Source: Pelotomaculum thermopropionicum SI
GTDB lineage: Bacteria; Bacillota; Desulfotomaculia; Desulfotomaculales; Pelotomaculaceae
DNA length: 64,000 nucleotides
Direction of reading: 5' to 3'
Assembly (NCBI GenBank): GCA_000010565.1
Contig: AP009389.1
Span: 434,001 to 498,000 of the forward strand
Position 1 is the first letter of the stretch. Each line of letters begins with the position of its first letter. The notes beneath the pieces were generated by a model. The model saw only the letters and a list, made by a program, of their open reading frames with translations, had not been told where the DNA came from and did no database searches. This document shows positions 1 through 64,000 of the stretch, one piece after another. The translations under genes were made by a program, and so were the position numbers.

Positions 1-677
1 AGGAGCACGGCGTCTTTAATTTCGTCCTGCTCATTCAGTTTCATTATATTTGCCTTCAGTTCCTCCCGCGCTACCAGCTGTTTTCGATATATAAGCCGGA
101 TCAAAAAAATGGTCAAAACGTATATAACCACTATAACCGGCGTCAGGTTGAATACGAAGTCCATGAAGCCCAGCCCGGTGGCGCTGCCGATCATAATATT
201 CGGCGGGTCACCGATTAGTGTAGCCGTACCGCCGATGTTTGAAGCTAAAATCTCGGCGGACAGGAACGGCAGCGGGCTTATCTCGAGTTGCCTGGCTATG
301 GCGAAGGTGACCGGCACGATTAAAAGCACGGCCGTAACATTATCCAGGAGAGCGGATAAAACCGCCGTGATCAGGGACAAAGCGCCGATGATCTTAAGCG
401 GCTCGCCCTTGGAGCCCTTGGCTGCCTTAACTGCCAGGTACTCAAAGATACCGGTCTGCCTGGTAATGCCAACAATAATCATCATACCCACAAGCAGGCC
501 GATGGTGTTAAAGTCGATTGCATGCACCGCTTTTTCCGGAGTGATAATCCCCAGTATAACCACCAGCGCAGCTCCGGCAAAGGCGGCAACCGTCCGGTGG
601 ATTTTTTCAGATACTATCACGGCGTAAGTAATTAAGAATACTGAAGTGGCTATAATAACCTGGTGCTGCTCGCTCAA
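1..677 (-). CDS. ArsB/NhaD-type ion transporter, 3' part outside window
   Basis: Partial gene of 225 visible codons read leftward; its C-terminal half lies outside the window. A TTG start at 677 follows an AAGGGGTGA ribosome site. The product has several hydrophobic segments and the family signatures FNTIGLLVGMM, LLDNVTAVLLIVPV and SNIGGTATLIGDPPNIMIG, which mark the ArsB/NhaD/citrate-transporter (IT) superfamily of membrane antiporters. The transported ion cannot be told from sequence. It is a close paralogue of the transporter at 1291-2574: nearly every motif recurs, and the two genes point away from each other around a small gene. An arsenite pump, a Na+/H+ antiporter or an anion symporter are all possible. 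Confidence 0.85.
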   Translation of the reverse strand, partial: MSEQHQVIIATSVFLITYAVIVSEKIHRTVAAFAGAALVVILGIITPEKAVHAIDFNTIGLLVGMMIIVGITRQTGIFEYLAVKAAKGSKGEPLKIIGALSLITAVLSALLDNVTAVLLIVPVTFAIARQLEISPLPFLSAEILASNIGGTATLIGDPPNIMIGSATGLGFMDFVFNLTPVIVVIYVLTIFLIRLIYRKQLVAREELKANIMKLNEQDEIKDAVL

Positions 678-813
678 TGCTTTCACCCCTTTTTTATTTT
701 CAACATAATATCATTTAATATCATTACCGAAAGTCTTCAGGCATGCGAAACCAATTGAAAAAAGCCTGTGCACTTGCTGCGGCATATTAAGTTGTCCTTT
801 ATAAAAAATAATA

Positions 814-845
814 GGGTGGGAAGCCCGTAAAAGGACTTCCCACCC
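814..845 (-). terminator. Intrinsic terminator of the 76-residue gene
   Basis: Perfect 10-bp arms GGGTGGGAAG and CTTCCCACCC enclose a 12-nt loop. On the minus strand they are followed by an AT-rich tract with a T run, so this ends the leftward gene at 913-1143. Confidence 0.7.
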
Positions 846-912
846 CAGAAGCCTGAATCCTTGAAAACGAATCGAAAAAATTCGTCCAACACGCAAACAA
901 GAAATATTCAAT

Positions 913-1143
913 TTATTTTTTCTTTTTCAAGTTGAATACTATCCCGACGTCGGGGTCGGTCCAGTAACCGGTAAGGCGGTATCCGTCCGCAATCAACTTT
1001 CTGCATTCAGCTATGGCTTGCTCCAGGTTGTCCAAAAATTTCACTCCTGTTTTGTCGCCTATATCCGGTATATTATCTACGGTTATTTGTTCTTCGAGGT
1101 AATCACCGTGTTCGGTTGCTTTATCTACGGATACCTTGGTCAT
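913..1143 (-). CDS. Small hypothetical protein
   Basis: A 76-residue soluble protein with an acidic N-terminal half and a lysine tail (FNLKKKK). It is preceded by a strong GGAGGGAA ribosome site, has a TATATTATAA-type -10 region upstream and a terminator downstream, so it is very likely a real single-gene transcript. I do not recognise the family. It lies between two divergent paralogous transporters, which may hint at a link with them, but nothing in the protein shows it. Confidence 0.65.
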   Translation of the reverse strand: MTKVSVDKATEHGDYLEEQITVDNIPDIGDKTGVKFLDNLEQAIAECRKLIADGYRLTGYWTDPDVGIVFNLKKKK

Positions 1144-1195
1144 GGACTTCCCTCCGGTATTTTTTTTATAATATACCAGATAGATCGATACGATA

Positions 1196-1215
1196 ACAAT
1201 ACTCGAAAGTATTGT
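1196..1215. promoter_or_regulatory. Palindrome between divergent genes, candidate operator
   Basis: ACAATACT and AGTATTGT form perfect 8-bp arms around CGAA. The site lies in the short intergenic region between the leftward small gene and the rightward transporter, where a repressor could govern both. It could also be a hairpin in the transporter leader. Confidence 0.4.
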
Positions 1216-1290
1216 CGGATTTTAAAAAAATATTAAGATTAATAGTGGTGCAATGTATTGCCCCCACTCTAAAAACGGAGGAGAGTGAAA

Positions 1291-2574
1291 ATGTCTCCAT
1301 CTTGTCAAATCACATTCGCCAGCGCCGTTTTCCTGGGAATTTACGCGCTGTTGATCGCCGATAAGATCCACCGCACCATCGTGGCGCTCTGCGGCGCCGT
1401 GATTATGCTTCTTGCTGGCATCATTTCCCAGGAGCGGGCGGTCAGGGCCATCGACTTCAACACCATCGGCCTGCTTGTGGGTATGATGGTCATCGTAGGC
1501 ATCACCCGCCGCACCGGCATTTTTGAGTACCTGGCCGTCATTTCGGCCAAGTGGGCCAAGGGCGAGCCGGTAAAGATCATGCTCTCGCTGGCCACCGTTA
1601 CCGCTGTCCTGTCGGCTTTCCTGGACAATGTCACCACCGTGCTGCTGATTGTCCCGGTTACCTTTGCCATCGCCCGGCAGTTAAAGATAAACCCGGTACC
1701 CTTCCTGTTCGCTGAAATAATAGCGTCTAATATCGGCGGCACCGCCACCCTGATCGGCGACCCGCCCAACATCATGATCGGCAGCGCCACCGGACTTGGC
1801 TTCATGGACTTCGTCATAGCCCTGACCCCGGTCGTAATCGTAGTCCACATCGCCAACATGATCTGGCTCAGGGTCCTTTATAAGAAGCAGTTGGTAACCA
1901 CCCCGGACCTGCAGAAGAATATAATGAACATGGACGAGAAAGAGGAAATAAAAGACCCGGTCATGCTAAAGAAAAGCCTCTGGATTATCGGTTTGACCAT
2001 CCTGGGCTTTGTCCTGCACCAGTACCTGCACCTGGAATCGGCCACCATTGCCCTATCCGGCGCCGCCTTCCTTCTGCTGGTGACCCGTGACGACCCCGGG
2101 CGCGCTCTCGGTGCAGTGGAATGGCCCGTTATATTTTTCTTCGCCGGCCTCTTTGTCGTGGTCGGCGCCCTGGAGGAAGTGGGCGTAATTGAATACATAG
2201 CCAAGGAGTCCCTGAAACTGACCGGAGGCGCCATGGTGCCCACCGGGCTCCTGATCCTGTGGCTGTCCGCCATCGCCTCGGCTTTTGTGGACAACATCCC
2301 CTTCGTTGCTACCATGATTCCTCTGATTCAGGACATGGGGCGGCTGGGGGGCATCCCCGACCTGAAACCCCTGTGGTGGTCCCTCTCGCTGGGCGCCTGC
2401 CTGGGCGGCAACGGCACCCTGATCGGTGCGTCGGCCAATGTTGTGGTGGCCGGCCTGGCGGAAAAACGCGGCGTAATCATGACCTTTATGAGCTTCACAA
2501 AGGTGGCCTTTCCGATGATGCTGATGTCGGTGGCCATCTGTACGGGCTACCTGCTTCTCCGCTATCTCCACTAA
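1291..2574 (+). CDS. ArsB/NhaD-type ion transporter
   Basis: A 427-residue integral membrane protein of the ArsB/NhaD ion-transporter superfamily, with about 10-12 hydrophobic segments. It has the two symmetric halves typical of the family: FLDNVTTVLLIVPV and NIGGTATLIGDPPNIMIG in the first, FVDNIPFVATMIP and GGNGTLIGASANVV in the second. The ATG at 1291 is chosen over a GTG at 1285 because GGAGGAG abuts the GTG but is correctly spaced for the ATG. It exchanges an ion across the cytoplasmic membrane; arsenite, Na+/H+ or an organic anion are all possible. No ars genes are adjacent. A terminator follows. Confidence 0.85.
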   Translation: MSPSCQITFASAVFLGIYALLIADKIHRTIVALCGAVIMLLAGIISQERAVRAIDFNTIGLLVGMMVIVGITRRTGIFEYLAVISAKWAKGEPVKIMLSLATVTAVLSAFLDNVTTVLLIVPVTFAIARQLKINPVPFLFAEIIASNIGGTATLIGDPPNIMIGSATGLGFMDFVIALTPVVIVVHIANMIWLRVLYKKQLVTTPDLQKNIMNMDEKEEIKDPVMLKKSLWIIGLTILGFVLHQYLHLESATIALSGAAFLLLVTRDDPGRALGAVEWPVIFFFAGLFVVVGALEEVGVIEYIAKESLKLTGGAMVPTGLLILWLSAIASAFVDNIPFVATMIPLIQDMGRLGGIPDLKPLWWSLSLGACLGGNGTLIGASANVVVAGLAEKRGVIMTFMSFTKVAFPMMLMSVAICTGYLLLRYLH

Positions 2575-2584
2575 ATATCCAATA

Positions 2585-2615
2585 AGCCCCTGCTGAAAGC
2601 GGCAGGGGCTTTTTA
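2585..2615 (+). terminator. Intrinsic terminator after transporter gene
   Basis: AGCCCCTGC and GCAGGGGCT form 9-bp arms followed by TTTTT. It separates the transporter from the convergent gene at 2613-3143. Confidence 0.85.
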
Positions 2616-3143
2616 AAAGCCGCATTCTTTTATATATCTTTCCAGTTCCTCCAGGTCCTCCTCGGTTATCTTTGCCGGCGGCACTCCGCCAAGGAGGAGG
2701 CGCCCTTCAATTACCTTTAGCTTTTCTTTTTCCTTTCTCAGGGCCTCCAGGTTGCCCTTGATTTCGTGGTAGCGGATCAGTTCCAGGCACTGGCGGCGGT
2801 CGTAGAGCAATAAGGAAAGGCGGCCGGTCCTGCCGGGTTCTTCTGAGTTCCACCTGGCCCTGTAATGTTCAATTACTCCCCCTTCCTCGGCCACCTGCAG
2901 GGCGGCCCGGCACAGTGCCTCGCCCTGGGCGCTGTCATCGTACTCCCGGGCCATAATTTCCAGGACCACGGCCACGGGCAGGTAGCCTTCCGGCGCCGGC
3001 TTGCCGGCAAAAAACTGTTTTTTAGCGCCATTGCCGGGGAGGATTCCTTCCGGTTCCGGGTAGCCTGTCGCATCCGGACGGCTTTCAGGTTTTTGAATGC
3101 ACTCTTTCGGTTTAAGGCAGGCTCTCCTTCGTCTTACCGGCAT
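2613..3143 (-). CDS. Hypothetical protein, helical C-terminus
   Basis: A 176-residue soluble protein with no signal peptide. The first 55 residues are basic and proline-rich. Residues 60-110 look like a compact domain (VAVVLEIMAREYDD, then ALCRAALQVAEEGGVIEHYRAR). The C-terminal third is strongly helical and charged (IKGNLEALRKEKEKLKVIEG, then EEDLEELERYIKECGF). The start follows an AAGAGGTGAG ribosome site. I do not recognise the family. It converges with the transporter and shares its terminator region. Confidence 0.65.
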   Translation of the reverse strand: MPVRRRRACLKPKECIQKPESRPDATGYPEPEGILPGNGAKKQFFAGKPAPEGYLPVAVVLEIMAREYDDSAQGEALCRAALQVAEEGGVIEHYRARWNSEEPGRTGRLSLLLYDRRQCLELIRYHEIKGNLEALRKEKEKLKVIEGRLLLGGVPPAKITEEDLEELERYIKECGF

Positions 3144-3348
3144 GGTCTCACCTCTTTTTGTATTTTACCTGAAAAAAAAATAGCATTGTAAAAAAAATAA
3201 TGCAAGCTCCTTGAATGTTAATTCGTTTTTATGGTTTATTCTTTGCTCTTGTAGAGTGCCAAGCTAACGTTGTTGTGGTAAAATGTAACTGAATTATCTG
3301 AAGTTATGTGCCTGTTGGCGGGATATTATTAAGGGGGGGGTGGAATTT

Positions 3349-3750
3349 ATGCCGGAAGACCGGCTGGAGCAGATTTTTAATATGGTAACGGAATTAATCC
3401 GTATTGCCGGGAACACCAATGCGGCGGTGGAGGAACTGCGCAAGGGACAGGAAGAACTGAAACAGGGCCAGGAACGCCTGGAGGCCCGCATGGACAGGCT
3501 GGAGGACCGCATGGACGGCCTGGAGGCTCGCATGGACAGGCTAGAGGCCCGCATGGACAGGCTAGAGGCCCGCATGGACAGGCTGGAGGACCGCATGGAC
3601 GGCCTGGAGGCCCGCATGGACAGGCTGGAAACCCGTACTGACAGTATAGAGACGATTGCCCGGCATATACAGGAAGATCAGAAGTCCATGTTTGAAGTAA
3701 TGGGCGAACATGAGGTCGCGATCAGGTCTTTGCGCAGAAGGCCGGTTTAG
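3349..3750 (+). CDS. Heptad-repeat coiled-coil protein
   Basis: A 133-residue cytoplasmic protein. Residues 35-90 are consecutive seven-residue units of the type MDRLEAR/MDRLEDR/MDGLEAR, encoded by almost identical 21-bp tandem DNA repeats (about 3487-3630). Leu and Met fall at heptad a/d positions, so a long parallel coiled coil is expected. The N-terminus (PEDRLEQIFNMVTELIR) and the C-terminus (HIQEDQKSMFEVMGEHEVAI) are amphipathic helices, as in small multimerising proteins found near transporters or integrases. ATG 3349 is preferred to GTG 3340 because the G-rich ribosome site AAGGGGGGGG would overlap the GTG. Function unknown. Confidence 0.7.
   Translation: MPEDRLEQIFNMVTELIRIAGNTNAAVEELRKGQEELKQGQERLEARMDRLEDRMDGLEARMDRLEARMDRLEARMDRLEDRMDGLEARMDRLETRTDSIETIARHIQEDQKSMFEVMGEHEVAIRSLRRRPV
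3487..3630 (+). repeat. 21-bp tandem repeats inside coding sequence
   Basis: About seven direct copies of a 21-bp unit such as CGCATGGACAGGCTGGAGG plus two bases, in frame with the coiled-coil gene, differing at a few positions (AGGCTGGAGGAC, GGCCTGGAGGCC, AGGCTAGAGGCC). Copy number could vary by slippage without breaking the frame. Confidence 0.85.
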
Positions 3751-3906
3751 TTGTTGATGAATGGGAAACGGGTATCAAATACGGAATATTATTTAAAGGG
3801 TTCGGTGATTATAAGCCCAGGTAAGCCCGGTGGAGTTTTTATAAAGAGAGTGGCCGGTTTTTTTTGTGAGCTGCCGGTTTTTATTTTTGCGCCAGGAGAG
3901 GGGCGG

Positions 3907-5289
3907 ATGGGGTTCGTGGAGCAGGAAGAGCGGGAGATTGTGATTAAAAAAAATAGCGAAAGGAGGCTGACCGTGGGGGCCACCCCGCCGCAGGTGCTGG
4001 TGGTGGGCTTTGCGGCAATTATTCTGGCCGGCGCTTTGCTGCTTACCCTGCCGGCGTCTGTGCGGCCGGGCGGGGAGATTAATTTTCTGACCTCGCTTTT
4101 TACGGCCACCTCTGCGGTTTGCGTTACCGGCCTGGTCGTGGTGGATACCGGCACGCACTGGACCTTTTTCGGCCAACTGGTGATTCTGACTCTGATTCAG
4201 GTGGGCGGCCTGGGCTTTATGACCATGGCCACCTTCTTTGCCATCCTCATGGGCCGCCGCATCGGTCTGAGGCAGAGGCTGATCATGCAAGAGTCGCTTA
4301 ACCAGACCAGTGTGTCGGGGATAGTCAGGCTGGCCAGGCATGTGCTGGTTTTTACCTTTTCTGCCGAACTGGTGGCCGCAACAATCCTGTCAGTCCGCTG
4401 GGCGGCCGATCTCGGCTGGCAAAAAGGGATCTGGTACGGCCTCTTTCATTCCATATCGGCCTTCAATAACGCCGGCTTCGACCTGTTCGGCGAGTTCAGG
4501 AGCCTGACCGGGTACGTGGAGGACGTAACGGTGAACTTATGCATTACCACCCTGATCATCCTGGGGGGGATAGGTTTCAGCGTTATCGTCGACCTGTTCC
4601 GCAACTTCAGGTCACCCGGCCGCCTGTCGCTGCACACAAAGCTCACCCTTTCCGTTACCGGAATTTTGCTTCTGGCCGGCACGGTCCTGATTTACTGCCT
4701 TGAGCTGTCCAACAGCCTGGCGCCGCTCAGCCCGCAGGGCAAGCTTCTGGCGGCCTATTTCCAGGCTGTCACGCCCCGCACGGCCGGCTACAACACCCTG
4801 AATATGGCGGCGCTCCGCTCGGCCACGCAGTTTTTAATTGTCGTACTGATGTTCATCGGCGCCTCGCCCGGTTCCACGGGCGGCGGCATTAAAACCACCA
4901 CCATCGGCACCCTGGCCGTCTCGATCTGGTCCATGGCCAGGGGAAGGACCGATTCGGTGGTCTTTAAGCGCCGGCTGGGGCAGGAGCAGGTTTACAAGTC
5001 GCTGGCTATCTTGTTCATGGCTACCACTCTGGTAATCACGGTATCGCTTTTGCTGTCCGTAACCGAAAGCGCCGATTTCCTGGCCGTGCTGTTTGAAACC
5101 ACTTCCGCCTTTGGCACGGTGGGCCTGACCATGGGCCTGACGCCGGACCTGAGTACGGCCGGGCGCCTTTTAATCATCCTCACCATGTTTCTGGGCCGGG
5201 TTGGTCCCCTGACGGTGGCCTTTGCCCTGGCCAGACCAAGGCATAAGTTTCCTCTTCGTTATCCCGAAGAAAAAATTATGGTCGGGTAG
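3907..5289 (+). CDS. TrkH/KtrB-type potassium uptake channel subunit
   Basis: A 460-residue membrane protein of the Trk/Ktr/HKT family, which carries K+ (with Na+ or H+) into the cell. Four pore-loop repeats are visible: ATSAVCVTGLVV, SISAFNNAGFDLF, AVTPRTAGYNT and ETTSAFGTVGLTMG. Each has the glycine of the selectivity filter. ATG 3907 is chosen because AGGAGAGG lies just upstream; the frame is open to 3751, but that extension has no homology-like content and no better ribosome site. The length matches KtrB (about 445-460). No TrkA/KtrA gating partner is adjacent, so it must be encoded elsewhere. It follows the coiled-coil gene by 156 bp. Confidence 0.92.
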   Translation: MGFVEQEEREIVIKKNSERRLTVGATPPQVLVVGFAAIILAGALLLTLPASVRPGGEINFLTSLFTATSAVCVTGLVVVDTGTHWTFFGQLVILTLIQVGGLGFMTMATFFAILMGRRIGLRQRLIMQESLNQTSVSGIVRLARHVLVFTFSAELVAATILSVRWAADLGWQKGIWYGLFHSISAFNNAGFDLFGEFRSLTGYVEDVTVNLCITTLIILGGIGFSVIVDLFRNFRSPGRLSLHTKLTLSVTGILLLAGTVLIYCLELSNSLAPLSPQGKLLAAYFQAVTPRTAGYNTLNMAALRSATQFLIVVLMFIGASPGSTGGGIKTTTIGTLAVSIWSMARGRTDSVVFKRRLGQEQVYKSLAILFMATTLVITVSLLLSVTESADFLAVLFETTSAFGTVGLTMGLTPDLSTAGRLLIILTMFLGRVGPLTVAFALARPRHKFPLRYPEEKIMVG

Positions 5290-5335
5290 TCAATAAAAAT
5301 CATTTTGTACATATTTTGTTCTTTTCAGTGAACAG

Positions 5336-5360
5336 GCACCTCTAACCGGGGTGCTTTTTT
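5336..5360 (+). terminator. Probable terminator after trkH
   Basis: GCACC and GGTGC arms around a 9-nt loop, followed by TTTTTT. The stem is short, but the T run and position fit. Confidence 0.5.
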
Positions 5361-5481
5361 CTTCGGGGTTGCCCCTCTTTTTAATTTTCCATGAAGCCAT
5401 ACAATTTGACCCGGACAGCTCCGCAACGGTATACCTGTGAGTGTTTTTGCCGTTTAACGGTATGACATAATGGCATTAAGC

Positions 5482-5527
5482 TATACTGTATACAATAATT
5501 CAGTTATACTGTATACAGATATTCTGA
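5482..5527 (+). repeat. Two 23-bp direct repeats, candidate operator pair
   Basis: TATACTGTATACA occurs at 5482-5494 and 5505-5517, exactly 23 bp apart, with partly conserved following bases. Each copy holds the palindrome TGTATACA; the second contains CTGTATACAG. The spacing (about two helical turns) and the GTNNAC core recall FadR-subfamily GntR operators. It lies about 80 bp upstream of the promoter -10 of the ABC transporter operon. Confidence 0.55.
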
Positions 5528-5570
5528 ATACATTAAATATTTGAAAAAGCAAAAAACTTTATGAACTTTA

Positions 5571-5601
5571 TAGTCAAATTTTTTTTTAATTATGCTATAA
5601 T
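5571..5601 (+). promoter_or_regulatory. Promoter of the liv-type operon
   Basis: A perfect -10 TATAAT (5596-5601) with a weak -35 TAGTCA (5571-5576), 19 bp apart. It lies in an AT-rich tract between the 23-bp repeats and the leader hairpin. Confidence 0.5.
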
Positions 5602-5626
5602 CTAATAAAATTAATTAACTGAAAAT

Positions 5627-5660
5627 TACCCTTGTTTAGAAAATAAGGGTATTTGTTTTT
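5627..5660 (+). terminator. Leader hairpin resembling an attenuator
   Basis: TACCCTT and AAGGGTA (7-bp arms, 11-nt loop) are followed by TTTGTTTTT. It sits about 25 nt after the predicted transcript start and about 130 nt before the first gene, so it could terminate part of the transcripts. I see no riboswitch or leader peptide that I can name in 5661-5787. Confidence 0.45.
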
Positions 5661-5787
5661 AAAAACACGTTATAAAGGGGGTAGTGAAAGGGCGGAAAAG
5701 GTGCGTTTGCAGTGCATTGAAGCGGGCAAAGGAGAGGCGTGTTTTGCAGTGTTTGATGGTTTAAAATTTTGGTAAGGAGGTTTGCTG

Positions 5788-7011
5788 GTGAAAAGGTTCA
5801 GGTGGCAGTTTGCTGCTCTTTCTTTTATCATAATCGGCCTTATGTTGATTGCCGCCGGATGCGGCGGCGGCCAGGGCGCAAAGAAGGAAGAAGTGAAAGT
5901 TGGCGTCATTCTCCCCCTTACCGGCAGTGAGGCAATGTTCGGGGAAATGGAAAAGAACTCTTTTGAAATGGCTCTGGAAGAGCTTAAGGCCGCCGGGAAG
6001 GCAGCAATCGGCGGTAAGGAGATAAAGCTTTTGTTTGAGGACGACCAGGGCAAGCAGGACGTGGCCAAGTCCGCGGCCGAAAAACTGGTGAACCAGGATA
6101 AGGTGGTCATGCTGACCGGCGGCTACAGCAGCGCCTGCTCCAACGTTATAGCCGGTTCGGCCCAGGCCATGAATATACCCTTCCTGGTTGTGACCGGTTC
6201 ATCCGACGATATTACCAAAAAAGGCTGGCAGTGGGTGTTCAGGGGGGCGGCGGCTCCGGCCAGCAAGTACACCGGCGCCCTGTGGGATATGATCGAAAAA
6301 GTGGTTAAGCCCAAAAACGTGGCTCTGATTTACGAGAACACCGATTTCGGCACCTCTTCGGCCAAGGCCTTCCGGGCCGACTGCGAGAAGAGGGGGATAA
6401 ACCTGGTCTTCGATCAGGCCTACGAGCACGGGGCGATAGACTTCAAGCCGATGCTGGCAAATATGAGAAGCACCAACCCGGACATGATTTTTGCCGTTTC
6501 GTACGTTATGGACGCGGCAATGATCACCAAGCAAATGAAGGAGCTTGATTTTAACGTCAACCTCTTCGTGGGCGGCGGCGCCGGCTACACCATGCCTGAA
6601 TTCAAGGAAAACGCTGGCAGCGCCTCGGAGTACGTGGCCTCCACCACCCTGTGGGTGCCCAACGTGGCCTGGCCGGGGGCAAGCGATTACTTCAACAAGT
6701 ACAAGCAGAAATACGGCAAGGAGCCCGACTACCACGGCGCCCAGGCTTACGCCACCATGTACATTATTGCCGATGCTTTAAGCAGGGCCAAGGAGCTGAC
6801 CAATACCGGAATTCAGAAGGCCCTGAAAGAGACCGACATGATGACCATCATGGGGCCGGTCAAGTTTGAGGACTGGGAGGGCTACACCAACCAGAACAAG
6901 CCGACCACTTACGTGGTGCAGTGGCAGAAAGGCAAGCTGGAGGTCATCTGGCCTGAAAATGTAAAATCGGCCGGCTATGTCTACCCGGTTCCCAAGTGGA
7001 GAGAAAGATAG
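5788..7011 (+). CDS. ABC transporter substrate-binding lipoprotein (LivK-type)
   Basis: A 407-residue extracellular solute-binding protein of the periplasmic-binding type 1 / branched-chain amino-acid family. The N-terminus is a lipoprotein signal: basic MKRFR, a hydrophobic core, then the lipobox IAAGC at about residue 26, so it is membrane-anchored. The mature part starts VKVGVILPLTGSEAMFGEMEKN, as in LivJ/LivK. GTG 5788 fits AAGGAGG better than the TTG six bases earlier. It binds the ligand for the LivHMGF transporter encoded next. Family members also bind urea, amides and aromatic acids, so a leucine-type ligand is only the default. An intergenic hairpin follows, which often raises the level of the binding-protein mRNA. 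Confidence 0.88.
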   Translation: MKRFRWQFAALSFIIIGLMLIAAGCGGGQGAKKEEVKVGVILPLTGSEAMFGEMEKNSFEMALEELKAAGKAAIGGKEIKLLFEDDQGKQDVAKSAAEKLVNQDKVVMLTGGYSSACSNVIAGSAQAMNIPFLVVTGSSDDITKKGWQWVFRGAAAPASKYTGALWDMIEKVVKPKNVALIYENTDFGTSSAKAFRADCEKRGINLVFDQAYEHGAIDFKPMLANMRSTNPDMIFAVSYVMDAAMITKQMKELDFNVNLFVGGGAGYTMPEFKENAGSASEYVASTTLWVPNVAWPGASDYFNKYKQKYGKEPDYHGAQAYATMYIIADALSRAKELTNTGIQKALKETDMMTIMGPVKFEDWEGYTNQNKPTTYVVQWQKGKLEVIWPENVKSAGYVYPVPKWRER

Positions 7012-7061
7012 CCGGGCTTTAATGCGGCCTGGTTTTATTGCGGAATATTATGGTTTCCGGT

Positions 7062-7084
7062 GATGCGGACGTAATGTCCGCATC
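7062..7084 (+). other. Intercistronic stem-loop in liv operon
   Basis: GATGCGGAC and GTCCGCATC form perfect 9-bp arms around GTAAT between the binding-protein and permease genes. There is no T run, so it is more likely an mRNA stabiliser or processing element than a terminator. Confidence 0.6.
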
Positions 7085-7130
7085 ATCCACGAATTTGCTG
7101 TTTTTGTAACTGCTTTAGGGAGGTAAGCGC

Positions 7131-8006
7131 ATGGTATTGTTCGGTCAGACGGTCATATGCGGCATCCTGCTGGGCGGGATGTACGCGCTGATCGCCATAG
7201 GCATGACCCTGATTATGGGTGTGATGAAGATAATCAACCTGGCGCACGGCGCCCTGGTCATGGTGGGTATGTACGTAACCTACGTGTGTTTTAAGGAGTT
7301 CGGGATCGATCCTTATATTGGCATGTTTCTGGCCATGCCGGTGCTGTTTTTCATCGGCTGCCTGATTCAGAAATACATGATTAACCGGCTGGTTGAAGTT
7401 GATTCCATCCTGCCGGAAAACCAGGTCCTGCTCACCGTCGGAATCATGCTTGTATTAACCGAATCGGCGCGGTTGATTTTTAAATCTGACTACCGCTCCG
7501 TTGCAACGAGCTATTCCTCCAAAGTGGCTTTTCTCGGCGATATGTCGATAAGTGTCCCCATGCTGACCGGCTTTTTCATCGCCATGATATTTACCCTCAT
7601 TCTGCATCTGTTTTTAACAAAGACGGATATCGGCAGGTCGATCAGGGCTACCGCCCAGGATCGGGATGCTGCAGTATATATGGGGGTTAACTCCTCCCGG
7701 ATCACCATGATTACTTTCGGCATCGGCTCGGCGCTTGCCGCTGCCGGCGGATCGCTGCTGCTGCCGCTTTTTTACCTGTTTCCGGATATTGGCCACCTGT
7801 TTACCGCAAAATCTTTCATCATCACGATTCTTGGCGGCATGGGCAGCACCATGGGCGCCGCCGTCGGCGGGCTGGTGCTTGGAATAGCGGAGTCTTTGGG
7901 TGCCACTTATATTTCAATGGGGTACAAGGATATCGTCGGGCTGGTCATATTTCTGCTCGTGCTGCTGTTCCTGCCGGGCGGCTTAAAGAGTATAGTCAAG
8001 AGGTGA
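7131..8006 (+). CDS. livH: Branched-chain amino-acid-type ABC permease (LivH)
   Basis: A 291-residue permease with about eight membrane segments. The opening (GILLGGMYALIAIGMTLIMGVMKIINLAHG) and the cytoplasmic loop with GRSIRATAQDRDAAVYMGVN are diagnostic of LivH; this loop docks the ATPases. It forms the membrane channel with LivM. ATG 7131 has a GGGAGGT ribosome site. It lies second in the livKHMGF order. Confidence 0.92.
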   Translation: MVLFGQTVICGILLGGMYALIAIGMTLIMGVMKIINLAHGALVMVGMYVTYVCFKEFGIDPYIGMFLAMPVLFFIGCLIQKYMINRLVEVDSILPENQVLLTVGIMLVLTESARLIFKSDYRSVATSYSSKVAFLGDMSISVPMLTGFFIAMIFTLILHLFLTKTDIGRSIRATAQDRDAAVYMGVNSSRITMITFGIGSALAAAGGSLLLPLFYLFPDIGHLFTAKSFIITILGGMGSTMGAAVGGLVLGIAESLGATYISMGYKDIVGLVIFLLVLLFLPGGLKSIVKR

Positions 8007-8013
8007 GTCGGGA

Positions 8014-8970
8014 ATGAAGAACAAAAACATTGTTTTTACGCTGCTTTTTGCCCTGTTTGCTGTTTTGCTGCCGCTTTTTGTGAAAGCTCCCTATCAGATG
8101 CATATTCTGATTCTGATTATCATCTGGTCGGTTATCGGTACCGCCTGGAACCTGCTGGGCGGGTACGCCGGTCAGGTTTCGTTCGGCCACGCAGCCTTTT
8201 TCGGGCTGGGTGCTTACGCCGCAGGCCTTTTAAAGTTTCATTACGACATTTCCCCGTGGTGGGGAATGCTCTTGGGACCGGTGGCGGCGTCGGTAATTTC
8301 CCTGCCGATCGGGCTGATCTGTTTCAGGCTGAGGGGCCCGTACTTTGCCCTGGCCATGCTGGCCCTGGGCGAAATCTTCCGGCTTCTTTTCACCAACCTT
8401 ACCTCTTTTACAAACGGGGCCAGGGGGATATTGATCATGCCGGAGATAACCGGCAAGATGTTCTATTATTACCTGGGCCTTGCAATGCTGGCCCTGACCC
8501 TGCTGACGACCTACCTGATCGTGCATTCCAAGGTGGGTTACTACCTGGTTTCCATAAGGGAGGACCAGGACGCGGCCACTTCTCTCGGCATACCCACAAC
8601 CAGGTACAAGAACTACGCCCTGCTGCCGAGTGCCTTCTTTACCGGCCTGGCAGGCGCCTTTTACATGAACTACGTGGCCTTTATCGATCCCAATATTGTC
8701 TTTAACCTGTCCAACGTTTCGGTAATGGTTATCCTGGTGGTCATGCTGGGCGGCGTGGCCACAACCTGGGGCCCCACCGTCGGGGCGGCAATGTACATCT
8801 TTCTGGGCGAGCTTTTCCGCACCACGCTGGGTTCGGCAAACGTGCTGGTCTTCGGCATTCTGGTCTGCCTCATCATTATGTTCCTTCCCAACGGGGTGGT
8901 CGGTGAGATTAACATTCTCATGAAGCAGGCGGCGGCGCGGAAAAAAACCAGCCTGGCCGGAGGTGCGTAA
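8014..8970 (+). CDS. livM: Branched-chain amino-acid-type ABC permease (LivM)
   Basis: A 318-residue permease. GTAWNLLGGYAGQVSFGHAAFFGLGAY near residue 50 is the LivM hallmark, and the ATPase-docking loop reads IREDQDAATSLGIPTTRYK. It pairs with LivH in the membrane. The start lies 7 bp after livH, with GAGGTGAG inside the livH end acting as ribosome site. The C-terminus ends in a short basic tail (RKKTSLAGG). Confidence 0.92.
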   Translation: MKNKNIVFTLLFALFAVLLPLFVKAPYQMHILILIIIWSVIGTAWNLLGGYAGQVSFGHAAFFGLGAYAAGLLKFHYDISPWWGMLLGPVAASVISLPIGLICFRLRGPYFALAMLALGEIFRLLFTNLTSFTNGARGILIMPEITGKMFYYYLGLAMLALTLLTTYLIVHSKVGYYLVSIREDQDAATSLGIPTTRYKNYALLPSAFFTGLAGAFYMNYVAFIDPNIVFNLSNVSVMVILVVMLGGVATTWGPTVGAAMYIFLGELFRTTLGSANVLVFGILVCLIIMFLPNGVVGEINILMKQAAARKKTSLAGGA

Positions 8971-8971
8971 G

Positions 8972-9691
8972 ATGAGCTACTTCGAGGTAAAAGATATAAC
9001 TAAAAAATTCGGCGGGCTTACGGCAGTTTCCAGCCTGAGCTTTACGGTTGAAAAAGGCGAGATTTTCGGCATAATCGGGCCGAACGGGTCGGGCAAGACC
9101 ACCGTGTTTAACCTGATCAGCCGCTTTTTCCCGCTTACGGCAGGAGAGATTTACTTTAAAGGAAAGAGGATCGATCAACTGCCGGCCCATAAAATATGCG
9201 AGATAGGCATCGGCCGGACTTTCCAGGTGGTTAAGCCTTTAAGGCGCATGACCGTTCTTGAGAACGTCATGGCGGGGGCCTTTCTGCGGACGAACAGCAT
9301 GGGCAGGGCCAGGCACAGGGCCGAAGAGATAATAGATTTTTGCGGGCTTACGAGGTACAAGGAGCGCGAGGCGAAAAGCCTGCCCATACCGCTCAGAAAA
9401 AGGCTGGAGATTGCCAGGGCCCTTGCCACCGGGCCGGAACTGCTCCTTCTGGACGAAACCTGCGCCGGTCTCAACCCCAAGGAGTCGGAGGAGGCGATAG
9501 AGCTGATCCGGAAAATTCGCGACACCGGCATTACGATTATTATTATCGAGCACATCATGAAGGTGATGATGGGTATTTCCGACAGAATCCTGGCAATTAA
9601 CTTCGGCAGGCAGATAGCACTGGGTAAACCGCAGGAAGTGGCCAACCATCCTGAGGTAATTAAAGCGTATCTGGGTGATGCTTATGCTTAA
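8972..9691 (+). CDS. livG: ABC transporter ATP-binding protein (LivG)
   Basis: A 239-residue ATPase with Walker A GPNGSGKTT and Walker B LLLLDETCAGL; the LIEHIMKVMMGISDRI-like segment near the C-terminus is typical of LivG. The ABC signature reads LPIPLRKRLEIARAL, departing from LSGGQ as in several LivG proteins. ATG 8972 follows GGAGGTG placed within the end of livM; an upstream GTG overlaps that site and is less likely. It forms a heterodimer with LivF to drive uptake. Confidence 0.92.
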   Translation: MSYFEVKDITKKFGGLTAVSSLSFTVEKGEIFGIIGPNGSGKTTVFNLISRFFPLTAGEIYFKGKRIDQLPAHKICEIGIGRTFQVVKPLRRMTVLENVMAGAFLRTNSMGRARHRAEEIIDFCGLTRYKEREAKSLPIPLRKRLEIARALATGPELLLLDETCAGLNPKESEEAIELIRKIRDTGITIIIIEHIMKVMMGISDRILAINFGRQIALGKPQEVANHPEVIKAYLGDAYA

Positions 9692-10388
9692 AGTTCAGGG
9701 CATTGACGTAAGTTACAGGGATATTCAGGTGCTGTGGGACGTTTCTTTTGAGGTGAACGAGGGGGAACTGGTGGTCCTGCTGGGAGCCAACGGTTCCGGC
9801 AAAACTACCACCTTGAATGCCATATCCGGGTTGCTTCCGGTGAAAAAGGGCACCATTGAGTTTTTGGGGCAGGACATAACCAAACTGCCCGGCTATAAAG
9901 TCGCGGAGCTGGGCATCATCCACGTGCCGGAGGGAAGGCGCCTTTTCCCGGAAATGACCGTGCGCGAAAACCTTGAGATGGGCTCCCTTTTTCCTGAAGC
10001 AAAGGCAAAAAGGAAAGAAACCATGAAAAAAGTCTTTGAGCTTTTCCCGGTGCTGGAGGAAAGGCAGAACCAGGAGGCCGGCACCCTGAGCGGCGGGCAG
10101 CAGCAGATGCTGGCGCTGGGCCGGGGGCTGATGGCACTGCCGAAGCTGCTCATCATGGATGAGCCGTCTTTGGGCCTTGCCCCGGTGCTGGTAAAGCAAA
10201 TATTTGAAAAAGTAAAGGACATTAACGGCCAGGGGGTGACCGTCCTGCTGGTCGAGCAGAACGTGGTGCAGTCCTTGAACCTGTGCCATCGCGCCTACGT
10301 GCTGGAAAACGGCAGGGTGATCCTGCAGGGGAGCGGGAAGGAGCTGCTGGAAGACCCGCACGTAAAGGAAGCCTACCTGGGCATGTAA
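9684..10388 (+). CDS. livF: ABC transporter ATP-binding protein (LivF)
   Basis: A 234-residue ATPase with Walker A GANGSGKTT, signature LSGGQQQMLALGRGLM and Walker B LLIMDEPSLGLAP; the LAP after the Walker B box is characteristic of LivF. It overlaps the end of livG, implying translational coupling. Starts at 9675, 9678 and 9684 are all possible; 9684 gives the family's usual length and has GGGTG about 6 bases upstream. Last gene of the operon; a terminator hairpin follows. Confidence 0.9.
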   Translation: MLKVQGIDVSYRDIQVLWDVSFEVNEGELVVLLGANGSGKTTTLNAISGLLPVKKGTIEFLGQDITKLPGYKVAELGIIHVPEGRRLFPEMTVRENLEMGSLFPEAKAKRKETMKKVFELFPVLEERQNQEAGTLSGGQQQMLALGRGLMALPKLLIMDEPSLGLAPVLVKQIFEKVKDINGQGVTVLLVEQNVVQSLNLCHRAYVLENGRVILQGSGKELLEDPHVKEAYLGM

Positions 10389-10401
10389 AGGGCGTTAAAA
10401 A

Positions 10402-10428
10402 GGGGCCGCCTGTTTTCAGGGCGGCCTC
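10402..10428 (+). terminator. Terminator hairpin after livF, left flank of repeat copy 1
   Basis: GGGCCGCC-type arms (GGCCGCC at 10404-10410, GGCGGCC at 10420-10426) around TGTTTTCAG. No T run follows because the structured repeat begins at about 10432. An almost identical hairpin with a T run is found on the far side of the repeat (10685-10714). Confidence 0.6.
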
Positions 10429-10431
10429 ATA

Positions 10432-10685
10432 TTGTTGACAAAGTCCCCCCGGTGGCTGAAGCCGCTTGGCTCAGAATGCTTCGCGTCGGGTGAACTATGG
10501 CTCACTTCGGGCGGAATTGGGCCGCCCTCAACTCACCGTCCTGGCTCGGTGAGGGCTGGCGCGGACGTCCTGTCCGCGCCCCAATTCCGCAACCTCAGTT
10601 TCGCCAAGTTCACCTAACGACGCTACGCAACAGAGCAGCGTCTTCAGCCACCGGCGGCTTTTATGGCAGTTTATCTTCAGTCTGA
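10432..10685. repeat. 254-bp structured dispersed repeat, copy 1
   Basis: It begins TTGTTGACAA and ends TCTTCAGTCTGA, and matches the copy at 18123-18377 with about ten substitutions and one single-base indel. Nested inverted repeats are visible: CCGGTGGCTGAAG near the left end pairs with CTTCAGCCACCGG near the right, GCGGAATTGGG pairs with CCAATTCCGC, and the centre has hairpins CTCACCG/CGGTGAG and GGCGCGGAC/GTCCGCGCC. The whole element could fold into a long branched stem. It carries no credible gene and no transposase; both copies end in a flanking terminator hairpin. It could be a MITE-like mobile element or a structured RNA. Confidence 0.85.
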
Positions 10686-10714
10686 GGCCGCCTGTTTCAA
10701 GGCGGCCTTTTTCC
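10685..10714 (+). terminator. Terminator hairpin, right flank of repeat copy 1
   Basis: AGGCCGCC and GGCGGCCT arms around TGTTTCAA, followed by TTTTT. It closely repeats the hairpin left of the element, so it may be the original livF terminator or a target duplication. Confidence 0.7.
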
Positions 10715-10737
10715 GGCGGAAATGTTTTCTGAAAGGT

Positions 10738-11025
10738 TCAGCTTCCTGCAGGGCCGGCCGGAGCTTTCCTGTCCAGCCCGGCCACGAACACCAGGATCCT
10801 GGCCACGGCCTGATACAGCCGGGGCGGTATTTCCACCCCGATTCCCAGGTCGTGCAGGGTTCTGGCCAGGGCCTCGTCCTGATAAACCGGCACGCCGGCC
10901 TGTTCTGCAATTTCCTTAATCTTTTTTGCCTTCAGCCCCCGGCCGGCGGCCACGACCACCGGGGCGCCGTTTTTACCCGCCTCGTAACGCAGGGCAGCGG
11001 CAACTTCCTTGCGCAGGTCGTCCAT
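10738..11025 (-). CDS. FlhB C-terminal-domain-like protein (YlqH family)
   Basis: A 95-residue soluble protein matching the cytoplasmic C-terminal domain of the flagellar export switch FlhB without its membrane part (AALRYEAGKNGAPVVVAAGR, then IKEIAEQAGVPVYQD). Stand-alone versions (ylqH in Bacillus) are common in Firmicutes and of unclear role. ATG 11025 has an AAAGGTGG ribosome site; the open frame extends farther upstream into the preceding gene without support. It forms a pair with the FliK-like gene 13 bp upstream, the same order as ylqG-ylqH. Confidence 0.8.
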   Translation of the reverse strand: MDDLRKEVAAALRYEAGKNGAPVVVAAGRGLKAKKIKEIAEQAGVPVYQDEALARTLHDLGIGVEIPPRLYQAVARILVFVAGLDRKAPAGPAGS

Positions 11026-11038
11026 AAAAAAACCACCT

Positions 11039-11638
11039 TTAAATCTTCCGGTCGAGAAGGTGCGCCTGAAATTTGGGCAAAAGCTCTTCGGCAATGGCTT
11101 TCAGCTCGCCCCTGACCAGGCTGGACAGGGACACCTCGGCAAAGCCTATTTCCTGAAGGCTTTCTTTAAGTTCGGGAAAATTTTCGGCAAGCATTCTTGA
11201 GGCCGCCTCGTTTTCGGTGAAATACCTGACCGACAGAAGTTCATCCCGCCAGGACAGGCCGGCCCAAAGCCTTCCCAGGTTTTCCGTGACCAGGCAGATG
11301 AAAACGTCCGACGCCGGGGCGCGGGCGGCGGCCTTTCCGGCCCTGCCCCCGCCGGTCCGGGCAAAAAACCTGGCCTCCCTGAAGAGTTCCGAGCGCAAAG
11401 GGAGCGGGATAAAGGGCGGAAGTTGAGAGGCTTCGTCCGCAGGCTGCCCGGCTTTCTGCAGGGCCGGCTGTTCCGGCGCAGGGCCGGCGCCCGAGGCAGC
11501 CCTTAAGGCGCTTTTAAAGGCCGCCGGAGCTTCGCCCGGAAGGCGCGGCGGGCCCTCCGCCTTCGCTATCCGGGTCGTTTTGGACGTGCTTTGGCTGGCC
11601 AGCTCTAACAGCAGGCCGGTCAGGGCGTTGATGTTCAT
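11039..11638 (-). CDS. FliK C-terminal-like protein (YlqG type)
   Basis: A 199-residue protein. The first half is low-complexity, rich in Ala, Pro and Gly. The second half (from about residue 95) resembles the C-terminal domain of the flagellar hook-length control protein FliK: VFICLVTENLGRLWAGLSWRD, then SVRYFTENEAASRMLAENFPELKESL. The pairing with a FlhB-C-like gene matches the Bacillus ylqG-ylqH pair, and FliK and FlhB-C are known partners in flagellar export. No flagellar operon is near. ATG 11638 fits GGGGATGA better than the ATG three codons upstream. Exact role unknown. Confidence 0.65.
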   Translation of the reverse strand: MNINALTGLLLELASQSTSKTTRIAKAEGPPRLPGEAPAAFKSALRAASGAGPAPEQPALQKAGQPADEASQLPPFIPLPLRSELFREARFFARTGGGRAGKAAARAPASDVFICLVTENLGRLWAGLSWRDELLSVRYFTENEAASRMLAENFPELKESLQEIGFAEVSLSSLVRGELKAIAEELLPKFQAHLLDRKI

Positions 11639-11836
11639 GCCGTTCATCCCCGCAGCAACAGTTCTGCCTGTATATTCAATCGGCTCCGGTTCGGTTTTTT
11701 TAAAGGGGCAGGGCCGCCTTTTTTTAGGGGCCGGGCAGGGATATTTTGTTAAAGGAAAGAATTTAACAAGTAAAAAATATGCTTTTGCCTGGAAAAAATT
11801 TTCTCAGGGAAAGCGGCTGAGTGTGAGGTGCAGGAT

Positions 11837-12529
11837 ATGGAACTGGCAATGATCTTTTCCACTGCCTTTGTTGTGGGCTTTTCGGGGGCCATGATGCCCG
11901 GCCCGCTTCTTACCGTCACCGTCGGGGAGAGCGCCCGCCGGGGTTTTGTTGCGGGCCCGCTTCTGGTTCTGGGCCACGGCATTCTTGAACTGGCCCTTAT
12001 TCTCGCCCTGGCCGGCGGGCTTTCAAGCTTTTTTAAAAAGACCGGCGTGTCGCATACGGTGGCGGTGCTTGGCGGCGCCTTTCTGATTTACATGGGCTAC
12101 GGCATGGCCAGGGACGCCTTCTACAAAAGGGTTTCCCTGGCCGCGGCCGGCCCGGCGGGAGAAGGCTGCGGGAATCCGGGCGGTGCCGGCGTGGAGAAGG
12201 AGGCATTGAAAGGCGCCGGCGGGGTGCGGCTACACCCGGTCCTGGCGGGCGTTTTGACCAGCGTCTCAAACCCCTACTGGACGCTCTGGTGGGCTACCGT
12301 CGGCCTGGGTTACATTACCCTTTCCCTGCGCAGCGGCTTTGCCGGCCTGGCCTCTTTCTTTACCGGCCACATTCTGGCCGACCTGGTCTGGTACAGCCTG
12401 ATTGCGGCGGCGGTGGCGGGGGGGCGAAAATTTTTAAAAGAAGGGGTTTACCGGGGTGTCCTGGTGGTCTGCGGGGTTTTCCTGATCGGGCTGGGCGGCT
12501 ATTTTCTTTATTTCGGCCTTTTTACATGA
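11837..12529 (+). CDS. LysE/RhtB-family exporter
   Basis: A 230-residue membrane protein with about six hydrophobic segments. The family signature lies at the N-terminus (FSGAMMPGPLLTVTVGESARRG), with SVSNPYWTLWW in the second half. LysE/RhtB proteins export amino acids or related small molecules. A hydrophilic, glycine-rich loop (about residues 90-125) splits the two halves. ATG 11837 has GTGAGGTG upstream. The substrate cannot be inferred from the context. Confidence 0.85.
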   Translation: MELAMIFSTAFVVGFSGAMMPGPLLTVTVGESARRGFVAGPLLVLGHGILELALILALAGGLSSFFKKTGVSHTVAVLGGAFLIYMGYGMARDAFYKRVSLAAAGPAGEGCGNPGGAGVEKEALKGAGGVRLHPVLAGVLTSVSNPYWTLWWATVGLGYITLSLRSGFAGLASFFTGHILADLVWYSLIAAAVAGGRKFLKEGVYRGVLVVCGVFLIGLGGYFLYFGLFT

Positions 12530-12599
12530 AGGCTGCGTTAAATGTTAAAAATATCATAAAAAGGCAAGTGAATAACAGCGGGAAAGGGGGAAACAAAGC

Positions 12600-14000
12600 A
12601 TGTCTGTGGTTATTTGCGGGGTGTGCCCGCACCCTCCCATTGCGGTGCCCGAGGTGGGCCGTGAGGAATCGGCCGCAGTGGAGGCCACCCAGAAGGCGCT
12701 GGTGGAACTGGGCCGGCGGGTAAGGGAAAGCGGTGCCGAAACGGTGGTGATCATTTCTCCTCACGCCCCGGTTTTTCAGGATGTTGCCGGAATTAACAAG
12801 ACTCCCCTGCTGAGGGGTGACTTTGGAAGTTTCAGGGCGCCGCACGTGCGGTTCGAGCTGACAAACGACCTGTCCCTGGCCGGCGAGATCATCAGGGCGG
12901 CCGGAGAAACGGAACTGCCGGCGGTTGAGCTGACCGGGGAAATGGAAAGGCGGTACGGCATTTCCCTGCGCCTCGACCACGGCGTTACCGTGCCTGTTTA
13001 TTTCCTGCGCAAGGCGGGGGTGAAGTTGCCCCTGGTGCACGTCTCCATGGCGATAGCCCCGCCTGAAAAGCTGTATTCCTTCGGGCTGGCCGTGCGCAAG
13101 GCGGCGGAGTCGCTTGGGCGCAGAACGGCCCTGCTGGCCAGCGGGGACCTGTCCCACTGCCTCAGCCCGGATGCGCCGGGCGGCTACAACCCGCGGGGCA
13201 GGGAGTTTGACGAGCAGATTGCCCGGTTGCTGGCCTGCCCTGACGTGGAGGGAATCATCCGGATGGACCGGTCCCTGGTTGACCAGGCGGGGGAATGCGG
13301 CTACCGCTCGATTGTAATGATGCTGGGGGCCCTGGACGGCTACGAGGTGAAGGCCGAAGTGCTCTCTTACGAAGGCCCGTTCGGGGTGGGCTACCTGACC
13401 GCCTCCCTGCTACCCGGCGCCGCAAACACGGAGCGATCCTTTCTGGCGAAGCTGCGCTCCGAGCGGCGGAAAGAGGTGGCGCGCCGCCGGGCCGGGGAGA
13501 GCTTTCTGGTCAGGCTGGCCCGCGAGACTCTGGAAAGTTATATTAAAGGCCGGCCCCGGCCGGAAATAGGCGAGGTGCCGGATGAGTTCAAGGGGCGGGC
13601 GGGCGTTTTTGTCTCGATTAAGAAGCACGGAAGCTTGCGCGGCTGCATAGGGACGATTGAGCCGGTGCAGTCCAGCATTGTGGAGGAGGTTGCCGCCAAC
13701 GCCATCAGCGCCGGGGTCAACGACCCGCGCTTTCAGCCGGTTGGCGAGGATGAACTGGACGACCTGGAATATTCCGTCGACGTGCTAAAGCCCCCGGAGC
13801 CCGTCGGCGGCCTGGACGAACTGGACCCGAAAAGGTACGGCGTGGTGGTCCGGGCCGGCCGCAGGAAGGGCCTTTTGCTTCCCGACCTGGAGGGGATCGA
13901 CACCGCCGCCGAGCAGGTGGCCATAGCCCGCCGGAAGGCCGGCATCGGGCCGGACGAACCCGTTCAGCTGGAAAGGTTCGAAGTGGTCAGGTACAGGTAA
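12600..14000 (+). CDS. AmmeMemoRadiSam B-A fusion (MEMO1 + AMMECR1)
   Basis: A 466-residue cytoplasmic fusion. Residues 1-270 are a MEMO1/class III extradiol-dioxygenase-like domain with conserved His sites CPHPPIAVPE, ISPHAPVFQD and LASGDLSHCL. Residues 285-466 are an AMMECR1 domain with the hallmark LRGCIGTIEP. The next gene is a radical SAM enzyme, giving the three-part AmmeMemoRadiSam set. These domains co-occur across anaerobes and archaea and no reaction is established for the bacterial set; a radical modification of a protein or nucleic acid is a guess. The ATG has GGGAAAGGGGG upstream. Confidence 0.88.
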   Translation: MSVVICGVCPHPPIAVPEVGREESAAVEATQKALVELGRRVRESGAETVVIISPHAPVFQDVAGINKTPLLRGDFGSFRAPHVRFELTNDLSLAGEIIRAAGETELPAVELTGEMERRYGISLRLDHGVTVPVYFLRKAGVKLPLVHVSMAIAPPEKLYSFGLAVRKAAESLGRRTALLASGDLSHCLSPDAPGGYNPRGREFDEQIARLLACPDVEGIIRMDRSLVDQAGECGYRSIVMMLGALDGYEVKAEVLSYEGPFGVGYLTASLLPGAANTERSFLAKLRSERRKEVARRRAGESFLVRLARETLESYIKGRPRPEIGEVPDEFKGRAGVFVSIKKHGSLRGCIGTIEPVQSSIVEEVAANAISAGVNDPRFQPVGEDELDDLEYSVDVLKPPEPVGGLDELDPKRYGVVVRAGRRKGLLLPDLEGIDTAAEQVAIARRKAGIGPDEPVQLERFEVVRYR

Positions 14001-14025
14001 TATTTTTATCAAAGGGGTTTTGCCG

Positions 14026-15036
14026 GTGTACGAGGCCTTTTATTACGAAAAGAAGGAGCAGAAACTGGCCGCCTGCCGCCTCTGCCCGAAGATGTGCACC
14101 ATCCGGGACGGCAGGTCCGGCTTCTGCCGGGTCAGGCAGAACCGGGACGGAACGCTTTACGCCGCCAACTACGGGAAGGTGACCTCATGCGGTCTTGACC
14201 CGATTGAAAAGAAGCCGCTGTACCATTTTTACCCGGGCTCACTCATCCTTTCCTTCGGCACGCTGGGCTGTAATTTGCGGTGCGGTTTCTGCCAGAACTG
14301 GACCATAGCCCACGGGGATCCCGATGCGGCCGAAATTACCCCGGAGCAGGCCGTGGAAATGGCCCTTCAGCAAACCGGGCGGGGCCTTCCCAATGTGGGC
14401 ATAGCCTACACCTACTCAGAGCCCTTCATGTGGTACGAGTTTGTCTGGGACACCGCCCGCCTGGCCAGGAAAGCCGGACTGAAAAATGTGCTGGTAACCA
14501 ACGGGTACGTCAACGAGACGCCGCTGCGCGATATCCTTCCCTACATTGACGCCATGAACATAGACGTTAAGGGCTTTACGGACGGCTATTACCGTGAAAA
14601 TTGCGCGGGCAGGCTGGAGCCGGTGCTGCGGACGGTGGAGATTTGCCGCGCCGGATGCCACGTTGAGCTTACCACCCTGCTGGTAACCGGTTTGAACGAT
14701 TCCGCCGGGGAAATTGAGAGGCTGGTGGACTGGGTGGCTTCCCTCGACCCGGAAATTCCGCTGCACTTTTCACGGTACTTTCCCAACTTTGAGGTGAGCT
14801 TGCCGCCCACTCCGCTGAAGACTCTGAAGATGGCGCAGGAAATAGCGCTTAAAAAGCTCGCCTACGTTTATATAGGCAATGCGCCGGAACTGGGGGCCGG
14901 CGACACCTACTGCCCTTCCTGCGGCGAGGAGGTAATCAGCAGGGTGGGCTACAGCACCAGGGCCGTAGGCCTGGACGGGAAAAAGTGCAGGTCCTGCGGG
15001 AAGGAGATCAGGATAGCCGGCGAAGTTACCGGGTGA
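14026..15036 (+). CDS. amrS: AmmeMemoRadiSam radical SAM enzyme
   Basis: A 336-residue radical SAM protein related to pyruvate formate-lyase activating enzymes. An N-terminal cysteine cluster (CRLCPKMCTIRDGRSGFCRV) precedes the radical SAM CxxxCxxC motif CNLRCGFCQNW at about residue 85. The C-terminal 50 residues hold two CPSCGEE/CRSCGKE zinc-ribbon-like pairs. It binds a 4Fe-4S cluster and cleaves S-adenosylmethionine to a radical; the target is unknown. GTG 14026 is preferred because AAAGGGG is too close to the TTG at 14020. It lies 25 bp after the MEMO-AMMECR1 fusion and is probably cotranscribed with it. Confidence 0.88.
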   Translation: MYEAFYYEKKEQKLAACRLCPKMCTIRDGRSGFCRVRQNRDGTLYAANYGKVTSCGLDPIEKKPLYHFYPGSLILSFGTLGCNLRCGFCQNWTIAHGDPDAAEITPEQAVEMALQQTGRGLPNVGIAYTYSEPFMWYEFVWDTARLARKAGLKNVLVTNGYVNETPLRDILPYIDAMNIDVKGFTDGYYRENCAGRLEPVLRTVEICRAGCHVELTTLLVTGLNDSAGEIERLVDWVASLDPEIPLHFSRYFPNFEVSLPPTPLKTLKMAQEIALKKLAYVYIGNAPELGAGDTYCPSCGEEVISRVGYSTRAVGLDGKKCRSCGKEIRIAGEVTG

Positions 15037-15140
15037 AATTTCAGCGGTACAGGACGAAATTCACGGTGTCCCTGGCCTTGCTCGCACTGCCTTTTTAGAA
15101 TATTTTAATAAAAAAAGCGTTTTAAAGGGGTGAGACAGTT

Positions 15141-16127
15141 TTGCCGGCCAACCTGACACCCCAGTACTACGAGGCGGAGGAAGCCTACAAGAAAGCCGTT
15201 ACCATCGAAGAAAAAATAGCCGCGCTGGAAGAGATGCTGGCGGTTATTCCCAAGCACAAGGGCACGGAAAAAATGCAGGCCGACATTAAAAGGCGCCTGT
15301 CCAGGCTCAGGGAAGAGGGTCAGAAAAAAGCCAGGACCGGCCGCACCGACCCCTTTTTTGTTGAGAAGCAGGGAGCCGGCCAGGTGGTGCTGCTGGGCTT
15401 TCCCAATACCGGCAAGTCTTCCCTGCTGGCGGCCATGACCAGGGCCAGGCCGAAGGTGGCGGATTACCCCTTTACCACCACCCTGCCCCAGGCCGGGATG
15501 ATGCCCTACCAGGACATTTTGATTCAACTGGTGGACACCCCGCCGGTGGCGGAAGGGATGATCCCGGCCGGCCTGTCCGGCGTGTTGCGCAACGCCGACG
15601 CTCTGCTGCTTCTCGTCGATGCCGCCTCCGACGGCTGCCTGGAACAGGTGCAGTTCTGCCTTGACTTTTTAAAAGAAAAGAAAATTCTGCGGGAAGAATT
15701 ATCTGCCGGACGCGGGGTAACCCCGGACCGGCTGCTGGTGCTGGCCGCCAGGGCCGACCTGCCCGGCAGCCAGGACAATATACAGTTTATCAGGGATTTT
15801 CTGGGGGAGAGCGGCTGGGGGCAGATTGAAGTAATGCCGGTTTCCGCCGTTACCGGGCTGGGCCTTGAGGCGCTGCGTGAGAAGGTTTTCGAAATGCTTA
15901 AGGTTATCCGCATTTACACCAAGGTGCCGGGAAAGGAGCCGGATATGAACACGCCGTTTATTTTAAAACAGGGCAGCACCGTGGTGGAGCTTGCCGAAGC
16001 CATTCACCGGGACCTGCCGCGTCTGATGAAGGCGGCCAGGGTATGGGGCTCGGCCCGCTTCGAGGGCCAGTCGGTTACCCGCGACTACGTTTTGCACGAC
16101 CGGGACATAGTTGAAATAAGCCGTTAG
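15141..16127 (+). CDS. TGS-domain GTPase, DRG/Obg-like
   Basis: A 328-residue GTPase. A charged helical N-terminus (1-75) is followed by a G domain with G1 GFPNTGKSS, the switch segment DYPFTTTLPQAGM and G3 VDTPP. The usual NKxD position reads AARAD, so nucleotide specificity may be relaxed. A C-terminal TGS domain (from about 265) ends YVLHDRDIVEI. Related DRG/Obg proteins act with ribosomes or stress signalling; the client here is unknown. The TTG start has a good AAAGGGGTGAG site. Confidence 0.8.
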   Translation: MPANLTPQYYEAEEAYKKAVTIEEKIAALEEMLAVIPKHKGTEKMQADIKRRLSRLREEGQKKARTGRTDPFFVEKQGAGQVVLLGFPNTGKSSLLAAMTRARPKVADYPFTTTLPQAGMMPYQDILIQLVDTPPVAEGMIPAGLSGVLRNADALLLLVDAASDGCLEQVQFCLDFLKEKKILREELSAGRGVTPDRLLVLAARADLPGSQDNIQFIRDFLGESGWGQIEVMPVSAVTGLGLEALREKVFEMLKVIRIYTKVPGKEPDMNTPFILKQGSTVVELAEAIHRDLPRLMKAARVWGSARFEGQSVTRDYVLHDRDIVEISR

Positions 16128-16245
16128 CATTTCCGTTTCCGGCCCTGTTTCATTAAGTCTGCCGGCAGGAGGGCCGGCAAGGTTGAAACAGCGGGCAAGA
16201 ACAGGATAGCCGTTTACCCCGGGCCTGCCGGCGGGATATGAGTTC

Positions 16246-16274
16246 TGGCCGCCTAACACGCCGGCCATTTTTTT
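16246..16274 (+). terminator. Intrinsic terminator after TGS GTPase
   Basis: TGGCCG and CGGCCA arms around a 10-nt loop are followed by a run of seven to eight T. Confidence 0.6.
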
Positions 16275-16694
16275 AATGCTTCGTCCGGGGTATCTCCCGT
16301 GGCGGTGGCCCTTAGCGGCTCGCAGCGAGCAATATAATTATAATTTATTATCGTATAATTTAATTGTCACAGGGAGTTTATAGATCAACTGTTTTCACCA
16401 CCTGTACTTTCTCGAGCAGATTATACCATAAAAATGAGCGGTTCAATCATGCACGTTTTAAGCGCCGTCCGGCCAACCCGGAAGCGGAGGCGGCTTTACG
16501 CCGGGAGGGCGACGGTGGAAGTCAGGGCCAGGGAGATCCCGGGCAGGCGGAATCCTTTCTCTGTGGCTGAAAAATTTGTGTAATATTATGCCTGCTGCGG
16601 TGCATATTCATATTGTTACAGGGGGCAGGCCGGTCCAGTTTTTCGGGGGCAAAGTATAAAAGCGGGAAATGCTGGTTAGGATATGGACAACGGA

Positions 16695-16720
16695 AAGGGG
16701 TGGCATTAAAACCACCCCTT
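16695..16720. other. Stem-loop upstream of glycosyltransferase
   Basis: AAGGGGTGG and CCACCCCTT form perfect 9-bp arms around CATTAAAA. No T run follows on either strand, so it may be an operator or a leader hairpin. Confidence 0.5.
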
Positions 16721-16774
16721 GTGATGTGGAGCTGGCTAATTTTAACAATAAAGTTTTTTAAAATGTGTTGAAAA

Positions 16775-16815
16775 CTGAAGAAGGAATTTTTCTATATTAG
16801 CAGAACCTTCTTCAG
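16775..16815 (+). other. Second leader stem-loop of glycosyltransferase
   Basis: CTGAAGAAGG and CCTTCTTCAG are perfect 10-bp arms with a 21-nt AT-rich loop, ending about 40 nt before the start codon. It could be a regulator binding site or a translational control hairpin. Confidence 0.5.
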
Positions 16816-16857
16816 GTGCACTTTTTTACAAGACCAAGACGCGTGAAGGGGATGGCC

Positions 16858-18093
16858 ATGGAGGCAATTTTTTATGCAACCCAGGTTTTTTTAACTCTTT
16901 TCACCTTTTACCATTTTATAATTTCGCTGTACGGATTTTACCGCAGGCATGAAGAATGCCTGCTTCCCCCCAGTTCCCGCTTTGCAATAGTTGTGGCGGC
17001 CCATAACGAGGAAAAAGTTATCGGCGAACTGATCAGGAACCTGAACGAACTGGATTACCCGAAAGAGCTTTACGACGTTTACGTGGTGGCCGACAACTGC
17101 ACCGACAGCACGGCGAAAATCGCCCGGGAGAAAGGCGCCGTGGTTTTTGAACGTTTTAACAAGGCGGAGAGGGGCAAGCCCTACGCCCTTGAGTTTGCCT
17201 TCAGCAAGATATTTGAAAGCGGCATTCCCTATGATGCTGTTTGTGTTTTTGATGCGGACAACCTGGTCGACACCAACTTTTTAACGGTCATGAACGCCCA
17301 CCTGCTCAAAGGGGAAAAGATCATCCAGGGCTACCTGGACACAAAGAATGCGGGCGACACCTGGATTACCAAGTCCATTTACGTAAGCTACATACTGACC
17401 AACCGGTTCCTGCAGCTTTCCAAGTATAACCTGGGCCTCACCTGCGCCCTGGGGGGCACCGGCATGTGCCTGTCGGTGGACGTGCTGAAGAGGTACGGCT
17501 GGGGCATGACCTCGCTGACCGAAGACCTGGAGTTCCAGACCAAAGCGCTTTTGAACGGGATCAAGGTGACCTGGGCGCACGACGCCAGGGTTTATGACGA
17601 AAAGCCCCTCACCCTCATGCAGTCCTGGCGCCAGCGCAAACGCTGGATGCAGGGCCATACCAACGTGGCCGGGCGCTATGTGGCCAGGCTGGTCCGGGAA
17701 GGGATACGCACCAGGAACTTTGCCATGATCGACGGGGCGGTGTACTTAATCCAGCCTTACTTCCTTATGTTTACCGGCATAGGGCTGATCACCAACATTT
17801 TCATGGGCCCCGATCAGATTTTAGACAGGCCGGTGTGGCTGGTCGTCGGTTTTTTCGCCCAGTTCTTCTACTTCGGTCTGGGCCTGGCCCTGGAAAGGGT
17901 AAAACCGGTGGTTTACTGGTGGCTGATCTTTTACCCGATTTTTGCCCTTACCTGGATTCCGGTGGCCTATGTGGGTTTTGCCATGCGCAAGAACAAAGAG
18001 TGGACCCATACCCTGCACTTCAGGAACATCAAGCACGAAAACCTGCCGAACCTTTACCTTCCCGCCCGGGCCAACGGCAGGCGGAGCAGCTAA
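16858..18093 (+). CDS. Membrane glycosyltransferase, GT2 processive type
   Basis: A 411-residue family 2 glycosyltransferase. One membrane helix (residues 5-28) precedes the catalytic domain with VVAAHNEEKVIGEL, DNCTDS, the metal-binding FDADN, the acceptor-base TSLTEDLEF and the QRKRW box (QxxRW) that marks cellulose/hyaluronan/poly-GlcNAc synthases. At least three helices follow. It would make or extend an exported polysaccharide. ATG 16858 follows GAAGGGG; a GTG at 16816 lies within the leader hairpin. No partner genes (BcsB- or PgaB-like) are adjacent. The gene ends just before the second structured repeat. Confidence 0.88.
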   Translation: MEAIFYATQVFLTLFTFYHFIISLYGFYRRHEECLLPPSSRFAIVVAAHNEEKVIGELIRNLNELDYPKELYDVYVVADNCTDSTAKIAREKGAVVFERFNKAERGKPYALEFAFSKIFESGIPYDAVCVFDADNLVDTNFLTVMNAHLLKGEKIIQGYLDTKNAGDTWITKSIYVSYILTNRFLQLSKYNLGLTCALGGTGMCLSVDVLKRYGWGMTSLTEDLEFQTKALLNGIKVTWAHDARVYDEKPLTLMQSWRQRKRWMQGHTNVAGRYVARLVREGIRTRNFAMIDGAVYLIQPYFLMFTGIGLITNIFMGPDQILDRPVWLVVGFFAQFFYFGLGLALERVKPVVYWWLIFYPIFALTWIPVAYVGFAMRKNKEWTHTLHFRNIKHENLPNLYLPARANGRRSS

Positions 18094-18099
18094 AAGCAA

Positions 18100-18118
18100 G
18101 AACCCCCGTCAAGGGGGT
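18100..18118 (+). terminator. Hairpin after glycosyltransferase, left flank of repeat copy 2
   Basis: GAACCCCCGTCAAGGGGGT folds as ACCCCC/GGGGGT around GTCAA. The same 19 bases recur exactly at 18376-18394 on the far side of the repeat, the pattern expected of a target-site duplication. Confidence 0.65.
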
Positions 18119-18122
18119 CGGT

Positions 18123-18377
18123 TTGTTGACAATGTCCCCCCGGTGGCTGAAACCGCTTGGCTCAGAATGCTCCGCGTCGGGTGAATTATGGCTCACTTCG
18201 GGCGGAATTGGGACGCCCTCAACTCACCGTCCTGGCTCGGTGAGGGCTGGCGCGGACGTCCTGTCCGCGCCCCCAATTCCGCAACCTCAGTTTCGCCAAG
18301 TTCACCAAACGACGCTACGCAACAGAGCAGCGTCTTCAGCCATCGGTGGCTTTAATGGCAGTTTGTCTTCAGTCTGA
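18123..18377. repeat. 254-bp structured dispersed repeat, copy 2
   Basis: The same element as at 10432-10685, in the same orientation, about 96% identical by eye. It lies between two exact copies of a 19-bp terminator hairpin. The outer inverted repeat is slightly degraded here (CATCGG for CACCGG), while the internal hairpins are intact. Several changes fall in unpaired positions. No gene. Confidence 0.85.
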
Positions 18378-18396
18378 ACCCCCGTCAAGGGGGTTT
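18376..18396 (+). terminator. Hairpin, right flank of repeat copy 2
   Basis: An exact duplicate of the left-flank hairpin (18100-18118), followed by only TTT. It could act for the glycosyltransferase or for the convergent ABC gene. Confidence 0.55.
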
Positions 18397-18416
18397 CGTT
18401 ATGCCTGCGCATATGC

Positions 18417-19172
18417 TTAACTGAAAGTTGCCGCCGGTTTCCGGCGGCCGTTATCCATGCCCAGCAGGGCGGCCACGGCGGGGTCAGCCGGATTTGCAAA
18501 AAGCTCTTCCGGGGTGCAGCATTGGACTATTTTCCCTTCCAGCATGACGGCCACCTTATCGGCCAGGAGCGGCAGGTCGTTGTAATCGTGGGTTACCATG
18601 ACGGTGCTGATTCTGGTTGCCTGGAGGATATCGCCCAGATCGGCCGTCAGGGCCCTTCTGGTGGGATGGTCCAGGTAGGAAAAAGGCTCGTCCAGGAAAA
18701 GCACTTCCGGTTCCAGCACAAAGGCCCTGGCCAGGCTCACCCGCTGGGACTCGCCTCCCGAGAGAAGGCGGGCCGGGCGGCGGGCGAGGGATTCTATCCC
18801 GAACAGTTCAAGCCATTTCCAGACCCTGGCCTTAATTTCGCTTTTTTTGCAGCCCCTCAGCGAAAGCCCGGCAGCTACGTTGTTGAATACGGTCGTATCC
18901 AGCAGCAGGGGCTCCTGAAACACAACCGCCATCCTCCTCCTTAAGGCCAGCTCCTTTCCGGGCGCAACTTCTTCGCCCAGGATGCACAGTTTGCCGGAGG
19001 CGGGGCGCTGCAGGAGCGCCAGCACCTGCAGCAGGGTGCTCTTGCCGGCGCCGTTAGGCCCGATCAGGGCGGTTACCTCGTTGTACCTGAGGCGGAACTG
19101 CTCTACGTCCAAAACCTGCCTTTTGCCGTAATACAATTTGATGTTTTCAGCTTCAACGGCGTATTCTGTCAC
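18417..19172 (-). CDS. ABC ATPase, tungstate/molybdate-type
   Basis: A 251-residue ABC ATPase with Walker A GPNGAGKST, Q-loop VFQEPLLLD, signature LSGGESQRVSLARAF, Walker B VLFLDEPFSYLD and H-loop VTHDYND. Its short length and the VFNNVAAGLSLRG segment resemble tungstate (TupC/WtpC) or molybdate importers. Neither the permease nor the binding protein is next to it, so it is an orphan in this window. Tungstate import would suit the AOR genes here, but this is inference. Two GTG starts (19175, 19172) are possible; 19172 is better spaced from GAGGTG. Confidence 0.75.
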   Translation of the reverse strand: MTEYAVEAENIKLYYGKRQVLDVEQFRLRYNEVTALIGPNGAGKSTLLQVLALLQRPASGKLCILGEEVAPGKELALRRRMAVVFQEPLLLDTTVFNNVAAGLSLRGCKKSEIKARVWKWLELFGIESLARRPARLLSGGESQRVSLARAFVLEPEVLFLDEPFSYLDHPTRRALTADLGDILQATRISTVMVTHDYNDLPLLADKVAVMLEGKIVQCCTPEELFANPADPAVAALLGMDNGRRKPAATFS

Positions 19173-19366
19173 CACGACACCTCTGTTTCACCAGACAAAT
19201 CCGCGGCCGGCCTGCCGCCCGGTGCTGGCTTGTAAGCAGGGCAGGACCGGCGCCGTCCGTTAATATTGTATAAACAGGTATTCTCTAAAAAAAGCCCTTA
19301 CCCTTCTGCAAAAAATTAATCTTTATAGCCATCACAAAAAGGGCCGGTTTGCCGGAGATGTTTATC

Positions 19367-19396
19367 TTGACTTGCCGGACCGGATGCTGTTATTAT
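19367..19396 (+). promoter_or_regulatory. Promoter of the T-box leader
   Basis: -35 TTGACT (19367-19372), 18-bp spacer, -10 TATTAT (19391-19396). Transcription would start at about 19403, just before Stem I of the T-box. Confidence 0.65.
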
Positions 19397-19419
19397 ATGC
19401 ACATAAAGGCATAGAACAA

Positions 19420-19700
19420 AAATGATGAAGGGGAAAAGTAGGCGGAACACAGCCTTTCAGGGAGGAGGCGCCGTGACTGAAAGCGCTTCTATGGCATGAT
19501 CCGTTGAAGTTCTCCCCGGAGTTGCCCGGCTGAAACCGCACGGAAAGTAGGCCCGGCCGGAGGCTTCCACCGTTAAAAGGAAGGGGGTATAAGGAAAATT
19601 GCTCCCGTACCCTGCGTAACGAGCGGGCTCCTTTGTGGGCCAACTAGGGTGGTACCGCGAAAAACAACTTTTCGTCCCTAAGGGCGAAAAGTTTTTTTGT
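19420..19700 (+). ncRNA. T-box leader, probably tRNA-Phe-responsive
   Basis: The conserved T-box sequence AGGGTGGTACCGCG lies at 19646-19659, followed by the terminator stem CTTTTCGTCCCT/AGGGCGAAAAG and a T run. Stem I starts with GGGG (19430-19433) and the AGTA S-turn strand (19437-19440). The opposite strand reads GAAG-TTC-TCCCC at 19506-19516, placing UUC (19510-19512), a Phe codon, at the specifier position, by analogy with GAAA-GGC-A in the glyQS leader. The TGGT bulge matches an ACCA tRNA end, as tRNA-Phe has. Uncharged tRNA-Phe would favour the antiterminator and switch on phenylacetate-CoA ligase. Confidence 0.85.
19666..19698 (+). terminator. T-box terminator stem
   Basis: AACTTTTCG-CCCT pairs with AGGG-CGAAAAGTT, followed by seven T. 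It is mutually exclusive with the antiterminator that uses the AGGGTGG segment. Confidence 0.85.
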
Positions 19701-19758
19701 TTTACGGCGCTTTTTTGATAATTTTTGACTTAATCAAAATATTTTAAGGGAAGTGGTG

Positions 19759-21102
19759 ATGCTTATGAGCGCTAATCAACCCCTGCAAAGGGAGCGGGGA
19801 ATGATGTACTGGGAGCCGGAGTATGAGACCATGCCCCGGGAGAGGCTGGAACAGCTCCAGTTGGAGCGGCTTAAAAACACTGTAAAAAGGGTTTATCGTT
19901 CCGTACCTTTTTACAGAGAGGCGTTTAAAGAAAGGGGCTTGGAGCCGGGGGACATCAAATCCCTGGAAGACTTAAAAAAACTGCCCTTTACTACCAAACA
20001 GGATCTTAGAGACAACTATCCCTACGGGCTTTTTGCCGTGCCCATGGGCGAGGTGGTGCGCTTGCACGCTTCCTCCGGTACCACCGGAAAGCCGTCGGTG
20101 GTGGGCTATACCAGAAAGGATATCGAAAACTGGGCCGACCTGATTGCCCGCTGCCTGGTAATGGCCGGCGCCGGCCGGGAAGACATAATCCAGAACGCTT
20201 ACGGCTACGGGCTTTTTACCGGCGGCCTGGGCATCCATTACGGGGCGGAGCGGCTGGGCGCAACGGTGGTTCCGGTGTCCGGCGGCAATACCGCCCGCCA
20301 GCTTATGCTAATGCAGGATTTCGGCACGACCATCCTCACCTGCACTCCATCATACGCCCTTTATCTGGGCGAGGAAGGGGAGGCCGCCGGGATAAACTTC
20401 AAGAAGCTGCCGCTTAAGGCAGGCGTATTCGGGGCGGAGCCCTGGACCGAGAAAATGAGGGCGCAGATCGAGTCCAAGCTTGATATTATGGCCCTGGATA
20501 TTTACGGGCTGAGCGAGATCATGGGGCCGGGCGTGTCCATGGAGTGTCCGGCCAAGCAGGGTTCGCACATTTTTGAGGATCACTTCATAGCCGAAATAAT
20601 AGACCCGGAAACCGGGGAAACCCTGCCCTACGGCCAGCGGGGGGAACTGGTCCTGACCACCATTACTAAGGAGGCCATCCCGCTGATCCGCTACCGCACC
20701 AGGGACATTTCCTCCCTGCATCCGGAAAAGTGCGCCTGCGGGCGCACCCACGTGCGGATGAAGCGCGTCACCGGCCGCACCGACGACATGCTGATCATCC
20801 GCGGCGTCAACGTCTTTCCCTCCCAGGTGGAAAGCGTCCTGCTGGAGTTCGGCGAGACCGAGCCGCACTACCTGCTGGTGGTGGACCGCAAAGGCGACCT
20901 GGACGACCTGGAGATATGGGTGGAGCTGTCCGAGAGGATGTTCTCAGATGAGGTCAGGCACCTGGAAAGCCTGGAGAACAGGATCCGCCACAAGATCCTG
21001 AGCGTGCTCAACATCAGCGCCCGGATTAAGTTCGTGGAGCCCAGGACCATTCCCAGGAGCGAGGGCAAGGCCAAAAGGGTGATGGACCGGAGGGAAATGT
21101 AG
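19759..21102 (+). CDS. paaK: Phenylacetate-CoA ligase
   Basis: A 447-residue AMP-forming ligase of the PaaK/coenzyme F390-synthetase branch: phenylacetate (or a related aryl acid) + ATP + CoA gives aryl-CoA. The P-loop reads [14 protein letters not shown] at about residue 100, the adenylation segment [12 protein letters not shown] at about 250, and the C-terminal domain has YRTRDISSL and [19 protein letters not shown]. It stands alone behind a Phe-type T-box and ends at its own terminator, so its expression should follow phenylalanine need. That fits phenylalanine synthesis from phenylacetate by reductive carboxylation of phenylacetyl-CoA better than phenylacetate catabolism. The start could also be 19753 or 19765. 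Confidence 0.9.
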
Positions 21103-21118
21103 AGGTAAAAATAAATAG

Positions 21119-21143
21119 AGCCCGGTAAAAGGCCGGGCTTTTT
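21119..21143 (+). terminator. Intrinsic terminator after paaK
   Basis: AGCCCGG and CCGGGCT arms, 7-nt loop, then TTTTT. Confidence 0.88.
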
Positions 21144-21313
21144 AACCGGCAGGGCGACCCCCTGCTTTTTTTGTGCGGGCGGCCAATATTTATTTTGTCC
21201 CGCCGGACTTCCGGCAGAGGATGGTGTCGAGCTGTGTCGAATTTTTAAAGGGATAACAAAGGCGTTTTCCGTCAATCATATTATTATTATTTTTTAAGCG
21301 GAGGTAAAAGCGG

Positions 21314-22285
21314 GTGGAGAAGTTAAAGAACGCAAAGGTTTTGCTGGCCGTCCTGGCGGTGTTGTTGATAGGGGCGGCCGGGTACGCTTTGAAAAGCCAT
21401 CCTGGAGCGAGCGAACAGGAGGCCGGCCGTGAGCAGCCTGCCGCAGGCGAAACTGCATCGGTCGGCGGGACCGCATACCCCGCGCCGGAGGCGGGAAACG
21501 CCGCAGCCGGGAACGCGGCCGGCGCCATTGGACGGGAGGTAAAGCCGGTCCGGCCGTCTGCCGCAAGCGGTCTTTCCAACGAAAGGCGCGGCTGGGGGCT
21601 GAAGCGGAACAGCACCCACCAGCAGCCCGAGATGCCTTCTTCGGTCAGCAGTCTTTTAAGCAAGTACGATGCCTACTGGATCGGCAGTCCCGGCGAAAAA
21701 GCGGTTTACCTTACCTTTGACGAGGGCTACGAAAACGGCTACACGGCCAAAATACTGGATATTCTCAAGGCCAACGAGGTGAAGGCGGCCTTCTTCGTTA
21801 CCGGCCATTACCTGAAATCGCAGCCCGCCCTGGTCAGGCGGATGGTGGAAGAGGGGCACATTGTGGGCAACCATACCGAAACCCATCCCAGCCTGCCGGA
21901 CCTGTCCGACGGGCAGATCGAACAGGAGCTCCGGGTTGTGGAGCAGGAATTCGAGAATGTGACCGGGCAAAAGGGGATGAGGTACCTAAGGCCGCCCAGG
22001 GGCGAATACAGCGAAAGGACCCTGGCGGTGACCAGAAACCTGGGCTATCACAATATTTTCTGGAGCCTGGCCCTGGTGGACTGGGTGCCCATGCCGGGCG
22101 GGCCGCAGGAGGCATACGACTCCGTGATGGGCAACCTGCACAACGGGGCGCTGATTTTGCTGCACGCGGTGTCTAAGGACAACACCGAGGCCCTGGACAA
22201 GATTTTAAAGGATGCAAAGGCGCAGGGTTACACCTTTAAAACCCTGGACGACCTGGTTGCCGGGGGGAAAGGGGCCTCTCCCTGA
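21314..22285 (+). CDS. Polysaccharide deacetylase, PdaA-like
   Basis: A 323-residue exported or membrane-anchored protein: N-terminal hydrophobic helix (residues 8-26), then a low-complexity Ala/Gly/Glu linker to about 110, then a NodB-homology domain. Motif 1 is LTFDEGYENGY, motif 2 GNHTETHPSLP (metal His) and motif 3 RYLRPPRGEYS. The approach segment SKYDAYWIGSPGEKAVYLTF matches the PdaA family, which de-N-acetylates muramic acid for cortex lactam formation in spores. A sporulation role is likely but not proven. GTG start with GGAGG upstream; a terminator follows. Confidence 0.88.
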   Translation: MEKLKNAKVLLAVLAVLLIGAAGYALKSHPGASEQEAGREQPAAGETASVGGTAYPAPEAGNAAAGNAAGAIGREVKPVRPSAASGLSNERRGWGLKRNSTHQQPEMPSSVSSLLSKYDAYWIGSPGEKAVYLTFDEGYENGYTAKILDILKANEVKAAFFVTGHYLKSQPALVRRMVEEGHIVGNHTETHPSLPDLSDGQIEQELRVVEQEFENVTGQKGMRYLRPPRGEYSERTLAVTRNLGYHNIFWSLALVDWVPMPGGPQEAYDSVMGNLHNGALILLHAVSKDNTEALDKILKDAKAQGYTFKTLDDLVAGGKGASP

Positions 22286-22377
22286 TGCTTCCGTTTGATA
22301 TGAGGCTAATGTTTTCCGAAACAATTTTGCGAGGTTATTCCTGTTTCGATTCACCTTTTATCTGAGGGGTTTTTTTA

Positions 22378-22408
22378 AGATGGTGCTTTTAATGCACCGT
22401 CTTTTTTT
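22378..22408 (+). terminator. Intrinsic terminator after deacetylase gene
   Basis: AGATGGTGC and GCACCGTCT arms around TTTTAAT, followed by TTTTTTT. Confidence 0.85.
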
Positions 22409-22542
22409 GCGGGGTTTTGGGAGAAAAGGCCAGTTCCCGGCCGGCCGCAGCCGCTTGATTTTGTTAGAAAATAGTTGTATGTTTAAGAAAATATTTTCAA
22501 GACCTTGGGCCAATTTAAAAAATTTTAAAGGGAGGTTCGGTA

Positions 22543-23109
22543 ATGGAACTTATTGAGGCAATAAAAACGCGCAGGAGCGTGCGGAGCTATAAAGACGAGC
22601 CCCTGCCGGAGCAGACGGTCAGGGAACTGCTCGAAGCGGCCACGTGGGCCCCTTCAAGCATGAACAACCAGCCGTGGGCTTTTGTAGTGGTGCAGGACAG
22701 GAACTACATGAAGGACCTTTCCGACCGGGCCAAAAAGTTTCTGCTGGAGAGGATGGATTTGTTTGGAGGCCGGTACAGAAGATATGCCGGCACTTTAAGC
22801 GACCCCGCCTTTAATATTTTTTACAACGCGCCGGTTCTTGTTTTGATATACGGGAATAAAGAGGTGTACAGCTATGCCGGCGACTGCAGCATGGCCGCTT
22901 TAAACCTGATGCTGGCCGCCTGGGGCAGGGGTATAGGAAGCTGCTGGATCGGGTTTGCAACCGGCATCGGCAACACCCACGAGGTCAAGGCCGAGCTAAA
23001 TGTTCCTGAGGGCTACGAGCTGGTGGCGCCGGTCGTCCTGGGCTACCCGGCAGGCCCGGCCGGAAAGGGCGTGAGAGGCGAGGCTAAGATTATCAACTGG
23101 CTTAAGTAA
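22543..23109 (+). CDS. Nitroreductase-family flavoprotein
   Basis: A 188-residue FMN-dependent oxidoreductase of the nitroreductase superfamily. IKTRRSVRSYKDEPLP at the N-terminus binds FMN phosphate; WAPSSMNNQPWAFVVV and the C-terminal VVLGYPAGP are also typical. NAD(P)H would reduce a quinone, nitro compound or flavin; the substrate is unknown. It is monocistronic between two terminators with GGGAGG at the start, so it is likely expressed alone. Confidence 0.88.
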   Translation: MELIEAIKTRRSVRSYKDEPLPEQTVRELLEAATWAPSSMNNQPWAFVVVQDRNYMKDLSDRAKKFLLERMDLFGGRYRRYAGTLSDPAFNIFYNAPVLVLIYGNKEVYSYAGDCSMAALNLMLAAWGRGIGSCWIGFATGIGNTHEVKAELNVPEGYELVAPVVLGYPAGPAGKGVRGEAKIINWLK

Positions 23110-23130
23110 ATTGAAGTTAAAGCTCATTAT

Positions 23131-23158
23131 GGCCTGATTTTAAACAGGCCTTTTTTTA
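23131..23158 (+). terminator. Intrinsic terminator after nitroreductase gene
   Basis: GGCCTG and CAGGCC arms around ATTTTAAA, followed by TTTTTTT. Confidence 0.82.
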
Positions 23159-23470
23159 TAGAAAATTTTAACAAACAAATGTTGACAAAAAGATATAGAG
23201 ATTTACCCTTCTTCATGGTATTACAATGCCTGTGTGCAGGGATTTTTGGAAACTCTGGCCTGGGGTTTGGATAAGACGGAAGCCGTATTGAAGAAGGGGA
23301 GCGAATTATTCAAGAAGAAATTTTGCAAGGTGGGGACGGACAGTTTGACGCTTACGTATAAAGAATACCCGTTGCCCGGGCCGCGGCCGGTGCCGGGGCC
23401 CACCTTCGACCGATGGGCGCCGGGACGGGGTTGGCAGGCTAGGCACTGGTAAGGGGGCAAGTTAATTTGA

Positions 23471-23691
23471 CCGGACAGGGTCGACTATCTTGCCGGCAAC
23501 TATGCCCCCAACTTATACCAATTGCGGCAAACCGTTGACTTCGAGAATAAAAAGTGGTAGTCTATGCCTGGGCTATTGTCCCTTCTGCCTTACCTGCAGG
23601 TGCAGACTTCCGGCAGGCCGCGAGCCATGCTCCTGGGAAGGCCTGGCAACGGGGGCTTGCGCTGGCAGCCACGACTTTATCCCAATCATAA
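23471..23691 (+). pseudogene. Possible decayed coding remnant
   Basis: Two adjacent frames read like ordinary protein. The first (23471-23560) gives VDYLAGNYAPNLYQLRQTVD and ENKKW, then a stop. Shifting frame in the AAAAA run near 23548 continues with VVVYAWAIVPSALPAGADF to a stop at 23691. I cannot name the parent. It directly precedes the broken glycosyltransferase and lies within the AT-richer patch, so it may be the 3' end of another decayed gene. Confidence 0.3.
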
Positions 23692-23715
23692 CCCAGTGAA
23701 GCGAGGCGAGGCGTA

Positions 23716-24892
23716 ATGTTCCGGGTTAGAAACATCATCGCGGTGGGCATGTATCCGTATCCATGGCATTATCGAGAAATAATCGATACGGTTAGACTAA
23801 TGACCTCTGCTTTCAATGACGTGAATAAGATTTTCCTCAACCCGGCCGTTGGATTCCGCCGCGCCGTTGCAGAAAAAGAAACGCTATGCATAACGTGGAG
23901 GGCGTGCCGGGATAAAGACGTCCTCGTCTGTACCCCGCCGCTCGAATTAATTCCTTCATCTTGGGGCTTAGGCAAAGTGAAGGATACGTGGTCTATCAGG
24001 ACACTTCGCACATTGATCGAACACCTTCTCGGTCCGCGCTGGCGCGAGGAGACTGTTCTGTACGTTTCTTCTGGCGGCATCCCCCAATCCTATAACGTTA
24101 TCAGGGGATTAGGTCCCAAGTACGTTATCTTTGATATCCTCGACGACAATCTAAACTTTCCGGGCATAACTCATCCCGCAGGCGTAGAAAACAAGTTCGT
24201 CTACATACTTCAGAGCGCTACTGTCATTACCGCTGTGTCGCAATTCCTTCTTGACCGCTTGCAGAACGACTACGGTACCACCGCACACTATTTACCAAAT
24301 GGAGTGGACCTTGAAAGGTTTGCCTATCGCCCGGCTTACGCTGTCCCTATCCCGGAGCTGAGCCAACTGGAGAGACCCCTGTTCGGTTTTGTAGGTACGC
24401 TCACTAGCTGGATTGATTTCGAACTACTTGTGGCGACGGCCCAACGCCTTGAGAGGGGGACGCTTAGTCGGCCCGGTCATCCACAGCGCTGTGCCTGCGC
24501 AAATACTACGCGTACTCCACAATCACCCGCGCGTCGCGTTTTTGGGTCCTCGACCCTACGAGCAAGTTCCGCATTTCCTCCATCAATTCGACGTACTCCT
24601 GCTGCCCCGCAATTATGAAAGCCATTCACTGGCTTCCGATCCATTGAAGCTTTACGAATACATGGCCACGGGCAGACCCATAGTGACCACGGCCATACCG
24701 AGTGTGACGCGCTTCAGGGACCTCATATATGTGTGCGAGACCTGGGAGGACTTTTTCTCTTCGTTACGGCGCGCCCTAGATGAATGGTCGGAAGAAAGGG
24801 CAAGCAAAGTGACAAATGCGGTCCGCGAAATGTCATGGCAAAAGCGGGCAGAACGGATGATGAGACTCTTTTACCAGACGATAGCCGGCTAG
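23716..24892 (+). pseudogene. Frameshifted glycosyltransferase (GT1/GT4-like)
   Basis: A glycosyltransferase gene split between two frames. Residues 1-245 (23716 to about 24455) include VITAVSQFLLDRL, HYLPNGVDLERF and LFGFVGTLTSW. The protein then continues in another frame with AFLGPRPYEQVPHFLHQFD, LLPRNYES, SDPLKLYEYMATGRPIV and PSVTRF to 24892. The switch falls at a GGGGG run near 24455-24459; removing one base restores a single protein of about 390 residues. Codon use is more even than in neighbouring genes, suggesting acquisition. It would transfer a sugar in surface polysaccharide synthesis. A sequencing error in the G run would mean it is intact. Confidence 0.75.
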
Positions 24893-24959
24893 TTCCCCCT
24901 ACTTGGGCCGAGGAGGGAAAAGCGGCGAACTTGATTGCTCCGTATCACGGGGCGTCCGA

Positions 24960-25140
24960 CATTCTCTGGCCTTCCGGGTTCAGCTTCAGATTGCAATGTG
25001 CGATAAAGGTTCTTGCCTTTAAAGACAAGCAGAAAAATGAACTTGAAAAGTTCAAGGCAGCTAAATCCTTTTTCCTTTTGAAAATTGGAGCGGCGTAATA
25101 TTTTACCAATTTCGTGCCTGGATAAAAAATTATCCACACG
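24960..25140 (-). mobile_element. Insertion-sequence transposase fragment, N-terminal
   Basis: Read leftward, the frame gives FLSRHEIGKILRRSNFQKEK, then FSCLELFKFIFLLVFKGKNL and YRTLQSEAEPG. This resembles the N-terminus of IS4-type transposases common in Desulfotomaculum relatives. Only about 55 residues remain; the catalytic DDE region is missing. It is joined in frame to the start of a toxin-like gene. Confidence 0.55.
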
Positions 25141-25203
25141 AGAGTAAACCACCCAACCGTTCTTTTCGCAGTATCGCTTCAAGTCCCCAAACTTAGGAGG
25201 CAT
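25141..25203 (-). pseudogene. 5' remnant of toxin gene, HicA-like
   Basis: Starting 2 bp after the antitoxin stop, this frame gives MPPKFGDLKRYCEKNGWVVY, which resembles the N-terminus of small HicA-type toxins. It then runs into the transposase fragment. The toxin therefore lacks its catalytic and C-terminal part and should be inactive. The family assignment rests on about 21 residues only. Confidence 0.45.
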
Positions 25204-25205
25204 TT

Positions 25206-25625
25206 TCAGATCTCCAGCAGGCTCCGGATTTCCTCGTCGCTGTCGCAGAGCAGTACGCGCAGGATGTACGGGAAGTGCGTCCGCCGGTTGGGAGCGTTGA
25301 TGAAAAGCTGGGAGCGTTCTAGGTAGTCCTGGGCATAGAATTTCAGGTCATGGACCAGTTCCTGTGCGGCCTCTTCCACCGTCCGGCCGTTGGCGTAAAG
25401 CTCGAGCTCATCCAGGGCAAGGGTGACAGATCCGTCCTCTTCCCGGATGACCTCCGGTTTGAGCCTGTACTTTTCCAGGAGCAGCTTCTGCAGATCGGCC
25501 CGCAGGACCAGGACTTCTTCCGCCTGCCTGCGTCTGATGATCACCGGCCGGTAGTGGTTGAAGACTCTGCTGTACAGGGCCGAGAAGCCGCCGCGAGCTT
25601 CGGTAAACTTCAATTCTTCAAGCAT
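25206..25625 (-). CDS. Antitoxin-like protein of a type II TA pair
   Basis: A 139-residue soluble protein. The N-terminus (LKFTEARGGFSALYSRVFNH, then YRPVIIRRRQAEEVLVLR) resembles Phd/YefM-type antitoxins. The middle (DGSVTLALDELELYANGRTV, then EEAAQELVHDLKFYAQDYLE) resembles HicB-like stability proteins. It is the first gene of a pair whose second, toxin-like gene is broken by an IS fragment. If functional it would neutralise a toxin encoded elsewhere; if not, it is a relic. ATG 25625 fits AAGAGGTG. Confidence 0.65.
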   Translation of the reverse strand: MLEELKFTEARGGFSALYSRVFNHYRPVIIRRRQAEEVLVLRADLQKLLLEKYRLKPEVIREEDGSVTLALDELELYANGRTVEEAAQELVHDLKFYAQDYLERSQLFINAPNRRTHFPYILRVLLCDSDEEIRSLLEI

Positions 25626-25881
25626 CAGCATCACCTCTTACCTTCATGATAGCACATTCTGTGCAGAATGTGCAGATGGAATCTTCAAAGGAAAGGAACA
25701 ACAGGAAGGATTTTCTAAGATTTGTGTCGCTCATTCATCCGTTTCCAGCCTACCTATAACTATTTCGGAAAACGGAAAAAAGACTTACCGAAAGCCGCAC
25801 AGAAGGCTTCTGGGCCTTCTAGATGTGCTTAACAGTCCGTTTCCACCAATTTCCAAAAAGGGACTGTCACCTGAAAAAACA

Positions 25882-25912
25882 GTTTGCGATAATGCAAAAC
25901 AAGGTGTAGAAT
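25882..25912 (+). promoter_or_regulatory. Promoter and palindrome of the IclR-type gene
   Basis: -35 TTGCGA (25884-25889), 17-bp spacer, -10 TAGAAT (25907-25912). The -35 lies inside the inverted repeat TTTGC-GATAAT-GCAAA (25883-25898), a likely self-regulation operator. Confidence 0.5.
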
Positions 25913-25947
25913 AAATACAAGTTTAGCAAGTAAAGGAGCAAGTTTGT

Positions 25948-26739
25948 ATGGTAAGAACTGTAGGCGGGAAAAAAGCAGCGAAGGAAAGGCATACCATCCA
26001 GTCGCTGGAAAGGGCCATTATGATTCTGGAGTACCTCCGCAGGGGGCCGACTTCCCTTTCGGAGCTGAGCCGCGAGCTGGGGTTACATAAGAGCACCGTC
26101 TTCGGCCTTTTGCAGACGCTGGCCTGGCATAACTACGTGCACCAGGAGGAAAAAACCGGCCAGTATTCGCTCGGCTACCGGGTGCTGGCCCTGGGCAGCG
26201 CTTATCTGGAGAACTGCGACCTGCGCAAGGTAGCCGTGCCGTACTTGCGCCAACTGGTTGACGAGTACGGGGAAACCGTCCACCTGGTGATCATGGACGA
26301 CGGCCAGGTGGTCTACGTGGATAAGATTGACAGCCCGCAGTCTATCCGCATGGTTTCGCGCATCGGGAGGCGCCTGCCCGCCCACTGCACCGGCGTGGGC
26401 AAGGCCATGCTGGCGTTTCTGCCGGAGGAGAAGGTGAAGCTTATAGTTGAAAAGCACGGGCTGCCCGGATTTACCCCCAACACCATCACCACGTGGGAAA
26501 GACTGGTTGAAGAACTGGCGCGAATCCGGAAGGAAGGGGTGTCTTTCGACCGGGAGGAGATTGAGGAGGGCCTTTGCTGCGTTGCCGCTCCTGTTATCGG
26601 CTACTACCGCCAGCCAATTGGCGCAATCAGCGTCTCCGGGCCGAAGCTGCGGATGACCGAGGAGAAGATGTCGCTTATAGCCGGATCGCTAAAAGAAATA
26701 GCGGCTGAAATTTCCCGGCAGATGGGCAAAATTTTTTAA
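25948..26739 (+). CDS. IclR-family transcriptional regulator
   Basis: A 263-residue regulator: winged HTH at residues 14-75 (IQSLERAIMILEYLRRGPTS, then LSELSRELGLHKSTVFGLLQ) and the IclR effector domain after about 90 (MVSRIGRRLPAHCTGVGKAM, GFTPNTITTWE, FDREEIEEGLCCVAAPV). IclR proteins bind small acids such as aromatic or glyoxylate-type intermediates and control adjacent catabolic genes. It stands 98 bp before the 26838-32522 operon in the same direction and is its most likely regulator. Start at ATG 25948 with AAAGGAG upstream. Confidence 0.9.
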   Translation: MVRTVGGKKAAKERHTIQSLERAIMILEYLRRGPTSLSELSRELGLHKSTVFGLLQTLAWHNYVHQEEKTGQYSLGYRVLALGSAYLENCDLRKVAVPYLRQLVDEYGETVHLVIMDDGQVVYVDKIDSPQSIRMVSRIGRRLPAHCTGVGKAMLAFLPEEKVKLIVEKHGLPGFTPNTITTWERLVEELARIRKEGVSFDREEIEEGLCCVAAPVIGYYRQPIGAISVSGPKLRMTEEKMSLIAGSLKEIAAEISRQMGKIF

Positions 26740-26788
26740 AAAAATTTTTTGGGGAAAGAAGGAGTTTCAATTTTGGTGCAGAATTCTT

Positions 26789-26823
26789 TTCTTAATTAAG
26801 AACGCAGTTCTATATTATCAAAC
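26789..26823 (+). promoter_or_regulatory. Operator-like palindrome and promoter box of the catabolic operon
   Basis: TTCTTAATTAAGAA (26789-26802) is a perfect 14-bp palindrome just before TATATTATCAAAC (26811-26823). The second block recurs exactly at 29774-29786, before the hydratase gene, at a similar distance from the start codon. Confidence 0.45.
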
Positions 26824-26837
26824 AAGGGGGTGCAGCG

Positions 26838-27452
26838 ATGCGCACTGTAACAATGTACCCTGTGGTTGATGCGGAAAAGTGCAGAGGCTGTAAAATATGT
26901 GAACGGGTGTGCCCGGTGCTGTCCATAAAGGTTGAAGCAAAGAAGGCGGCGGTTGCTCTGGAACACTGCCTGGGGTGCGCCAATTGCGAGCAGCGCTGTC
27001 CGGAAACGGCCATCACCATGGTCCGCCTGGAGCAGCCGCGCCTTGTGCGGCAGGCAATGGACGGGCTGGACCAGGATGCCGTGGCCGGCCTCTGCCGGAA
27101 GGCGCGCTTGAACCCCAAGCAAATTATTTGTTACTGCACCGCCACCAGGGCAGAGGAAGCGGCTGCTGCCATTCTGGCGGGAGCCAGGTCGCCGGAGGAT
27201 GTTTCCCGGATGACCGGGGTGCGCTCCGGGTGCAAGGTGGAATGCATCCAGCCGGTTCTCAGGCTTCTGCGGGCAGCCGGTATTGTTCCCGAGCGCCCGG
27301 CCAAAGGGTACCAGTGGTACGGCCTTACGCCGACGGCCTGGGATATTCCCGAGGAGGTCAAGAAAAAATACGGCAAGCGGGGCTTTTATTTTGACGAGGA
27401 CAGGAAAGTGCTGGAGCTTGTCGTGGCTGCTGATGAGAGGAGTGAAGGATGA
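26838..27452 (+). CDS. Ferredoxin / BFD-domain fusion protein
   Basis: A 204-residue iron-sulfur protein. Residues 8-65 hold two 4Fe-4S motifs (CRGCKICERVCP, CLGCANCEQRCP). Residues 95-150 look like a BFD-type [2Fe-2S] domain (ICYCTATRAEEAAAAILAG, SGCKVECIQPVLRLL). The last 50 residues, starting KGYQWYGLTPTAWDIPEEV, are unassigned. It probably passes electrons to or from a redox step in this operon or to an AOR. First gene of the operon, with AAGGGGG upstream; its stop overlaps the start of the next gene (ATGA). Confidence 0.82.
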   Translation: MRTVTMYPVVDAEKCRGCKICERVCPVLSIKVEAKKAAVALEHCLGCANCEQRCPETAITMVRLEQPRLVRQAMDGLDQDAVAGLCRKARLNPKQIICYCTATRAEEAAAAILAGARSPEDVSRMTGVRSGCKVECIQPVLRLLRAAGIVPERPAKGYQWYGLTPTAWDIPEEVKKKYGKRGFYFDEDRKVLELVVAADERSEG

Positions 27453-28891
27453 TGCTGCGCGAGGCTGTTAAACCCCTGCCGCCCAGGCGTTCCCAGTACG
27501 GCATTGCCCCGGAACTGGTGCGCAAGCGGGCCGCAGACCTGCCGGACATGGTTTCTGTTCTGGTGCGGGATCTCTTTCCCGATGCTTCGCCGGTAATCTT
27601 TCCGGGTGAACGCGGCCTGGAGGCCGTCAGGGAAGCTGCCCGCCTTCAACTGGAAAAGGTTGACTTAAGCATGATCAAGCCGGGCGATTCCGTAAACGTT
27701 CTGGGCTCGCACCACGGTTTTACCTTGTTGGGCGGGGCGCCCTACGCGGAAATGCTCAAGGTGATTAAAGACGTCGTGCAGGAGCGGACCGGCTGCAGGG
27801 ATATCCGCCTGCGGGTAGGCGTGGGCCTGCGCTTCCGGGAAAGCGAGGAGTATATTAAGTCATTCGGGCTTGACAAGTATTATGCGGGCAAGGCTGCCGG
27901 GGTTGCCCCGGTGGACGAGGGAGTGGCCATTGAAACCGAAATAGGCACCCTGTATGGAATCAAGAAGATATACGACGCCCGCTGGATTATTCACGCCCAC
28001 AACAGCGACGTGCGCGAGGTGCATTTCCACCGCCAGGTGGACCGGGCCGTAAAGCCTTTCGGCATGTCCTACGCCCGGATTGAAACCCGTTCGACATACC
28101 ACCAGAACCTCGGCCCGCGGGCGGCCAATTTCGTGGCCCGGGCCATTTTCGACTCCCCCTTTGTCCAGGAAAAGTTTGCCTGCGCCGTATTTTTAACCAT
28201 GTCCCCCACCGGCGTGGTGGGCGTGGACGCGGATAACGACCTTTACGCCTTAAACGACCGGGTCACTTACCTGGGGTGCAGGGACTACGGCAAGATGATG
28301 ACTCTTCTGGGGGAAATAGACGAGGCCATTACCATCCTTGATTTCCCTAGCCCCGTGCCTTACGTTTTTGCCGCCGGGGTAATATACGCCAATTTTGTTT
28401 GCGCCAACCGCGATCTCTTCGATCTGGACTACCCGCTGCCCCCCTACACCTGGTACACCGAAGCGTTTTACGGCGAAGACGGCAAGCCCCTGCTGAAGGA
28501 CATTCCGCCGGTCAATCCGGCCATAAAAATGGTGGTCCACAATTACGCCTGGGGCGGTTACCCGAGCGCCTTCTTTACCGAACAGATACCGACCATAATG
28601 GTGGGGCGGGAGCAGGCGGAGCTTTTCAACCAGGACCCGCAAAACCTCAATTACAATAAGCACACCCTGCTGGCCGAGGACCTTGACGGTGCGGTTGCAT
28701 TTGCCAGAAAGGTGACCGGGGTTGACAAAATCATTGCCTTTGACGGTGCCTCTGGAGCTTTGAACGTCAGCCGCCCGCTGGGCGAGTACCTGCTGGCGAA
28801 AGCTCCCGGGGTGGCGCGCCGGGTAAACGAAGAACTGCTTCCCAAGTGGCTTAAGCAGAGAGGCATCGATCCGGCCAGGTTTATCAAATAA
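27449..28891 (+). CDS. Unrecognised 480-residue catabolic-cluster protein
   Basis: A soluble protein of 480 residues, translationally coupled to the ferredoxin gene by an ATGA overlap. Conserved-looking stretches are DSVNVLGSHHGFTLLGGAPY, RLRVGVGLRFRESEEYIK, IIHAHNSDVREVHFHRQVD, FLTMSPTGVVGVDADNDLY and NYAWGGYPSAFF. The many histidines (SHHG, HAHN, HFHR) suggest metal binding. The overall plan vaguely recalls LarA/DUF2088 racemases, but their signature is not evident and I do not assign it. Its place between redox and hydratase genes makes it a candidate for the step that makes or isomerises the oxo-pentenoate-type intermediate. Confidence 0.75.
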   Translation: MMLREAVKPLPPRRSQYGIAPELVRKRAADLPDMVSVLVRDLFPDASPVIFPGERGLEAVREAARLQLEKVDLSMIKPGDSVNVLGSHHGFTLLGGAPYAEMLKVIKDVVQERTGCRDIRLRVGVGLRFRESEEYIKSFGLDKYYAGKAAGVAPVDEGVAIETEIGTLYGIKKIYDARWIIHAHNSDVREVHFHRQVDRAVKPFGMSYARIETRSTYHQNLGPRAANFVARAIFDSPFVQEKFACAVFLTMSPTGVVGVDADNDLYALNDRVTYLGCRDYGKMMTLLGEIDEAITILDFPSPVPYVFAAGVIYANFVCANRDLFDLDYPLPPYTWYTEAFYGEDGKPLLKDIPPVNPAIKMVVHNYAWGGYPSAFFTEQIPTIMVGREQAELFNQDPQNLNYNKHTLLAEDLDGAVAFARKVTGVDKIIAFDGASGALNVSRPLGEYLLAKAPGVARRVNEELLPKWLKQRGIDPARFIK

Positions 28892-28913
28892 GGCATTTGG
28901 AGGTTGTAGAACT

Positions 28914-29732
28914 GTGGCCAGGCACATTTTTCCCGATGACCTGCGCTGGTCGATTTTCCGGGACATGGAGAAAGAGGTTTTCCGGGCGGAGATTATTTCC
29001 ACCCGGCCCACGGTGGCGGCCGGTCTTGACGAGGCGGTGCAGGAGGCGGCTAACCTTGAGCTCCAGGTGCAGGTTATGGTGCAGGAGGGAGAGGTGGTGC
29101 TGCCCGGTTCTCCTATCCTGGTGCTGGCAGGAGCGCCGGTTAATCTGGCCGTGGCCGAAGACAGGGTGCCCGGCTGGATTGGCAAGGCATCGGGCGTGGC
29201 TGCTGCGGCCCGCTTTTTCAAAACGGCGCTGGCCGGCAAACTTCAGGTAGTCTGCGGGGGATGGAAAAAGCTTCCGCTGCCCTGGCGCACGGTGCTGCGC
29301 CGGGCCGTCTCCCTGGGCGGGCTTGCCACCCGCATTGCGGAGCCGCCCTTTCTGTACATCGATAAAAATTACATCCGTATGTTCGGCGGAATTGAAGCCG
29401 CTTTAAAGGCAGTGGCCCATCTGCCGGGCAAAAAAGCGGTACAGCTCAGGGGCGAGCGGGGCGGCATTGCCGCCGAAGCCGAAGAGGCGGTGACGGGAGG
29501 CGCACACATTTTAATGGCCGATACCGGGAGGTTTGAAGACGCCGCCAGGTTGAGCGAATTTCTCCGCGAACGGGGCTGGCGGGAGAAAGTGCAACTGGCC
29601 TTTTCCGGCGGGATAACCGTTCGCGACCTGCCCCTGCTGCTGGAGATGGACCTGGATATAATTGATGTCGGGCGGGCCGTGCTGGATGCACCAATGGCCG
29701 ATTTGCGCTTTGAGGTGCGCGGGAGGGCTTGA
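28914..29732 (+). CDS. NadC/ModD-like protein with altered active site
   Basis: A 272-residue protein with the quinolinate phosphoribosyltransferase (NadC) architecture. The N-terminal domain starts SIFRDMEKEVFRAEI, and the barrel ends LAFSGGITVRDLPLLLEMDL then DIIDVGRAVLDAP. NadC residues that bind quinolinate and phosphoribosyl pyrophosphate are changed: the TRKT-P-R segment reads GGWKKLPLPWR, the HR pair reads TR, and the KDNH segment reads IDKNYI. It is thus unlikely to be a standard NadC. ModD, a related protein of molybdate clusters, is an alternative. The GTG start has TGGAGG upstream. Role in this operon unknown. Confidence 0.7.
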   Translation: MARHIFPDDLRWSIFRDMEKEVFRAEIISTRPTVAAGLDEAVQEAANLELQVQVMVQEGEVVLPGSPILVLAGAPVNLAVAEDRVPGWIGKASGVAAAARFFKTALAGKLQVVCGGWKKLPLPWRTVLRRAVSLGGLATRIAEPPFLYIDKNYIRMFGGIEAALKAVAHLPGKKAVQLRGERGGIAAEAEEAVTGGAHILMADTGRFEDAARLSEFLRERGWREKVQLAFSGGITVRDLPLLLEMDLDIIDVGRAVLDAPMADLRFEVRGRA

Positions 29733-29773
29733 ATGAGCCCTCCATAAAAAAGGCACATATTGAAACGCTATTT

Positions 29774-29786
29774 TATATTATCAAAC
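29774..29786 (+). promoter_or_regulatory. Second copy of the TATATTATCAAAC box
   Basis: Identical to 26811-26823 and placed 17 bases before the TTG start of the hydratase gene. It could be an internal promoter -10 or a regulator site. Confidence 0.4.
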
Positions 29787-29802
29787 CCCGGGGTGAAGTA
29801 AA

Positions 29803-30588
29803 TTGGTTGAAAAAAGAATTGAAGAATGGGCAAAGCGCCTTTTGAAGGCCGAGGAAACCTGCGTGCCCGTCGAGCCGCTTACCGAGGAGTGGCCTGCAGT
29901 GGACATACCTGCCGCCTACGCCATTCAGCTAAAGGTACTGGAGCTGAAGCGGGCCGCCGGGCGGAAGGTAATAGGGATGAAGATCGGGTTGACCAGCAAG
30001 GCCATGCAGCAGATGCTGGGGGTGCACGAGCCGGACTACGGGCACGTGCTGGATTCAATGGTTTTGCTGGAAGGGGAGCCGGTGCGCCTGTCCGGCCTGA
30101 TCCAGCCCAAAGTCGAGGCCGAGATTGCTTTTGTGCTGCGGGACCGGCTGTGCGGGCCGGGGGTGCACGCGGCGGATGTGCTGAGGGCTTCTGCCGGCGT
30201 AATGCCTTCGCTGGAAATCATAGATAGCCGTATTAAGGACTGGAAAATAAAGATTCAGGACACCATTGCCGATAACGCTTCGGCCGCGGCAATAATCCTG
30301 GGTGGCGCTCTGGTGCCCGTACAAGGGCTGGATTTGCGTTTAGTTGGACTGACGCTGGAAAAAGACGGCCATGTTTTTGCCACGGCAACGGGCGCTGCGG
30401 TGCTGGGGCACCCGGCGGCGGCGGTGGCCTGGCTGGCCAATGCTATTGCCCCTTACGGCCTGAGCCTGGAACCGGGCATGGTGGTGCTTTCCGGTTCTTT
30501 AACCCAGGCGGTAACGGTGGAGCCCGGAACGGTTATCCATGCAACTTTTGATCGCCTTGGCGCAGTCTCCGTCAAGTTTATAGAATAG
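29803..30588 (+). CDS. mhpD: 2-oxopent-4-enoate hydratase family protein
   Basis: A 261-residue enzyme of the MhpD/DmpE/DmpH family, which hydrates 2-hydroxypenta-2,4-dienoate to 4-hydroxy-2-oxovalerate or decarboxylates 4-oxalocrotonate. Signatures are [42 protein letters not shown] (metal Glu residues) and [20 protein letters not shown]. Hydratase is favoured because the next two genes act on its product, but decarboxylase cannot be excluded. The TTG start has GGGGTGA upstream. It is part of the catabolic operon, with its own upstream box. Confidence 0.85.
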
Positions 30589-30622
30589 ACCGCTAAATAT
30601 TGAGGTTTGGGAGGGGTATAAG

Positions 30623-31519
30623 TTGAAAAAAGTTAAGGCAGCCATTATCGGACCGGGCAACATCGGCACCGACTTAATGTACAAGCTCTTGCGCAGCAAC
30701 TACATAGAGATAGCCTTGATGGTTGGGATTTACCCTCAGTCGGAAGGGCTGGCCAGGGCCAGGTCGCTGGGGATTGAGACTTCACATGAAGGAATCGGTG
30801 CGGTTTTAAGGGAGCCGGACATAAAAATAGTTTTTGACGCAACGGCGGCCAAACCTCACCTTAAACACGCACCTTTGCTGCGCGAGGCGGGCAAGATTGC
30901 CATCGATCTCACTCCTGCGGCGGTGGGACCTTACATGGTGCCGGTTGTCAATATTGATGAACACCTGGAAGCCGATAACGTGAACATGGTTACCTGCGGC
31001 GGCCAGGCTACCGTACCGATTGTGGCTGCCATCAACCGGGTGGCCGGGGTGCGCTACGCAGAAATTGTCGCCTCGCTGGCCAGCAAAAGCGCGGGGCCCG
31101 GAACCCGCCAGAATATCGACGAGTTTACCGAGACCACGGCAAGGGCCCTGGAGGTGGTGGGAGGCGCCGGCAAAGGTAAAGCAATCATCATTCTTAATCC
31201 GGCCGAGCCCCCGATCATGATGCACAACACTATTTACACTCTGGTCGAGAACCCGGATGAAGAATTAATTAAAAGCGCCGTTTTTGAGATGGTAAAGCGC
31301 ATTCAGGAATACGTGCCGGGGTACCGCCTGCAGGTGGAGCCCCTGGTAGAAGGAAACAAGGTAACTACAATCATAGAGGTGACCGGCGCCGGGGACTACC
31401 TGCCGCCTTACGCAGGCAACCTGGACATTATGACTTCGGCCGCCGCCAGGGCGGGAGAATTGATGGCCATGCGGCTGCTGGGCGTTTATAAGCCGGAGAG
31501 GGGTGATAGCTGTGCCTGA
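30623..31519 (+). CDS. mhpF: Acetaldehyde dehydrogenase (acylating)
   Basis: A 298-residue enzyme that turns acetaldehyde, NAD+ and CoA into acetyl-CoA. The NAD-binding motif [18 protein letters not shown] is at the N-terminus, the catalytic Cys is in [15 protein letters not shown] (about residue 122), and [10 protein letters not shown] is typical of MhpF/DmpF. In this family the enzyme forms a complex with the aldolase encoded next and receives acetaldehyde through a tunnel. The TTG start follows GGGAGGGG; the end overlaps the aldolase start. Confidence 0.93.
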
Positions 31520-32522
31520 AATCAGAATAATGGATACCACCTTGCGCGACGGGATGCACGCCATGGCCCACCAGTTCACCCCGGAGCAAATGGCTCAGGT
31601 GGCGGCAGCCCTGGACGAAGCCGGCGTTGACGTAATTGAGGTTACCCACGGCGACGGGCTTGCCGGGTCGTCGTTCCAGTACGGCTTTGCCGCGGCCACC
31701 GACGAGGAATATTTAGAGGCTGTGGCGCCGGTGCTGAAAAAAGCCAAGCTGGCCGCCCTGATCCTGCCCGGCATTGGCACCTGCAGGGACATGCGCATGG
31801 CCGTCCAGGCCGGAGTAAAGGTTTTCCGCATTGCCACCCATGTTACCGAAGCGGACATATCGGAGGAGCATATGGGCCTGGCCAAAGAAATGGGGGCCGA
31901 GGTGGTCGGCTTTCTGATGATGTCCCATACGGTTGGAAAAGAAAAAATTGCCGAACAGGCTAAACTTATGGAAAGTTACGGGGCGGACGTGGTCTACATG
32001 GTGGATTCGGCAGGGGCCATGATCCCGCCGGAAGTAACGGAAAAGATTGGCTATTTAAAGGAAGTTCTCAATATTCCGGTGGGCTTCCACGCCCATAACA
32101 ACCTGGGCCTGGCCGTGGGCAACACCCTGGCCGCGGTGGCCGCCGGGGCGACGGCGGTGGACGGGACGCTGCGCGGCCTGGGGGCCGGGGCCGGCAATAC
32201 CAGCACGGAGGTCCTGGTGGCGGCCCTCAAGAAAGCCGGTTACCAGGTGGGTGTTGACCTGTACAAAATAATGGATGCGGCAACGGTGCTGGAACCGATG
32301 ATGCGCCGGCCGCAGGTAATAGACAACGCCTCGATCATTCTGGGCTATGCAGGCGTTTATTCCAGCTTTCTTTTGCATACCTACAGGGCGGCCGAAAGGT
32401 TCGGCCTGGACCCGCGGGACATTTTAATGGAACTCGGCCGCCGCAAGGTGGTTGGAGGACAGGAGGACTATATTGTAGACGTGGCCTACGAAATGTCCAG
32501 GAATAAGTCCCGGGCAGTCTAA
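31512..32522 (+). CDS. mhpE: 4-hydroxy-2-oxovalerate aldolase
   Basis: A 336-residue metal-dependent aldolase splitting 4-hydroxy-2-oxovalerate into pyruvate and acetaldehyde. The [10 protein letters not shown] opening and the metal-binding [14 protein letters not shown] (HxH) are hallmarks of DmpG/MhpE and related HMGL-like enzymes. The C-terminal communication domain is present ([20 protein letters not shown]). GTG 31512 is favoured, 8 bases after GAGAGGGG; GTG 31503 is possible. It overlaps mhpF by 8 bp, so both partners are made together. Confidence 0.93.
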
Positions 32523-32528
32523 AGTCTT

Positions 32529-32548
32529 AACGGAATACTCATTCCGTT
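32529..32548 (+). terminator. Small hairpin after the aldolase gene
   Basis: AACGGAAT and ATTCCGTT arms around ACTC; only a short T stretch follows. It may end the operon weakly. Confidence 0.4.
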
Positions 32549-32684
32549 TGGCCTGCGCAGTACGTTTTGAGGGGGTGGGAAAGGTTTAATTGCGGGAGGC
32601 TGCAGGCACTTGCAGGGGTCGAAGGCAGGGCTTGGAAGTTCGTTTGGAGCAAAAAGCTTTAATTAAGTAAAGGAGGGGTTGTTT

Positions 32685-33887
32685 GTGTTTCCAACACTGA
32701 AGGTAGTCCAGTACTATACGCCACAAAAGAAGGTCTTTGGTGTAAATGCGGTGGATAACATTGGCGTTTACCTCAAGGAAATGGGATTGAGCGGAAAGGC
32801 TATAATCATCACCGACCCCGGTATTGCAGCGGCCGGCCTGCCCGAAAGGTTAATAAAAGCCCTTGAAAAAGAAGGTTTTAAAGCTGCGGTGTACGATCAG
32901 GGCAAGCCCGAACCTGACGATATTTCGTGCGATCAGGCTGCAGAATTTGCCCGCAAGGAAAAGGGCGATTTTGTAATAGGCTTTGGCGGCGGCAGCTCCA
33001 TTGACATCGCCAAGGTGGTGGCACAGCTCCTCGTGTTGCCCGGTGTAACGGACGATTATTTGATTAACACCACCTTTCCGAAAAAAGGAGCACCCATCAT
33101 TGCCGTGCCGACTACCTCCGGGACGGGCACCGAGTGCACCATGTACTCGGTCATAACGTTTGCCAAAGACGGGATTAAGGGCTTTTTTGGCACGCCGACC
33201 ATTCTGCCCGACATGGCCCTGGTGGATCCCACCCTTACCATAAGCATGCCTCCCGGCGTAACTGCTTCTACCGGTATTGATGCCCTTTCCCATGCGATTG
33301 AAACGATGATGGCCAGGCAGGAAAACCCGTTTACCGACGCCGTTGCCATAAAAGCCATCGAGCTTATTGCAGAGGCCCTGCCCGTTGCCGTCTATGAAGG
33401 GGACAACCTGGAAGCGCGGGTTAAAATGTCCTACGGTTCGATGATGGCCGGCATTGCCTTCCAGGATCCGGGCATTGTCGAAGGCCACGCCCTGGCCCAC
33501 ACCCTGGGTTCGGTTTACCACGTGCCGCACGGCGTCGGATGCGCCATTGCGCTGCCCTACGCCATGGAATATAACATGGGCCACTGCATGGAAAAGCTGG
33601 CCCGCATTGCCGTTGCCATGGGCCAGAACACCGCCGGCATGAGCGTCCGCCAGGCAGCCCAGACTGCGGTGTTTGCGGTTAAACAATTAATTGAGGATGT
33701 TAAACTGCCCATTACCTGGGCAAAGTACGGCAAGAAGGAAGATATACCCAAGCTGACCGACATGATGGTGGAAAGCCCGTGGATTACCGCCTTCTACGGC
33801 TGGTCCAAGCGGAAGATGACCAGGGAGGCGGCGCTGGAACTGCTGACCAGGAGCTACGAGGGACGCCTTGGCGAAGCCCTTTACTAG
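32685..33887 (+). CDS. Iron-type alcohol dehydrogenase 1
   Basis: A 400-residue group III (iron-dependent) alcohol dehydrogenase. NAD(P)-binding GFGGGSSIDIAK lies at about residue 100. Metal ligands are in GIDALSHAIET and in GHALAHTLGSVYHVPHGVG. It interconverts an alcohol and aldehyde. It lies directly after the genes that make acetaldehyde and before an AOR cluster, so ethanol/acetaldehyde is plausible. GTG 32685 suits AGGAGGGG; the TTG six bases upstream abuts it. Confidence 0.9.
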   Translation: MFPTLKVVQYYTPQKKVFGVNAVDNIGVYLKEMGLSGKAIIITDPGIAAAGLPERLIKALEKEGFKAAVYDQGKPEPDDISCDQAAEFARKEKGDFVIGFGGGSSIDIAKVVAQLLVLPGVTDDYLINTTFPKKGAPIIAVPTTSGTGTECTMYSVITFAKDGIKGFFGTPTILPDMALVDPTLTISMPPGVTASTGIDALSHAIETMMARQENPFTDAVAIKAIELIAEALPVAVYEGDNLEARVKMSYGSMMAGIAFQDPGIVEGHALAHTLGSVYHVPHGVGCAIALPYAMEYNMGHCMEKLARIAVAMGQNTAGMSVRQAAQTAVFAVKQLIEDVKLPITWAKYGKKEDIPKLTDMMVESPWITAFYGWSKRKMTREAALELLTRSYEGRLGEALY

Positions 33888-33899
33888 AATTTGTTTCAG

Positions 33900-33915
33900 G
33901 GGGGCTTTGCCCCCC
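33900..33915 (+). other. GC hairpin between dehydrogenase and MoCF gene
   Basis: GGGGGC-TTT-GCCCCC, without a T run. Possibly a weak terminator or an mRNA-end stabiliser. Confidence 0.4.
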
Positions 33916-33948
33916 CAGTTTACAACATTCGGGTAAGGAGAAGGAAAA

Positions 33949-34827
33949 GTGGAACTGAACCTGCTGGAAAAAACCGAGTTGTGGATAACCGGCGTGGAGC
34001 TGGACAGGGCCAACCTGAACGAGGTAGCCGCCGCCGTTGCCGGCGTGCTGAAGCTGCCCGCGGAGAGCGTTCTGGTAATTGACGTGCGGGACGGCGTGGT
34101 GGCGCTGGATATTTTAAGGCGAAAAATAATGGCGGAGCAGATCGTCGGGAAGGAAAGGGAATTGCTGGCCTCCCTGGCCGCTGTAAGCGGAGTGCGGCTG
34201 ACGCCCCGGGCTGCCGTTCATGCCCGGGGAATCCTCGGCCTGATTGCCGCCGACCCGGAGCAGCGGGAGGAAATCCTGGAGCGCGCCGGCCGGCTGGCCG
34301 AGCAGGTAAAATCCACTGCTGCCCGGCGGGGGATGGTTTTTGCTACGGGCCGCGAGGTGCAGGAGGGGCTGATCGAGGACACCAACTCTCCTTACCTGAT
34401 CGAGCTTTTTGAGAAAAACGGTTATAGAATGCGTTTCGGCGGCGTACTGCCGGACGACCTCGAGACGATCACCGGCCGCCTGCGTGCGGCGGCCGCGGAG
34501 GGTTACGGCCTGGTGGTCACCACCGGCGGCGTGGGCGCGGAGGACAAGGACTTTACCGTGGAAGGCATCTGCCGGCTGGACCCTCTGGCCGAAACCCCGT
34601 CGATCCTGCACTTTCACGCCGGGCAGGGAAGGCATGTTAAAGGCGGTGTGCGCATTGCCGTCGGCAGGGCCGGCTTAACCACTTTTGTTGCCCTGCCCGG
34701 CCCCCACGACGAGGTGCGGCTGGCCGCCCCGGTGCTGCTGGAAGGACTAAAGGCGGGGGCGGACAAAAAGCATCTGGCCGGCGCTCTGGCAGGGGTTCTG
34801 CGGGAGAAGTGGCGCCGAGCATTTTAA
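33949..34827 (+). CDS. Molybdopterin-binding-domain protein (CinA/MoaB-like)
   Basis: A 292-residue protein. The C-terminal half from about residue 125 is a MoCF-type domain (ATGREVQEGLIEDTNSPYLI, VLPDDLETITGRL, VVTTGGVGAEDKDF), as in CinA N-termini, MoaB and MogA. The first 120 residues are unassigned. Such domains bind molybdopterin or adenylate it. It sits just before a ferredoxin and a tungstopterin AOR, suggesting service to cofactor insertion or regulation. GTG start with AAGGAGAAGG upstream. Confidence 0.78.
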   Translation: MELNLLEKTELWITGVELDRANLNEVAAAVAGVLKLPAESVLVIDVRDGVVALDILRRKIMAEQIVGKERELLASLAAVSGVRLTPRAAVHARGILGLIAADPEQREEILERAGRLAEQVKSTAARRGMVFATGREVQEGLIEDTNSPYLIELFEKNGYRMRFGGVLPDDLETITGRLRAAAAEGYGLVVTTGGVGAEDKDFTVEGICRLDPLAETPSILHFHAGQGRHVKGGVRIAVGRAGLTTFVALPGPHDEVRLAAPVLLEGLKAGADKKHLAGALAGVLREKWRRAF

Positions 34828-34858
34828 TACCAAAATAATGCCTGGAGGTGACCTGTTA

Positions 34859-35320
34859 ATGTCCAAAGTTCTGGTAGTTGACCCTTCCAAATGTACCGGC
34901 TGTCACCGCTGTGAAATGTGGTGCTCGCTGACGAAGTACGGCGAAATCAATCCATCTCGAAGCAATGTCTACGTAATCCGGCGGGAGCCGGCGGTGGATG
35001 TGCCGGTGGTCTGTGTGCAGTGCGGCCTGTGCGTGGACGTTTGCCCCGTTGAAGCGCTAAAGCGCAATGGGAAGACCGATGCGGTAGTGGTAGACGCTGA
35101 ATCGTGTACGGGCTGCGGCACCTGCGTGAAGGTATGCCCTTACGGGGTGCTCAGGATCGACGAAGAAACAGATACGGCGGCCAAGTGCGACCTGTGCGGC
35201 GGTTCGCCTGCCTGCGCCGGGCACTGCCCGCATGGCGCCATCCGGTATGAGGACGCGGGCAAAGCCGCGGCCAGAAGACGGGAACAGTGGGCAACGGCCA
35301 TTGCCATAAAAATCAGCTAG
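34859..35320 (+). CDS. Polyferredoxin electron carrier for AOR
   Basis: A 153-residue iron-sulfur protein with a four-cluster pattern like the DMSO-reductase/HydN-type electron-transfer subunits: CTGCHRCEMWCS, CVQCGLCVDVCP, CTGCGTCVKVCP and CDLCGGSPACAGHCP. It starts 15 bp upstream of the AOR gene, to which it is very likely the electron-transfer subunit. ATG 34859 follows GGAGGTGA; a frame start at 34838 is unsupported. Confidence 0.85.
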   Translation: MSKVLVVDPSKCTGCHRCEMWCSLTKYGEINPSRSNVYVIRREPAVDVPVVCVQCGLCVDVCPVEALKRNGKTDAVVVDAESCTGCGTCVKVCPYGVLRIDEETDTAAKCDLCGGSPACAGHCPHGAIRYEDAGKAAARRREQWATAIAIKIS

Positions 35321-35335
35321 CGGGAGGTGGTAGGA

Positions 35336-37216
35336 ATGTACGGTTATACAGGCAATTTACTGCGGGTGAATTTGACAAGCGGCGAAATAAAGGTTGAGAA
35401 GCTGGACGAGAAAGAACTGCGCAAGTATATGGGCTGCACGGGCTACGCGGCAAAGCTGCTTTACCAGGAGATGCCGGCAGGCGTCGACCCTCTTGCCCCG
35501 GAAGCCAAGGTGGTTTTCGCCACCGGGGCCGTAACCGGAACCCTCTGCCCCAGCGGCGGCAGTTACGAGGTTTGCTACAAGTCGCCCCTGACCGGCACCT
35601 GGAACGAAGCCCGGTCGGGCGGGGCATTCGGCCCCAAGCTCAAATATGCCGGGTTTGACTTTCTGGTTGTGGAGGGCAAGGCCGAGGAGCCGGTCTACCT
35701 TTTAATTAAGGACGGCCGGGCTGAAATTAAGCCTGCCAAGCACCTGTGGGGCCTTAATGTGGAAGAGACTACAGATGCGATAATTAACGAGCTGGACGAT
35801 CCGGAAGTGTCCGTGGCAGCCATCGGCCAGGCCGGCGAAAACGGTGTGCTGTACGCGGCGCTGATTAACGACAGGGGACGGGCCGCCGGCCGCGGCGGGA
35901 TCGGCGCGGTGCTGGGGAGCAAGAACCTGAAAGCTGTTGTTGCCAACGGCAGCGGCGGAATCAAGGTGGCCCGCCCGAAAGAGTTTGCGGAAGTCATAGA
36001 CAAGGCGGAGCAGTGGCTGAAAAACTATCCCTTTGCCGCCATTCCGGAAATGGGCACGGTAGGCTTGCTGTCCGGCAATAATGCCATGGGAATGCTTCCG
36101 ACCAGAAACTTCCAGACCGGCTTTTTTGAGAATGCCGACAAGGTTGCCGGCGAAGTGGTCAACCGGAAGTACCAGATCAAAAGGCGCGCCTGCTATGGAT
36201 GCAGCTTTGGCTGCGGCCGCTACACCGCGGTAAGCGGCGGCAAGTTTGCCACCCCGCCCATGGAAGGGCCGGAGTACGAAACGGCGGACATGCTGGGCCC
36301 GATTTGCGGGGTTGACGATATCGAGGCGATAATTAGGGGCAACTTCCTCTGCAATGTATACGGGCTGGACACCATCAGCACCGGCATAAGCATCGGCTTT
36401 GCCATGGAGTGTTACGAAAGAGGGCTGCTGACCGACAGGGATACAGACGGAATACCCCTGCGCTGGGGCGATGCAGAAGCGGTGGTGAAACTGGTGGAAA
36501 AAATAGCCCACCGGGAGGGCATTGGCGACCTGCTGGCGCTGGGCGTGAAACGCATGGCAGAAAAGCTCGGGCCCCGGGCTGAAGACGCGGCCATCCACGT
36601 CAAGGGCCTGGAGCTGCCGGCCCACGAGCCACGGGTGGAATCCAAAGCTCTGGCCGTTCAGTACGCCGTATCGCCGCGGGGAGCCTGCCATATGCACCCG
36701 AACTGGCCCAGCACCTGGGACTTCCAGGTTGACTGCGGCATGAAGGATCTAGGCATACCCTGGCCGCCAACGGGAGGCATGCAGGACGAGTCGCCGGTCA
36801 AAGGCGTTGCCTACCGGTACGTGGCCCTGCAGGGCGAAATCAGCGAAATCCTGGGCGCCTGCATCTTCCATTCCTGGGGCAGTGAAGGCAGTTGCCTGAC
36901 GCCGCAGCTTTACGCCGAAATTATGAAAGCCCTTACCGGCTGGGACGTTACTGCCGAGGAACTGGTTACTGCCGCAGAGCGCTCTTGGAATCTCAAGCGG
37001 TGCTTTAACGCCCGCGAAGGTTTTGACCGCAAGGACGACAGGCTGCCCAAGCGGATTTCCGAGCCGATCCCGGACGGTCCTTCGGCCGGCGCCAGGGTTG
37101 AAAACCTGGACCGGATGCTGGATGCTTATTACGAAGCGATGGGCTGGGACAGGAGTACCGGCCTGCCCACCGCCGGCAAGCTGAAAGAGCTGGGTCTGGA
37201 GTTTGCCGTCGGGTAA
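35336..37216 (+). CDS. Aldehyde:ferredoxin oxidoreductase 1
   Basis: A 626-residue tungstopterin enzyme oxidising aldehydes to acids with ferredoxin, or the reverse with low-potential electrons. The N-terminal domain starts YGYTGNLLRVNLTSGEIKVE. The 4Fe-4S cluster cysteines are in RRACYGCSFGCGRY (CxxCxxxC) plus a later Cys (GACIFHSW). The pterin-binding region and ARVENLD-type tail are family-like. ATG 35336 has GGGAGGTGG upstream. With its ferredoxin it forms a two-gene unit, preceded by the MoCF protein and flanked by alcohol dehydrogenases. Confidence 0.92.
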   Translation: MYGYTGNLLRVNLTSGEIKVEKLDEKELRKYMGCTGYAAKLLYQEMPAGVDPLAPEAKVVFATGAVTGTLCPSGGSYEVCYKSPLTGTWNEARSGGAFGPKLKYAGFDFLVVEGKAEEPVYLLIKDGRAEIKPAKHLWGLNVEETTDAIINELDDPEVSVAAIGQAGENGVLYAALINDRGRAAGRGGIGAVLGSKNLKAVVANGSGGIKVARPKEFAEVIDKAEQWLKNYPFAAIPEMGTVGLLSGNNAMGMLPTRNFQTGFFENADKVAGEVVNRKYQIKRRACYGCSFGCGRYTAVSGGKFATPPMEGPEYETADMLGPICGVDDIEAIIRGNFLCNVYGLDTISTGISIGFAMECYERGLLTDRDTDGIPLRWGDAEAVVKLVEKIAHREGIGDLLALGVKRMAEKLGPRAEDAAIHVKGLELPAHEPRVESKALAVQYAVSPRGACHMHPNWPSTWDFQVDCGMKDLGIPWPPTGGMQDESPVKGVAYRYVALQGEISEILGACIFHSWGSEGSCLTPQLYAEIMKALTGWDVTAEELVTAAERSWNLKRCFNAREGFDRKDDRLPKRISEPIPDGPSAGARVENLDRMLDAYYEAMGWDRSTGLPTAGKLKELGLEFAVG

Positions 37217-37403
37217 ATTGCCCGGCCGTTGTTTAAACGGTCTGTAAAGTCTGAAAATGGCTTTACGGACCTGCCTGAAGCAAGAACGGCGTTTTATAAT
37301 ATAGAACACCGGAGGGAGGGGTACGGGCGAAAAGGAGTTATGCCGCCGTTGCTTTAAGGCAGGGCCATGCTGATAAATACCATTTAAAAAGGAGGATTTT
37401 AAA

Positions 37404-38591
37404 ATGGCAGGTTATTCGAAATGGTTCAGGGTTCCGCGGGATATAGTGTTCGGCTGGGGCAGCCTGGAATACCTTAAAGAACTGGAAGGCAAAAGGGCCT
37501 TTATAGTTACCGACAAAACCATGCAGGAGCTTGGCTTTGTGGACAAGGTGAAGAGCTACCTGGCCGAAGCCGGAATTGAAAGCGCCGTATTCAACGAAGT
37601 AGAGCCCGATCCTTCCCGGCAAACCGTGAAAAAAGGCGCCAGGCTGATGGAGCAGTTTCAGCCGGACCTGATTGTCGGGCTGGGCGGCGGCTCTTCCCTG
37701 GACGCCGGCAAGGGAATGTGGATTTTCTACGAATATCCGGATGCAAAGTGGGAAGACATTTTCGTTCCCTTCACCGGCGTGCCGAAGCTGAGAAACAAGG
37801 CCAGGTACGTGGCCATTCCTTCCACCAGCGGCACCGCCACCGAGGTAACCCTGGCGGCGGTTATCACCAACCGCGACGTTGTGCCGAACGTTAAGGACTT
37901 TACCCTTTCCTACGAGGTTACGCCGGACATTGCCATCTGCGATCCGGAGTTGCCTTCCACAATGCCACCTGCCGTCACCGCCAACACCGGCTTTGACGTG
38001 ATCGTTCACGCCGTTGAGGCATACGTTTCTGTAAACGCCACCGACGTTACCGACCCGATTGCCCTGCGGTCTGCCGCCATGGCTTATAAATGGTTGCCTC
38101 TGGCCTTCGCCAACGGCGGAAACAAAGAAGCAAGGGAAAAAATGCACACGGCCTCGCTCATGGCCGGCTTTACCTTTACCAACACCGCCCTGGGGCTGGT
38201 CCACAGCACCGCCCACCAGATCGGGGCGGAATACGGCGTGCCGCACGGCCGGGCCAACGCAATCATGCTGCCGTATGTGGTGCAGTACAACGCCCCGGCG
38301 GCCGCCGCACGTTACGCCGATATGGCCCAGGCCTTCGGGTATGCTTCCACCGATCCGTTCGAGGGCACGGTCAAGTTCATCGACGCCGTCCGGAAGCTGC
38401 AAAAGATTCTGGGCATCCCTGCCTGTCTGAAGGATGCCGGCATTAAAGAAGAGGACTTCCTGAAGAAAGTGGACATGCTCACCAAGAACGCCATGAACGA
38501 CGGCAGCACGCCGGCCAACCCGCGGGTCCCAACCCTGGCGGAAATCAAGAACATCTTCCTCTGCGCCTATTACGGAAACGACGTGATTTAA
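37404..38591 (+). CDS. Iron-type alcohol dehydrogenase 2
   Basis: A 395-residue group III alcohol dehydrogenase: LGGGSSLDAGKGMW for nucleotide, GFDVIVHAVEA and GLVHSTAHQIGAEYGVPHGR for the metal. It differs clearly from the one at 32685, so a different alcohol is likely. ATG with AAAGGAGG upstream. The 187 bp before it hold TATAAT (37296-37301) but no clear -35, so a separate promoter is possible. It follows AOR 1, giving an aldehyde-alcohol pair. Confidence 0.9.
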   Translation: MAGYSKWFRVPRDIVFGWGSLEYLKELEGKRAFIVTDKTMQELGFVDKVKSYLAEAGIESAVFNEVEPDPSRQTVKKGARLMEQFQPDLIVGLGGGSSLDAGKGMWIFYEYPDAKWEDIFVPFTGVPKLRNKARYVAIPSTSGTATEVTLAAVITNRDVVPNVKDFTLSYEVTPDIAICDPELPSTMPPAVTANTGFDVIVHAVEAYVSVNATDVTDPIALRSAAMAYKWLPLAFANGGNKEAREKMHTASLMAGFTFTNTALGLVHSTAHQIGAEYGVPHGRANAIMLPYVVQYNAPAAAARYADMAQAFGYASTDPFEGTVKFIDAVRKLQKILGIPACLKDAGIKEEDFLKKVDMLTKNAMNDGSTPANPRVPTLAEIKNIFLCAYYGNDVI

Positions 38592-38662
38592 GATGGACAG
38601 CGGCAGTACGGGACTGCAGGTCCCGTACTGCGGCAAAACCGGGGAAAAGGAGTTGAAATCCA

Positions 38663-39523
38663 GTGGGTATTGAGCCTTTAATGGTAATTGGAGCCTTCGG
38701 CGGGGGCATACTGGGGGCAGCCATGGGGCCCCTCCCGGCCATTACGCTGTGGGGTGCCGTGTTGATGATTGCCGGCCTGGCCGGGGTGCTAACCGGCAGT
38801 CCGGTAATGGTGTGGGACCTGGCCTTTAACCCGCTTTTCGGCGCGCATATTGTTTATGCCGGCGGTGCCGCCGCCCTGGCCTACGCCTGGTCGAGGGGGG
38901 CTATAGAGAGCGGGCTGGACATCCTCAAGCCGCTGTCGGGCTTGGGCAGGGCGGACGTTCTGCTGGTGGGCGGAATTTTCGGCGTTCTCGGCACCCTGCT
39001 GGAGCGCGTAGGGACCGGCCTGGCGCTTCCTACCGATACCGTCGCCCTGTCCGTGGTCATAACCGGCTGGGTGGCCAGGCTGCTGTTCGATCCGAAATGG
39101 CGCGCCAACCGCGGGAAGGGCGCGGAAGGCGAAACCTGGTGGCCAAAAGGCAGCGAACTGGCCCTGCTGGTGGTGCTGGGATGCGGCGTCGGGCTGGCGG
39201 GGGGAATTGCTGCGGCTAAGATCGGAGATGCCCTGCTTCCCTTTGGATTGGCCTTATTGTTCTTGATCTACCTGCAAACAGGGTTCAACGGGCAGCCCTG
39301 GCACCACATCGTCCTGGTTGCCGGCCTGGCGGCGCTGCAGGGGCACGGAAGCGTAAACGCCATTATCTGGGCGACGGTGCTGGGCGGGGTGACGGCCATT
39401 GTATCGAGCTTTTTCAGCAAATGGTGGATTGTCAGGACCAATTCTTATATAGACCCGCCGGTTACGAGCATAGCCGTGGGAAAAAGCATTGTCATAGCCT
39501 TAGCCGCAGCCGGGCTCTTATAA
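38663..39523 (+). CDS. Integral membrane protein, unknown family
   Basis: A 286-residue protein with about eight hydrophobic segments, starting IGAFGGGILGAAMGPLPAIT and ending SIAVGKSIVIALAAAGLL. Polar stretches include LFDPKWRANRGKGAEGETWW and NSYIDPPVTSIAVGK. I do not recognise the family. It lies between an alcohol dehydrogenase and the ADP-forming acyl-CoA synthetase, so transport of an acid, aldehyde or ion linked to that metabolism is a reasonable guess. GTG start with AAAAGGAG upstream. Confidence 0.75.
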   Translation: MGIEPLMVIGAFGGGILGAAMGPLPAITLWGAVLMIAGLAGVLTGSPVMVWDLAFNPLFGAHIVYAGGAAALAYAWSRGAIESGLDILKPLSGLGRADVLLVGGIFGVLGTLLERVGTGLALPTDTVALSVVITGWVARLLFDPKWRANRGKGAEGETWWPKGSELALLVVLGCGVGLAGGIAAAKIGDALLPFGLALLFLIYLQTGFNGQPWHHIVLVAGLAALQGHGSVNAIIWATVLGGVTAIVSSFFSKWWIVRTNSYIDPPVTSIAVGKSIVIALAAAGLL

Positions 39524-39670
39524 CCGTCCGGCCCGTTTGCCGGATCACGGCCTTGCCCTTTTAAATGGATATAATTGCGTAAAGGATAGTGGTGACAATG
39601 TTGACGGTTTGCAGCGGAGCTCACCGCTATCTTTTGTTAGGAGGACACTGCAGCAAGAGGTGAAACATAA

Positions 39671-41773
39671 TTGAGCAGGCCAAGCAGTTTTACCAGGCCT
39701 AAATCCGTGGCAGTTATCGGGGCCTCGAACAAGCCGGGCAAGATAGGCTGCGCCCTGGTCAGCAACCTGATCGAGAGCGGTTACCAGGGCAGGATATTTC
39801 CGGTAAACTCCAGGGAAAAAGAAATCCTGGGGCTACCCTGCTTTCCCTCCGTTGCCGACATACCGGAGGAGGTGGAAACGGCAGTTTTTGCCGTGCCGGC
39901 CCCAAAAGTCCTGGACGCCGCCGCCGGGTGCGGCCGGAAGGGAGTCAAAAACCTGGTGGTTCTAACGGCGGGCTTTAAAGAGATGGGCCGCGAGGGCATG
40001 GAGCTGGAGAAAAAATTTCTGGGCGTCTGCAAAGAGTACGGCATGCGCATGCTGGGCCCCAACTGCGTGGGTTTTCTGGACACCCATACTCCCATCAACG
40101 CCACCTTTTTGAAAGGCTTTCCGGCCAGAGGGGAAATAGCCTTTATATCCCAGAGCGGGGCGATGCTGGCGGCCATTCTGGACTGGAGCAAAAGCGCCGG
40201 GATAGGTTACAGCAAGATTTACAGCCTTGGGAACAAGGCCGATTTAAACGAAGTCGACTGCATCGCCGAGGCCGCGGACGACCCCAACACCAAAGTAATA
40301 CTCTGCTACATTGAAGACGTGGCCTGCGGCCCCGAATTTCTGAGAGTCGTATCGCAGGCAACCCGCAAGAAGCCGGTAATTATTTTAAAATCCGGCACCA
40401 GCCAGGCCGGGGCGCAGGCGGCGTCGTCCCACACCGGGGCGCTGGCCGGCAGCGACCTGGCCTACAACACCGCCTTCAAGCGGTGCGGCGTGATAAGAGT
40501 CGACAGCATGTCCGAGCTTTTTGACCTGGCCATAGCCTTTGTCAACCAGCCCGTACCCAAAGGCAGGAAGGTGGCAATTGTTACCAACTCAGGCGGGCCC
40601 GGCATTATTGCCACAGACAAAGTTGAAGCGCACGGGTTGACCATGGCCCGCTTTACAAAAGATACCATTGAAGAGCTGCGCCTGGGGCTGCCTCCCGAGG
40701 CCGGCATCTACAACCCCGTGGACGTGCTGGGAGACGCCAGGGCCGACCGCTTCAAGTTTGCCCTGGAGAAGGTGCTGCGGGACGAGAACGTTGACGGCGC
40801 GGCGGTGCTGCTGTGCCCCGTGGCGGTTACCCAGCCGGTCGAGACGGCCCAGGCCCTGATCGAGCTGAACAAAGCTTTTCCGGAAAAACCCCTGATAGCC
40901 GCCTACATGGGCGGGCAGGCCCTGGCCGAAGGAGTCAGGCTGCTTACCGAAAACCGCATTCCCTGCTTTACCATGCCCGAACCCGCCATAGCCGCCCTGG
41001 CCGGCATGGTAAAGTACAGAGAAATGACCGAAAAACCAGAAATAGAGGAAAAGGCCGCCGATTTCAGGCCGGATCAGAAGACGGTGAAAGCAGTATTTTA
41101 CGACGTTAAAAAAGACAACCGCCTGGCCCTGCTCGGAAGCGAGGCGGCAGAAGTAATAGCAGCATACGGCGTGGCGGCGGTTGCCACCGAATTGTCCCAG
41201 AGCCCTGAAGAGGCTGCGGCCATAGCCGACAGAATAGGTTATCCCGTGGTTTTAAAAGTAGCTTCACCAAAAATCCTGCACAAGACCGACGTAGGCGGGG
41301 TAATAACCGGAATCCGTTCGGCCGGAGAAGTTAAAAGCGCTTACGTGACCATCATGGAAAACGTGCACCGGTATTTGCCCAGGGTCATCCCCCACGGCAT
41401 AGAAGTGCAGAAGATGGTGCCCAAAGGAGTCGAACTGATCGTGGGCATGACCCGGGACGTGCAGTTCGGCCCACTGATCGGGTTCGGCCTGGGGGGCATT
41501 TACGTGAACCTGCTCAAAGACGTTTCCTTCAGGCTGGCCCACGGCTTGACCGGTGCCGAAATAGCAGAGATGATAGCCGAAACCAAAGCGTACACCCTGA
41601 TTAAAGGGTACCGCGGCGAAAACCCCGTTGACCTCGGCGCAGTGAGCGAAGTAATCAGGCGCACGGCCATGCTTGCGGTAGATTTTCCGGAAATCATGGA
41701 AATAGACATCAACCCCGTATTTGCCTACGAGCATGGAGTCGCCGCCCTGGATGTCAAAATTACCCTGTCGTGA
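39671..41773 (+). CDS. ADP-forming acyl-CoA synthetase, fused alpha-beta
   Basis: A 700-residue NDP-forming acyl-CoA synthetase (acyl-CoA + ADP + Pi to acid + ATP + CoA). Residues 1-130: CoA-binding domain (PKSVAVIGASNKPGKIG). 150-290: succinyl-CoA-synthetase-like domain with the phosphate-carrying His in ASSHTGALAGSD. About 480-700: ATP-grasp domain (YPVVLKVASPKILHKTDVGG, GMTRDVQFGPLIGFGLGG, MEIDINPVF). The alpha and beta parts are fused, as in many bacteria. It would give substrate-level ATP from acetyl-CoA made by the MhpE/F route or acyl-CoA from other steps. TTG start with AGAGGTGA upstream. Confidence 0.9.
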   Translation: MSRPSSFTRPKSVAVIGASNKPGKIGCALVSNLIESGYQGRIFPVNSREKEILGLPCFPSVADIPEEVETAVFAVPAPKVLDAAAGCGRKGVKNLVVLTAGFKEMGREGMELEKKFLGVCKEYGMRMLGPNCVGFLDTHTPINATFLKGFPARGEIAFISQSGAMLAAILDWSKSAGIGYSKIYSLGNKADLNEVDCIAEAADDPNTKVILCYIEDVACGPEFLRVVSQATRKKPVIILKSGTSQAGAQAASSHTGALAGSDLAYNTAFKRCGVIRVDSMSELFDLAIAFVNQPVPKGRKVAIVTNSGGPGIIATDKVEAHGLTMARFTKDTIEELRLGLPPEAGIYNPVDVLGDARADRFKFALEKVLRDENVDGAAVLLCPVAVTQPVETAQALIELNKAFPEKPLIAAYMGGQALAEGVRLLTENRIPCFTMPEPAIAALAGMVKYREMTEKPEIEEKAADFRPDQKTVKAVFYDVKKDNRLALLGSEAAEVIAAYGVAAVATELSQSPEEAAAIADRIGYPVVLKVASPKILHKTDVGGVITGIRSAGEVKSAYVTIMENVHRYLPRVIPHGIEVQKMVPKGVELIVGMTRDVQFGPLIGFGLGGIYVNLLKDVSFRLAHGLTGAEIAEMIAETKAYTLIKGYRGENPVDLGAVSEVIRRTAMLAVDFPEIMEIDINPVFAYEHGVAALDVKITLS

Positions 41774-41783
41774 GGTGAAGCAC

Positions 41784-42842
41784 GTGAAAAATCTATACAT
41801 TACCGGTGTGGCAGGCAGCGGTAAAACGGCCATCGCCCTGGGCATCGCCTTGAACCTGAAAAAAGAAGGATACAGGGTAACCTACTTTAAGCCGGTCGGA
41901 AACCGGTCGCGGCTGAGCGATACAGAAGACAACGACGCCCTTTTAATGCGCGAGATCCTGAACATAGACGCAGAAGCCAGAAAAATTGCCCCATTTTTAG
42001 CCGGCACCTCTTACCTGTCCGGGCTGAAGAACCGGGAGGCGGCCCTCGAGAACATCAAAGAAGCCTACCGGGCCGTGTCCCAGGAGGCGGACACAGTAAT
42101 CATAGACGGTGCGGCCTTTCCCCACGCCGGGGCGGCTTACGGACTGGATGCGGCAAGCCTGGCCGGCTTGTTTGAGGCCTCGGTCATAAACGTGATCAAG
42201 CTGGAAAACGACTTGAGCGTCGACCAGGCCGTCTTTTTGAACAACAGCCTGGCATCCAGGGGGCTGAAAGTGATCGGGCACATTTTCAACAACGTGCCGC
42301 GGCAGCTTCTTTCCAAAACAGAAGGAGTATTCAAGCCCCTTCTGGAGAAAGCGGGCTGCACCACCCTCGGCATAATTCCCGTGCGCCCCGAGTTTGCCTC
42401 CCCGACCGTATCGGAGTACTACGAGGTTTTGGGCGGCGAACTGCTGGCGGGCGAAGACCGGCTGGACCTTCTGGTGGAGGAAGTAATCATAGGGGCCATG
42501 ACCCTGGAGAGCGCCCTGCGGTACATGCGCCGTTCGGCAAACAAGGCGGTGATAATGGGCGGCGACCGGGCCGACCTGGCCCTGGCCACCCTGGAGACCA
42601 GCACCTCCGCCCTGATTTTGACCGGCGGCCTGTACCCCGACGTGAAGGTAATTTCCCGCGCCGCGGAGAAAGGAGTACCCGTAATCCTGGTGCACAGCGA
42701 CACCTACACCACCATCGAAAGGATTTCCGAAGTTTCCAGGCGCATCCGGCCGGGCGACGCGGCCGGCATAAATATTGCTATGGAAAATATTGAAAAGCAC
42801 TGCGACTGGCAGTCGATTTTGAATTCTCTTAAAGAAAATTAA
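41784..42842 (+). CDS. DRTGG/BioD-like protein, phosphotransacetylase N-terminal type
   Basis: A 352-residue protein resembling the non-catalytic N-terminal part of large phosphotransacetylases. A P-loop NTPase of the BioD/cobyrinate type begins at residue 3 (YITGVAGSGKTAIALGIAL), and a DRTGG domain follows (LESALRYMRRSANKAVIMGG, ALILTGGLYPDVKV). The acetyltransferase domain is absent. It starts 10 bp after the acyl-CoA synthetase gene, so it may sense nucleotides or regulate that enzyme. GTG 41784 is supported by GTGAGGTGAAG; the frame opens farther upstream inside the previous gene. Confidence 0.8.
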   Translation: MKNLYITGVAGSGKTAIALGIALNLKKEGYRVTYFKPVGNRSRLSDTEDNDALLMREILNIDAEARKIAPFLAGTSYLSGLKNREAALENIKEAYRAVSQEADTVIIDGAAFPHAGAAYGLDAASLAGLFEASVINVIKLENDLSVDQAVFLNNSLASRGLKVIGHIFNNVPRQLLSKTEGVFKPLLEKAGCTTLGIIPVRPEFASPTVSEYYEVLGGELLAGEDRLDLLVEEVIIGAMTLESALRYMRRSANKAVIMGGDRADLALATLETSTSALILTGGLYPDVKVISRAAEKGVPVILVHSDTYTTIERISEVSRRIRPGDAAGINIAMENIEKHCDWQSILNSLKEN

Positions 42843-42866
42843 AAAGATACCTGGAGGAAACCACAT

Positions 42867-44267
42867 ATGGAACTGGCACTTTCCGGCGGCCACGTAGCCG
42901 GGTTCATAATTGCAGTTGCAGGCGTGACCGCGCTGGGGATTTACGCCGGCCGCATGGTCGGCTCGGCCCAGGATTTTTCGGTGGGGGGCCGCAGGGCCGG
43001 CGCTGCGGTGGTTACGGGCACCATCATGGGCACCCTGGTCGGGGGCTCGGCTACAATTGGCACGGCGCAGCTTGCCTTTAAGTACGGCCTGTGCGCCTGG
43101 TGGTTTACGTTGGGTGCGGGCATCGGCTGCTTCGTGCTGGGGCTGGGTTACGCCCGGCGGCTGCGGGCGGTTTCCCTGGTAACGGTGCCGCAGTACCTTA
43201 CCCTTACCTACGGGAGCAAAATAGGGCCGGTTTCCAGCCTTCTCTCCTGCAGCGCCGACCTTTTCGGCATAACCTCCCAGGGGCTGGCCGCGGTGGCCCT
43301 GCTTGCTTCCATGTTCAACATCAGCCCCTACCCGGCGGTGGTTGCCTGTGCCGTCCTGGTCCTGAGCTATGTGGTTTTCGGCGGGGTGTGGGGGGCCGGG
43401 CTGGTGGGTGTGGCCAAGGTGGTTCTCGTCTACCTGGCCGCCGTCGTGTCCGGGGCGCTGGCCTACAAGATGGCCGGCGGCTGGAGCGGGCTGACGGCCG
43501 TGCTGCCGCCGTACCCCTGGTTTTCCTTCTTCGGGCGGGGCGTCGGCGTGGACCTGGCGGCGGGATTTTCCCTGGTGGTCGGGGTGGCTTCCACCCAGAC
43601 CTACATCCAGTCGATATTTTCTGCCAGAAACCTGGCGGAGGCGCGCAAGGGGGTTTTGCTTTCCGGCATTTTAATCCCTCCTTTGGGTGCCGGGGGCGTT
43701 CTGGTGGGCCTGTACATGCGGGTGAATTTTCCTGAGACCGCCTCGGACCAGGTGCTGCCCGCCTTTATCATCAAGTTTCTGCCCCCTGTTCTGGCGGGCG
43801 TGATGCTGGCCGCCCTGCTGATTGTGGTCATCGGCACCTGGGCAGGCATAACGCTGGGCATGTCGACCACGCTTACGGAGGATATTTACAGGCGGTTAAT
43901 CCGTCCCGCCGCCGGCGACAGGGAGATACTGGCCGTGCACCGGGTTTTAATGCTGACGGCCGGGCTTTTGAGCGTGCTGATGGTAATCGGGAACCTGAAC
44001 TCCCTGATCATGAAGTGGAGCGTTATGTCCTTGGCGCTGCGGGCCTGCGCGCTGTTTTTCCCCTTGCTCGGGGCCCTGTTTTTCCCGGGGGCGGTGACGC
44101 CCCTGGCCGGGACCCTGGCCGCCCTGCTGGGCTCGTTGACGGGGGCAGTGTGGTACTGCATGTATCCGGGCGGAATCGATCCGGTGTATCCGGGCCTTTT
44201 GGCCAGTTTACTGACGCTGCTGGCGGTCAGCCGTTTTTCCAGGCGCGCTTCTTCTTCTGCCGGATAG
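42867..44267 (+). CDS. Sodium:solute symporter (SSS family)
   Basis: A 466-residue membrane protein with about 13 helices. QDFSVGGRRAGAAVVTGTIM and GGSATIGTAQLAFKYGLCAW in the first 100 residues mark the SSS family (PutP/PanF/SglT fold); SVDLAAGFSL-like and QTYIQSIFSARNLAEARKG follow. It imports an organic solute, probably a carboxylate, with Na+. It lies between the acyl-CoA synthetase pair and the second AOR unit, so the import of the acid or precursor of this pathway is plausible. ATG start, GGAGG upstream. Confidence 0.88.
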   Translation: MELALSGGHVAGFIIAVAGVTALGIYAGRMVGSAQDFSVGGRRAGAAVVTGTIMGTLVGGSATIGTAQLAFKYGLCAWWFTLGAGIGCFVLGLGYARRLRAVSLVTVPQYLTLTYGSKIGPVSSLLSCSADLFGITSQGLAAVALLASMFNISPYPAVVACAVLVLSYVVFGGVWGAGLVGVAKVVLVYLAAVVSGALAYKMAGGWSGLTAVLPPYPWFSFFGRGVGVDLAAGFSLVVGVASTQTYIQSIFSARNLAEARKGVLLSGILIPPLGAGGVLVGLYMRVNFPETASDQVLPAFIIKFLPPVLAGVMLAALLIVVIGTWAGITLGMSTTLTEDIYRRLIRPAAGDREILAVHRVLMLTAGLLSVLMVIGNLNSLIMKWSVMSLALRACALFFPLLGALFFPGAVTPLAGTLAALLGSLTGAVWYCMYPGGIDPVYPGLLASLLTLLAVSRFSRRASSSAG

Positions 44268-44371
44268 CGGCGGCCGCGGCAGGGCCTTAGCCGCTGAAGG
44301 GCTAAAGGGAGCCGCATGGCGCAGGGGGTGCAGGATTGGGGGAATAATTATGGGATGGGTGGTGAAGAGCT

Positions 44372-44548
44372 GTGAAACGCGAATGGTATGTATGGCCTGA
44401 GCATCTCACCCTGGAGCAGGTAATAGCCTGCTGCCGGGAACAGCTTGGCAAAAGCCCGGAAGAGATTTATAAAAAAAGCTGGTTCTGGTGGACCGGGATT
44501 AAGGCCGAAAGTCCGGAAAACCGGGATGGCGAGGCCCGGCAAAAATGA
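44372..44548 (+). CDS. 58-residue Trp-rich small protein
   Basis: GTG 44372 opens a 58-codon frame: MKREWYVWPEHLTLEQVIAC, CREQLGKSPEEIYKKSWFWW, TGIKAESPENRDGEARQK. Its TGA overlaps the ATG of the MoaD-like gene (ATGA), evidence for coupled translation. The ribosome site is weak (GAAGAG). It has five Trp, two Cys and no membrane segment. I do not recognise it; position suggests a partner of the MoaD-like protein or AOR 2. Confidence 0.6.
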   Translation: MKREWYVWPEHLTLEQVIACCREQLGKSPEEIYKKSWFWWTGIKAESPENRDGEARQK

Positions 44549-44799
44549 TCGTGCTGGAGCTGTACCCGCCGCTTGAGTTTAAAAACGGAGAGAGGAAGAA
44601 GTGTCTGGCGGGCCGCCCGGAAGGGGTTAGCGCCGCAAACCTGCTGGAAGAGGTGCTGCAGGAAATTAACAGCAGTTCCGGGCTTGCCTGCAGGCCGGAG
44701 GATATGCTCCTGGTAGTGGACGGACGGGCGGCAGGCGGGGATTTTAAGGTGATGGACGGACAGACCGTAAAGATAATGCTCATGGCTATGGGAGGATGA
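44545..44799 (+). CDS. MoaD/ThiS-like sulfur carrier protein 1
   Basis: An 84-residue ubiquitin-fold protein ending MLMAMGG, whose C-terminal Gly-Gly would be adenylated and thiocarboxylated by an E1-like enzyme such as that encoded at 49632. In AOR clusters such proteins are thought to supply the dithiolene sulfurs of tungstopterin. It is coupled to the 58-residue gene upstream and lies 34 bp before AOR 2. A second copy is at 49305. Confidence 0.8.
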   Translation: MIVLELYPPLEFKNGERKKCLAGRPEGVSAANLLEEVLQEINSSSGLACRPEDMLLVVDGRAAGGDFKVMDGQTVKIMLMAMGG

Positions 44800-44833
44800 T
44801 CTTTTTAGTTTAAGAGCAGACCGAGGTGATACA

Positions 44834-46666
44834 GTGGCTGATTTTGAGTATAAAGTGCTGTGGCTGGACCTGGAGCGCAGGGAGAAGAGGGTGGAGAAGA
44901 TAGCGTGCAGGGACCTGCGGAAATGGGTCGGCGGCAGCGGGCTGGGCGCAAAAACCGTATACGAGAATGTTTTACCCTCGACCGATCCGCTGGATGGCAG
45001 GAACATTTTGGGTTTCTTTACGGGGCCGCTTACAGGGACGATGGTTCCTTCCTCCGGCAGGCACTGTGTGGTGGGCAGGTCGCCTCTGACCGGCATCTGG
45101 GGCGAGGCCAGCGTCGGCGGCAGGTGGGGCCGGATGCTGCGCAGGTCCGGCTATGATGCCCTGGTCCTGCAGGGCAGGGCGGAAAAACCGGTTTACATCT
45201 GGATAAATGACGGAGAGGTAGAAATAAGGGATGCTCATTCTTTATGGGGGCTGGACACTTATGAGTGTGCGCCGGCCCTGAAAGAACTGACCGGTGAAAA
45301 GGCTGAGGTGTGCGCAATCGGCCCGGCCGGCGAGAAAATGGTCAAAATAGCCGGGATCTTCACCGACGGAGAGGACGGCCGGGCGGCGGCGCGCTGCGGT
45401 CTGGGGGCGGTCATGGGGGCCAAGCGGGTCAAGGCCGTGGCGGTGCACGGGCAGCGTGAGCTGCCGGTTGGCGATCCGGCCGGTTTGAAGGAGGACTTGA
45501 AGCCGGTCATAAAAAGGATACAGGAGAGAACCAGGGTTCTGGGGCAGTTCGGCACGGCCGGGCTGGTAATTCCCTGCGAGCAGCTGGGCGATTTTCCCGT
45601 CCGCAACTGGGCCTGGGGCCGGTGGGAGGAAGGGGCGCTGAAAATTTCCGGCCAGAAGATGGCCGAAGAGCTCCTTACGGGAAGGTACCGCTGCGCCGGC
45701 TGCCCGGTCGGCTGCGGCCGCAGGATAAGCATAACAAAAGGCCCCTACCGGGGCGTAAAGGGAGGGGGGCCGGAGTACGAGACGCTGGGGCTAATGGGCG
45801 GAAGCTGCCTGATTGACGACCTTGAGGCAATCAGCTATGCCAACGAACTGTGCAACCGGTACGGCATTGACACCATCGACGCCGGCAACCTCATTGCCTT
45901 TGCCATAGAGGCCTTTGAGAGAGGGATATTAAATGAAGAGTGGACCGGAGGGCTGAAACTGCGCTGGGGGGATCCGGAGGTCTTGATTGAAATGATCCGC
46001 CGCATTGCAGGCCGGGAAGGCAAGCTGGGTTCTCTCCTGGCGGAAGGTTTTCCGGCGGTAAAGCGCTCTTTTGGCGGAGAGGCTCTGGAGTTTGCCGCGG
46101 AAGTAAAGGGGCTGGGGTTTCCGGCCCACGACCCGAGGGCCTACAACAGCATTGCCCTGGGGTACGCCACCGCCAACCGCGGGGCCTGCCACCTGGAGGC
46201 CTTCAGCCATATTTTCGAGCGGAACGTGGCCATGCCTGAAATAGGCATCCATGCGGTGGAGGACCGGTTTGCCGTTGAGGGCAAGGGCCGGCTTGTGGCG
46301 GAAGCGCAAAACCTGATGGCCGTAATGGATTCCCTGGCCGCCTGCAAGTTTCTGCTGTTCGGCGGGGTCGGCCTGACCGAGCTGACCGGCTGGCTGAACA
46401 GGGTGACCGGCTTTGACTATACGGTGGAGGAGCTGGTCCGCTGCGGAGAGCGCATTTTCAACCTGAAAAGGCTGTTCAACCTTTCCTGCGGCGTGGGCCG
46501 GAAAGACGACAGGCTGCCGGAGAGAATTCTAAAGCAAAAGCGGAACGCCGGAGGGGCGGCCGACAACCTCCCTCCCCTGGAGGCCATGCTGAAGGAATAT
46601 TACTCTTACCGGGGCTGGAGCGATGAAGGGGTACCGCTGCCGTTCAAAATAAAAGAGCTTTTTTAA
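44834..46666 (+). CDS. Aldehyde:ferredoxin oxidoreductase 2
   Basis: A 610-residue tungstopterin AOR. Pterin/tungsten residues lie around GGSGLGAKTVYENVLPS and RSGYDALVLQGRA. The cluster cysteines are in YRCAGCPVGCGRRI, with a later Cys in DSLAACKFL. It differs from AOR 1 in many segments and lacks an adjacent ferredoxin gene, so it may use a free ferredoxin. The GTG start has GAGGTGA upstream. Genes on each side (MoaD-like, alcohol dehydrogenase) suggest one unit through 47871. Confidence 0.92.
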   Translation: MADFEYKVLWLDLERREKRVEKIACRDLRKWVGGSGLGAKTVYENVLPSTDPLDGRNILGFFTGPLTGTMVPSSGRHCVVGRSPLTGIWGEASVGGRWGRMLRRSGYDALVLQGRAEKPVYIWINDGEVEIRDAHSLWGLDTYECAPALKELTGEKAEVCAIGPAGEKMVKIAGIFTDGEDGRAAARCGLGAVMGAKRVKAVAVHGQRELPVGDPAGLKEDLKPVIKRIQERTRVLGQFGTAGLVIPCEQLGDFPVRNWAWGRWEEGALKISGQKMAEELLTGRYRCAGCPVGCGRRISITKGPYRGVKGGGPEYETLGLMGGSCLIDDLEAISYANELCNRYGIDTIDAGNLIAFAIEAFERGILNEEWTGGLKLRWGDPEVLIEMIRRIAGREGKLGSLLAEGFPAVKRSFGGEALEFAAEVKGLGFPAHDPRAYNSIALGYATANRGACHLEAFSHIFERNVAMPEIGIHAVEDRFAVEGKGRLVAEAQNLMAVMDSLAACKFLLFGGVGLTELTGWLNRVTGFDYTVEELVRCGERIFNLKRLFNLSCGVGRKDDRLPERILKQKRNAGGAADNLPPLEAMLKEYYSYRGWSDEGVPLPFKIKELF

Positions 46667-46707
46667 ATGCAGGCGTGCTGCTGCAGCAGAGGAAGGAGTC
46701 ACGAATA

Positions 46708-47871
46708 ATGGCAGATTATAATTTTTCTTTTGCAGTGCGGACAAAGGTGTTTTTCGGCAGGGGGGTTGTCTTTGAGCAGCTTCCCGGAGCGGTCCGGGAG
46801 ATGGGCTGTAAAAAAGCGGTGCTTGTAAGCGACCCGGGAATCGTGGGGACCGGTCTGGCCGACCGGGTGAAAGACCTGCTGGCGGGCGGAGGGGTTGCGG
46901 TTGAGGTTTTCAGCGAGGTGGAGCCGGACCCCGGACTGGAGACGGTGCACAAGGCCGCCGCTTTTTTGGGCCGCACCAGGCCCGACTGCCTGGTTGCGCT
47001 GGGCGGGGGCAGCTCTATAGACGTGGCAAAAGGGGCCAGGGTCATTTACGACAACGGCGGAAAGATAAGCGATTACGCAGGAGTCAACAAGGTGAAGGTT
47101 AAGCCGTCCCTGCCGCTTATGGCGGTACCCACCACCGCCGGCACGGGCAGTGAGGTAACCGTTTTTGCGGTGCTTTCAGACTGGGAGCAGAACATAAAAA
47201 TTACCGTCACGAGCGAATACCTGGCGCCGGAGGCGGCCTTCGTGGACCCGCTGGCAATGGTGTCGGCCCCGCCGGGAATAACGGCGGCCAGCGGCATAGA
47301 CGCCCTTTCCCACGCAGTGGAGGCCTACGTTTCCAGGGCCGCCTCACCCGTTTCGGACAACCTGGCGCTGGGGGCGGTTGAGCTGATCGGCGGGCACCTG
47401 CGGCAGGCGGTGGCCAACGGCGGCGATCTGGCTGCCAGGACCGGCGCCGCCCTGGGCAGCCTGCTGGCTGGGATGGCCTTCAACAACGCTTTTCTGGGTT
47501 TAACCCATTCCATCGGGGCGGCTTTAAGCGGGCACGTGCACGTCAGCCACGGGGTGGCCGTAGGCCTGCTATTGCCTTACGTTATGGAATATAATTTAAT
47601 GGCAAAACCGGATAAGTTCGCCCGTCTGGCCCGCGCCATGGGCGAGGTTACAGAGGGAAAATCTCTGTACAGGGCCGCCTCTCTAGCCCCCCGGGCGGTC
47701 AAGGCAATGGTAAAAAGCATAGGCCTGCCCGTCCGCCTGAAAGAAATCGGCGTCCCGGAAGGTGCGCTGGCCGCGATAGCGGAAACGGCTTTAAAGCACG
47801 GAATGATTAAATTTAATCCCCGGGTGCCGTCCCGGGAGGATATTTTGGATATTGTTAAAAAAGCATATTAA
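46708..47871 (+). CDS. Iron-type alcohol dehydrogenase 3
   Basis: A 387-residue group III alcohol dehydrogenase with LGGGSSIDVAKGAR, GIDALSHAVEAYVS and GLTHSIGAALSGHVHVSHGV. ATG 46708 has GGAAGGAG upstream, and the longer frame from 46675 lacks support. It follows AOR 2 by 41 bp; the pair could exchange an alcohol and an acid through an aldehyde. Confidence 0.9.
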   Translation: MADYNFSFAVRTKVFFGRGVVFEQLPGAVREMGCKKAVLVSDPGIVGTGLADRVKDLLAGGGVAVEVFSEVEPDPGLETVHKAAAFLGRTRPDCLVALGGGSSIDVAKGARVIYDNGGKISDYAGVNKVKVKPSLPLMAVPTTAGTGSEVTVFAVLSDWEQNIKITVTSEYLAPEAAFVDPLAMVSAPPGITAASGIDALSHAVEAYVSRAASPVSDNLALGAVELIGGHLRQAVANGGDLAARTGAALGSLLAGMAFNNAFLGLTHSIGAALSGHVHVSHGVAVGLLLPYVMEYNLMAKPDKFARLARAMGEVTEGKSLYRAASLAPRAVKAMVKSIGLPVRLKEIGVPEGALAAIAETALKHGMIKFNPRVPSREDILDIVKKAY

Positions 47872-47892
47872 TAGAAAACGGAGGGCGGGAGC

Positions 47893-49239
47893 GTGTCTCA
47901 TTCTTTGCGGGAGTGGCTGGCGTTTTTAGAGGGCAAAGGCAAGTTGAAGCGGGTAAGAAAAGAAGTGGATCCGGTTTTTGAAATTGCTGCCCTGGGCAAG
48001 CAGGCTGACGGCATCTGCTCTTTGCTTTTTGAAAGGGTGAAAGGGTACGCCGTGCCTGTGGTTACGGGGCTGGCCGGAGACAGGGAGCTTTTTGCCGCCG
48101 CCATGTCCGTGCCGGTGGAAGGCATGCTGGAAAAGCTGGCTGCGGCGGTGGAAAACCCGGTCCCCTGCCGGCTGGTTTCCCCGGACGGGGCCCCGGTAAA
48201 GGAATGCATAATAAGGGAAAATATCGACCTGTTAAAAATGCTGCCCATTCCCACCCATCATGCCGGGGACGCAGGGCCTTATATTACGGCGGCCATACTG
48301 ATTGCCAGGGACCCGGACAGCGGGGTGCGGAATGTTTCCATTCACAGGCTGCAGGTAACCGGCCCGGACCGGCTGGGGATATTAATTCTCCCCCGCCACC
48401 TGTGGCATTTCTTCGGGAAGGCCGAACGGGCCGGCCGGCCGCTGGAAATAGCCCTGGCCATTGGAGTTCACCCGGCCGTGCTGCTGGCCTCCCAGGCGAC
48501 AACCAGGCTGGGGGTGGACGAACTGGAAATTGCCAGCGCGCTTTTGCCGCAGCCGCTGGAACTGGTTAAATGTGAAACGGTGGACGTCGAGGTCCCGGCC
48601 GGGGCGGAAATAGTAATTGAAGGAAAAATTCTCCCCGGCGTCAGGGAGGTCGAAGGGCCTTTCGGGGAGTACCCCAGGTATTACGGCCCGGCCGCCCCGA
48701 GGCCGGTGGTGGAAGTAACCGCAGTTACGCACCGCCGGCAGCCGGTGTACCATACCATTATTCCGGCCTCCCGCGAGCACCTCCTTTTGGGCGGGATTGC
48801 CCGCGAGGCCGTGCTGCTGCAAACCGTCCGCCAGGCGGTGCCCACCGTGAAAAACGTGCATTTAACGCCGGGCGGAAGCTGCCGCTATCATGCCGTCATC
48901 TCCATCGAGAAAAAGCATGAAGGCGAGGCTAAAAATGCAATTTTTGCCGCGTTCACCAGCAGCAGCGAGGTAAAGCACGTGGTGGTGGTGGACCACGAGA
49001 TCAACATTTTCGACCCGGAAGAGGTTGAATGGGCGGTTGCAACGCGCTGCCAGGCGGGGCGGGACGTTTTCATAGTGAAAGACGCCATGGGCAACCGGCT
49101 GGACCCCTCCAGCAGGGACGGCGTAAGCGATAAAATGGGGATAGACGCCACCATTCCCCTGAACCTGCCCGGGGAAAGGTTTGAACGGATCAGCATCCCC
49201 GGCCTCGACAAAATAAAGCTGGCCGACTACCTTGAATGA
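47893..49239 (+). CDS. UbiD-family prenylated-FMN decarboxylase
   Basis: A 448-residue UbiD-type enzyme. Hallmarks are NVSIHRLQVTGPDRLGI, VEGPFGEYPRYYGP (Glu/Pro around the prFMN site), IPASREHLLLGGIAREA and VVVVDHEINIFDPEEVEWAV. The family decarboxylates, or in reverse carboxylates, aromatic and alpha,beta-unsaturated acids. No UbiX (prFMN maker) is adjacent. A role in making or using an aromatic or unsaturated acid linked to the AOR is likely; the substrate is not readable from sequence. GTG start with GGAGGGCGGGAG upstream. Confidence 0.9.
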   Translation: MSHSLREWLAFLEGKGKLKRVRKEVDPVFEIAALGKQADGICSLLFERVKGYAVPVVTGLAGDRELFAAAMSVPVEGMLEKLAAAVENPVPCRLVSPDGAPVKECIIRENIDLLKMLPIPTHHAGDAGPYITAAILIARDPDSGVRNVSIHRLQVTGPDRLGILILPRHLWHFFGKAERAGRPLEIALAIGVHPAVLLASQATTRLGVDELEIASALLPQPLELVKCETVDVEVPAGAEIVIEGKILPGVREVEGPFGEYPRYYGPAAPRPVVEVTAVTHRRQPVYHTIIPASREHLLLGGIAREAVLLQTVRQAVPTVKNVHLTPGGSCRYHAVISIEKKHEGEAKNAIFAAFTSSSEVKHVVVVDHEINIFDPEEVEWAVATRCQAGRDVFIVKDAMGNRLDPSSRDGVSDKMGIDATIPLNLPGERFERISIPGLDKIKLADYLE

Positions 49240-49304
49240 TTCGGGGCAAAACCTTAATTTTAAGACGGGCGGCACTGCATTGGGAAACGGAGGTGACAAA
49301 TGAA

Positions 49305-49538
49305 ATGCAGGTAAAAGCCAGGCTCCTGGGGCTTCTCTCTTTTGACTATCCGGCTTTTGGCAAACTTCGCCCGGTGGAGTTGAGCGAGGGAGCGACGGTT
49401 AAAGATTTGCGCGAGCGTTTGGCCCTGCCGGAGAGCAAGGTTCACTTTGTGTCGGTTAACGGGAATATGGTGGGGGAAGATTACCGCCTGGCCGAAGGGG
49501 ACGAGGTTGTTTTCTTTCCGGCCGCAAGCGGAGGTTAG
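49305..49538 (+). CDS. MoaD/ThiS-like sulfur carrier protein 2
   Basis: A 77-residue beta-grasp protein ending FFPAASGG. ATG 49305 follows GGAGGTGAC; the frame opens upstream at 49236 inside the end of the UbiD gene without support. It stands 93 bp before the E1-like gene. With the copy at 44545, the cluster has two sulfur carriers and one activating enzyme. Confidence 0.8.
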   Translation: MQVKARLLGLLSFDYPAFGKLRPVELSEGATVKDLRERLALPESKVHFVSVNGNMVGEDYRLAEGDEVVFFPAASGG

Positions 49539-49631
49539 GCCCGGCGTGATAAACCGTTTCCGCCGGGGGATGCCCGGCGTAGCGGCCTGCTGGAAGAACC
49601 GCTGCCGGCGGGCTGCGAAAGGGGGAGAATA

Positions 49632-50396
49632 ATGAAGGACGCTTTAAGCAGTCTTTCCGGGGAACAGCGCGTGCGCTACGAGAGGAACATCCTGCTGCCC
49701 GGCGTGGGCGTGGAGGGGCAGAAAAGGCTGCTGCAGTCCGGCGTTTTAATTGTGGGAGCAGGCGGGCTGGGTTCGCCGGCAGCCTATTACCTTGCCGCAG
49801 CCGGCGTGGGGCGGCTGGGGCTGGCGGATGCCGACGCGGTGGGCCTGTCCAACCTGCAGCGCCAAATTCTGCACCGCACCGGCGACATCGGCAGGCCGAA
49901 GGCGGAGTCGGCCAGAGATAAGCTGGCGGCCCTCAATCCGGATGTCAGGATCGAGATTGTAAGGGAGTATTTGAATCCGGACAATGCCGAAGCGCTGGTC
50001 GGGCGGTACGACATTGTTGTCGACTGCACCGACAATTTTCCTTCCCGCTTTATTTTAAACAAGGTCTGCGTGCTTCAGCGGAAACCTTTTGTTTACGGCG
50101 GAGTTCTGGCTTTTACCGGGCAGGCCATGACTGTGGTTCCCGGCGCCGGCCCCTGTTTCCGCTGTCTTTATCCATCAGAGCCGGCTCCAGGCGGTCCCAC
50201 CTGCAGCGAACTGGGCGTGCTGGGGGCGGTGCCCGGCGTCATCGGAGCCATCCAGGCGGCCGAGGCGGTAAAGTACCTTTTGGGCCTTGGCGACCTGCTG
50301 GTTGGCCGGCTGCTTGTATACGACGCCGCGTCCATGACTTTTTCCGAGGTATCCCTGAAGCGGTCTCCCCGCTGTCCGGACTGCAGCGGATTGTAA
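49632..50396 (+). CDS. ThiF/MoeB-type E1-like adenylyltransferase
   Basis: A 254-residue E1-like enzyme that adenylates the C-terminal Gly of MoaD/ThiS-type proteins. Nucleotide-binding VLIVGAGGLGSPAAYYLAAA, the LSNLQRQILHRTGDIGRPKA segment and the zinc cysteines CFRC and CPDC are present. GPTCSELGVLGAVPGVIG contains the conserved Cys found in MoeB/ThiF. It probably activates the two GG-tailed proteins of this cluster. ATG with AAGGGGGAG upstream. Confidence 0.9.
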   Translation: MKDALSSLSGEQRVRYERNILLPGVGVEGQKRLLQSGVLIVGAGGLGSPAAYYLAAAGVGRLGLADADAVGLSNLQRQILHRTGDIGRPKAESARDKLAALNPDVRIEIVREYLNPDNAEALVGRYDIVVDCTDNFPSRFILNKVCVLQRKPFVYGGVLAFTGQAMTVVPGAGPCFRCLYPSEPAPGGPTCSELGVLGAVPGVIGAIQAAEAVKYLLGLGDLLVGRLLVYDAASMTFSEVSLKRSPRCPDCSGL

Positions 50397-50438
50397 GAGT
50401 TTTGCGGTTTCATTTCCTCACGGCGGGCCAAGCCCACC

Positions 50439-50804
50439 TTAAACAAAAATAACGTCGCTTAAATCCCTGAAATGTTTATCACTTGTGACCACCCGGCACT
50501 TTAGCGATTTTGCCGTTGCGTAAACTATAGCGTCAGCCATCGGGAGGTTGTGTTTTATGCTGAGGTCGGCGGCAAGCAGTGATATGCTCTCATTTAATTC
50601 AATTACTCTTGTATTGTTCATCTGGGCTGCAACTGTTATGGCCGCCTCCTCGCCGCGCTCTCTTAAAACTTTTTTAAACACTTCATAAATAACAATAGTT
50701 GGGGTAACTATATTCTCAGTCTTTAAAAAGAATTTCGCATATTCTCCTGCTTTGTTACCATCAGCCAAAAACTCGATCCATCCGCACGAATCAACAAGGA
50801 TCAT
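50439..50804 (-). CDS. PIN-domain toxin (VapC type)
   Basis: A 121-residue PIN-domain ribonuclease. Conserved acids: D5 in ILVDSCGWIEF, E43 region in VTPTIVIYEVFKKV, the D in NLPMADAIVYATA and D in VVTSDKHFRDL. It would cleave RNA when released from the upstream antitoxin. Its start overlaps the antitoxin end by 4 bp (ATGA). Confidence 0.88.
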   Translation of the reverse strand: MILVDSCGWIEFLADGNKAGEYAKFFLKTENIVTPTIVIYEVFKKVLRERGEEAAITVAAQMNNTRVIELNESISLLAADLSIKHNLPMADAIVYATAKSLKCRVVTSDKHFRDLSDVIFV

Positions 50805-51010
50805 AGCCTTTCATCTTCTTCTCTTATTCCGGAAATGTCCATCCCTTTTAAGAAACCCCTCATTTCTGAAATTGGAATTTCAGGTATCAGGTTTATCGTC
50901 CGGCCTTTGACCACCACTCTCAGTTTTTGACCTACTTTAAGGCATAATTGTTTTCTTACTTCCTTAGGAATAACCACCTGAAACTTGCTTGAGATCGTAA
51001 CCTCTCCCAC
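50801..51010 (-). CDS. AbrB/SpoVT-type antitoxin (VapB type)
   Basis: A 69-residue protein with the swapped-hairpin AbrB fold: VTISSKFQVVIPKEVRKQL, then LKVGQKLRVVVKGRTINLIP. It pairs with the PIN toxin as a VapBC module and would repress its own promoter. The GTG start has AAGGTGATA upstream. Confidence 0.88.
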   Translation of the reverse strand: MGEVTISSKFQVVIPKEVRKQLCLKVGQKLRVVVKGRTINLIPEIPISEMRGFLKGMDISGIREEDERL

Positions 51011-51039
51011 AATATCACCTTGCCTTACTTTTTGAGTAT

Positions 51040-51080
51040 CGATAGTTGTATTATACTACCACCGGCATATTATAATCAAT
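51040..51080 (-). promoter_or_regulatory. Promoter of the toxin-antitoxin pair
   Basis: On the minus strand: -35 TTGATT, 18-bp spacer, perfect -10 TATAAT, about 40 bp upstream of the antitoxin start. Confidence 0.5.
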
Positions 51081-51156
51081 CAAGATTAATTTTTTAGTTT
51101 TGAAGGTATATGGCCTCCTTGCATAGAAATTATAAAAATAATATTTATTCTAAGCC

Positions 51157-51175
51157 GCCCCGGACCTGCCGGGGC
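51157..51175. other. GC stem-loop upstream of arg promoter
   Basis: GCCCCGG and CCGGGGC arms around ACCTG, without a T run. Possibly separates the TA pair and arg operon transcripts. Confidence 0.4.
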
Positions 51176-51236
51176 CTTCTGCCGGAGCAGAAGTTAATTT
51201 TTTATCCGGACCGGTTTAATTTGGACCGGCCGGTTA

Positions 51237-51273
51237 TTGTATTTTTATGCACGTATATGTATAATTATAAATA
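51237..51273 (+). promoter_or_regulatory. arg operon promoter with ARG-box-like site
   Basis: -35 TTGTAT (51237-51242), 17-bp spacer, perfect -10 TATAAT (51260-51265). TATGTATAATTATAAATA (51256-51273) matches the 18-bp ArgR ARG box consensus except at one core position and overlaps the -10, as expected for arginine repression by AhrC/ArgR. Confidence 0.65.
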
Positions 51274-51373
51274 TTGGCGGCAAGAACAATCTTAATACGG
51301 ATGTAATGCCTGCCTGAAAGGGCGTTTCCTTTTTTTGAGGAAAATTTTTTGGAATTTCGACGGAGGTGAGTTT

Positions 51374-52417
51374 ATGGCAGTAAAGGTCAGCATAATAGGC
51401 GCCACCGGCTATACGGGGGCCGAACTGGTGAGGATCCTGTCCCGCCACCCGCAGGCCGAGCTGGTGGCGCTGACAACCCAAAGCTATGCGGGCAAGAAGT
51501 TCTGGGAGGTTTATCCCCACCTGTACGGATATAACCAGCTAACCTGCGAAGAAATGAACCTGCCCGAAATAATGGAGTCCTCTGACATTGTTTTTGTGGC
51601 CCTGCCGCACGGGCACGCCATGCCGGCCGCCCGCGAGGCGGCGCGCCGGGGCAGGAAGCTCATCGACCTGGGGGCCGACTTCCGCCTTAAGGACTTCCGG
51701 ACCTATGAACAGTGGTACAGGGTGGAGCATACGGCCAGGGAACTGCTGGCCGGGGCGGTTTACGGCCTGCCCGAGGTTAACCGCCGGGAAATCAGGGAGG
51801 CCTGGCTGGTGGCGAATCCTGGTTGCTACCCCACCAGCGCCATTCTGGCCCTGGCGCCCCTTTTAAAAAACAGGTTGATCGACACCAGCAGCATCATAAT
51901 CGACTCCAAGTCCGGCGTATCCGGGGCGGGGCGGGGGCTCGCCCTGGGCTCCCACTTCAGCGAGGTAAACGAGAATTTCAAGGCTTACAATGTGGCCGTG
52001 CACCGGCATACCCCTGAAATCGAGCAGGAACTGGGGAGAATTGCGGGGGAGGATGTGGCCGTTACCTTCACGCCGCACCTGCTGCCGGTCACCAGGGGCA
52101 TCCTGAGCACCGTTTACGCAAAGCTTGCCGCTCCCGCAGGGGAAGAGGAGATCAGGGAAGTTTACCTGGATTATTACCGGGGCGAGCCCTTTGTGCGGGT
52201 GCTGCCGGCCGGCATGTTGCCGCAGATCAAGTGGGTTGCCGGAACCAACCACTGCGACATCGGCCTGACGGTGGACCGCCGCACGGGGCGGGTAGTCGTG
52301 CTTTCGGCCATAGATAACCTGGTGAAAGGGGCGTCCGGGCAGGCCGTTCAGAATATGAACATAATCTGCGGGCTGCCGGAGGACACCGGCCTGGCCGGGC
52401 CGGGCCTGTACCCTTAG
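51374..52417 (+). CDS. argC: N-acetyl-gamma-glutamyl-phosphate reductase
   Basis: A 347-residue NADPH-dependent reductase, third step of arginine synthesis. NADP-binding VSIIGATGYTGAELVRILS, catalytic Cys in VANPGCYPTSAI and C-terminal VAGTNHCDIGL are as in ArgC type 1. ATG 51374 follows GGAGGTGAG; the frame is open to 51335 without support. First gene of the arg operon. Confidence 0.95.
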   Translation: MAVKVSIIGATGYTGAELVRILSRHPQAELVALTTQSYAGKKFWEVYPHLYGYNQLTCEEMNLPEIMESSDIVFVALPHGHAMPAAREAARRGRKLIDLGADFRLKDFRTYEQWYRVEHTARELLAGAVYGLPEVNRREIREAWLVANPGCYPTSAILALAPLLKNRLIDTSSIIIDSKSGVSGAGRGLALGSHFSEVNENFKAYNVAVHRHTPEIEQELGRIAGEDVAVTFTPHLLPVTRGILSTVYAKLAAPAGEEEIREVYLDYYRGEPFVRVLPAGMLPQIKWVAGTNHCDIGLTVDRRTGRVVVLSAIDNLVKGASGQAVQNMNIICGLPEDTGLAGPGLYP

Positions 52418-52493
52418 AACCGGGTAAGCCTTATGACAAAGCGCCGCCCTTATGGGCTATTAAAATATAATGCTGTTAACCGGAGGTATGGGA

Positions 52494-53702
52494 ATGACCT
52501 GTGAGTTTATATCCGGCGGTGTTACCGCGGCGGCCGGTTTTCTGGCCGGCACCGCCTGTGCGGCCATTAAGAAAAAGGACAAAAGGGACATTGCCGTTGT
52601 TTATTCCACCGTCCCGGCGGCAGCGGCCGGGGTTTTTACCTTGAATTTAGTGAAGGCTGCCCCGGTCCTGGTCTCCATGAAGCGCGTAGCCGGGGGCAGG
52701 GCCCAGGCGGTGGTGGTCAACAGCGGCAATGCCAACGCCTGCAACGGGGAACAGGGGATGAGGGACGCCCTGGCCATGGCCGCGGAAGCAGCAGGCGTTC
52801 TGGGCATCCCGGAGGAATACGTCCTGGTGGCTTCCACCGGCGTGATCGGGCAGAAGATGCCCATGGACAGGGTGCTGCCCGGCATCCGGGAGGCGGCCGG
52901 GCGGGTTTCTGCCGGCGGGGGGCACCTGGCCGCTCAGGCCATTATGACCACCGACACCTATCCCAAGGAGGCCGCCGTGCGTCTGGAGCTGGGCGGCAAG
53001 ACGGTGACGGTGGGCGGCATGGCCAAGGGGTCCGGGATGATTCACCCCAACATGGCTACCCTGCTCTGCTTTTTCACCACGGACGCGGCAATTTCACCCG
53101 CCTGCCTGGGGCAGGCCCTGAAATATGCCGTTGACCGCAGCTTCAACATGATTACGGTGGACGGAGATACCAGCACCAACGACATGGCCGTGATCCTGGC
53201 CAACGGCCTTGCCGGGAACGAACCGATCGAGGGCGGAGGCCCTGATTACGAAGCTTTCCGGGATGCCCTCGGGGAGGTGTGCACCAGGCTGGCGGTGGCG
53301 GTGGCCAGGGACGGCGAAGGGGCCACCAGGCTGATTCAGGTGGAAGTGCTCAACGCCGCAACGGAGGAAGACGCGCGCCTGGCCGCCAGGGCGGTGGCAG
53401 GCTCTTCCCTGGTCAAGGCGGCGGTTTTCGGGCGGGACGCCAACTGGGGCAGGGTAATCTGCGCTGCCGGCTATTCCGGGGCCAGCTTCGACCCGGAGAA
53501 GGTGGACATTTTTCTGGGCGATGTGCAGGTGGCCCGCGACGGGGGCTCCCTGGACTTTAGCGAGGAGCGCGCCCTGGAAGTGCTTGGCGGGGACACGGTC
53601 AGGATAGTCCTGGACTTTAAAACCGGGAGTTGCCATGCCACCGCCTGGGGGTGCGACCTTTCCTACGACTACGTGAAGATAAACGCCGCCTACCGCACCT
53701 GA
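52494..53702 (+). CDS. argJ: Bifunctional ornithine acetyltransferase
   Basis: A 402-residue ArgJ, moving the acetyl group from acetylornithine to glutamate, so no separate ArgE is needed. The self-cleavage site is in [17 protein letters not shown] near residue 190; the Thr of ATL becomes the nucleophile of the beta chain. [10 protein letters not shown] and [17 protein letters not shown] are also typical. ATG 52494 suits GGAGG at 52482-52486. Confidence 0.95.
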
Positions 53703-53749
53703 CGGAAGATGCAGGACAGGGGCAAAAAAGCCGGAAGGAGAAGGATAGC

Positions 53750-54637
53750 ATGTCTACGCCGTGGGAAAAAGCAGCGGTACTGGTGGAGGCGCTGCCTTAC
53801 ATAAAGAAGTTTTACGGCAAAACCATCGTGATTAAGTACGGCGGGCACGCCATGCTGGACGACAGCCTCAAGGAGGCGGTGCTTACCGACGCGGTGCTGA
53901 TGAAGTACGTGGGAATGCACCCGGTAATCGTGCACGGGGGCGGCCCGGAAATTACCGAAATGCTGAAAAGGGTGGGCAAGGATTCGCGCTTTGTCGGCGG
54001 CCTGCGGGTTACCGACGGGGAGACCATGGAAATTGTGGAAATGGTCCTGGTGGGCAAGATCAACAAGGGGATAGTGTCCCGGATCAACCGCATCGGCGGG
54101 CTGGCGGTGGGCCTTTCCGGCAAGGACGCCGGCCTGTTCCAGGCGGTGAAAAAGTACCGGAAGGTGCGGACTCCCGAAGGCAGGGAAGAAACGGCCGACA
54201 TAGGCTTTGTGGGCGAAATCAGCAGGGTCAACCCCCAGATTGTCTCCACGGTCATCGCCGAAGGTTACATCCCGGTGATTGCGCCGGTGGCGGTGGGCCC
54301 TGAAGGGGAGAGCTACAACATCAACGCCGACTACGCGGCCGGGCGTCTGGCCGCCGCGCTGGGCGCCGACAAGCTGATTATCCTTACCGACGTGGAAGGA
54401 ATAATGGCCGACAGAAGCGATCCCGGCTCCCTCATTTCGGTGCTGCGGGCCTCAGAGGTGCCGTCCCTGATTGAGCGGGGCGTAATAGACGGCGGCATGA
54501 TTCCCAAGGTTGAATGCTGCCTTGACGCCCTGGCCGGGGGGGTAAGGACCACCCACATCCTGGACGGAAGGGTTCCTCATTCCATATTGCTGGAAATATT
54601 TACCGACAAGGGCATCGGGACCATGGTGGAGAAATAA
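53750..54637 (+). CDS. argB: N-acetylglutamate kinase
   Basis: A 295-residue amino-acid kinase: [16 protein letters not shown] and [14 protein letters not shown] bind phosphates, and [20 protein letters not shown] and [10 protein letters not shown] bind ATP. The N-terminal helix of about 25 residues before the kinase core is typical of arginine-inhibited hexameric ArgB, so feedback inhibition is likely. ATG 53750 has GGAAGGAGAAGG upstream. Confidence 0.95.
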
Positions 54638-54697
54638 ATAAGGAATAACCGTTTATGATTATTGAAATGTAACATATTCACTTTAGAGGTGACCGTT

Positions 54698-55894
54698 ATG
54701 AATTCTAAGGAAATTATAGAGCTCGGCGACAAATACCTGATGCGCAACGTCGGGCGGCTCCCCCTGGCCCCGGTGAAGGGTGAAGGCGCCCGCCTGTGTG
54801 ATGCCGACGGAAACGAGTACCTGGACTTTGTCAGCGGCATAGCCGTAAATTCGCTGGGCCACTGCCACCCGGCCGTGACCGGCGCCATCTGCCGGCAGGC
54901 CAAAAAGCTGATTCACTGTTCCAACCTTTACTACATCGAGCTCCAGGTGCTCCTGGCCAGGCTTTTAGCGGAAAATTCAGGCCTGGACAAGGCTTTTTTC
55001 TGCAACAGCGGGGCGGAGGCCAACGAGGCGGCCATCAAGCTGGCCCGGAAATACGCCAAGCTGAAGCACGGGCCGGAAAAGGTGGAGATCATCACCGCCT
55101 TAAACTCTTTTCACGGGCGCACCCTGGCAACCATTACCGCCACCGGCCAGCCGAAGTACCAGAAGGGCTTCGAGCCGCTGCCCGGCGGGTTTAAGTACGT
55201 TCCCTTCAACGACCTGGACGCCCTCGAACAGGCTGTCGGCCCGGCTACCTGCGCGGTGATGCTGGAGCCGGTGCAGGGGGAAGGAGGGGTCAACGTGCCT
55301 TCCCGGTACTACCTGGAGGGGGTCAGGATGCTCTGCCAGGAGCACGGGGCGCTGCTGATTTTCGACGAGGTCCAGACGGGCCTGGGCCGTACCGGCCGCT
55401 TCCTGGCCTGGCAGCATTTCGGTGTAAAACCCGACATTCTTACCCTGGCCAAGGCCCTGGGCGGAGGCTTCCCCATTGGGGCCATGCTGGCCGTGGAAGA
55501 GGTGGCCGGGGCGTTTCAGCCGGGCGACCATGCCTCCACTTTTGGCGGCAACCCACTGGCCTGCGCGGCTGCTCTGGCTGCCGTGGAAGAAATGCTCCGG
55601 GGCGGGGTGGTGGAGAATGCCGCCTCCGTCGGGGCCTACATGTACGATAAGCTGAAAGCCCTGGCCCAGAAATACGGTTTTGTCAGGGACGTGAGGGGTT
55701 TGGGGCTTCTTTTGGGAATGGAACTGGCCGTCGAGGGCAAGGCCGTAGTGAGCGGCTGCCAGGAAAAGGGGCTCCTGATAAACTGCGTGAACAACAACGT
55801 CCTGCGCTTTATTCCGCCTCTTACCATCACAACGGCAGAGGTGGACCGGGCGGTGGAGATACTCGATCAGGTTATGGCCGGAGTTAAGCTTTAG
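54698..55894 (+). CDS. argD: Acetylornithine aminotransferase
   Basis: A 398-residue class III PLP aminotransferase. PLP contacts include [32 protein letters not shown] and the Schiff-base Lys in [15 protein letters not shown]. It also commonly acts on succinyl-diaminopimelate. ATG 54698 has AGAGGTGA upstream. Confidence 0.95.
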
Positions 55895-55953
55895 AAGAAA
55901 GTTTTTGCTGCTTTGCCGGAAAAGCTATCTTATGCCGGTCAGGAGGTGGTTTT

Positions 55954-58900
55954 ATGCCCAGAAGAAAAGACATAAGGAAAGTCCTCGTGATCGGTTCCGG
56001 ACCGATAATTATCGGCCAGGCGGCCGAGTTCGACTACGCCGGCACCCAGGCCTGCAAGGCCCTGCGGGAGGAAGGCGTATCGGTGGTGCTGGTCAACTCC
56101 AACCCGGCCACCATCATGACCGACCTGGACATTGCCGATCAGGTTTACATAGAGCCGCTGGCATGGGACAGCGTGGCCGAAATCATTGCCCGCGAGCGGC
56201 CGGACGGCCTGCTCCCCACCCTGGGCGGCCAGACCGGCCTGAACATAGCCGTAGAGCTTTCGGAAAAAGGGGTGCTGCAGGACTACGGGGTGGAGCTTCT
56301 GGGCACTCCCCTGGAGTCCATAAAAAAGGCCGAAAACCGGGAGCTGTTTAAAAATTTAATGCTGGAAATAGGCGAGCCGGTGCCCAGGAGTACCATAGCC
56401 GGGAGCGTGGAGGAATGCCTGGCTTTTGCCGGGGAGATCGGCTACCCGGTCATTGTGAGGCCGGCCTACACTCTGGGAGGCACCGGAGGCGGCATTGCCT
56501 GCCGGGAGCAGGAACTGGTCGAGATAGCCGGCAGGGGCCTGAAGATGAGCATGATCGGCCAGGTCCTGCTGGAGCAGAGCGTGGCCGGCTGGAAGGAAAT
56601 CGAGTACGAGGTGATGCGGGACGGCGCGGACAACTGCATTACCGTCTGCAATATGGAAAACGTCGACCCGGTGGGCATCCATACCGGCGACAGCATTGTC
56701 GTGGCCCCGTCGCAGACCCTTTCCGACAAGGAGTACCAGCTTTTGCGCTCGGCGGCCCTGCGGATTATCCGGGCGCTGAAGGTGGAGGGCGGCTGCAACG
56801 TGCAGTTTGCCCTTGACCTTAACAGCATGGCCTACTACGTAATCGAAGTAAACCCCCGGGTCAGCCGCTCCAGCGCCCTGGCTTCCAAGGCCACCGGCTA
56901 CCCCATTGCCAAGGTGGCGGCTAAGATTGCCGTCGGACTGACCCTGGATGAGATAAAAAACCCGGTTACCGGCAAAACGTATGCCTGTTTTGAGCCGGCC
57001 CTGGACTACGTGGTGGTGAAAATACCGCGCTGGCCGTTCGACAAGTTCGGCAGCGCCGACCGGACCCTGGGCACCCAGATGAAGGCCACCGGCGAGGTGA
57101 TGGCCATCGACCGCACCTTTGAGGGGGCGCTGATGAAGGCGGTGCGCTCCCTGGAGATAGGCGTGGACGGACTGCACCTGCCGGGCTCGGCGGGGTGGTC
57201 TGAAATGGAACTGGAGGAAAAGCTTTCTTACCCCAACGACCTCCGCCTTTTTGCCATTGCCGAGGCCTTCAACCGCTCCTGGGGGATGCGCGAGGTGGCC
57301 CAGTTGACCACTATCGACTACTTTTACCTGAGCAAGATCAGGGGCATAGTGGAGCTTGAGCGCGAGCTTCAGGCGGCAGGCCCCAGGCCTCCCAGGGAGC
57401 TTTTGCGCCGGGCCAAGTCCTGCGGCCTGCCCGACTCCCTGATCGGCCGCCTGACCGGCCTGCCGGCGCGGGAGGTGCACGCCTTGCGGAAGGAGTACGG
57501 AATCCTGCCCGCCTTCAAAATTGTGGACACCTGCGCGGCCGAGTTTGAAGCGGTCACTCCTTACTACTATTCTACTTACGATGATGAGGACGAGGTGGCG
57601 GTTTCCGGCCGCCCGAAGGTGCTGGTGCTGGGCTCCGGCCCGATCCGGATCGGCCAGGGAATCGAGTTCGACTACTGCTCGGTCCATTCGGTATGGGGCC
57701 TGCAGCAGGAGGGGATAGAGGCCGTAATCATCAACAACAACCCGGAGACGGTCAGCACCGACTTTGATACGGCCGATAAGCTTTATTTTGAACCGCTGAC
57801 CCTGGAGGACGTCTTAAACGTCATAGAAAAGGAAAAGCCTTTGGGGGTAATAGTCCAGTTCGGCGGGCAGACGGCCATCAACCTCACTGCCGGCCTGGCG
57901 GCGCTGGGGGTAAACATCCTCGGCACCCCCGTGGAAGGGATAGACGCTGCGGAAGACCGGGACAAATTTGAAAAGCTTCTGACCGGCCTGGGCATTCCCC
58001 AGTCCGAGGGCAGGTCCGCCGTCAACGTGGAGGAAGCCCAGGCCGTTGCCGAAAAGCTGGGCTATCCCGTGCTGGTGCGCCCGTCCTACGTCCTGGGAGG
58101 GCGCGCCATGGAGATAATATCCAGCAAAACCGAACTGGTGAAATACATGACGGAGGCCGTGCAGGTGTCACCCAGGCACCCGGTGCTTGTGGATAAATAC
58201 ATCCGCGGCAAGGAGGTGGAGGTGGACGCCATCGGCGACGGCAATGACCTCTTCATCCCGGGGATAATGGAGCACATTGAGCGGGCCGGTGTGCACTCGG
58301 GGGACAGCATAGCCGTCTACCCGCCCCAGACGCTGAGCCGGGAGGAAATAGATAAAATTGTGGAATATACTTTAAAGATAGGCCGGGCGCTCAAGATTAA
58401 CGGCCTGATCAACATCCAGTACGTGGTGGACAACGGCGGGGTATACGTTCTGGAGGTGAACCCCAGGGCTTCCCGCACGGTTCCCGTGCTGAGCAAGGTC
58501 ACCGGGGTTCCCATGGTCCAGGCGGCAACCAGGGCCATGCTGGGGCGCAGCCTGGCCGAACTGGGCTACCGCCCGGGGCTGGGGCCGGTGGGCGGCTTCA
58601 TTGCGGTTAAGGCTCCGGTTTTCTCCTTTGAGAAACTGGGGCTGGTGGAGATTTCCCTGGGGCCGGAAATGAAGTCTACGGGAGAGGTTATGGGCATCGA
58701 CCGGTCTTTCCCCGGCGCCCTCTACAAGGCCATGCGCGCCGCCGGCCTGAAGGTGGCTTCCGGCGGCCGGGTGGTGTTTTCGGTGGCCGACCGCGACAAA
58801 GCTGAAGCCGTCTCCATTGCCGGCGAGTACGCCGCCCTCGGCTACACCCTGCACGCCACTCCCGGTACGGCCAGGGCCCTGGAAAAGGCCGGCCTGGAAG

Positions 58901-59205
58901 TGGAAGTGGTCGAGATAACCGACCCCGTTCCCCTGATCCGCTCCGGGACGGTGGGCCTGATAATCAACACTCCGACCAGGGGGAAGGTGCCCGGCCGGCC
59001 CGGTTTCCTGCTGAGGAGGACCGCCGCCGAGTACAGGGTGCCGTGCCTTACCTCGCTCGACACGGCCAGGGCGCTGGCAATGGTGCTGCGCAGCGTCAGG
59101 TGGGGCGGCGAACCGGCGCCGGTGAGCATGGCCGAACTTTTTGAGAAAGAAGGGACTGCCAATTGCTGTCTGAGAAAGAAAGATTCAAAGGCCGCCATCT
59201 TTTAA
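55954..59205 (+). CDS. carB: Carbamoyl-phosphate synthase large subunit
   Basis: A 1083-residue CarB with two duplicated ATP-grasp halves (first from [20 protein letters not shown], second from [20 protein letters not shown] at about 555). Each half has the [16 protein letters not shown] or [16 protein letters not shown] motif. The C-terminal allosteric domain begins near 940 ([20 protein letters not shown]). It makes carbamoyl phosphate from ammonia delivered by CarA, bicarbonate and two ATP. carA is absent: only 59 bp separate argD and carB, so the small subunit must come from elsewhere. ATG has CAGGAGGTGG upstream. The end overlaps argF by 43 bp. Confidence 0.95.
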
Positions 59206-60104
59206 GCCTGCACGACTTCTCCCCGGACGAAATAGCTTACATCCTCGATTTGGCCGGGGAACTGAAAGACAGGCAGAAAAAAAACATCCCCCATCCTTAC
59301 CTGCGGGGGAAAATGCTGGGGATGATCTTCCAGAAGTCCTCCACCCGCACCAGGGTTTCCTTCGAGGTGGCCATGTACCAGCTCGGGGGCAGCGCCATGT
59401 TTCTCAACGTTAACGACCTGCAGCTCGGGCGGGGCGAGACCATAGCCGACACGGCCAGGGTTCTCTCGCGCTACCTGGACGGGATCATGATTCGCACCTA
59501 TTCCCACGCCGACGTTGAGGAACTGGCCAGGCACGCCACCGTGCCGGTCATTAACGGGCTGACCGACCTGCTTCACCCCTGCCAGATCCTCGCCGACCTG
59601 CTCACCGTCAAGGAAAGGAAGGGCAGGCTGGCCGGGCTCAAGCTGGCCTACGTGGGGGACGGCAACAACGTCTGCCATTCCCTTCTCTTCGGCTGCGCCA
59701 AGACGGGCATGCACATCAGCGTGGCCTCCCCGGAAGGGTATAAGCCGAAGGAAGAAATTGTCCGTCTGGCCGAAAAAGACGCAGAGCAGACCGGAAGCAG
59801 GATTGAGATTCTCACCAGTCCGGTTGAGGCGGTTTCCGGCGCCGACGTGGTGGTAACCGACGTTTGGGCCAGCATGGGCCAGGAGGTGGAGCAGTCCCGG
59901 CGGGTCAGGGTATTCGCTCCCTACCAAGTGAACCGGCAACTGACCGGCCACGCCAGGCCCGATTATATATTCCTTCACTGCCTGCCGGCCCACCGCGGCG
60001 AAGAGGTGACCGATGAAATTATCGACGGGCCGCATTCGGCGGTTTGGGACGAGGCGGAAAACCGCCTGCACGTCCAGAAGGCCGTGCTGGCGCTGTTGTT
60101 ATAG
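59163..60104 (+). CDS. argF: Ornithine carbamoyltransferase
   Basis: A 313-residue transferase forming citrulline. [18 protein letters not shown] binds carbamoyl phosphate; [11 protein letters not shown] and [13 protein letters not shown] bind ornithine. The TTG start lies within carB (43-bp overlap), with GAAGGG upstream. Confidence 0.93.
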
Positions 60105-60157
60105 AATAGGTGTGGTGAGGGAGGCACGTTTCCACCCGAAGAAAGCAGGCAGTGCTG

Positions 60158-60198
60158 CCGGTGCGGAGCACCGGAGAGGGCGGTGACAAAACGCCGCC
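60158..60198 (+). other. Two stem-loops between argF and argG
   Basis: CCGGTGC/GCACCGG around GGA (60158-60174), then GGCGG/CCGCC (60179-60198). Neither has a T run. They may mark RNA processing or a leader of argG. Confidence 0.4.
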
Positions 60199-60258
60199 TT
60201 ACAGAAACACTTTCGCGTTCAATTGTTTAGACACCGATATAAAAAGGAGAGAGTAAAT

Positions 60259-61464
<1,206 letters not shown>

Positions 61465-61575
61465 GGCACAAACTTGCCGGCTTTACGTTTTTAGCAGCCG
61501 CTAAGCATATGTTGAACATAAAATGTAATTATTTCGGGTTGCGCTGAAACAAGCAGCAAGGAGTTTCCGGCCATG

Positions 61576-61623
61576 AAAAATATTCTACATGTACAGTTAT
61601 TTCTGCATGTAGAATATTTTTTA
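61576..61623 (+). terminator. Long hairpin after argG with ACATG motifs
   Basis: AAAAATATTCTACATG and CATGTAGAATATTTTT form perfect 16-bp arms with a 14-nt loop, followed by TTAGTTTTT. It can end argG transcripts. The inner part contains ACATGTA-like sequences similar to the candidate activator boxes at 63358-63424. Confidence 0.6.
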
Positions 61624-61824
61624 GTTTTTACTGTATAAACTTTTCTACAACATTCGACGAAATAATATTAGAACCGGTGTCATTATGTTCCGGGGGATTA
61701 CGGGGGAATCGGCTAATGCCGGTTTATTCGTGCTTAGCAGGTATGTTAATTGCAGATGCAAATTAGTGAAAAGGGGAACTTAGTTAAAAGAAAATATCAA
61801 TATATTTGCCAAGAGGTGCCATAT

Positions 61825-63261
61825 ATGCCGTATGGAATTAATTTTTCCAGTGACGAAATGGTAGATTTTTTAATAAAAGTACTGGATAGCGACCCTGAAT
61901 GCTTTGTTTTTGTTGACTCTGAAGCAAGAGTTATCTGGTTGAATAAAGCTTATCAGAGTTATCTTAACGTTAAACTTGAGGAAGCACAAGGAAAGCCGGT
62001 TGTGGACGTTATCCCGAATACGAGGCTGCAAGTTGTGGTGAAAACAGGAATTCCTGAACTGGGAAAGGTTCAAAATATTAACGGCAGGCGCGCTATTGTT
62101 AACAGAATTCCGCTTTTTAAAGATGGAAAAATTATAGTGGCTATAGGCAAGGTGTTGTTTAAAACGAAAAAGGAGTTTGCCGAACTTGTTTCAAAATTAA
62201 AGGAAGAAGTCGATTGTTACAAGCGTGAATTAAATGAAATTTATACTTCAAAATGGAAATTTGAAGATATCATTACCTGTTCGCCGAATTTAATACATGT
62301 TAAAGATCTGGCCCAAAAAGTTGCTCCGGTAGATGTAAATGTAATGATACTGGGTGAGAGCGGCAGTGGAAAGGAACTCCTTGCCCACTCCATCCATAGT
62401 GCCAGCACAAGAAGCTCAAAGCCTTTTGTATGTATCAATTGCGCCGCTATCCCGGAAAACATAATGGAATCCGAGCTATTTGGCTATGAGCCCGGGGCTT
62501 TTACCAATGCAAAATCCAACGGCAAACTGGGAAAATTGGAGATAGCCAATAACGGCACCGTTTTTCTGGATGAAATAGGTGATATGCCTCCTTTTATGCA
62601 GGCAAAACTGCTCAGGTTTTTGCAAGAAGGAGAACTGGAGAAGGTCGGATCGGTAAAGCCAGTATCCGTTAATGTACGTGTAATATGCGCGACAAATAGA
62701 AACATACAAAAAATGGTTGAGGATGGGATATTTAGGGCTGATCTGTATTACCGGCTAAGCAGTATAATCTTAAAAATTCCTCCTCTGCGTGAAAGGCCTG
62801 AAGATATAGAGCTTTTATGTGACCATTTTCTAAAAAGTATAACCGAAAAATGGGCTATCCCTTTGAAAAAGATAGATAAAGAAGCGCTGGAGATTTTAAA
62901 GAATTATTACTGGCCCGGAAATGTAAGAGAACTGCAGCACCTTTTAGAAACATTATGCTGTATTACTGATGGAAATATAATTAAGGCCAAGGCTCTGCCA
63001 AGTTATCTTTTTGGACAATCCGATTCTGCTATGTTGAAAAACAATGAGCTAAGAAGAATCAGTCTTTCAAATATAAATTCCGATGGTAATAATAAATATA
63101 TTTGTTCAGATGTTATAAACAGCAAAGAAAAAGAGTTATTAGAAGAAGTATTAAGAAATACCGGCGGCAATAAAAGAAAAGCAGCTGAGATGCTAGGAAT
63201 ACACCGCACAACGTTGTATTATAAATTAAGAAAATACAATATGCAATATAAGGTAAATTAA
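61825..63261 (+). CDS. PAS-domain sigma-54-dependent transcriptional activator
   Basis: A 478-residue enhancer-binding protein. Residues 10-115: PAS sensor domain (LDSDPECFVFVDSEARVIWL, VVDVIPNTRLQVV). About 165-395: AAA+ domain with Walker A GESGSGKE, Walker B VFLDEIGDMP and RFLQEGELEKVG. Residues 430-478: Fis-type HTH (AAEMLGIHRTTLYYKLRKY). The sigma-54-contact loop reads GAFTNA instead of GAFTGA. It likely senses a small molecule and drives the sigma-54 promoters upstream of the AOR gene at 63936. ATG 61825 has AAGAGGTG with correct spacing; upstream starts (61750, 61756) lack a ribosome site. Codon use is distinctly AT-rich. Confidence 0.9.
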   Translation: MPYGINFSSDEMVDFLIKVLDSDPECFVFVDSEARVIWLNKAYQSYLNVKLEEAQGKPVVDVIPNTRLQVVVKTGIPELGKVQNINGRRAIVNRIPLFKDGKIIVAIGKVLFKTKKEFAELVSKLKEEVDCYKRELNEIYTSKWKFEDIITCSPNLIHVKDLAQKVAPVDVNVMILGESGSGKELLAHSIHSASTRSSKPFVCINCAAIPENIMESELFGYEPGAFTNAKSNGKLGKLEIANNGTVFLDEIGDMPPFMQAKLLRFLQEGELEKVGSVKPVSVNVRVICATNRNIQKMVEDGIFRADLYYRLSSIILKIPPLRERPEDIELLCDHFLKSITEKWAIPLKKIDKEALEILKNYYWPGNVRELQHLLETLCCITDGNIIKAKALPSYLFGQSDSAMLKNNELRRISLSNINSDGNNKYICSDVINSKEKELLEEVLRNTGGNKRKAAEMLGIHRTTLYYKLRKYNMQYKVN

Positions 63262-63302
63262 GTTATAAATGAAATAATTTTTTAATTAAAAAAGATATGC
63301 AG

Positions 63303-63334
63303 GTACGCATGTTTTATATATGCGTACTTTTTTT
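63303..63334 (+). terminator. Intrinsic terminator after the activator gene
   Basis: GTACGCAT and ATGCGTAC perfect 8-bp arms, 9-nt loop, followed by a long T run. Confidence 0.85.
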
Positions 63335-63357
63335 ATTTTTTAGCGACTTGTGTAGTA

Positions 63358-63424
63358 ACATGTATAATACATGTAGCAATTCCATTATGCAGCATGTTTT
63401 TATATTAATATTATACATGTATAA
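63358..63424. promoter_or_regulatory. Palindromic boxes, candidate activator binding sites
   Basis: ACATGTATAATACATGT (63358-63374, arms ACATGTA/TACATGT) and TTATACATGTATAA (63411-63424, perfect palindrome). Centres are about 50 bp apart and 150-360 bp upstream of the two sigma-54 promoters, the usual place of enhancer sites. Confidence 0.55.
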
Positions 63425-63564
63425 AAAGATGTATAAGTTATTCTATAGTTAACTGACACTGACTGGTATGATTTTAAATTTACATTTTTATTAAAATAGG
63501 CAATTATTGCCCGTCAACTGCTATGTGAGGTGAAGTTGCTGAATTGAAAAATTAATTTTCAATA

Positions 63565-63582
63565 TTGGCATGTCAATTGCTA
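63565..63582 (+). promoter_or_regulatory. Sigma-54 promoter 1 for AOR 3
   Basis: TTGGCATGTCAATTGCTA: GG and GC separated by 10 bases, matching the -24/-12 consensus TGGCAY-N5-TTGCW. It lies downstream of the palindromic boxes. Confidence 0.7.
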
Positions 63583-63726
63583 AGCAAAAGTTACATATTA
63601 ATATTCCTATTTACCGGAATTTGTCTTGTTTTTCGTAAACTCGAAAATGATTAACTTATACGCTTTATATACTGTTTTCTGTTCCAACAACCTGGAATTT
63701 AGAAAAGAAATATCCCGCAACCAAAA

Positions 63727-63743
63727 TGGCATAATATTTGCTA
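63727..63743 (+). promoter_or_regulatory. Sigma-54 promoter 2 for AOR 3
   Basis: TGGCATAATATTTGCTA has the same GG-N10-GC layout and lies about 190 bp before the AOR start. Tandem sites suggest two start points under the same activator. Confidence 0.65.
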
Positions 63744-63935
63744 AAATATCATGGTAAATGCTCGGGGGAAAAAGGAGGGGTAAAAATGATATAATTATCG
63801 AACATATTATATTTTGTTTACATTTTTAAATTGAGCTATTAGATGTACTGTTAAATTTGTCTTGAAACAAAGTGAATATTGAAATCAGAAAAATGCTTTA
63901 TGGGTCATTATTGACTAATAAAGGAGTGTTTAGGG

Positions 63936-64000
63936 ATGGCTTTTGGATATTGGGGTAAAGTACTTGAAATTGATCTCGGTTCTCAAACAACTAAAGAAGT
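63936..64000 (+). CDS. Aldehyde:ferredoxin oxidoreductase 3, 5' end only
   Basis: The first 21 codons, MAFGYWGKVLEIDLGSQTTKE, match the N-terminus of AOR-family tungsten enzymes (compare YGYTGNLLRVNLTSGEI in AOR 1). The ATG follows AAGGAGTG. The rest lies outside the window. It stands after tandem sigma-54 promoters and next to a sigma-54 activator, unlike the other two AOR genes. Its AT-rich codons match those of the activator. Confidence 0.8.
   Translation, partial: MAFGYWGKVLEIDLGSQTTKE

Follow-up and report, generated by a model that had tools for sequence, protein, structure and literature searches.

The gene at positions 28914-29732 (+) of our window, the 64,000-nucleotide stretch of the Pelotomaculum thermopropionicum SI genome that was analysed, encodes a protein of 272 aa (GTG start) that has the QAPRTase fold with a rebuilt base pocket and that we name NadC*. 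It forms a subfamily of its own within a known fold and is encoded inside a conserved module together with a 480-aa protein predicted to adopt the LarA fold. We consider it moderately likely that the module provides a cofactor for this adjoining LarA-fold enzyme and that NadC* is the enzyme in it that handles phosphoribosyl groups. The membership of NadC* in the module is well supported; its reactions we infer.

NadC* was recognized by the Pfam domains QRPTase_N (33.6 bits, cut-off 27) and QRPTase_C (47.4 bits, cut-off 23.1), and an AlphaFold2 model based on 46 sequences reached a pLDDT of 95.9. The best PDB matches of this model in Foldseek were QAPRTases, headed by 3paj (E 3.5e-21), which places the protein within the QAPRTase fold. 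At the level of individual families, NadC* scored 80.1 bits against the nadC equivalog TIGR00078, which requires 198.4 bits, and gave no match to the ModD model TIGR01334 at E 1e-3, while two of its relatives obtained 19.0 and 25.3 bits in the latter model (cut-off 178.85). These TIGR01334 scores rule out membership in ModD, and the comparison with the NadC and ModD families that an earlier note on this sequence had proposed leaves NadC* outside the cut-offs of both. A partial match to the nicotinate phosphoribosyltransferase model NF006415 covered residues 20-137 with 41.4 bits, under the cut-off of 243. A canonical nadC (354.6 bits as nadC) is present elsewhere in the same genome, a single contig of 3,025,375 bases, and a genome-wide search with QRPTase_C gave 217.5 bits for the canonical NadC and 48.1 for NadC*. 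By eye, the canonical gene lies near nadB-like and nadA-like ORFs, and NadC* belongs to a catabolic operon without nadA/nadB, as had been noted earlier. A plain NadC isozyme is disfavoured by the TIGR00078 score and by the pocket, yet among six NadC*-bearing genomes only four contain a NadC above the nadC cut-off. The two without one, G226 and G116, have another partial QPRT-like match in longer frames (352-378 aa), which are perhaps nicotinate PRTases, and NAD in these genomes may come from salvage.

To describe the base pocket, we compared 62 distinct NadC* sequences with five canonical NadCs from this and related genomes, using M. tuberculosis residue numbers assigned by motif. The 62 are the distinct union of two alignments with 46 and 23 rows (A4 and A2), the former consisting of the window protein and 45 of the 46 listed relatives, with that of L171 excluded. 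R105, which we take to be one of the cationic residues of the NadC quinolinate site, is replaced by Glu (41), Asp (20) or Asn (1). In porcine QAPRTase, the 3-carboxylate of NaMN is described as held by Arg138, His160, Arg161, and Lys171, the ribose by Glu201 and Asp222, and the phosphate by Lys139, Asn223, Gln274, and glycine backbones (PMC3633916). Among the 62 NadC* sequences, R139 is replaced by Trp (56), Phe (4), Tyr (1) or Val (1) in the motif-based register, K172 by Asp in every sequence, and H161 by Ile (17), Phe (15), Thr (10), Met (7), Val (5), Leu (4) or, once each, Pro, Gly, Gln, and Ser, so that no sequence has His at this place. T141 has become Lys and N223 Thr throughout, D173 is Lys in 61, H175 is Tyr (56), Phe (5) or Leu (1), and the ribose-side E201 is replaced by Arg (44), Lys (16), His (1) or Thr (1). 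By contrast, R162 is kept in 61 of 62, and on the phosphoribosyl side K140 (61/62) and D222 (62/62) are retained. Within the cationic quinolinate-site set (R105, R139, H161, R162, K172), only R162 is therefore generally kept, with R139 possibly represented by K118, as the TRKT register is ambiguous by one residue and a profile alignment sets K118 opposite R139 and K119 opposite K140. In addition, K119, D150, K151, and D203 of NadC* are invariant in all 46 aligned sequences.

Judged from these alignments, either register shows a rebuilt carboxylate-binding side whose charges are reversed, and the phosphoribosyl-side Lys and Asp remain. Decay or chance is excluded because the pocket is conserved over many genera, and the putative pocket is a conserved alternative site. 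A dicarboxylate ligand is disfavoured because the positions of R105 and K172 are acidic (61/62 and 62/62) and that of E201 is basic (61/62). The changes from TRKT...R, HR, and KDNH to WKKLP...R, TR, and IDKNY that the earlier note had read from the single sequence are real, and the same pocket is altered in the 62 relatives; its observation that the quinolinate site is lost is borne out and is more general than first stated, and its interpretation holds only in part, as discussed below.

The gene for the 480-aa protein (27449..28891, +) ends 22 bases upstream of NadC* and is itself overlapped by 4 bases by the gene for a protein with a 4Fe-4S ferredoxin and a BFD-like [2Fe-2S] domain (Fd/BFD; 26838..27452, +; Pfam Fer4 and Fer2_BFD), the proposed electron donor. 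The 480-aa protein had no sequence match in Pfam, NCBIfam or the PDB, including an hmmsearch of the PDB, and did not reach the Lar_N or LarAH models. For its AlphaFold model (pLDDT 89.2), all six Foldseek matches at E <= 1e-3 were LarA-type (8ezh, E 1.6e-8), and VIA gave the top 12 entries Z scores of 16.4-19.9, with 6.6 in the next row, the top entries aligning 319-346 residues at an rmsd of 4.0-6.9. Eleven of these 12 are named as lactate/malate racemase or LarA-like; the twelfth, 4nar, was judged by its protein name alone, and we take it to be a LarA homolog. In LarA_Sp, Lys195 is described as tethering the nickel-pincer nucleotide (NPN) and His211 as a Ni ligand (PMC12611868). The 480-aa protein has K202 and H218, 16 residues apart (Lys-x15-His), in all 41 sequences of alignment A3 (the window and 40 of 62 full-length 480-aa genes), a spacing that matches Lys195/His211 and by which the two pairs are equated. 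A Lys-His pair with the same spacing of 16 occurs in 14 of 19 LarA relatives; among the other five, L180 gave NH at a different place and the remaining four show Gly where the Lys would be. The catalytic His108 of LarA is without a clear counterpart, as a weak hhalign register sets a Leu or Arg of the 480-aa protein at this place, and several invariant His lie near the place of LarA His174. Sequence profiles showed no significant kinship (hhalign probability 1.2%, E 0.044; no PDB match by hmmsearch), and the relationship to LarA is one of predicted fold and Lys-His spacing only. On these features, the 480-aa protein is predicted to be a previously unrecognised relative of the nickel-cofactor racemases with the LarA (NPN) fold.

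NadC* and the 480-aa protein occur together. In a survey of 398 genomes of the phylum (E <= 1e-10 for the 480-aa protein, E <= 1e-33 for NadC*), the former was found in 27 genomes and NadC* profile matches in 30; all 27 genomes with the 480-aa gene contain NadC*, compared with 3 of the 371 without it (Fisher p 7e-39). Of these three, G049 has NadC* on a 4.3-kb contig, the G379 genome has a completeness of 84%, and G091 genuinely departs from the pattern: here NadC* adjoins larB and a larE-like gene, also lies by yqeB and an XdhC-type gene, and the 480-aa gene is absent. These surroundings support the Lar link of NadC* apart from the furan route discussed later; a wider look around G091 met with just 3 genomes in its class. 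When named genomes were scanned with the alignment of the 480-aa protein, 121 relatives were obtained and 80 loci retained, including those of Moorella, Desulfoscipio, Clostridium magnum, Sporomusa, Oscillibacter, Flavonifractor, Breznakiella, Alicyclobacillus, a Desulfarculus MAG, and an Archaeoglobus MAG. The module of NadC* and the 480-aa protein is spread over many mostly anaerobic microbes, and no published description of it was found in the titles and abstract openings of a limited literature set.

In the 35 of these 80 loci that extend beyond 8 kb in each direction (full-flank loci), genes were counted by tblastn (E < 1e-8, with at most 8 random members per family as queries) because ORF calls based on the longest frame missed genes where the GC content is high. 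The 480-aa protein and Fd/BFD were present in all 35, NadC*, the MoCF-domain protein, and the hydratase in 34 each, the IclR regulator in 33, aldolase and acetaldehyde dehydrogenase in 27 each, BenE in 20, and a PepQ-like protein in 18, followed by LarC (16), LarB (14), LarE (10), aldehyde:ferredoxin oxidoreductase (AOR, 8), UbiD (5), and LarA (2). NadC* and the 480-aa gene share a strand in all 69 loci with NadC*. The MoCF-domain partner of NadC* (MogA/MoeA/CinA-like, by Pfam/NCBIfam matches) also shares its strand and lies within 250 bp of it in 59 of 67 named loci; in the window it is encoded 4.2 kb further on, on the same strand (33949..34827, +). A further alignment (A5) comprised 40 sequences, that of the window and 39 of 47. 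The IclR-family regulator of the cluster (Pfam/NCBIfam) is encoded at 25948..26739 (+).

The genes for ordinary NPN synthesis accompany the module at the level of the genome and, in many relatives, of the cluster. By BLAST, larB, larC, and larE lie together at a remote place in the window genome, and a single representative taken from each of the LarB, LarC, and LarE clusters passed the curated cut-offs. Lar_N gave two weak matches in this genome (best E 3.9e-4) and no strong LarA match. A strong LarB match (E at most 2.6e-51) was found in 26 of the 27 genomes with the 480-aa gene; LarB exceeded its cut-off in 217 of the 398 genomes, and one of the 26, G362 (E 2.6e-51), may fall just under it. 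In the Alicyclobacillus loci L156 and L161, the order is larE-larB-larC-Fd-480-NadC*-MoCF, with hydratase, aldolase, and acetaldehyde dehydrogenase absent from the stretch covered, and a NiCoT nickel transporter adjoins the module in L151. Counting against a cofactor module, larB, larC, and larE lie near the cluster in under half of the full-flank loci. Overall, the LarA-fold neighbour and the larB, larC, and larE genes sharing the cluster in many relatives, a context that the earlier note had missed, point to the supply of a pyridinium cofactor rather than to the binding of a catabolic substrate.

We also considered a special LarB clade belonging to the cluster, which is not supported, as the cluster label needs 10 changes among 41 LarBs and does not form one clade. 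The cluster LarBs are somewhat clustered all the same (9 of 500 shuffles were as low), and their interspersion with ordinary LarBs implies no special LarB chemistry. A LarA homolog was observed near the cluster in L123, L125, L147, L159, and L171, with Gly at the place of the NPN-tethering Lys in the four examined (L125, L147, L159, and L171). The Alicyclobacillus modules have other partners, a gene that by eye resembles an acyl-CoA ligase and a lactate-permease-like transporter that scored below the cut-off, hinting at another substrate there.

In the window, NadC* is followed by genes for a 2-oxopent-4-enoate hydratase-like protein of the FAH superfamily (29803..30588, +; best model TIGR03220, 292.6 bits, below the cut-off of 408.8), an acetylating acetaldehyde dehydrogenase (30623..31519, +; TIGR03215, 470 bits, cut-off 282.25), a 4-hydroxy-2-oxovalerate aldolase (31503..32522, +; TIGR03217, 514.5 bits, cut-off 286), and an iron-containing alcohol dehydrogenase (32679..33887, +; several Fe-ADH models, all under their cut-offs). 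Beyond the MoCF gene lie a ferredoxin (34838-35320, +; Pfam Fer4), an AOR (35327-37216, +; Pfam AFOR_N/AFOR_C), an ADP-forming acyl/acetyl-CoA ligase (39671..41773, +; TIGR02717, 577.3 bits, cut-off 567.15), and a second AOR-like gene (44834-46666, +) and a second iron-containing alcohol dehydrogenase (46675-47871, +), both with matches under the equivalog cut-offs. Such a lower route would use 2-hydroxypenta-2,4-dienoate or 2-oxopent-4-enoate, and the AORs, alcohol dehydrogenases, and ADP-forming ligase would fit furfural oxidation and energy conservation.

A furan substrate is suggested by HmfF (47893..49239, +), the furan-2,5-dicarboxylate decarboxylase that gives 2-furoate, which is encoded 18 kb downstream of NadC* and matches 6h6v_A over 448 of 448 residues (E 7.7e-300). 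The PDB entry names its molecule only as a UbiD-type decarboxylase, and we take it to be PtHmfF. P. thermopropionicum HmfF is described as a furandicarboxylate decarboxylase that carboxylates furoate to furandicarboxylate (PMC8252502). Orthologs with 54-68% identity, which adjoin the cluster in other genera, were found in 12 of 111 cluster-derived loci, two of which (L067 and L105) are the same contig, in addition to a partial one at the edge of L094 and a distant one (36.5%) in L140. By formula, 2-furoate (C5H4O3) plus 2H equals 2-hydroxypenta-2,4-dienoate (C5H6O3), which the hydratase route would use, and on this basis we propose a reductive opening of the furoate ring; cleavage of the C5-O bond would give 2-hydroxypentadienoate, as composition and context suggest. 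Two observations count against this furan reading: HmfF-like genes lie near the cluster in a minority of loci only, and the Alicyclobacillus loci are without the hydratase route. Other substrates are allowed by molybdenum-hydroxylase-like or other genes at other loci; molybdenum-hydroxylase-like genes were seen beside the cluster in L112 and L171 by eye and in L118 by clustering. An oxidative furfural route has been proposed for Desulfovibrio furfuralis (PMC11384913), and a 2018 review, which describes the known furan route as needing oxygen, expected anaerobic degraders to reveal other furan pathways (PMC6604932).

Several further features of the window were observed. A glycosyltransferase-like gene (by eye) at 23716-24892 (+) appears to be split over two overlapping frames (23716-24618 and 24413-24892), which suggests a frameshifted remnant. 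Upstream of the IclR gene, a fragment at 24889-25203 (-) shares 41 consecutive identical residues with a transposase-like ORF of 465 aa that lies at another place in the genome (L208, 15990-17387) and is probably the remnant of an insertion sequence. An ABC-transporter ATPase, by eye like that of a tungstate/molybdate-type importer, is encoded at 18417-19175 (-), about 16 kb before the first AOR.

That NadC* is closely tied to the LarA-fold enzyme, keeps its phosphoribosyl side, and is paired with MoCF suggests that it probably makes or tailors the pyridinium nucleotide of that enzyme. Ordinary LarA systems are described as starting from NaAD and using LarB, LarE, and LarC (PMC11796402), and NadC* and MoCF beside a LarA-fold enzyme would mean that the ring or the form of the nucleotide differs or that a handling step is added. 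In the mechanism that we propose, NadC* would work through the phosphate/ribose site that it retains, attaching phosphoribosyl to, or exchanging it on, a pyridine-type ring without the quinolinate carboxylates, and the MogA/CinA-like MoCF protein would act on the 5'-phosphate, by adenylylation or its reversal; the two would thereby supply or tailor a cofactor that ordinary LarB/LarE/LarC chemistry starts or finishes. The 480-aa protein would carry this nickel-pincer-type nucleotide, receive electrons from the Fd/BFD protein, and open 2-furoate reductively to 2-hydroxypenta-2,4-dienoate, which the hydratase and aldolase would turn into pyruvate and acetaldehyde, and the ADP-forming ligase would conserve energy from acetyl-CoA. 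The cofactor role has points against it, as the ribose-hydroxyl-binding E201 of QAPRTase is lost in NadC* and ordinary LarA systems need neither NadC* nor MoCF. The full proposal, in which anaerobes reductively open the 2-furoate ring with two electrons on a new, Fd/BFD-fed LarA-fold enzyme of nickel-pincer type, with a new pyridinium nucleotide made or finished by NadC* and its MogA-like partner, is tentative, and we regard it as possible rather than probable.

The loss of the quinolinate residues and of E201, the retention of the phosphate/ribose side, and the tight tie to the 480-aa protein would also suit a NadC* that handles the finished NPN mononucleotide without catalysis or by phosphorolysis, serving its delivery, repair or recycling for the LarA-fold protein. 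This seems unlikely, as the invariant K119, D150, K151, and D203 look catalytic rather than merely structural, and LarA homologs get loaded without any NadC*-like protein. In another reading, which is rather unlikely, NadC* has diverged but still forms NaMN in the ordinary way, as a quinolinate or nicotinate phosphoribosyltransferase, and so raises the supply of NaAD to LarB. LarB is reported to use NaAD (PMC11796402), two of the six NadC*-bearing genomes have no NadC over the nadC cut-off, and the partial NF006415 match could be read in the same sense; however, nearly all relatives carry acids in place of the cationic residues that bind carboxylates, a canonical nadC is present in the window genome and in four of the six, and the remaining two have the longer frames that are perhaps nicotinate PRTases.

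The earlier note offered two readings, a different phosphoribosyl step, which our results support as a reading, and the binding of another ring carboxylate, by which NadC* would act directly in catabolism. The latter has become very unlikely: the operon is indeed catabolic, with a BenE-type transporter in 20 of the 35 full-flank loci, but PRPP would be costly to spend on a bulk substrate, the cationic residues are lost from the pocket in favour of the charge pattern given above, HmfF and the hydratase route account for the catabolic substrate without NadC*, and the Alicyclobacillus loci retain NadC* without hydratase and aldolase. Least likely of all is a ModD-like role in which NadC* would serve molybdenum/tungsten enzymes, for example the AORs. 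Neighbouring AORs, the MoCF-domain protein, and the yqeB and XdhC-type genes by the G091 relative could be cited for it, but the TIGR01334 scores stand against it and AOR occurs in only 8 of the 35 full-flank loci, compared with 34 for NadC*.

A phosphoribosyl-handling role of NadC* in cofactor supply, if true, would make it the first dedicated phosphoribosyltransferase for the nickel-pincer cofactor family, and NadC* and MoCF would be additional biosynthetic genes for this cofactor. The furoate reaction, if true, would be real reductive chemistry on the nickel-pincer nucleotide, not hidden-redox racemisation. In a published survey, about 15% of genomes lacked larA despite having larB, larE, and larC, and NPN-binding proteins other than LarA were suspected (PMC11796402); the 480-aa family is a concrete candidate for such a protein. 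The module looks like a new branch of nickel-pincer enzymology, and its genes can be tested in organisms that are culturable, among them Moorella, Clostridium magnum, and Sporomusa.

In comparison with known systems, NadC* resembles NadC (TIGR00078; PDB 3paj, 4i9a, 2jbm) in fold, length, the Lys equivalent to K140, R162, and D222, and differs in its acidic R105 position, mostly Trp at R139, lost H161, Asp at K172, and basic E201 position, in its score under the nadC cut-off, and in its location away from nadA/nadB and tied to a LarA-fold gene. To our knowledge, ModD (TIGR01334) is a NadC-fold paralog whose function is unsolved, a likeness to NadC*, which scores far under the ModD cut-off. The 480-aa partner is similar to the LarA superfamily in its predicted fold and Lys-x15-His pair, and larB, larC, and larE of the LarA pathway share the cluster with the module in many relatives; it differs in having no sequence match to the Lar_N or LarAH models and in the extra Fd/BFD, NadC*, and MoCF. 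The Trudgill (hmfABCDE/F) furan pathway has HmfF, from furandicarboxylate to furoate, in common with the window, whereas the clusters carry a hydratase/aldolase/acetaldehyde dehydrogenase set that the furoyl-CoA hydroxylation route, as outlined in PMC6604932, would not need. Finally, the window MoCF protein shares the C-terminal MoCF domain (PF00994) with MogA/CinA proteins, and it is distinguished from them by about 125 N-terminal residues outside the PF00994 match and by its regular pairing with NadC*.
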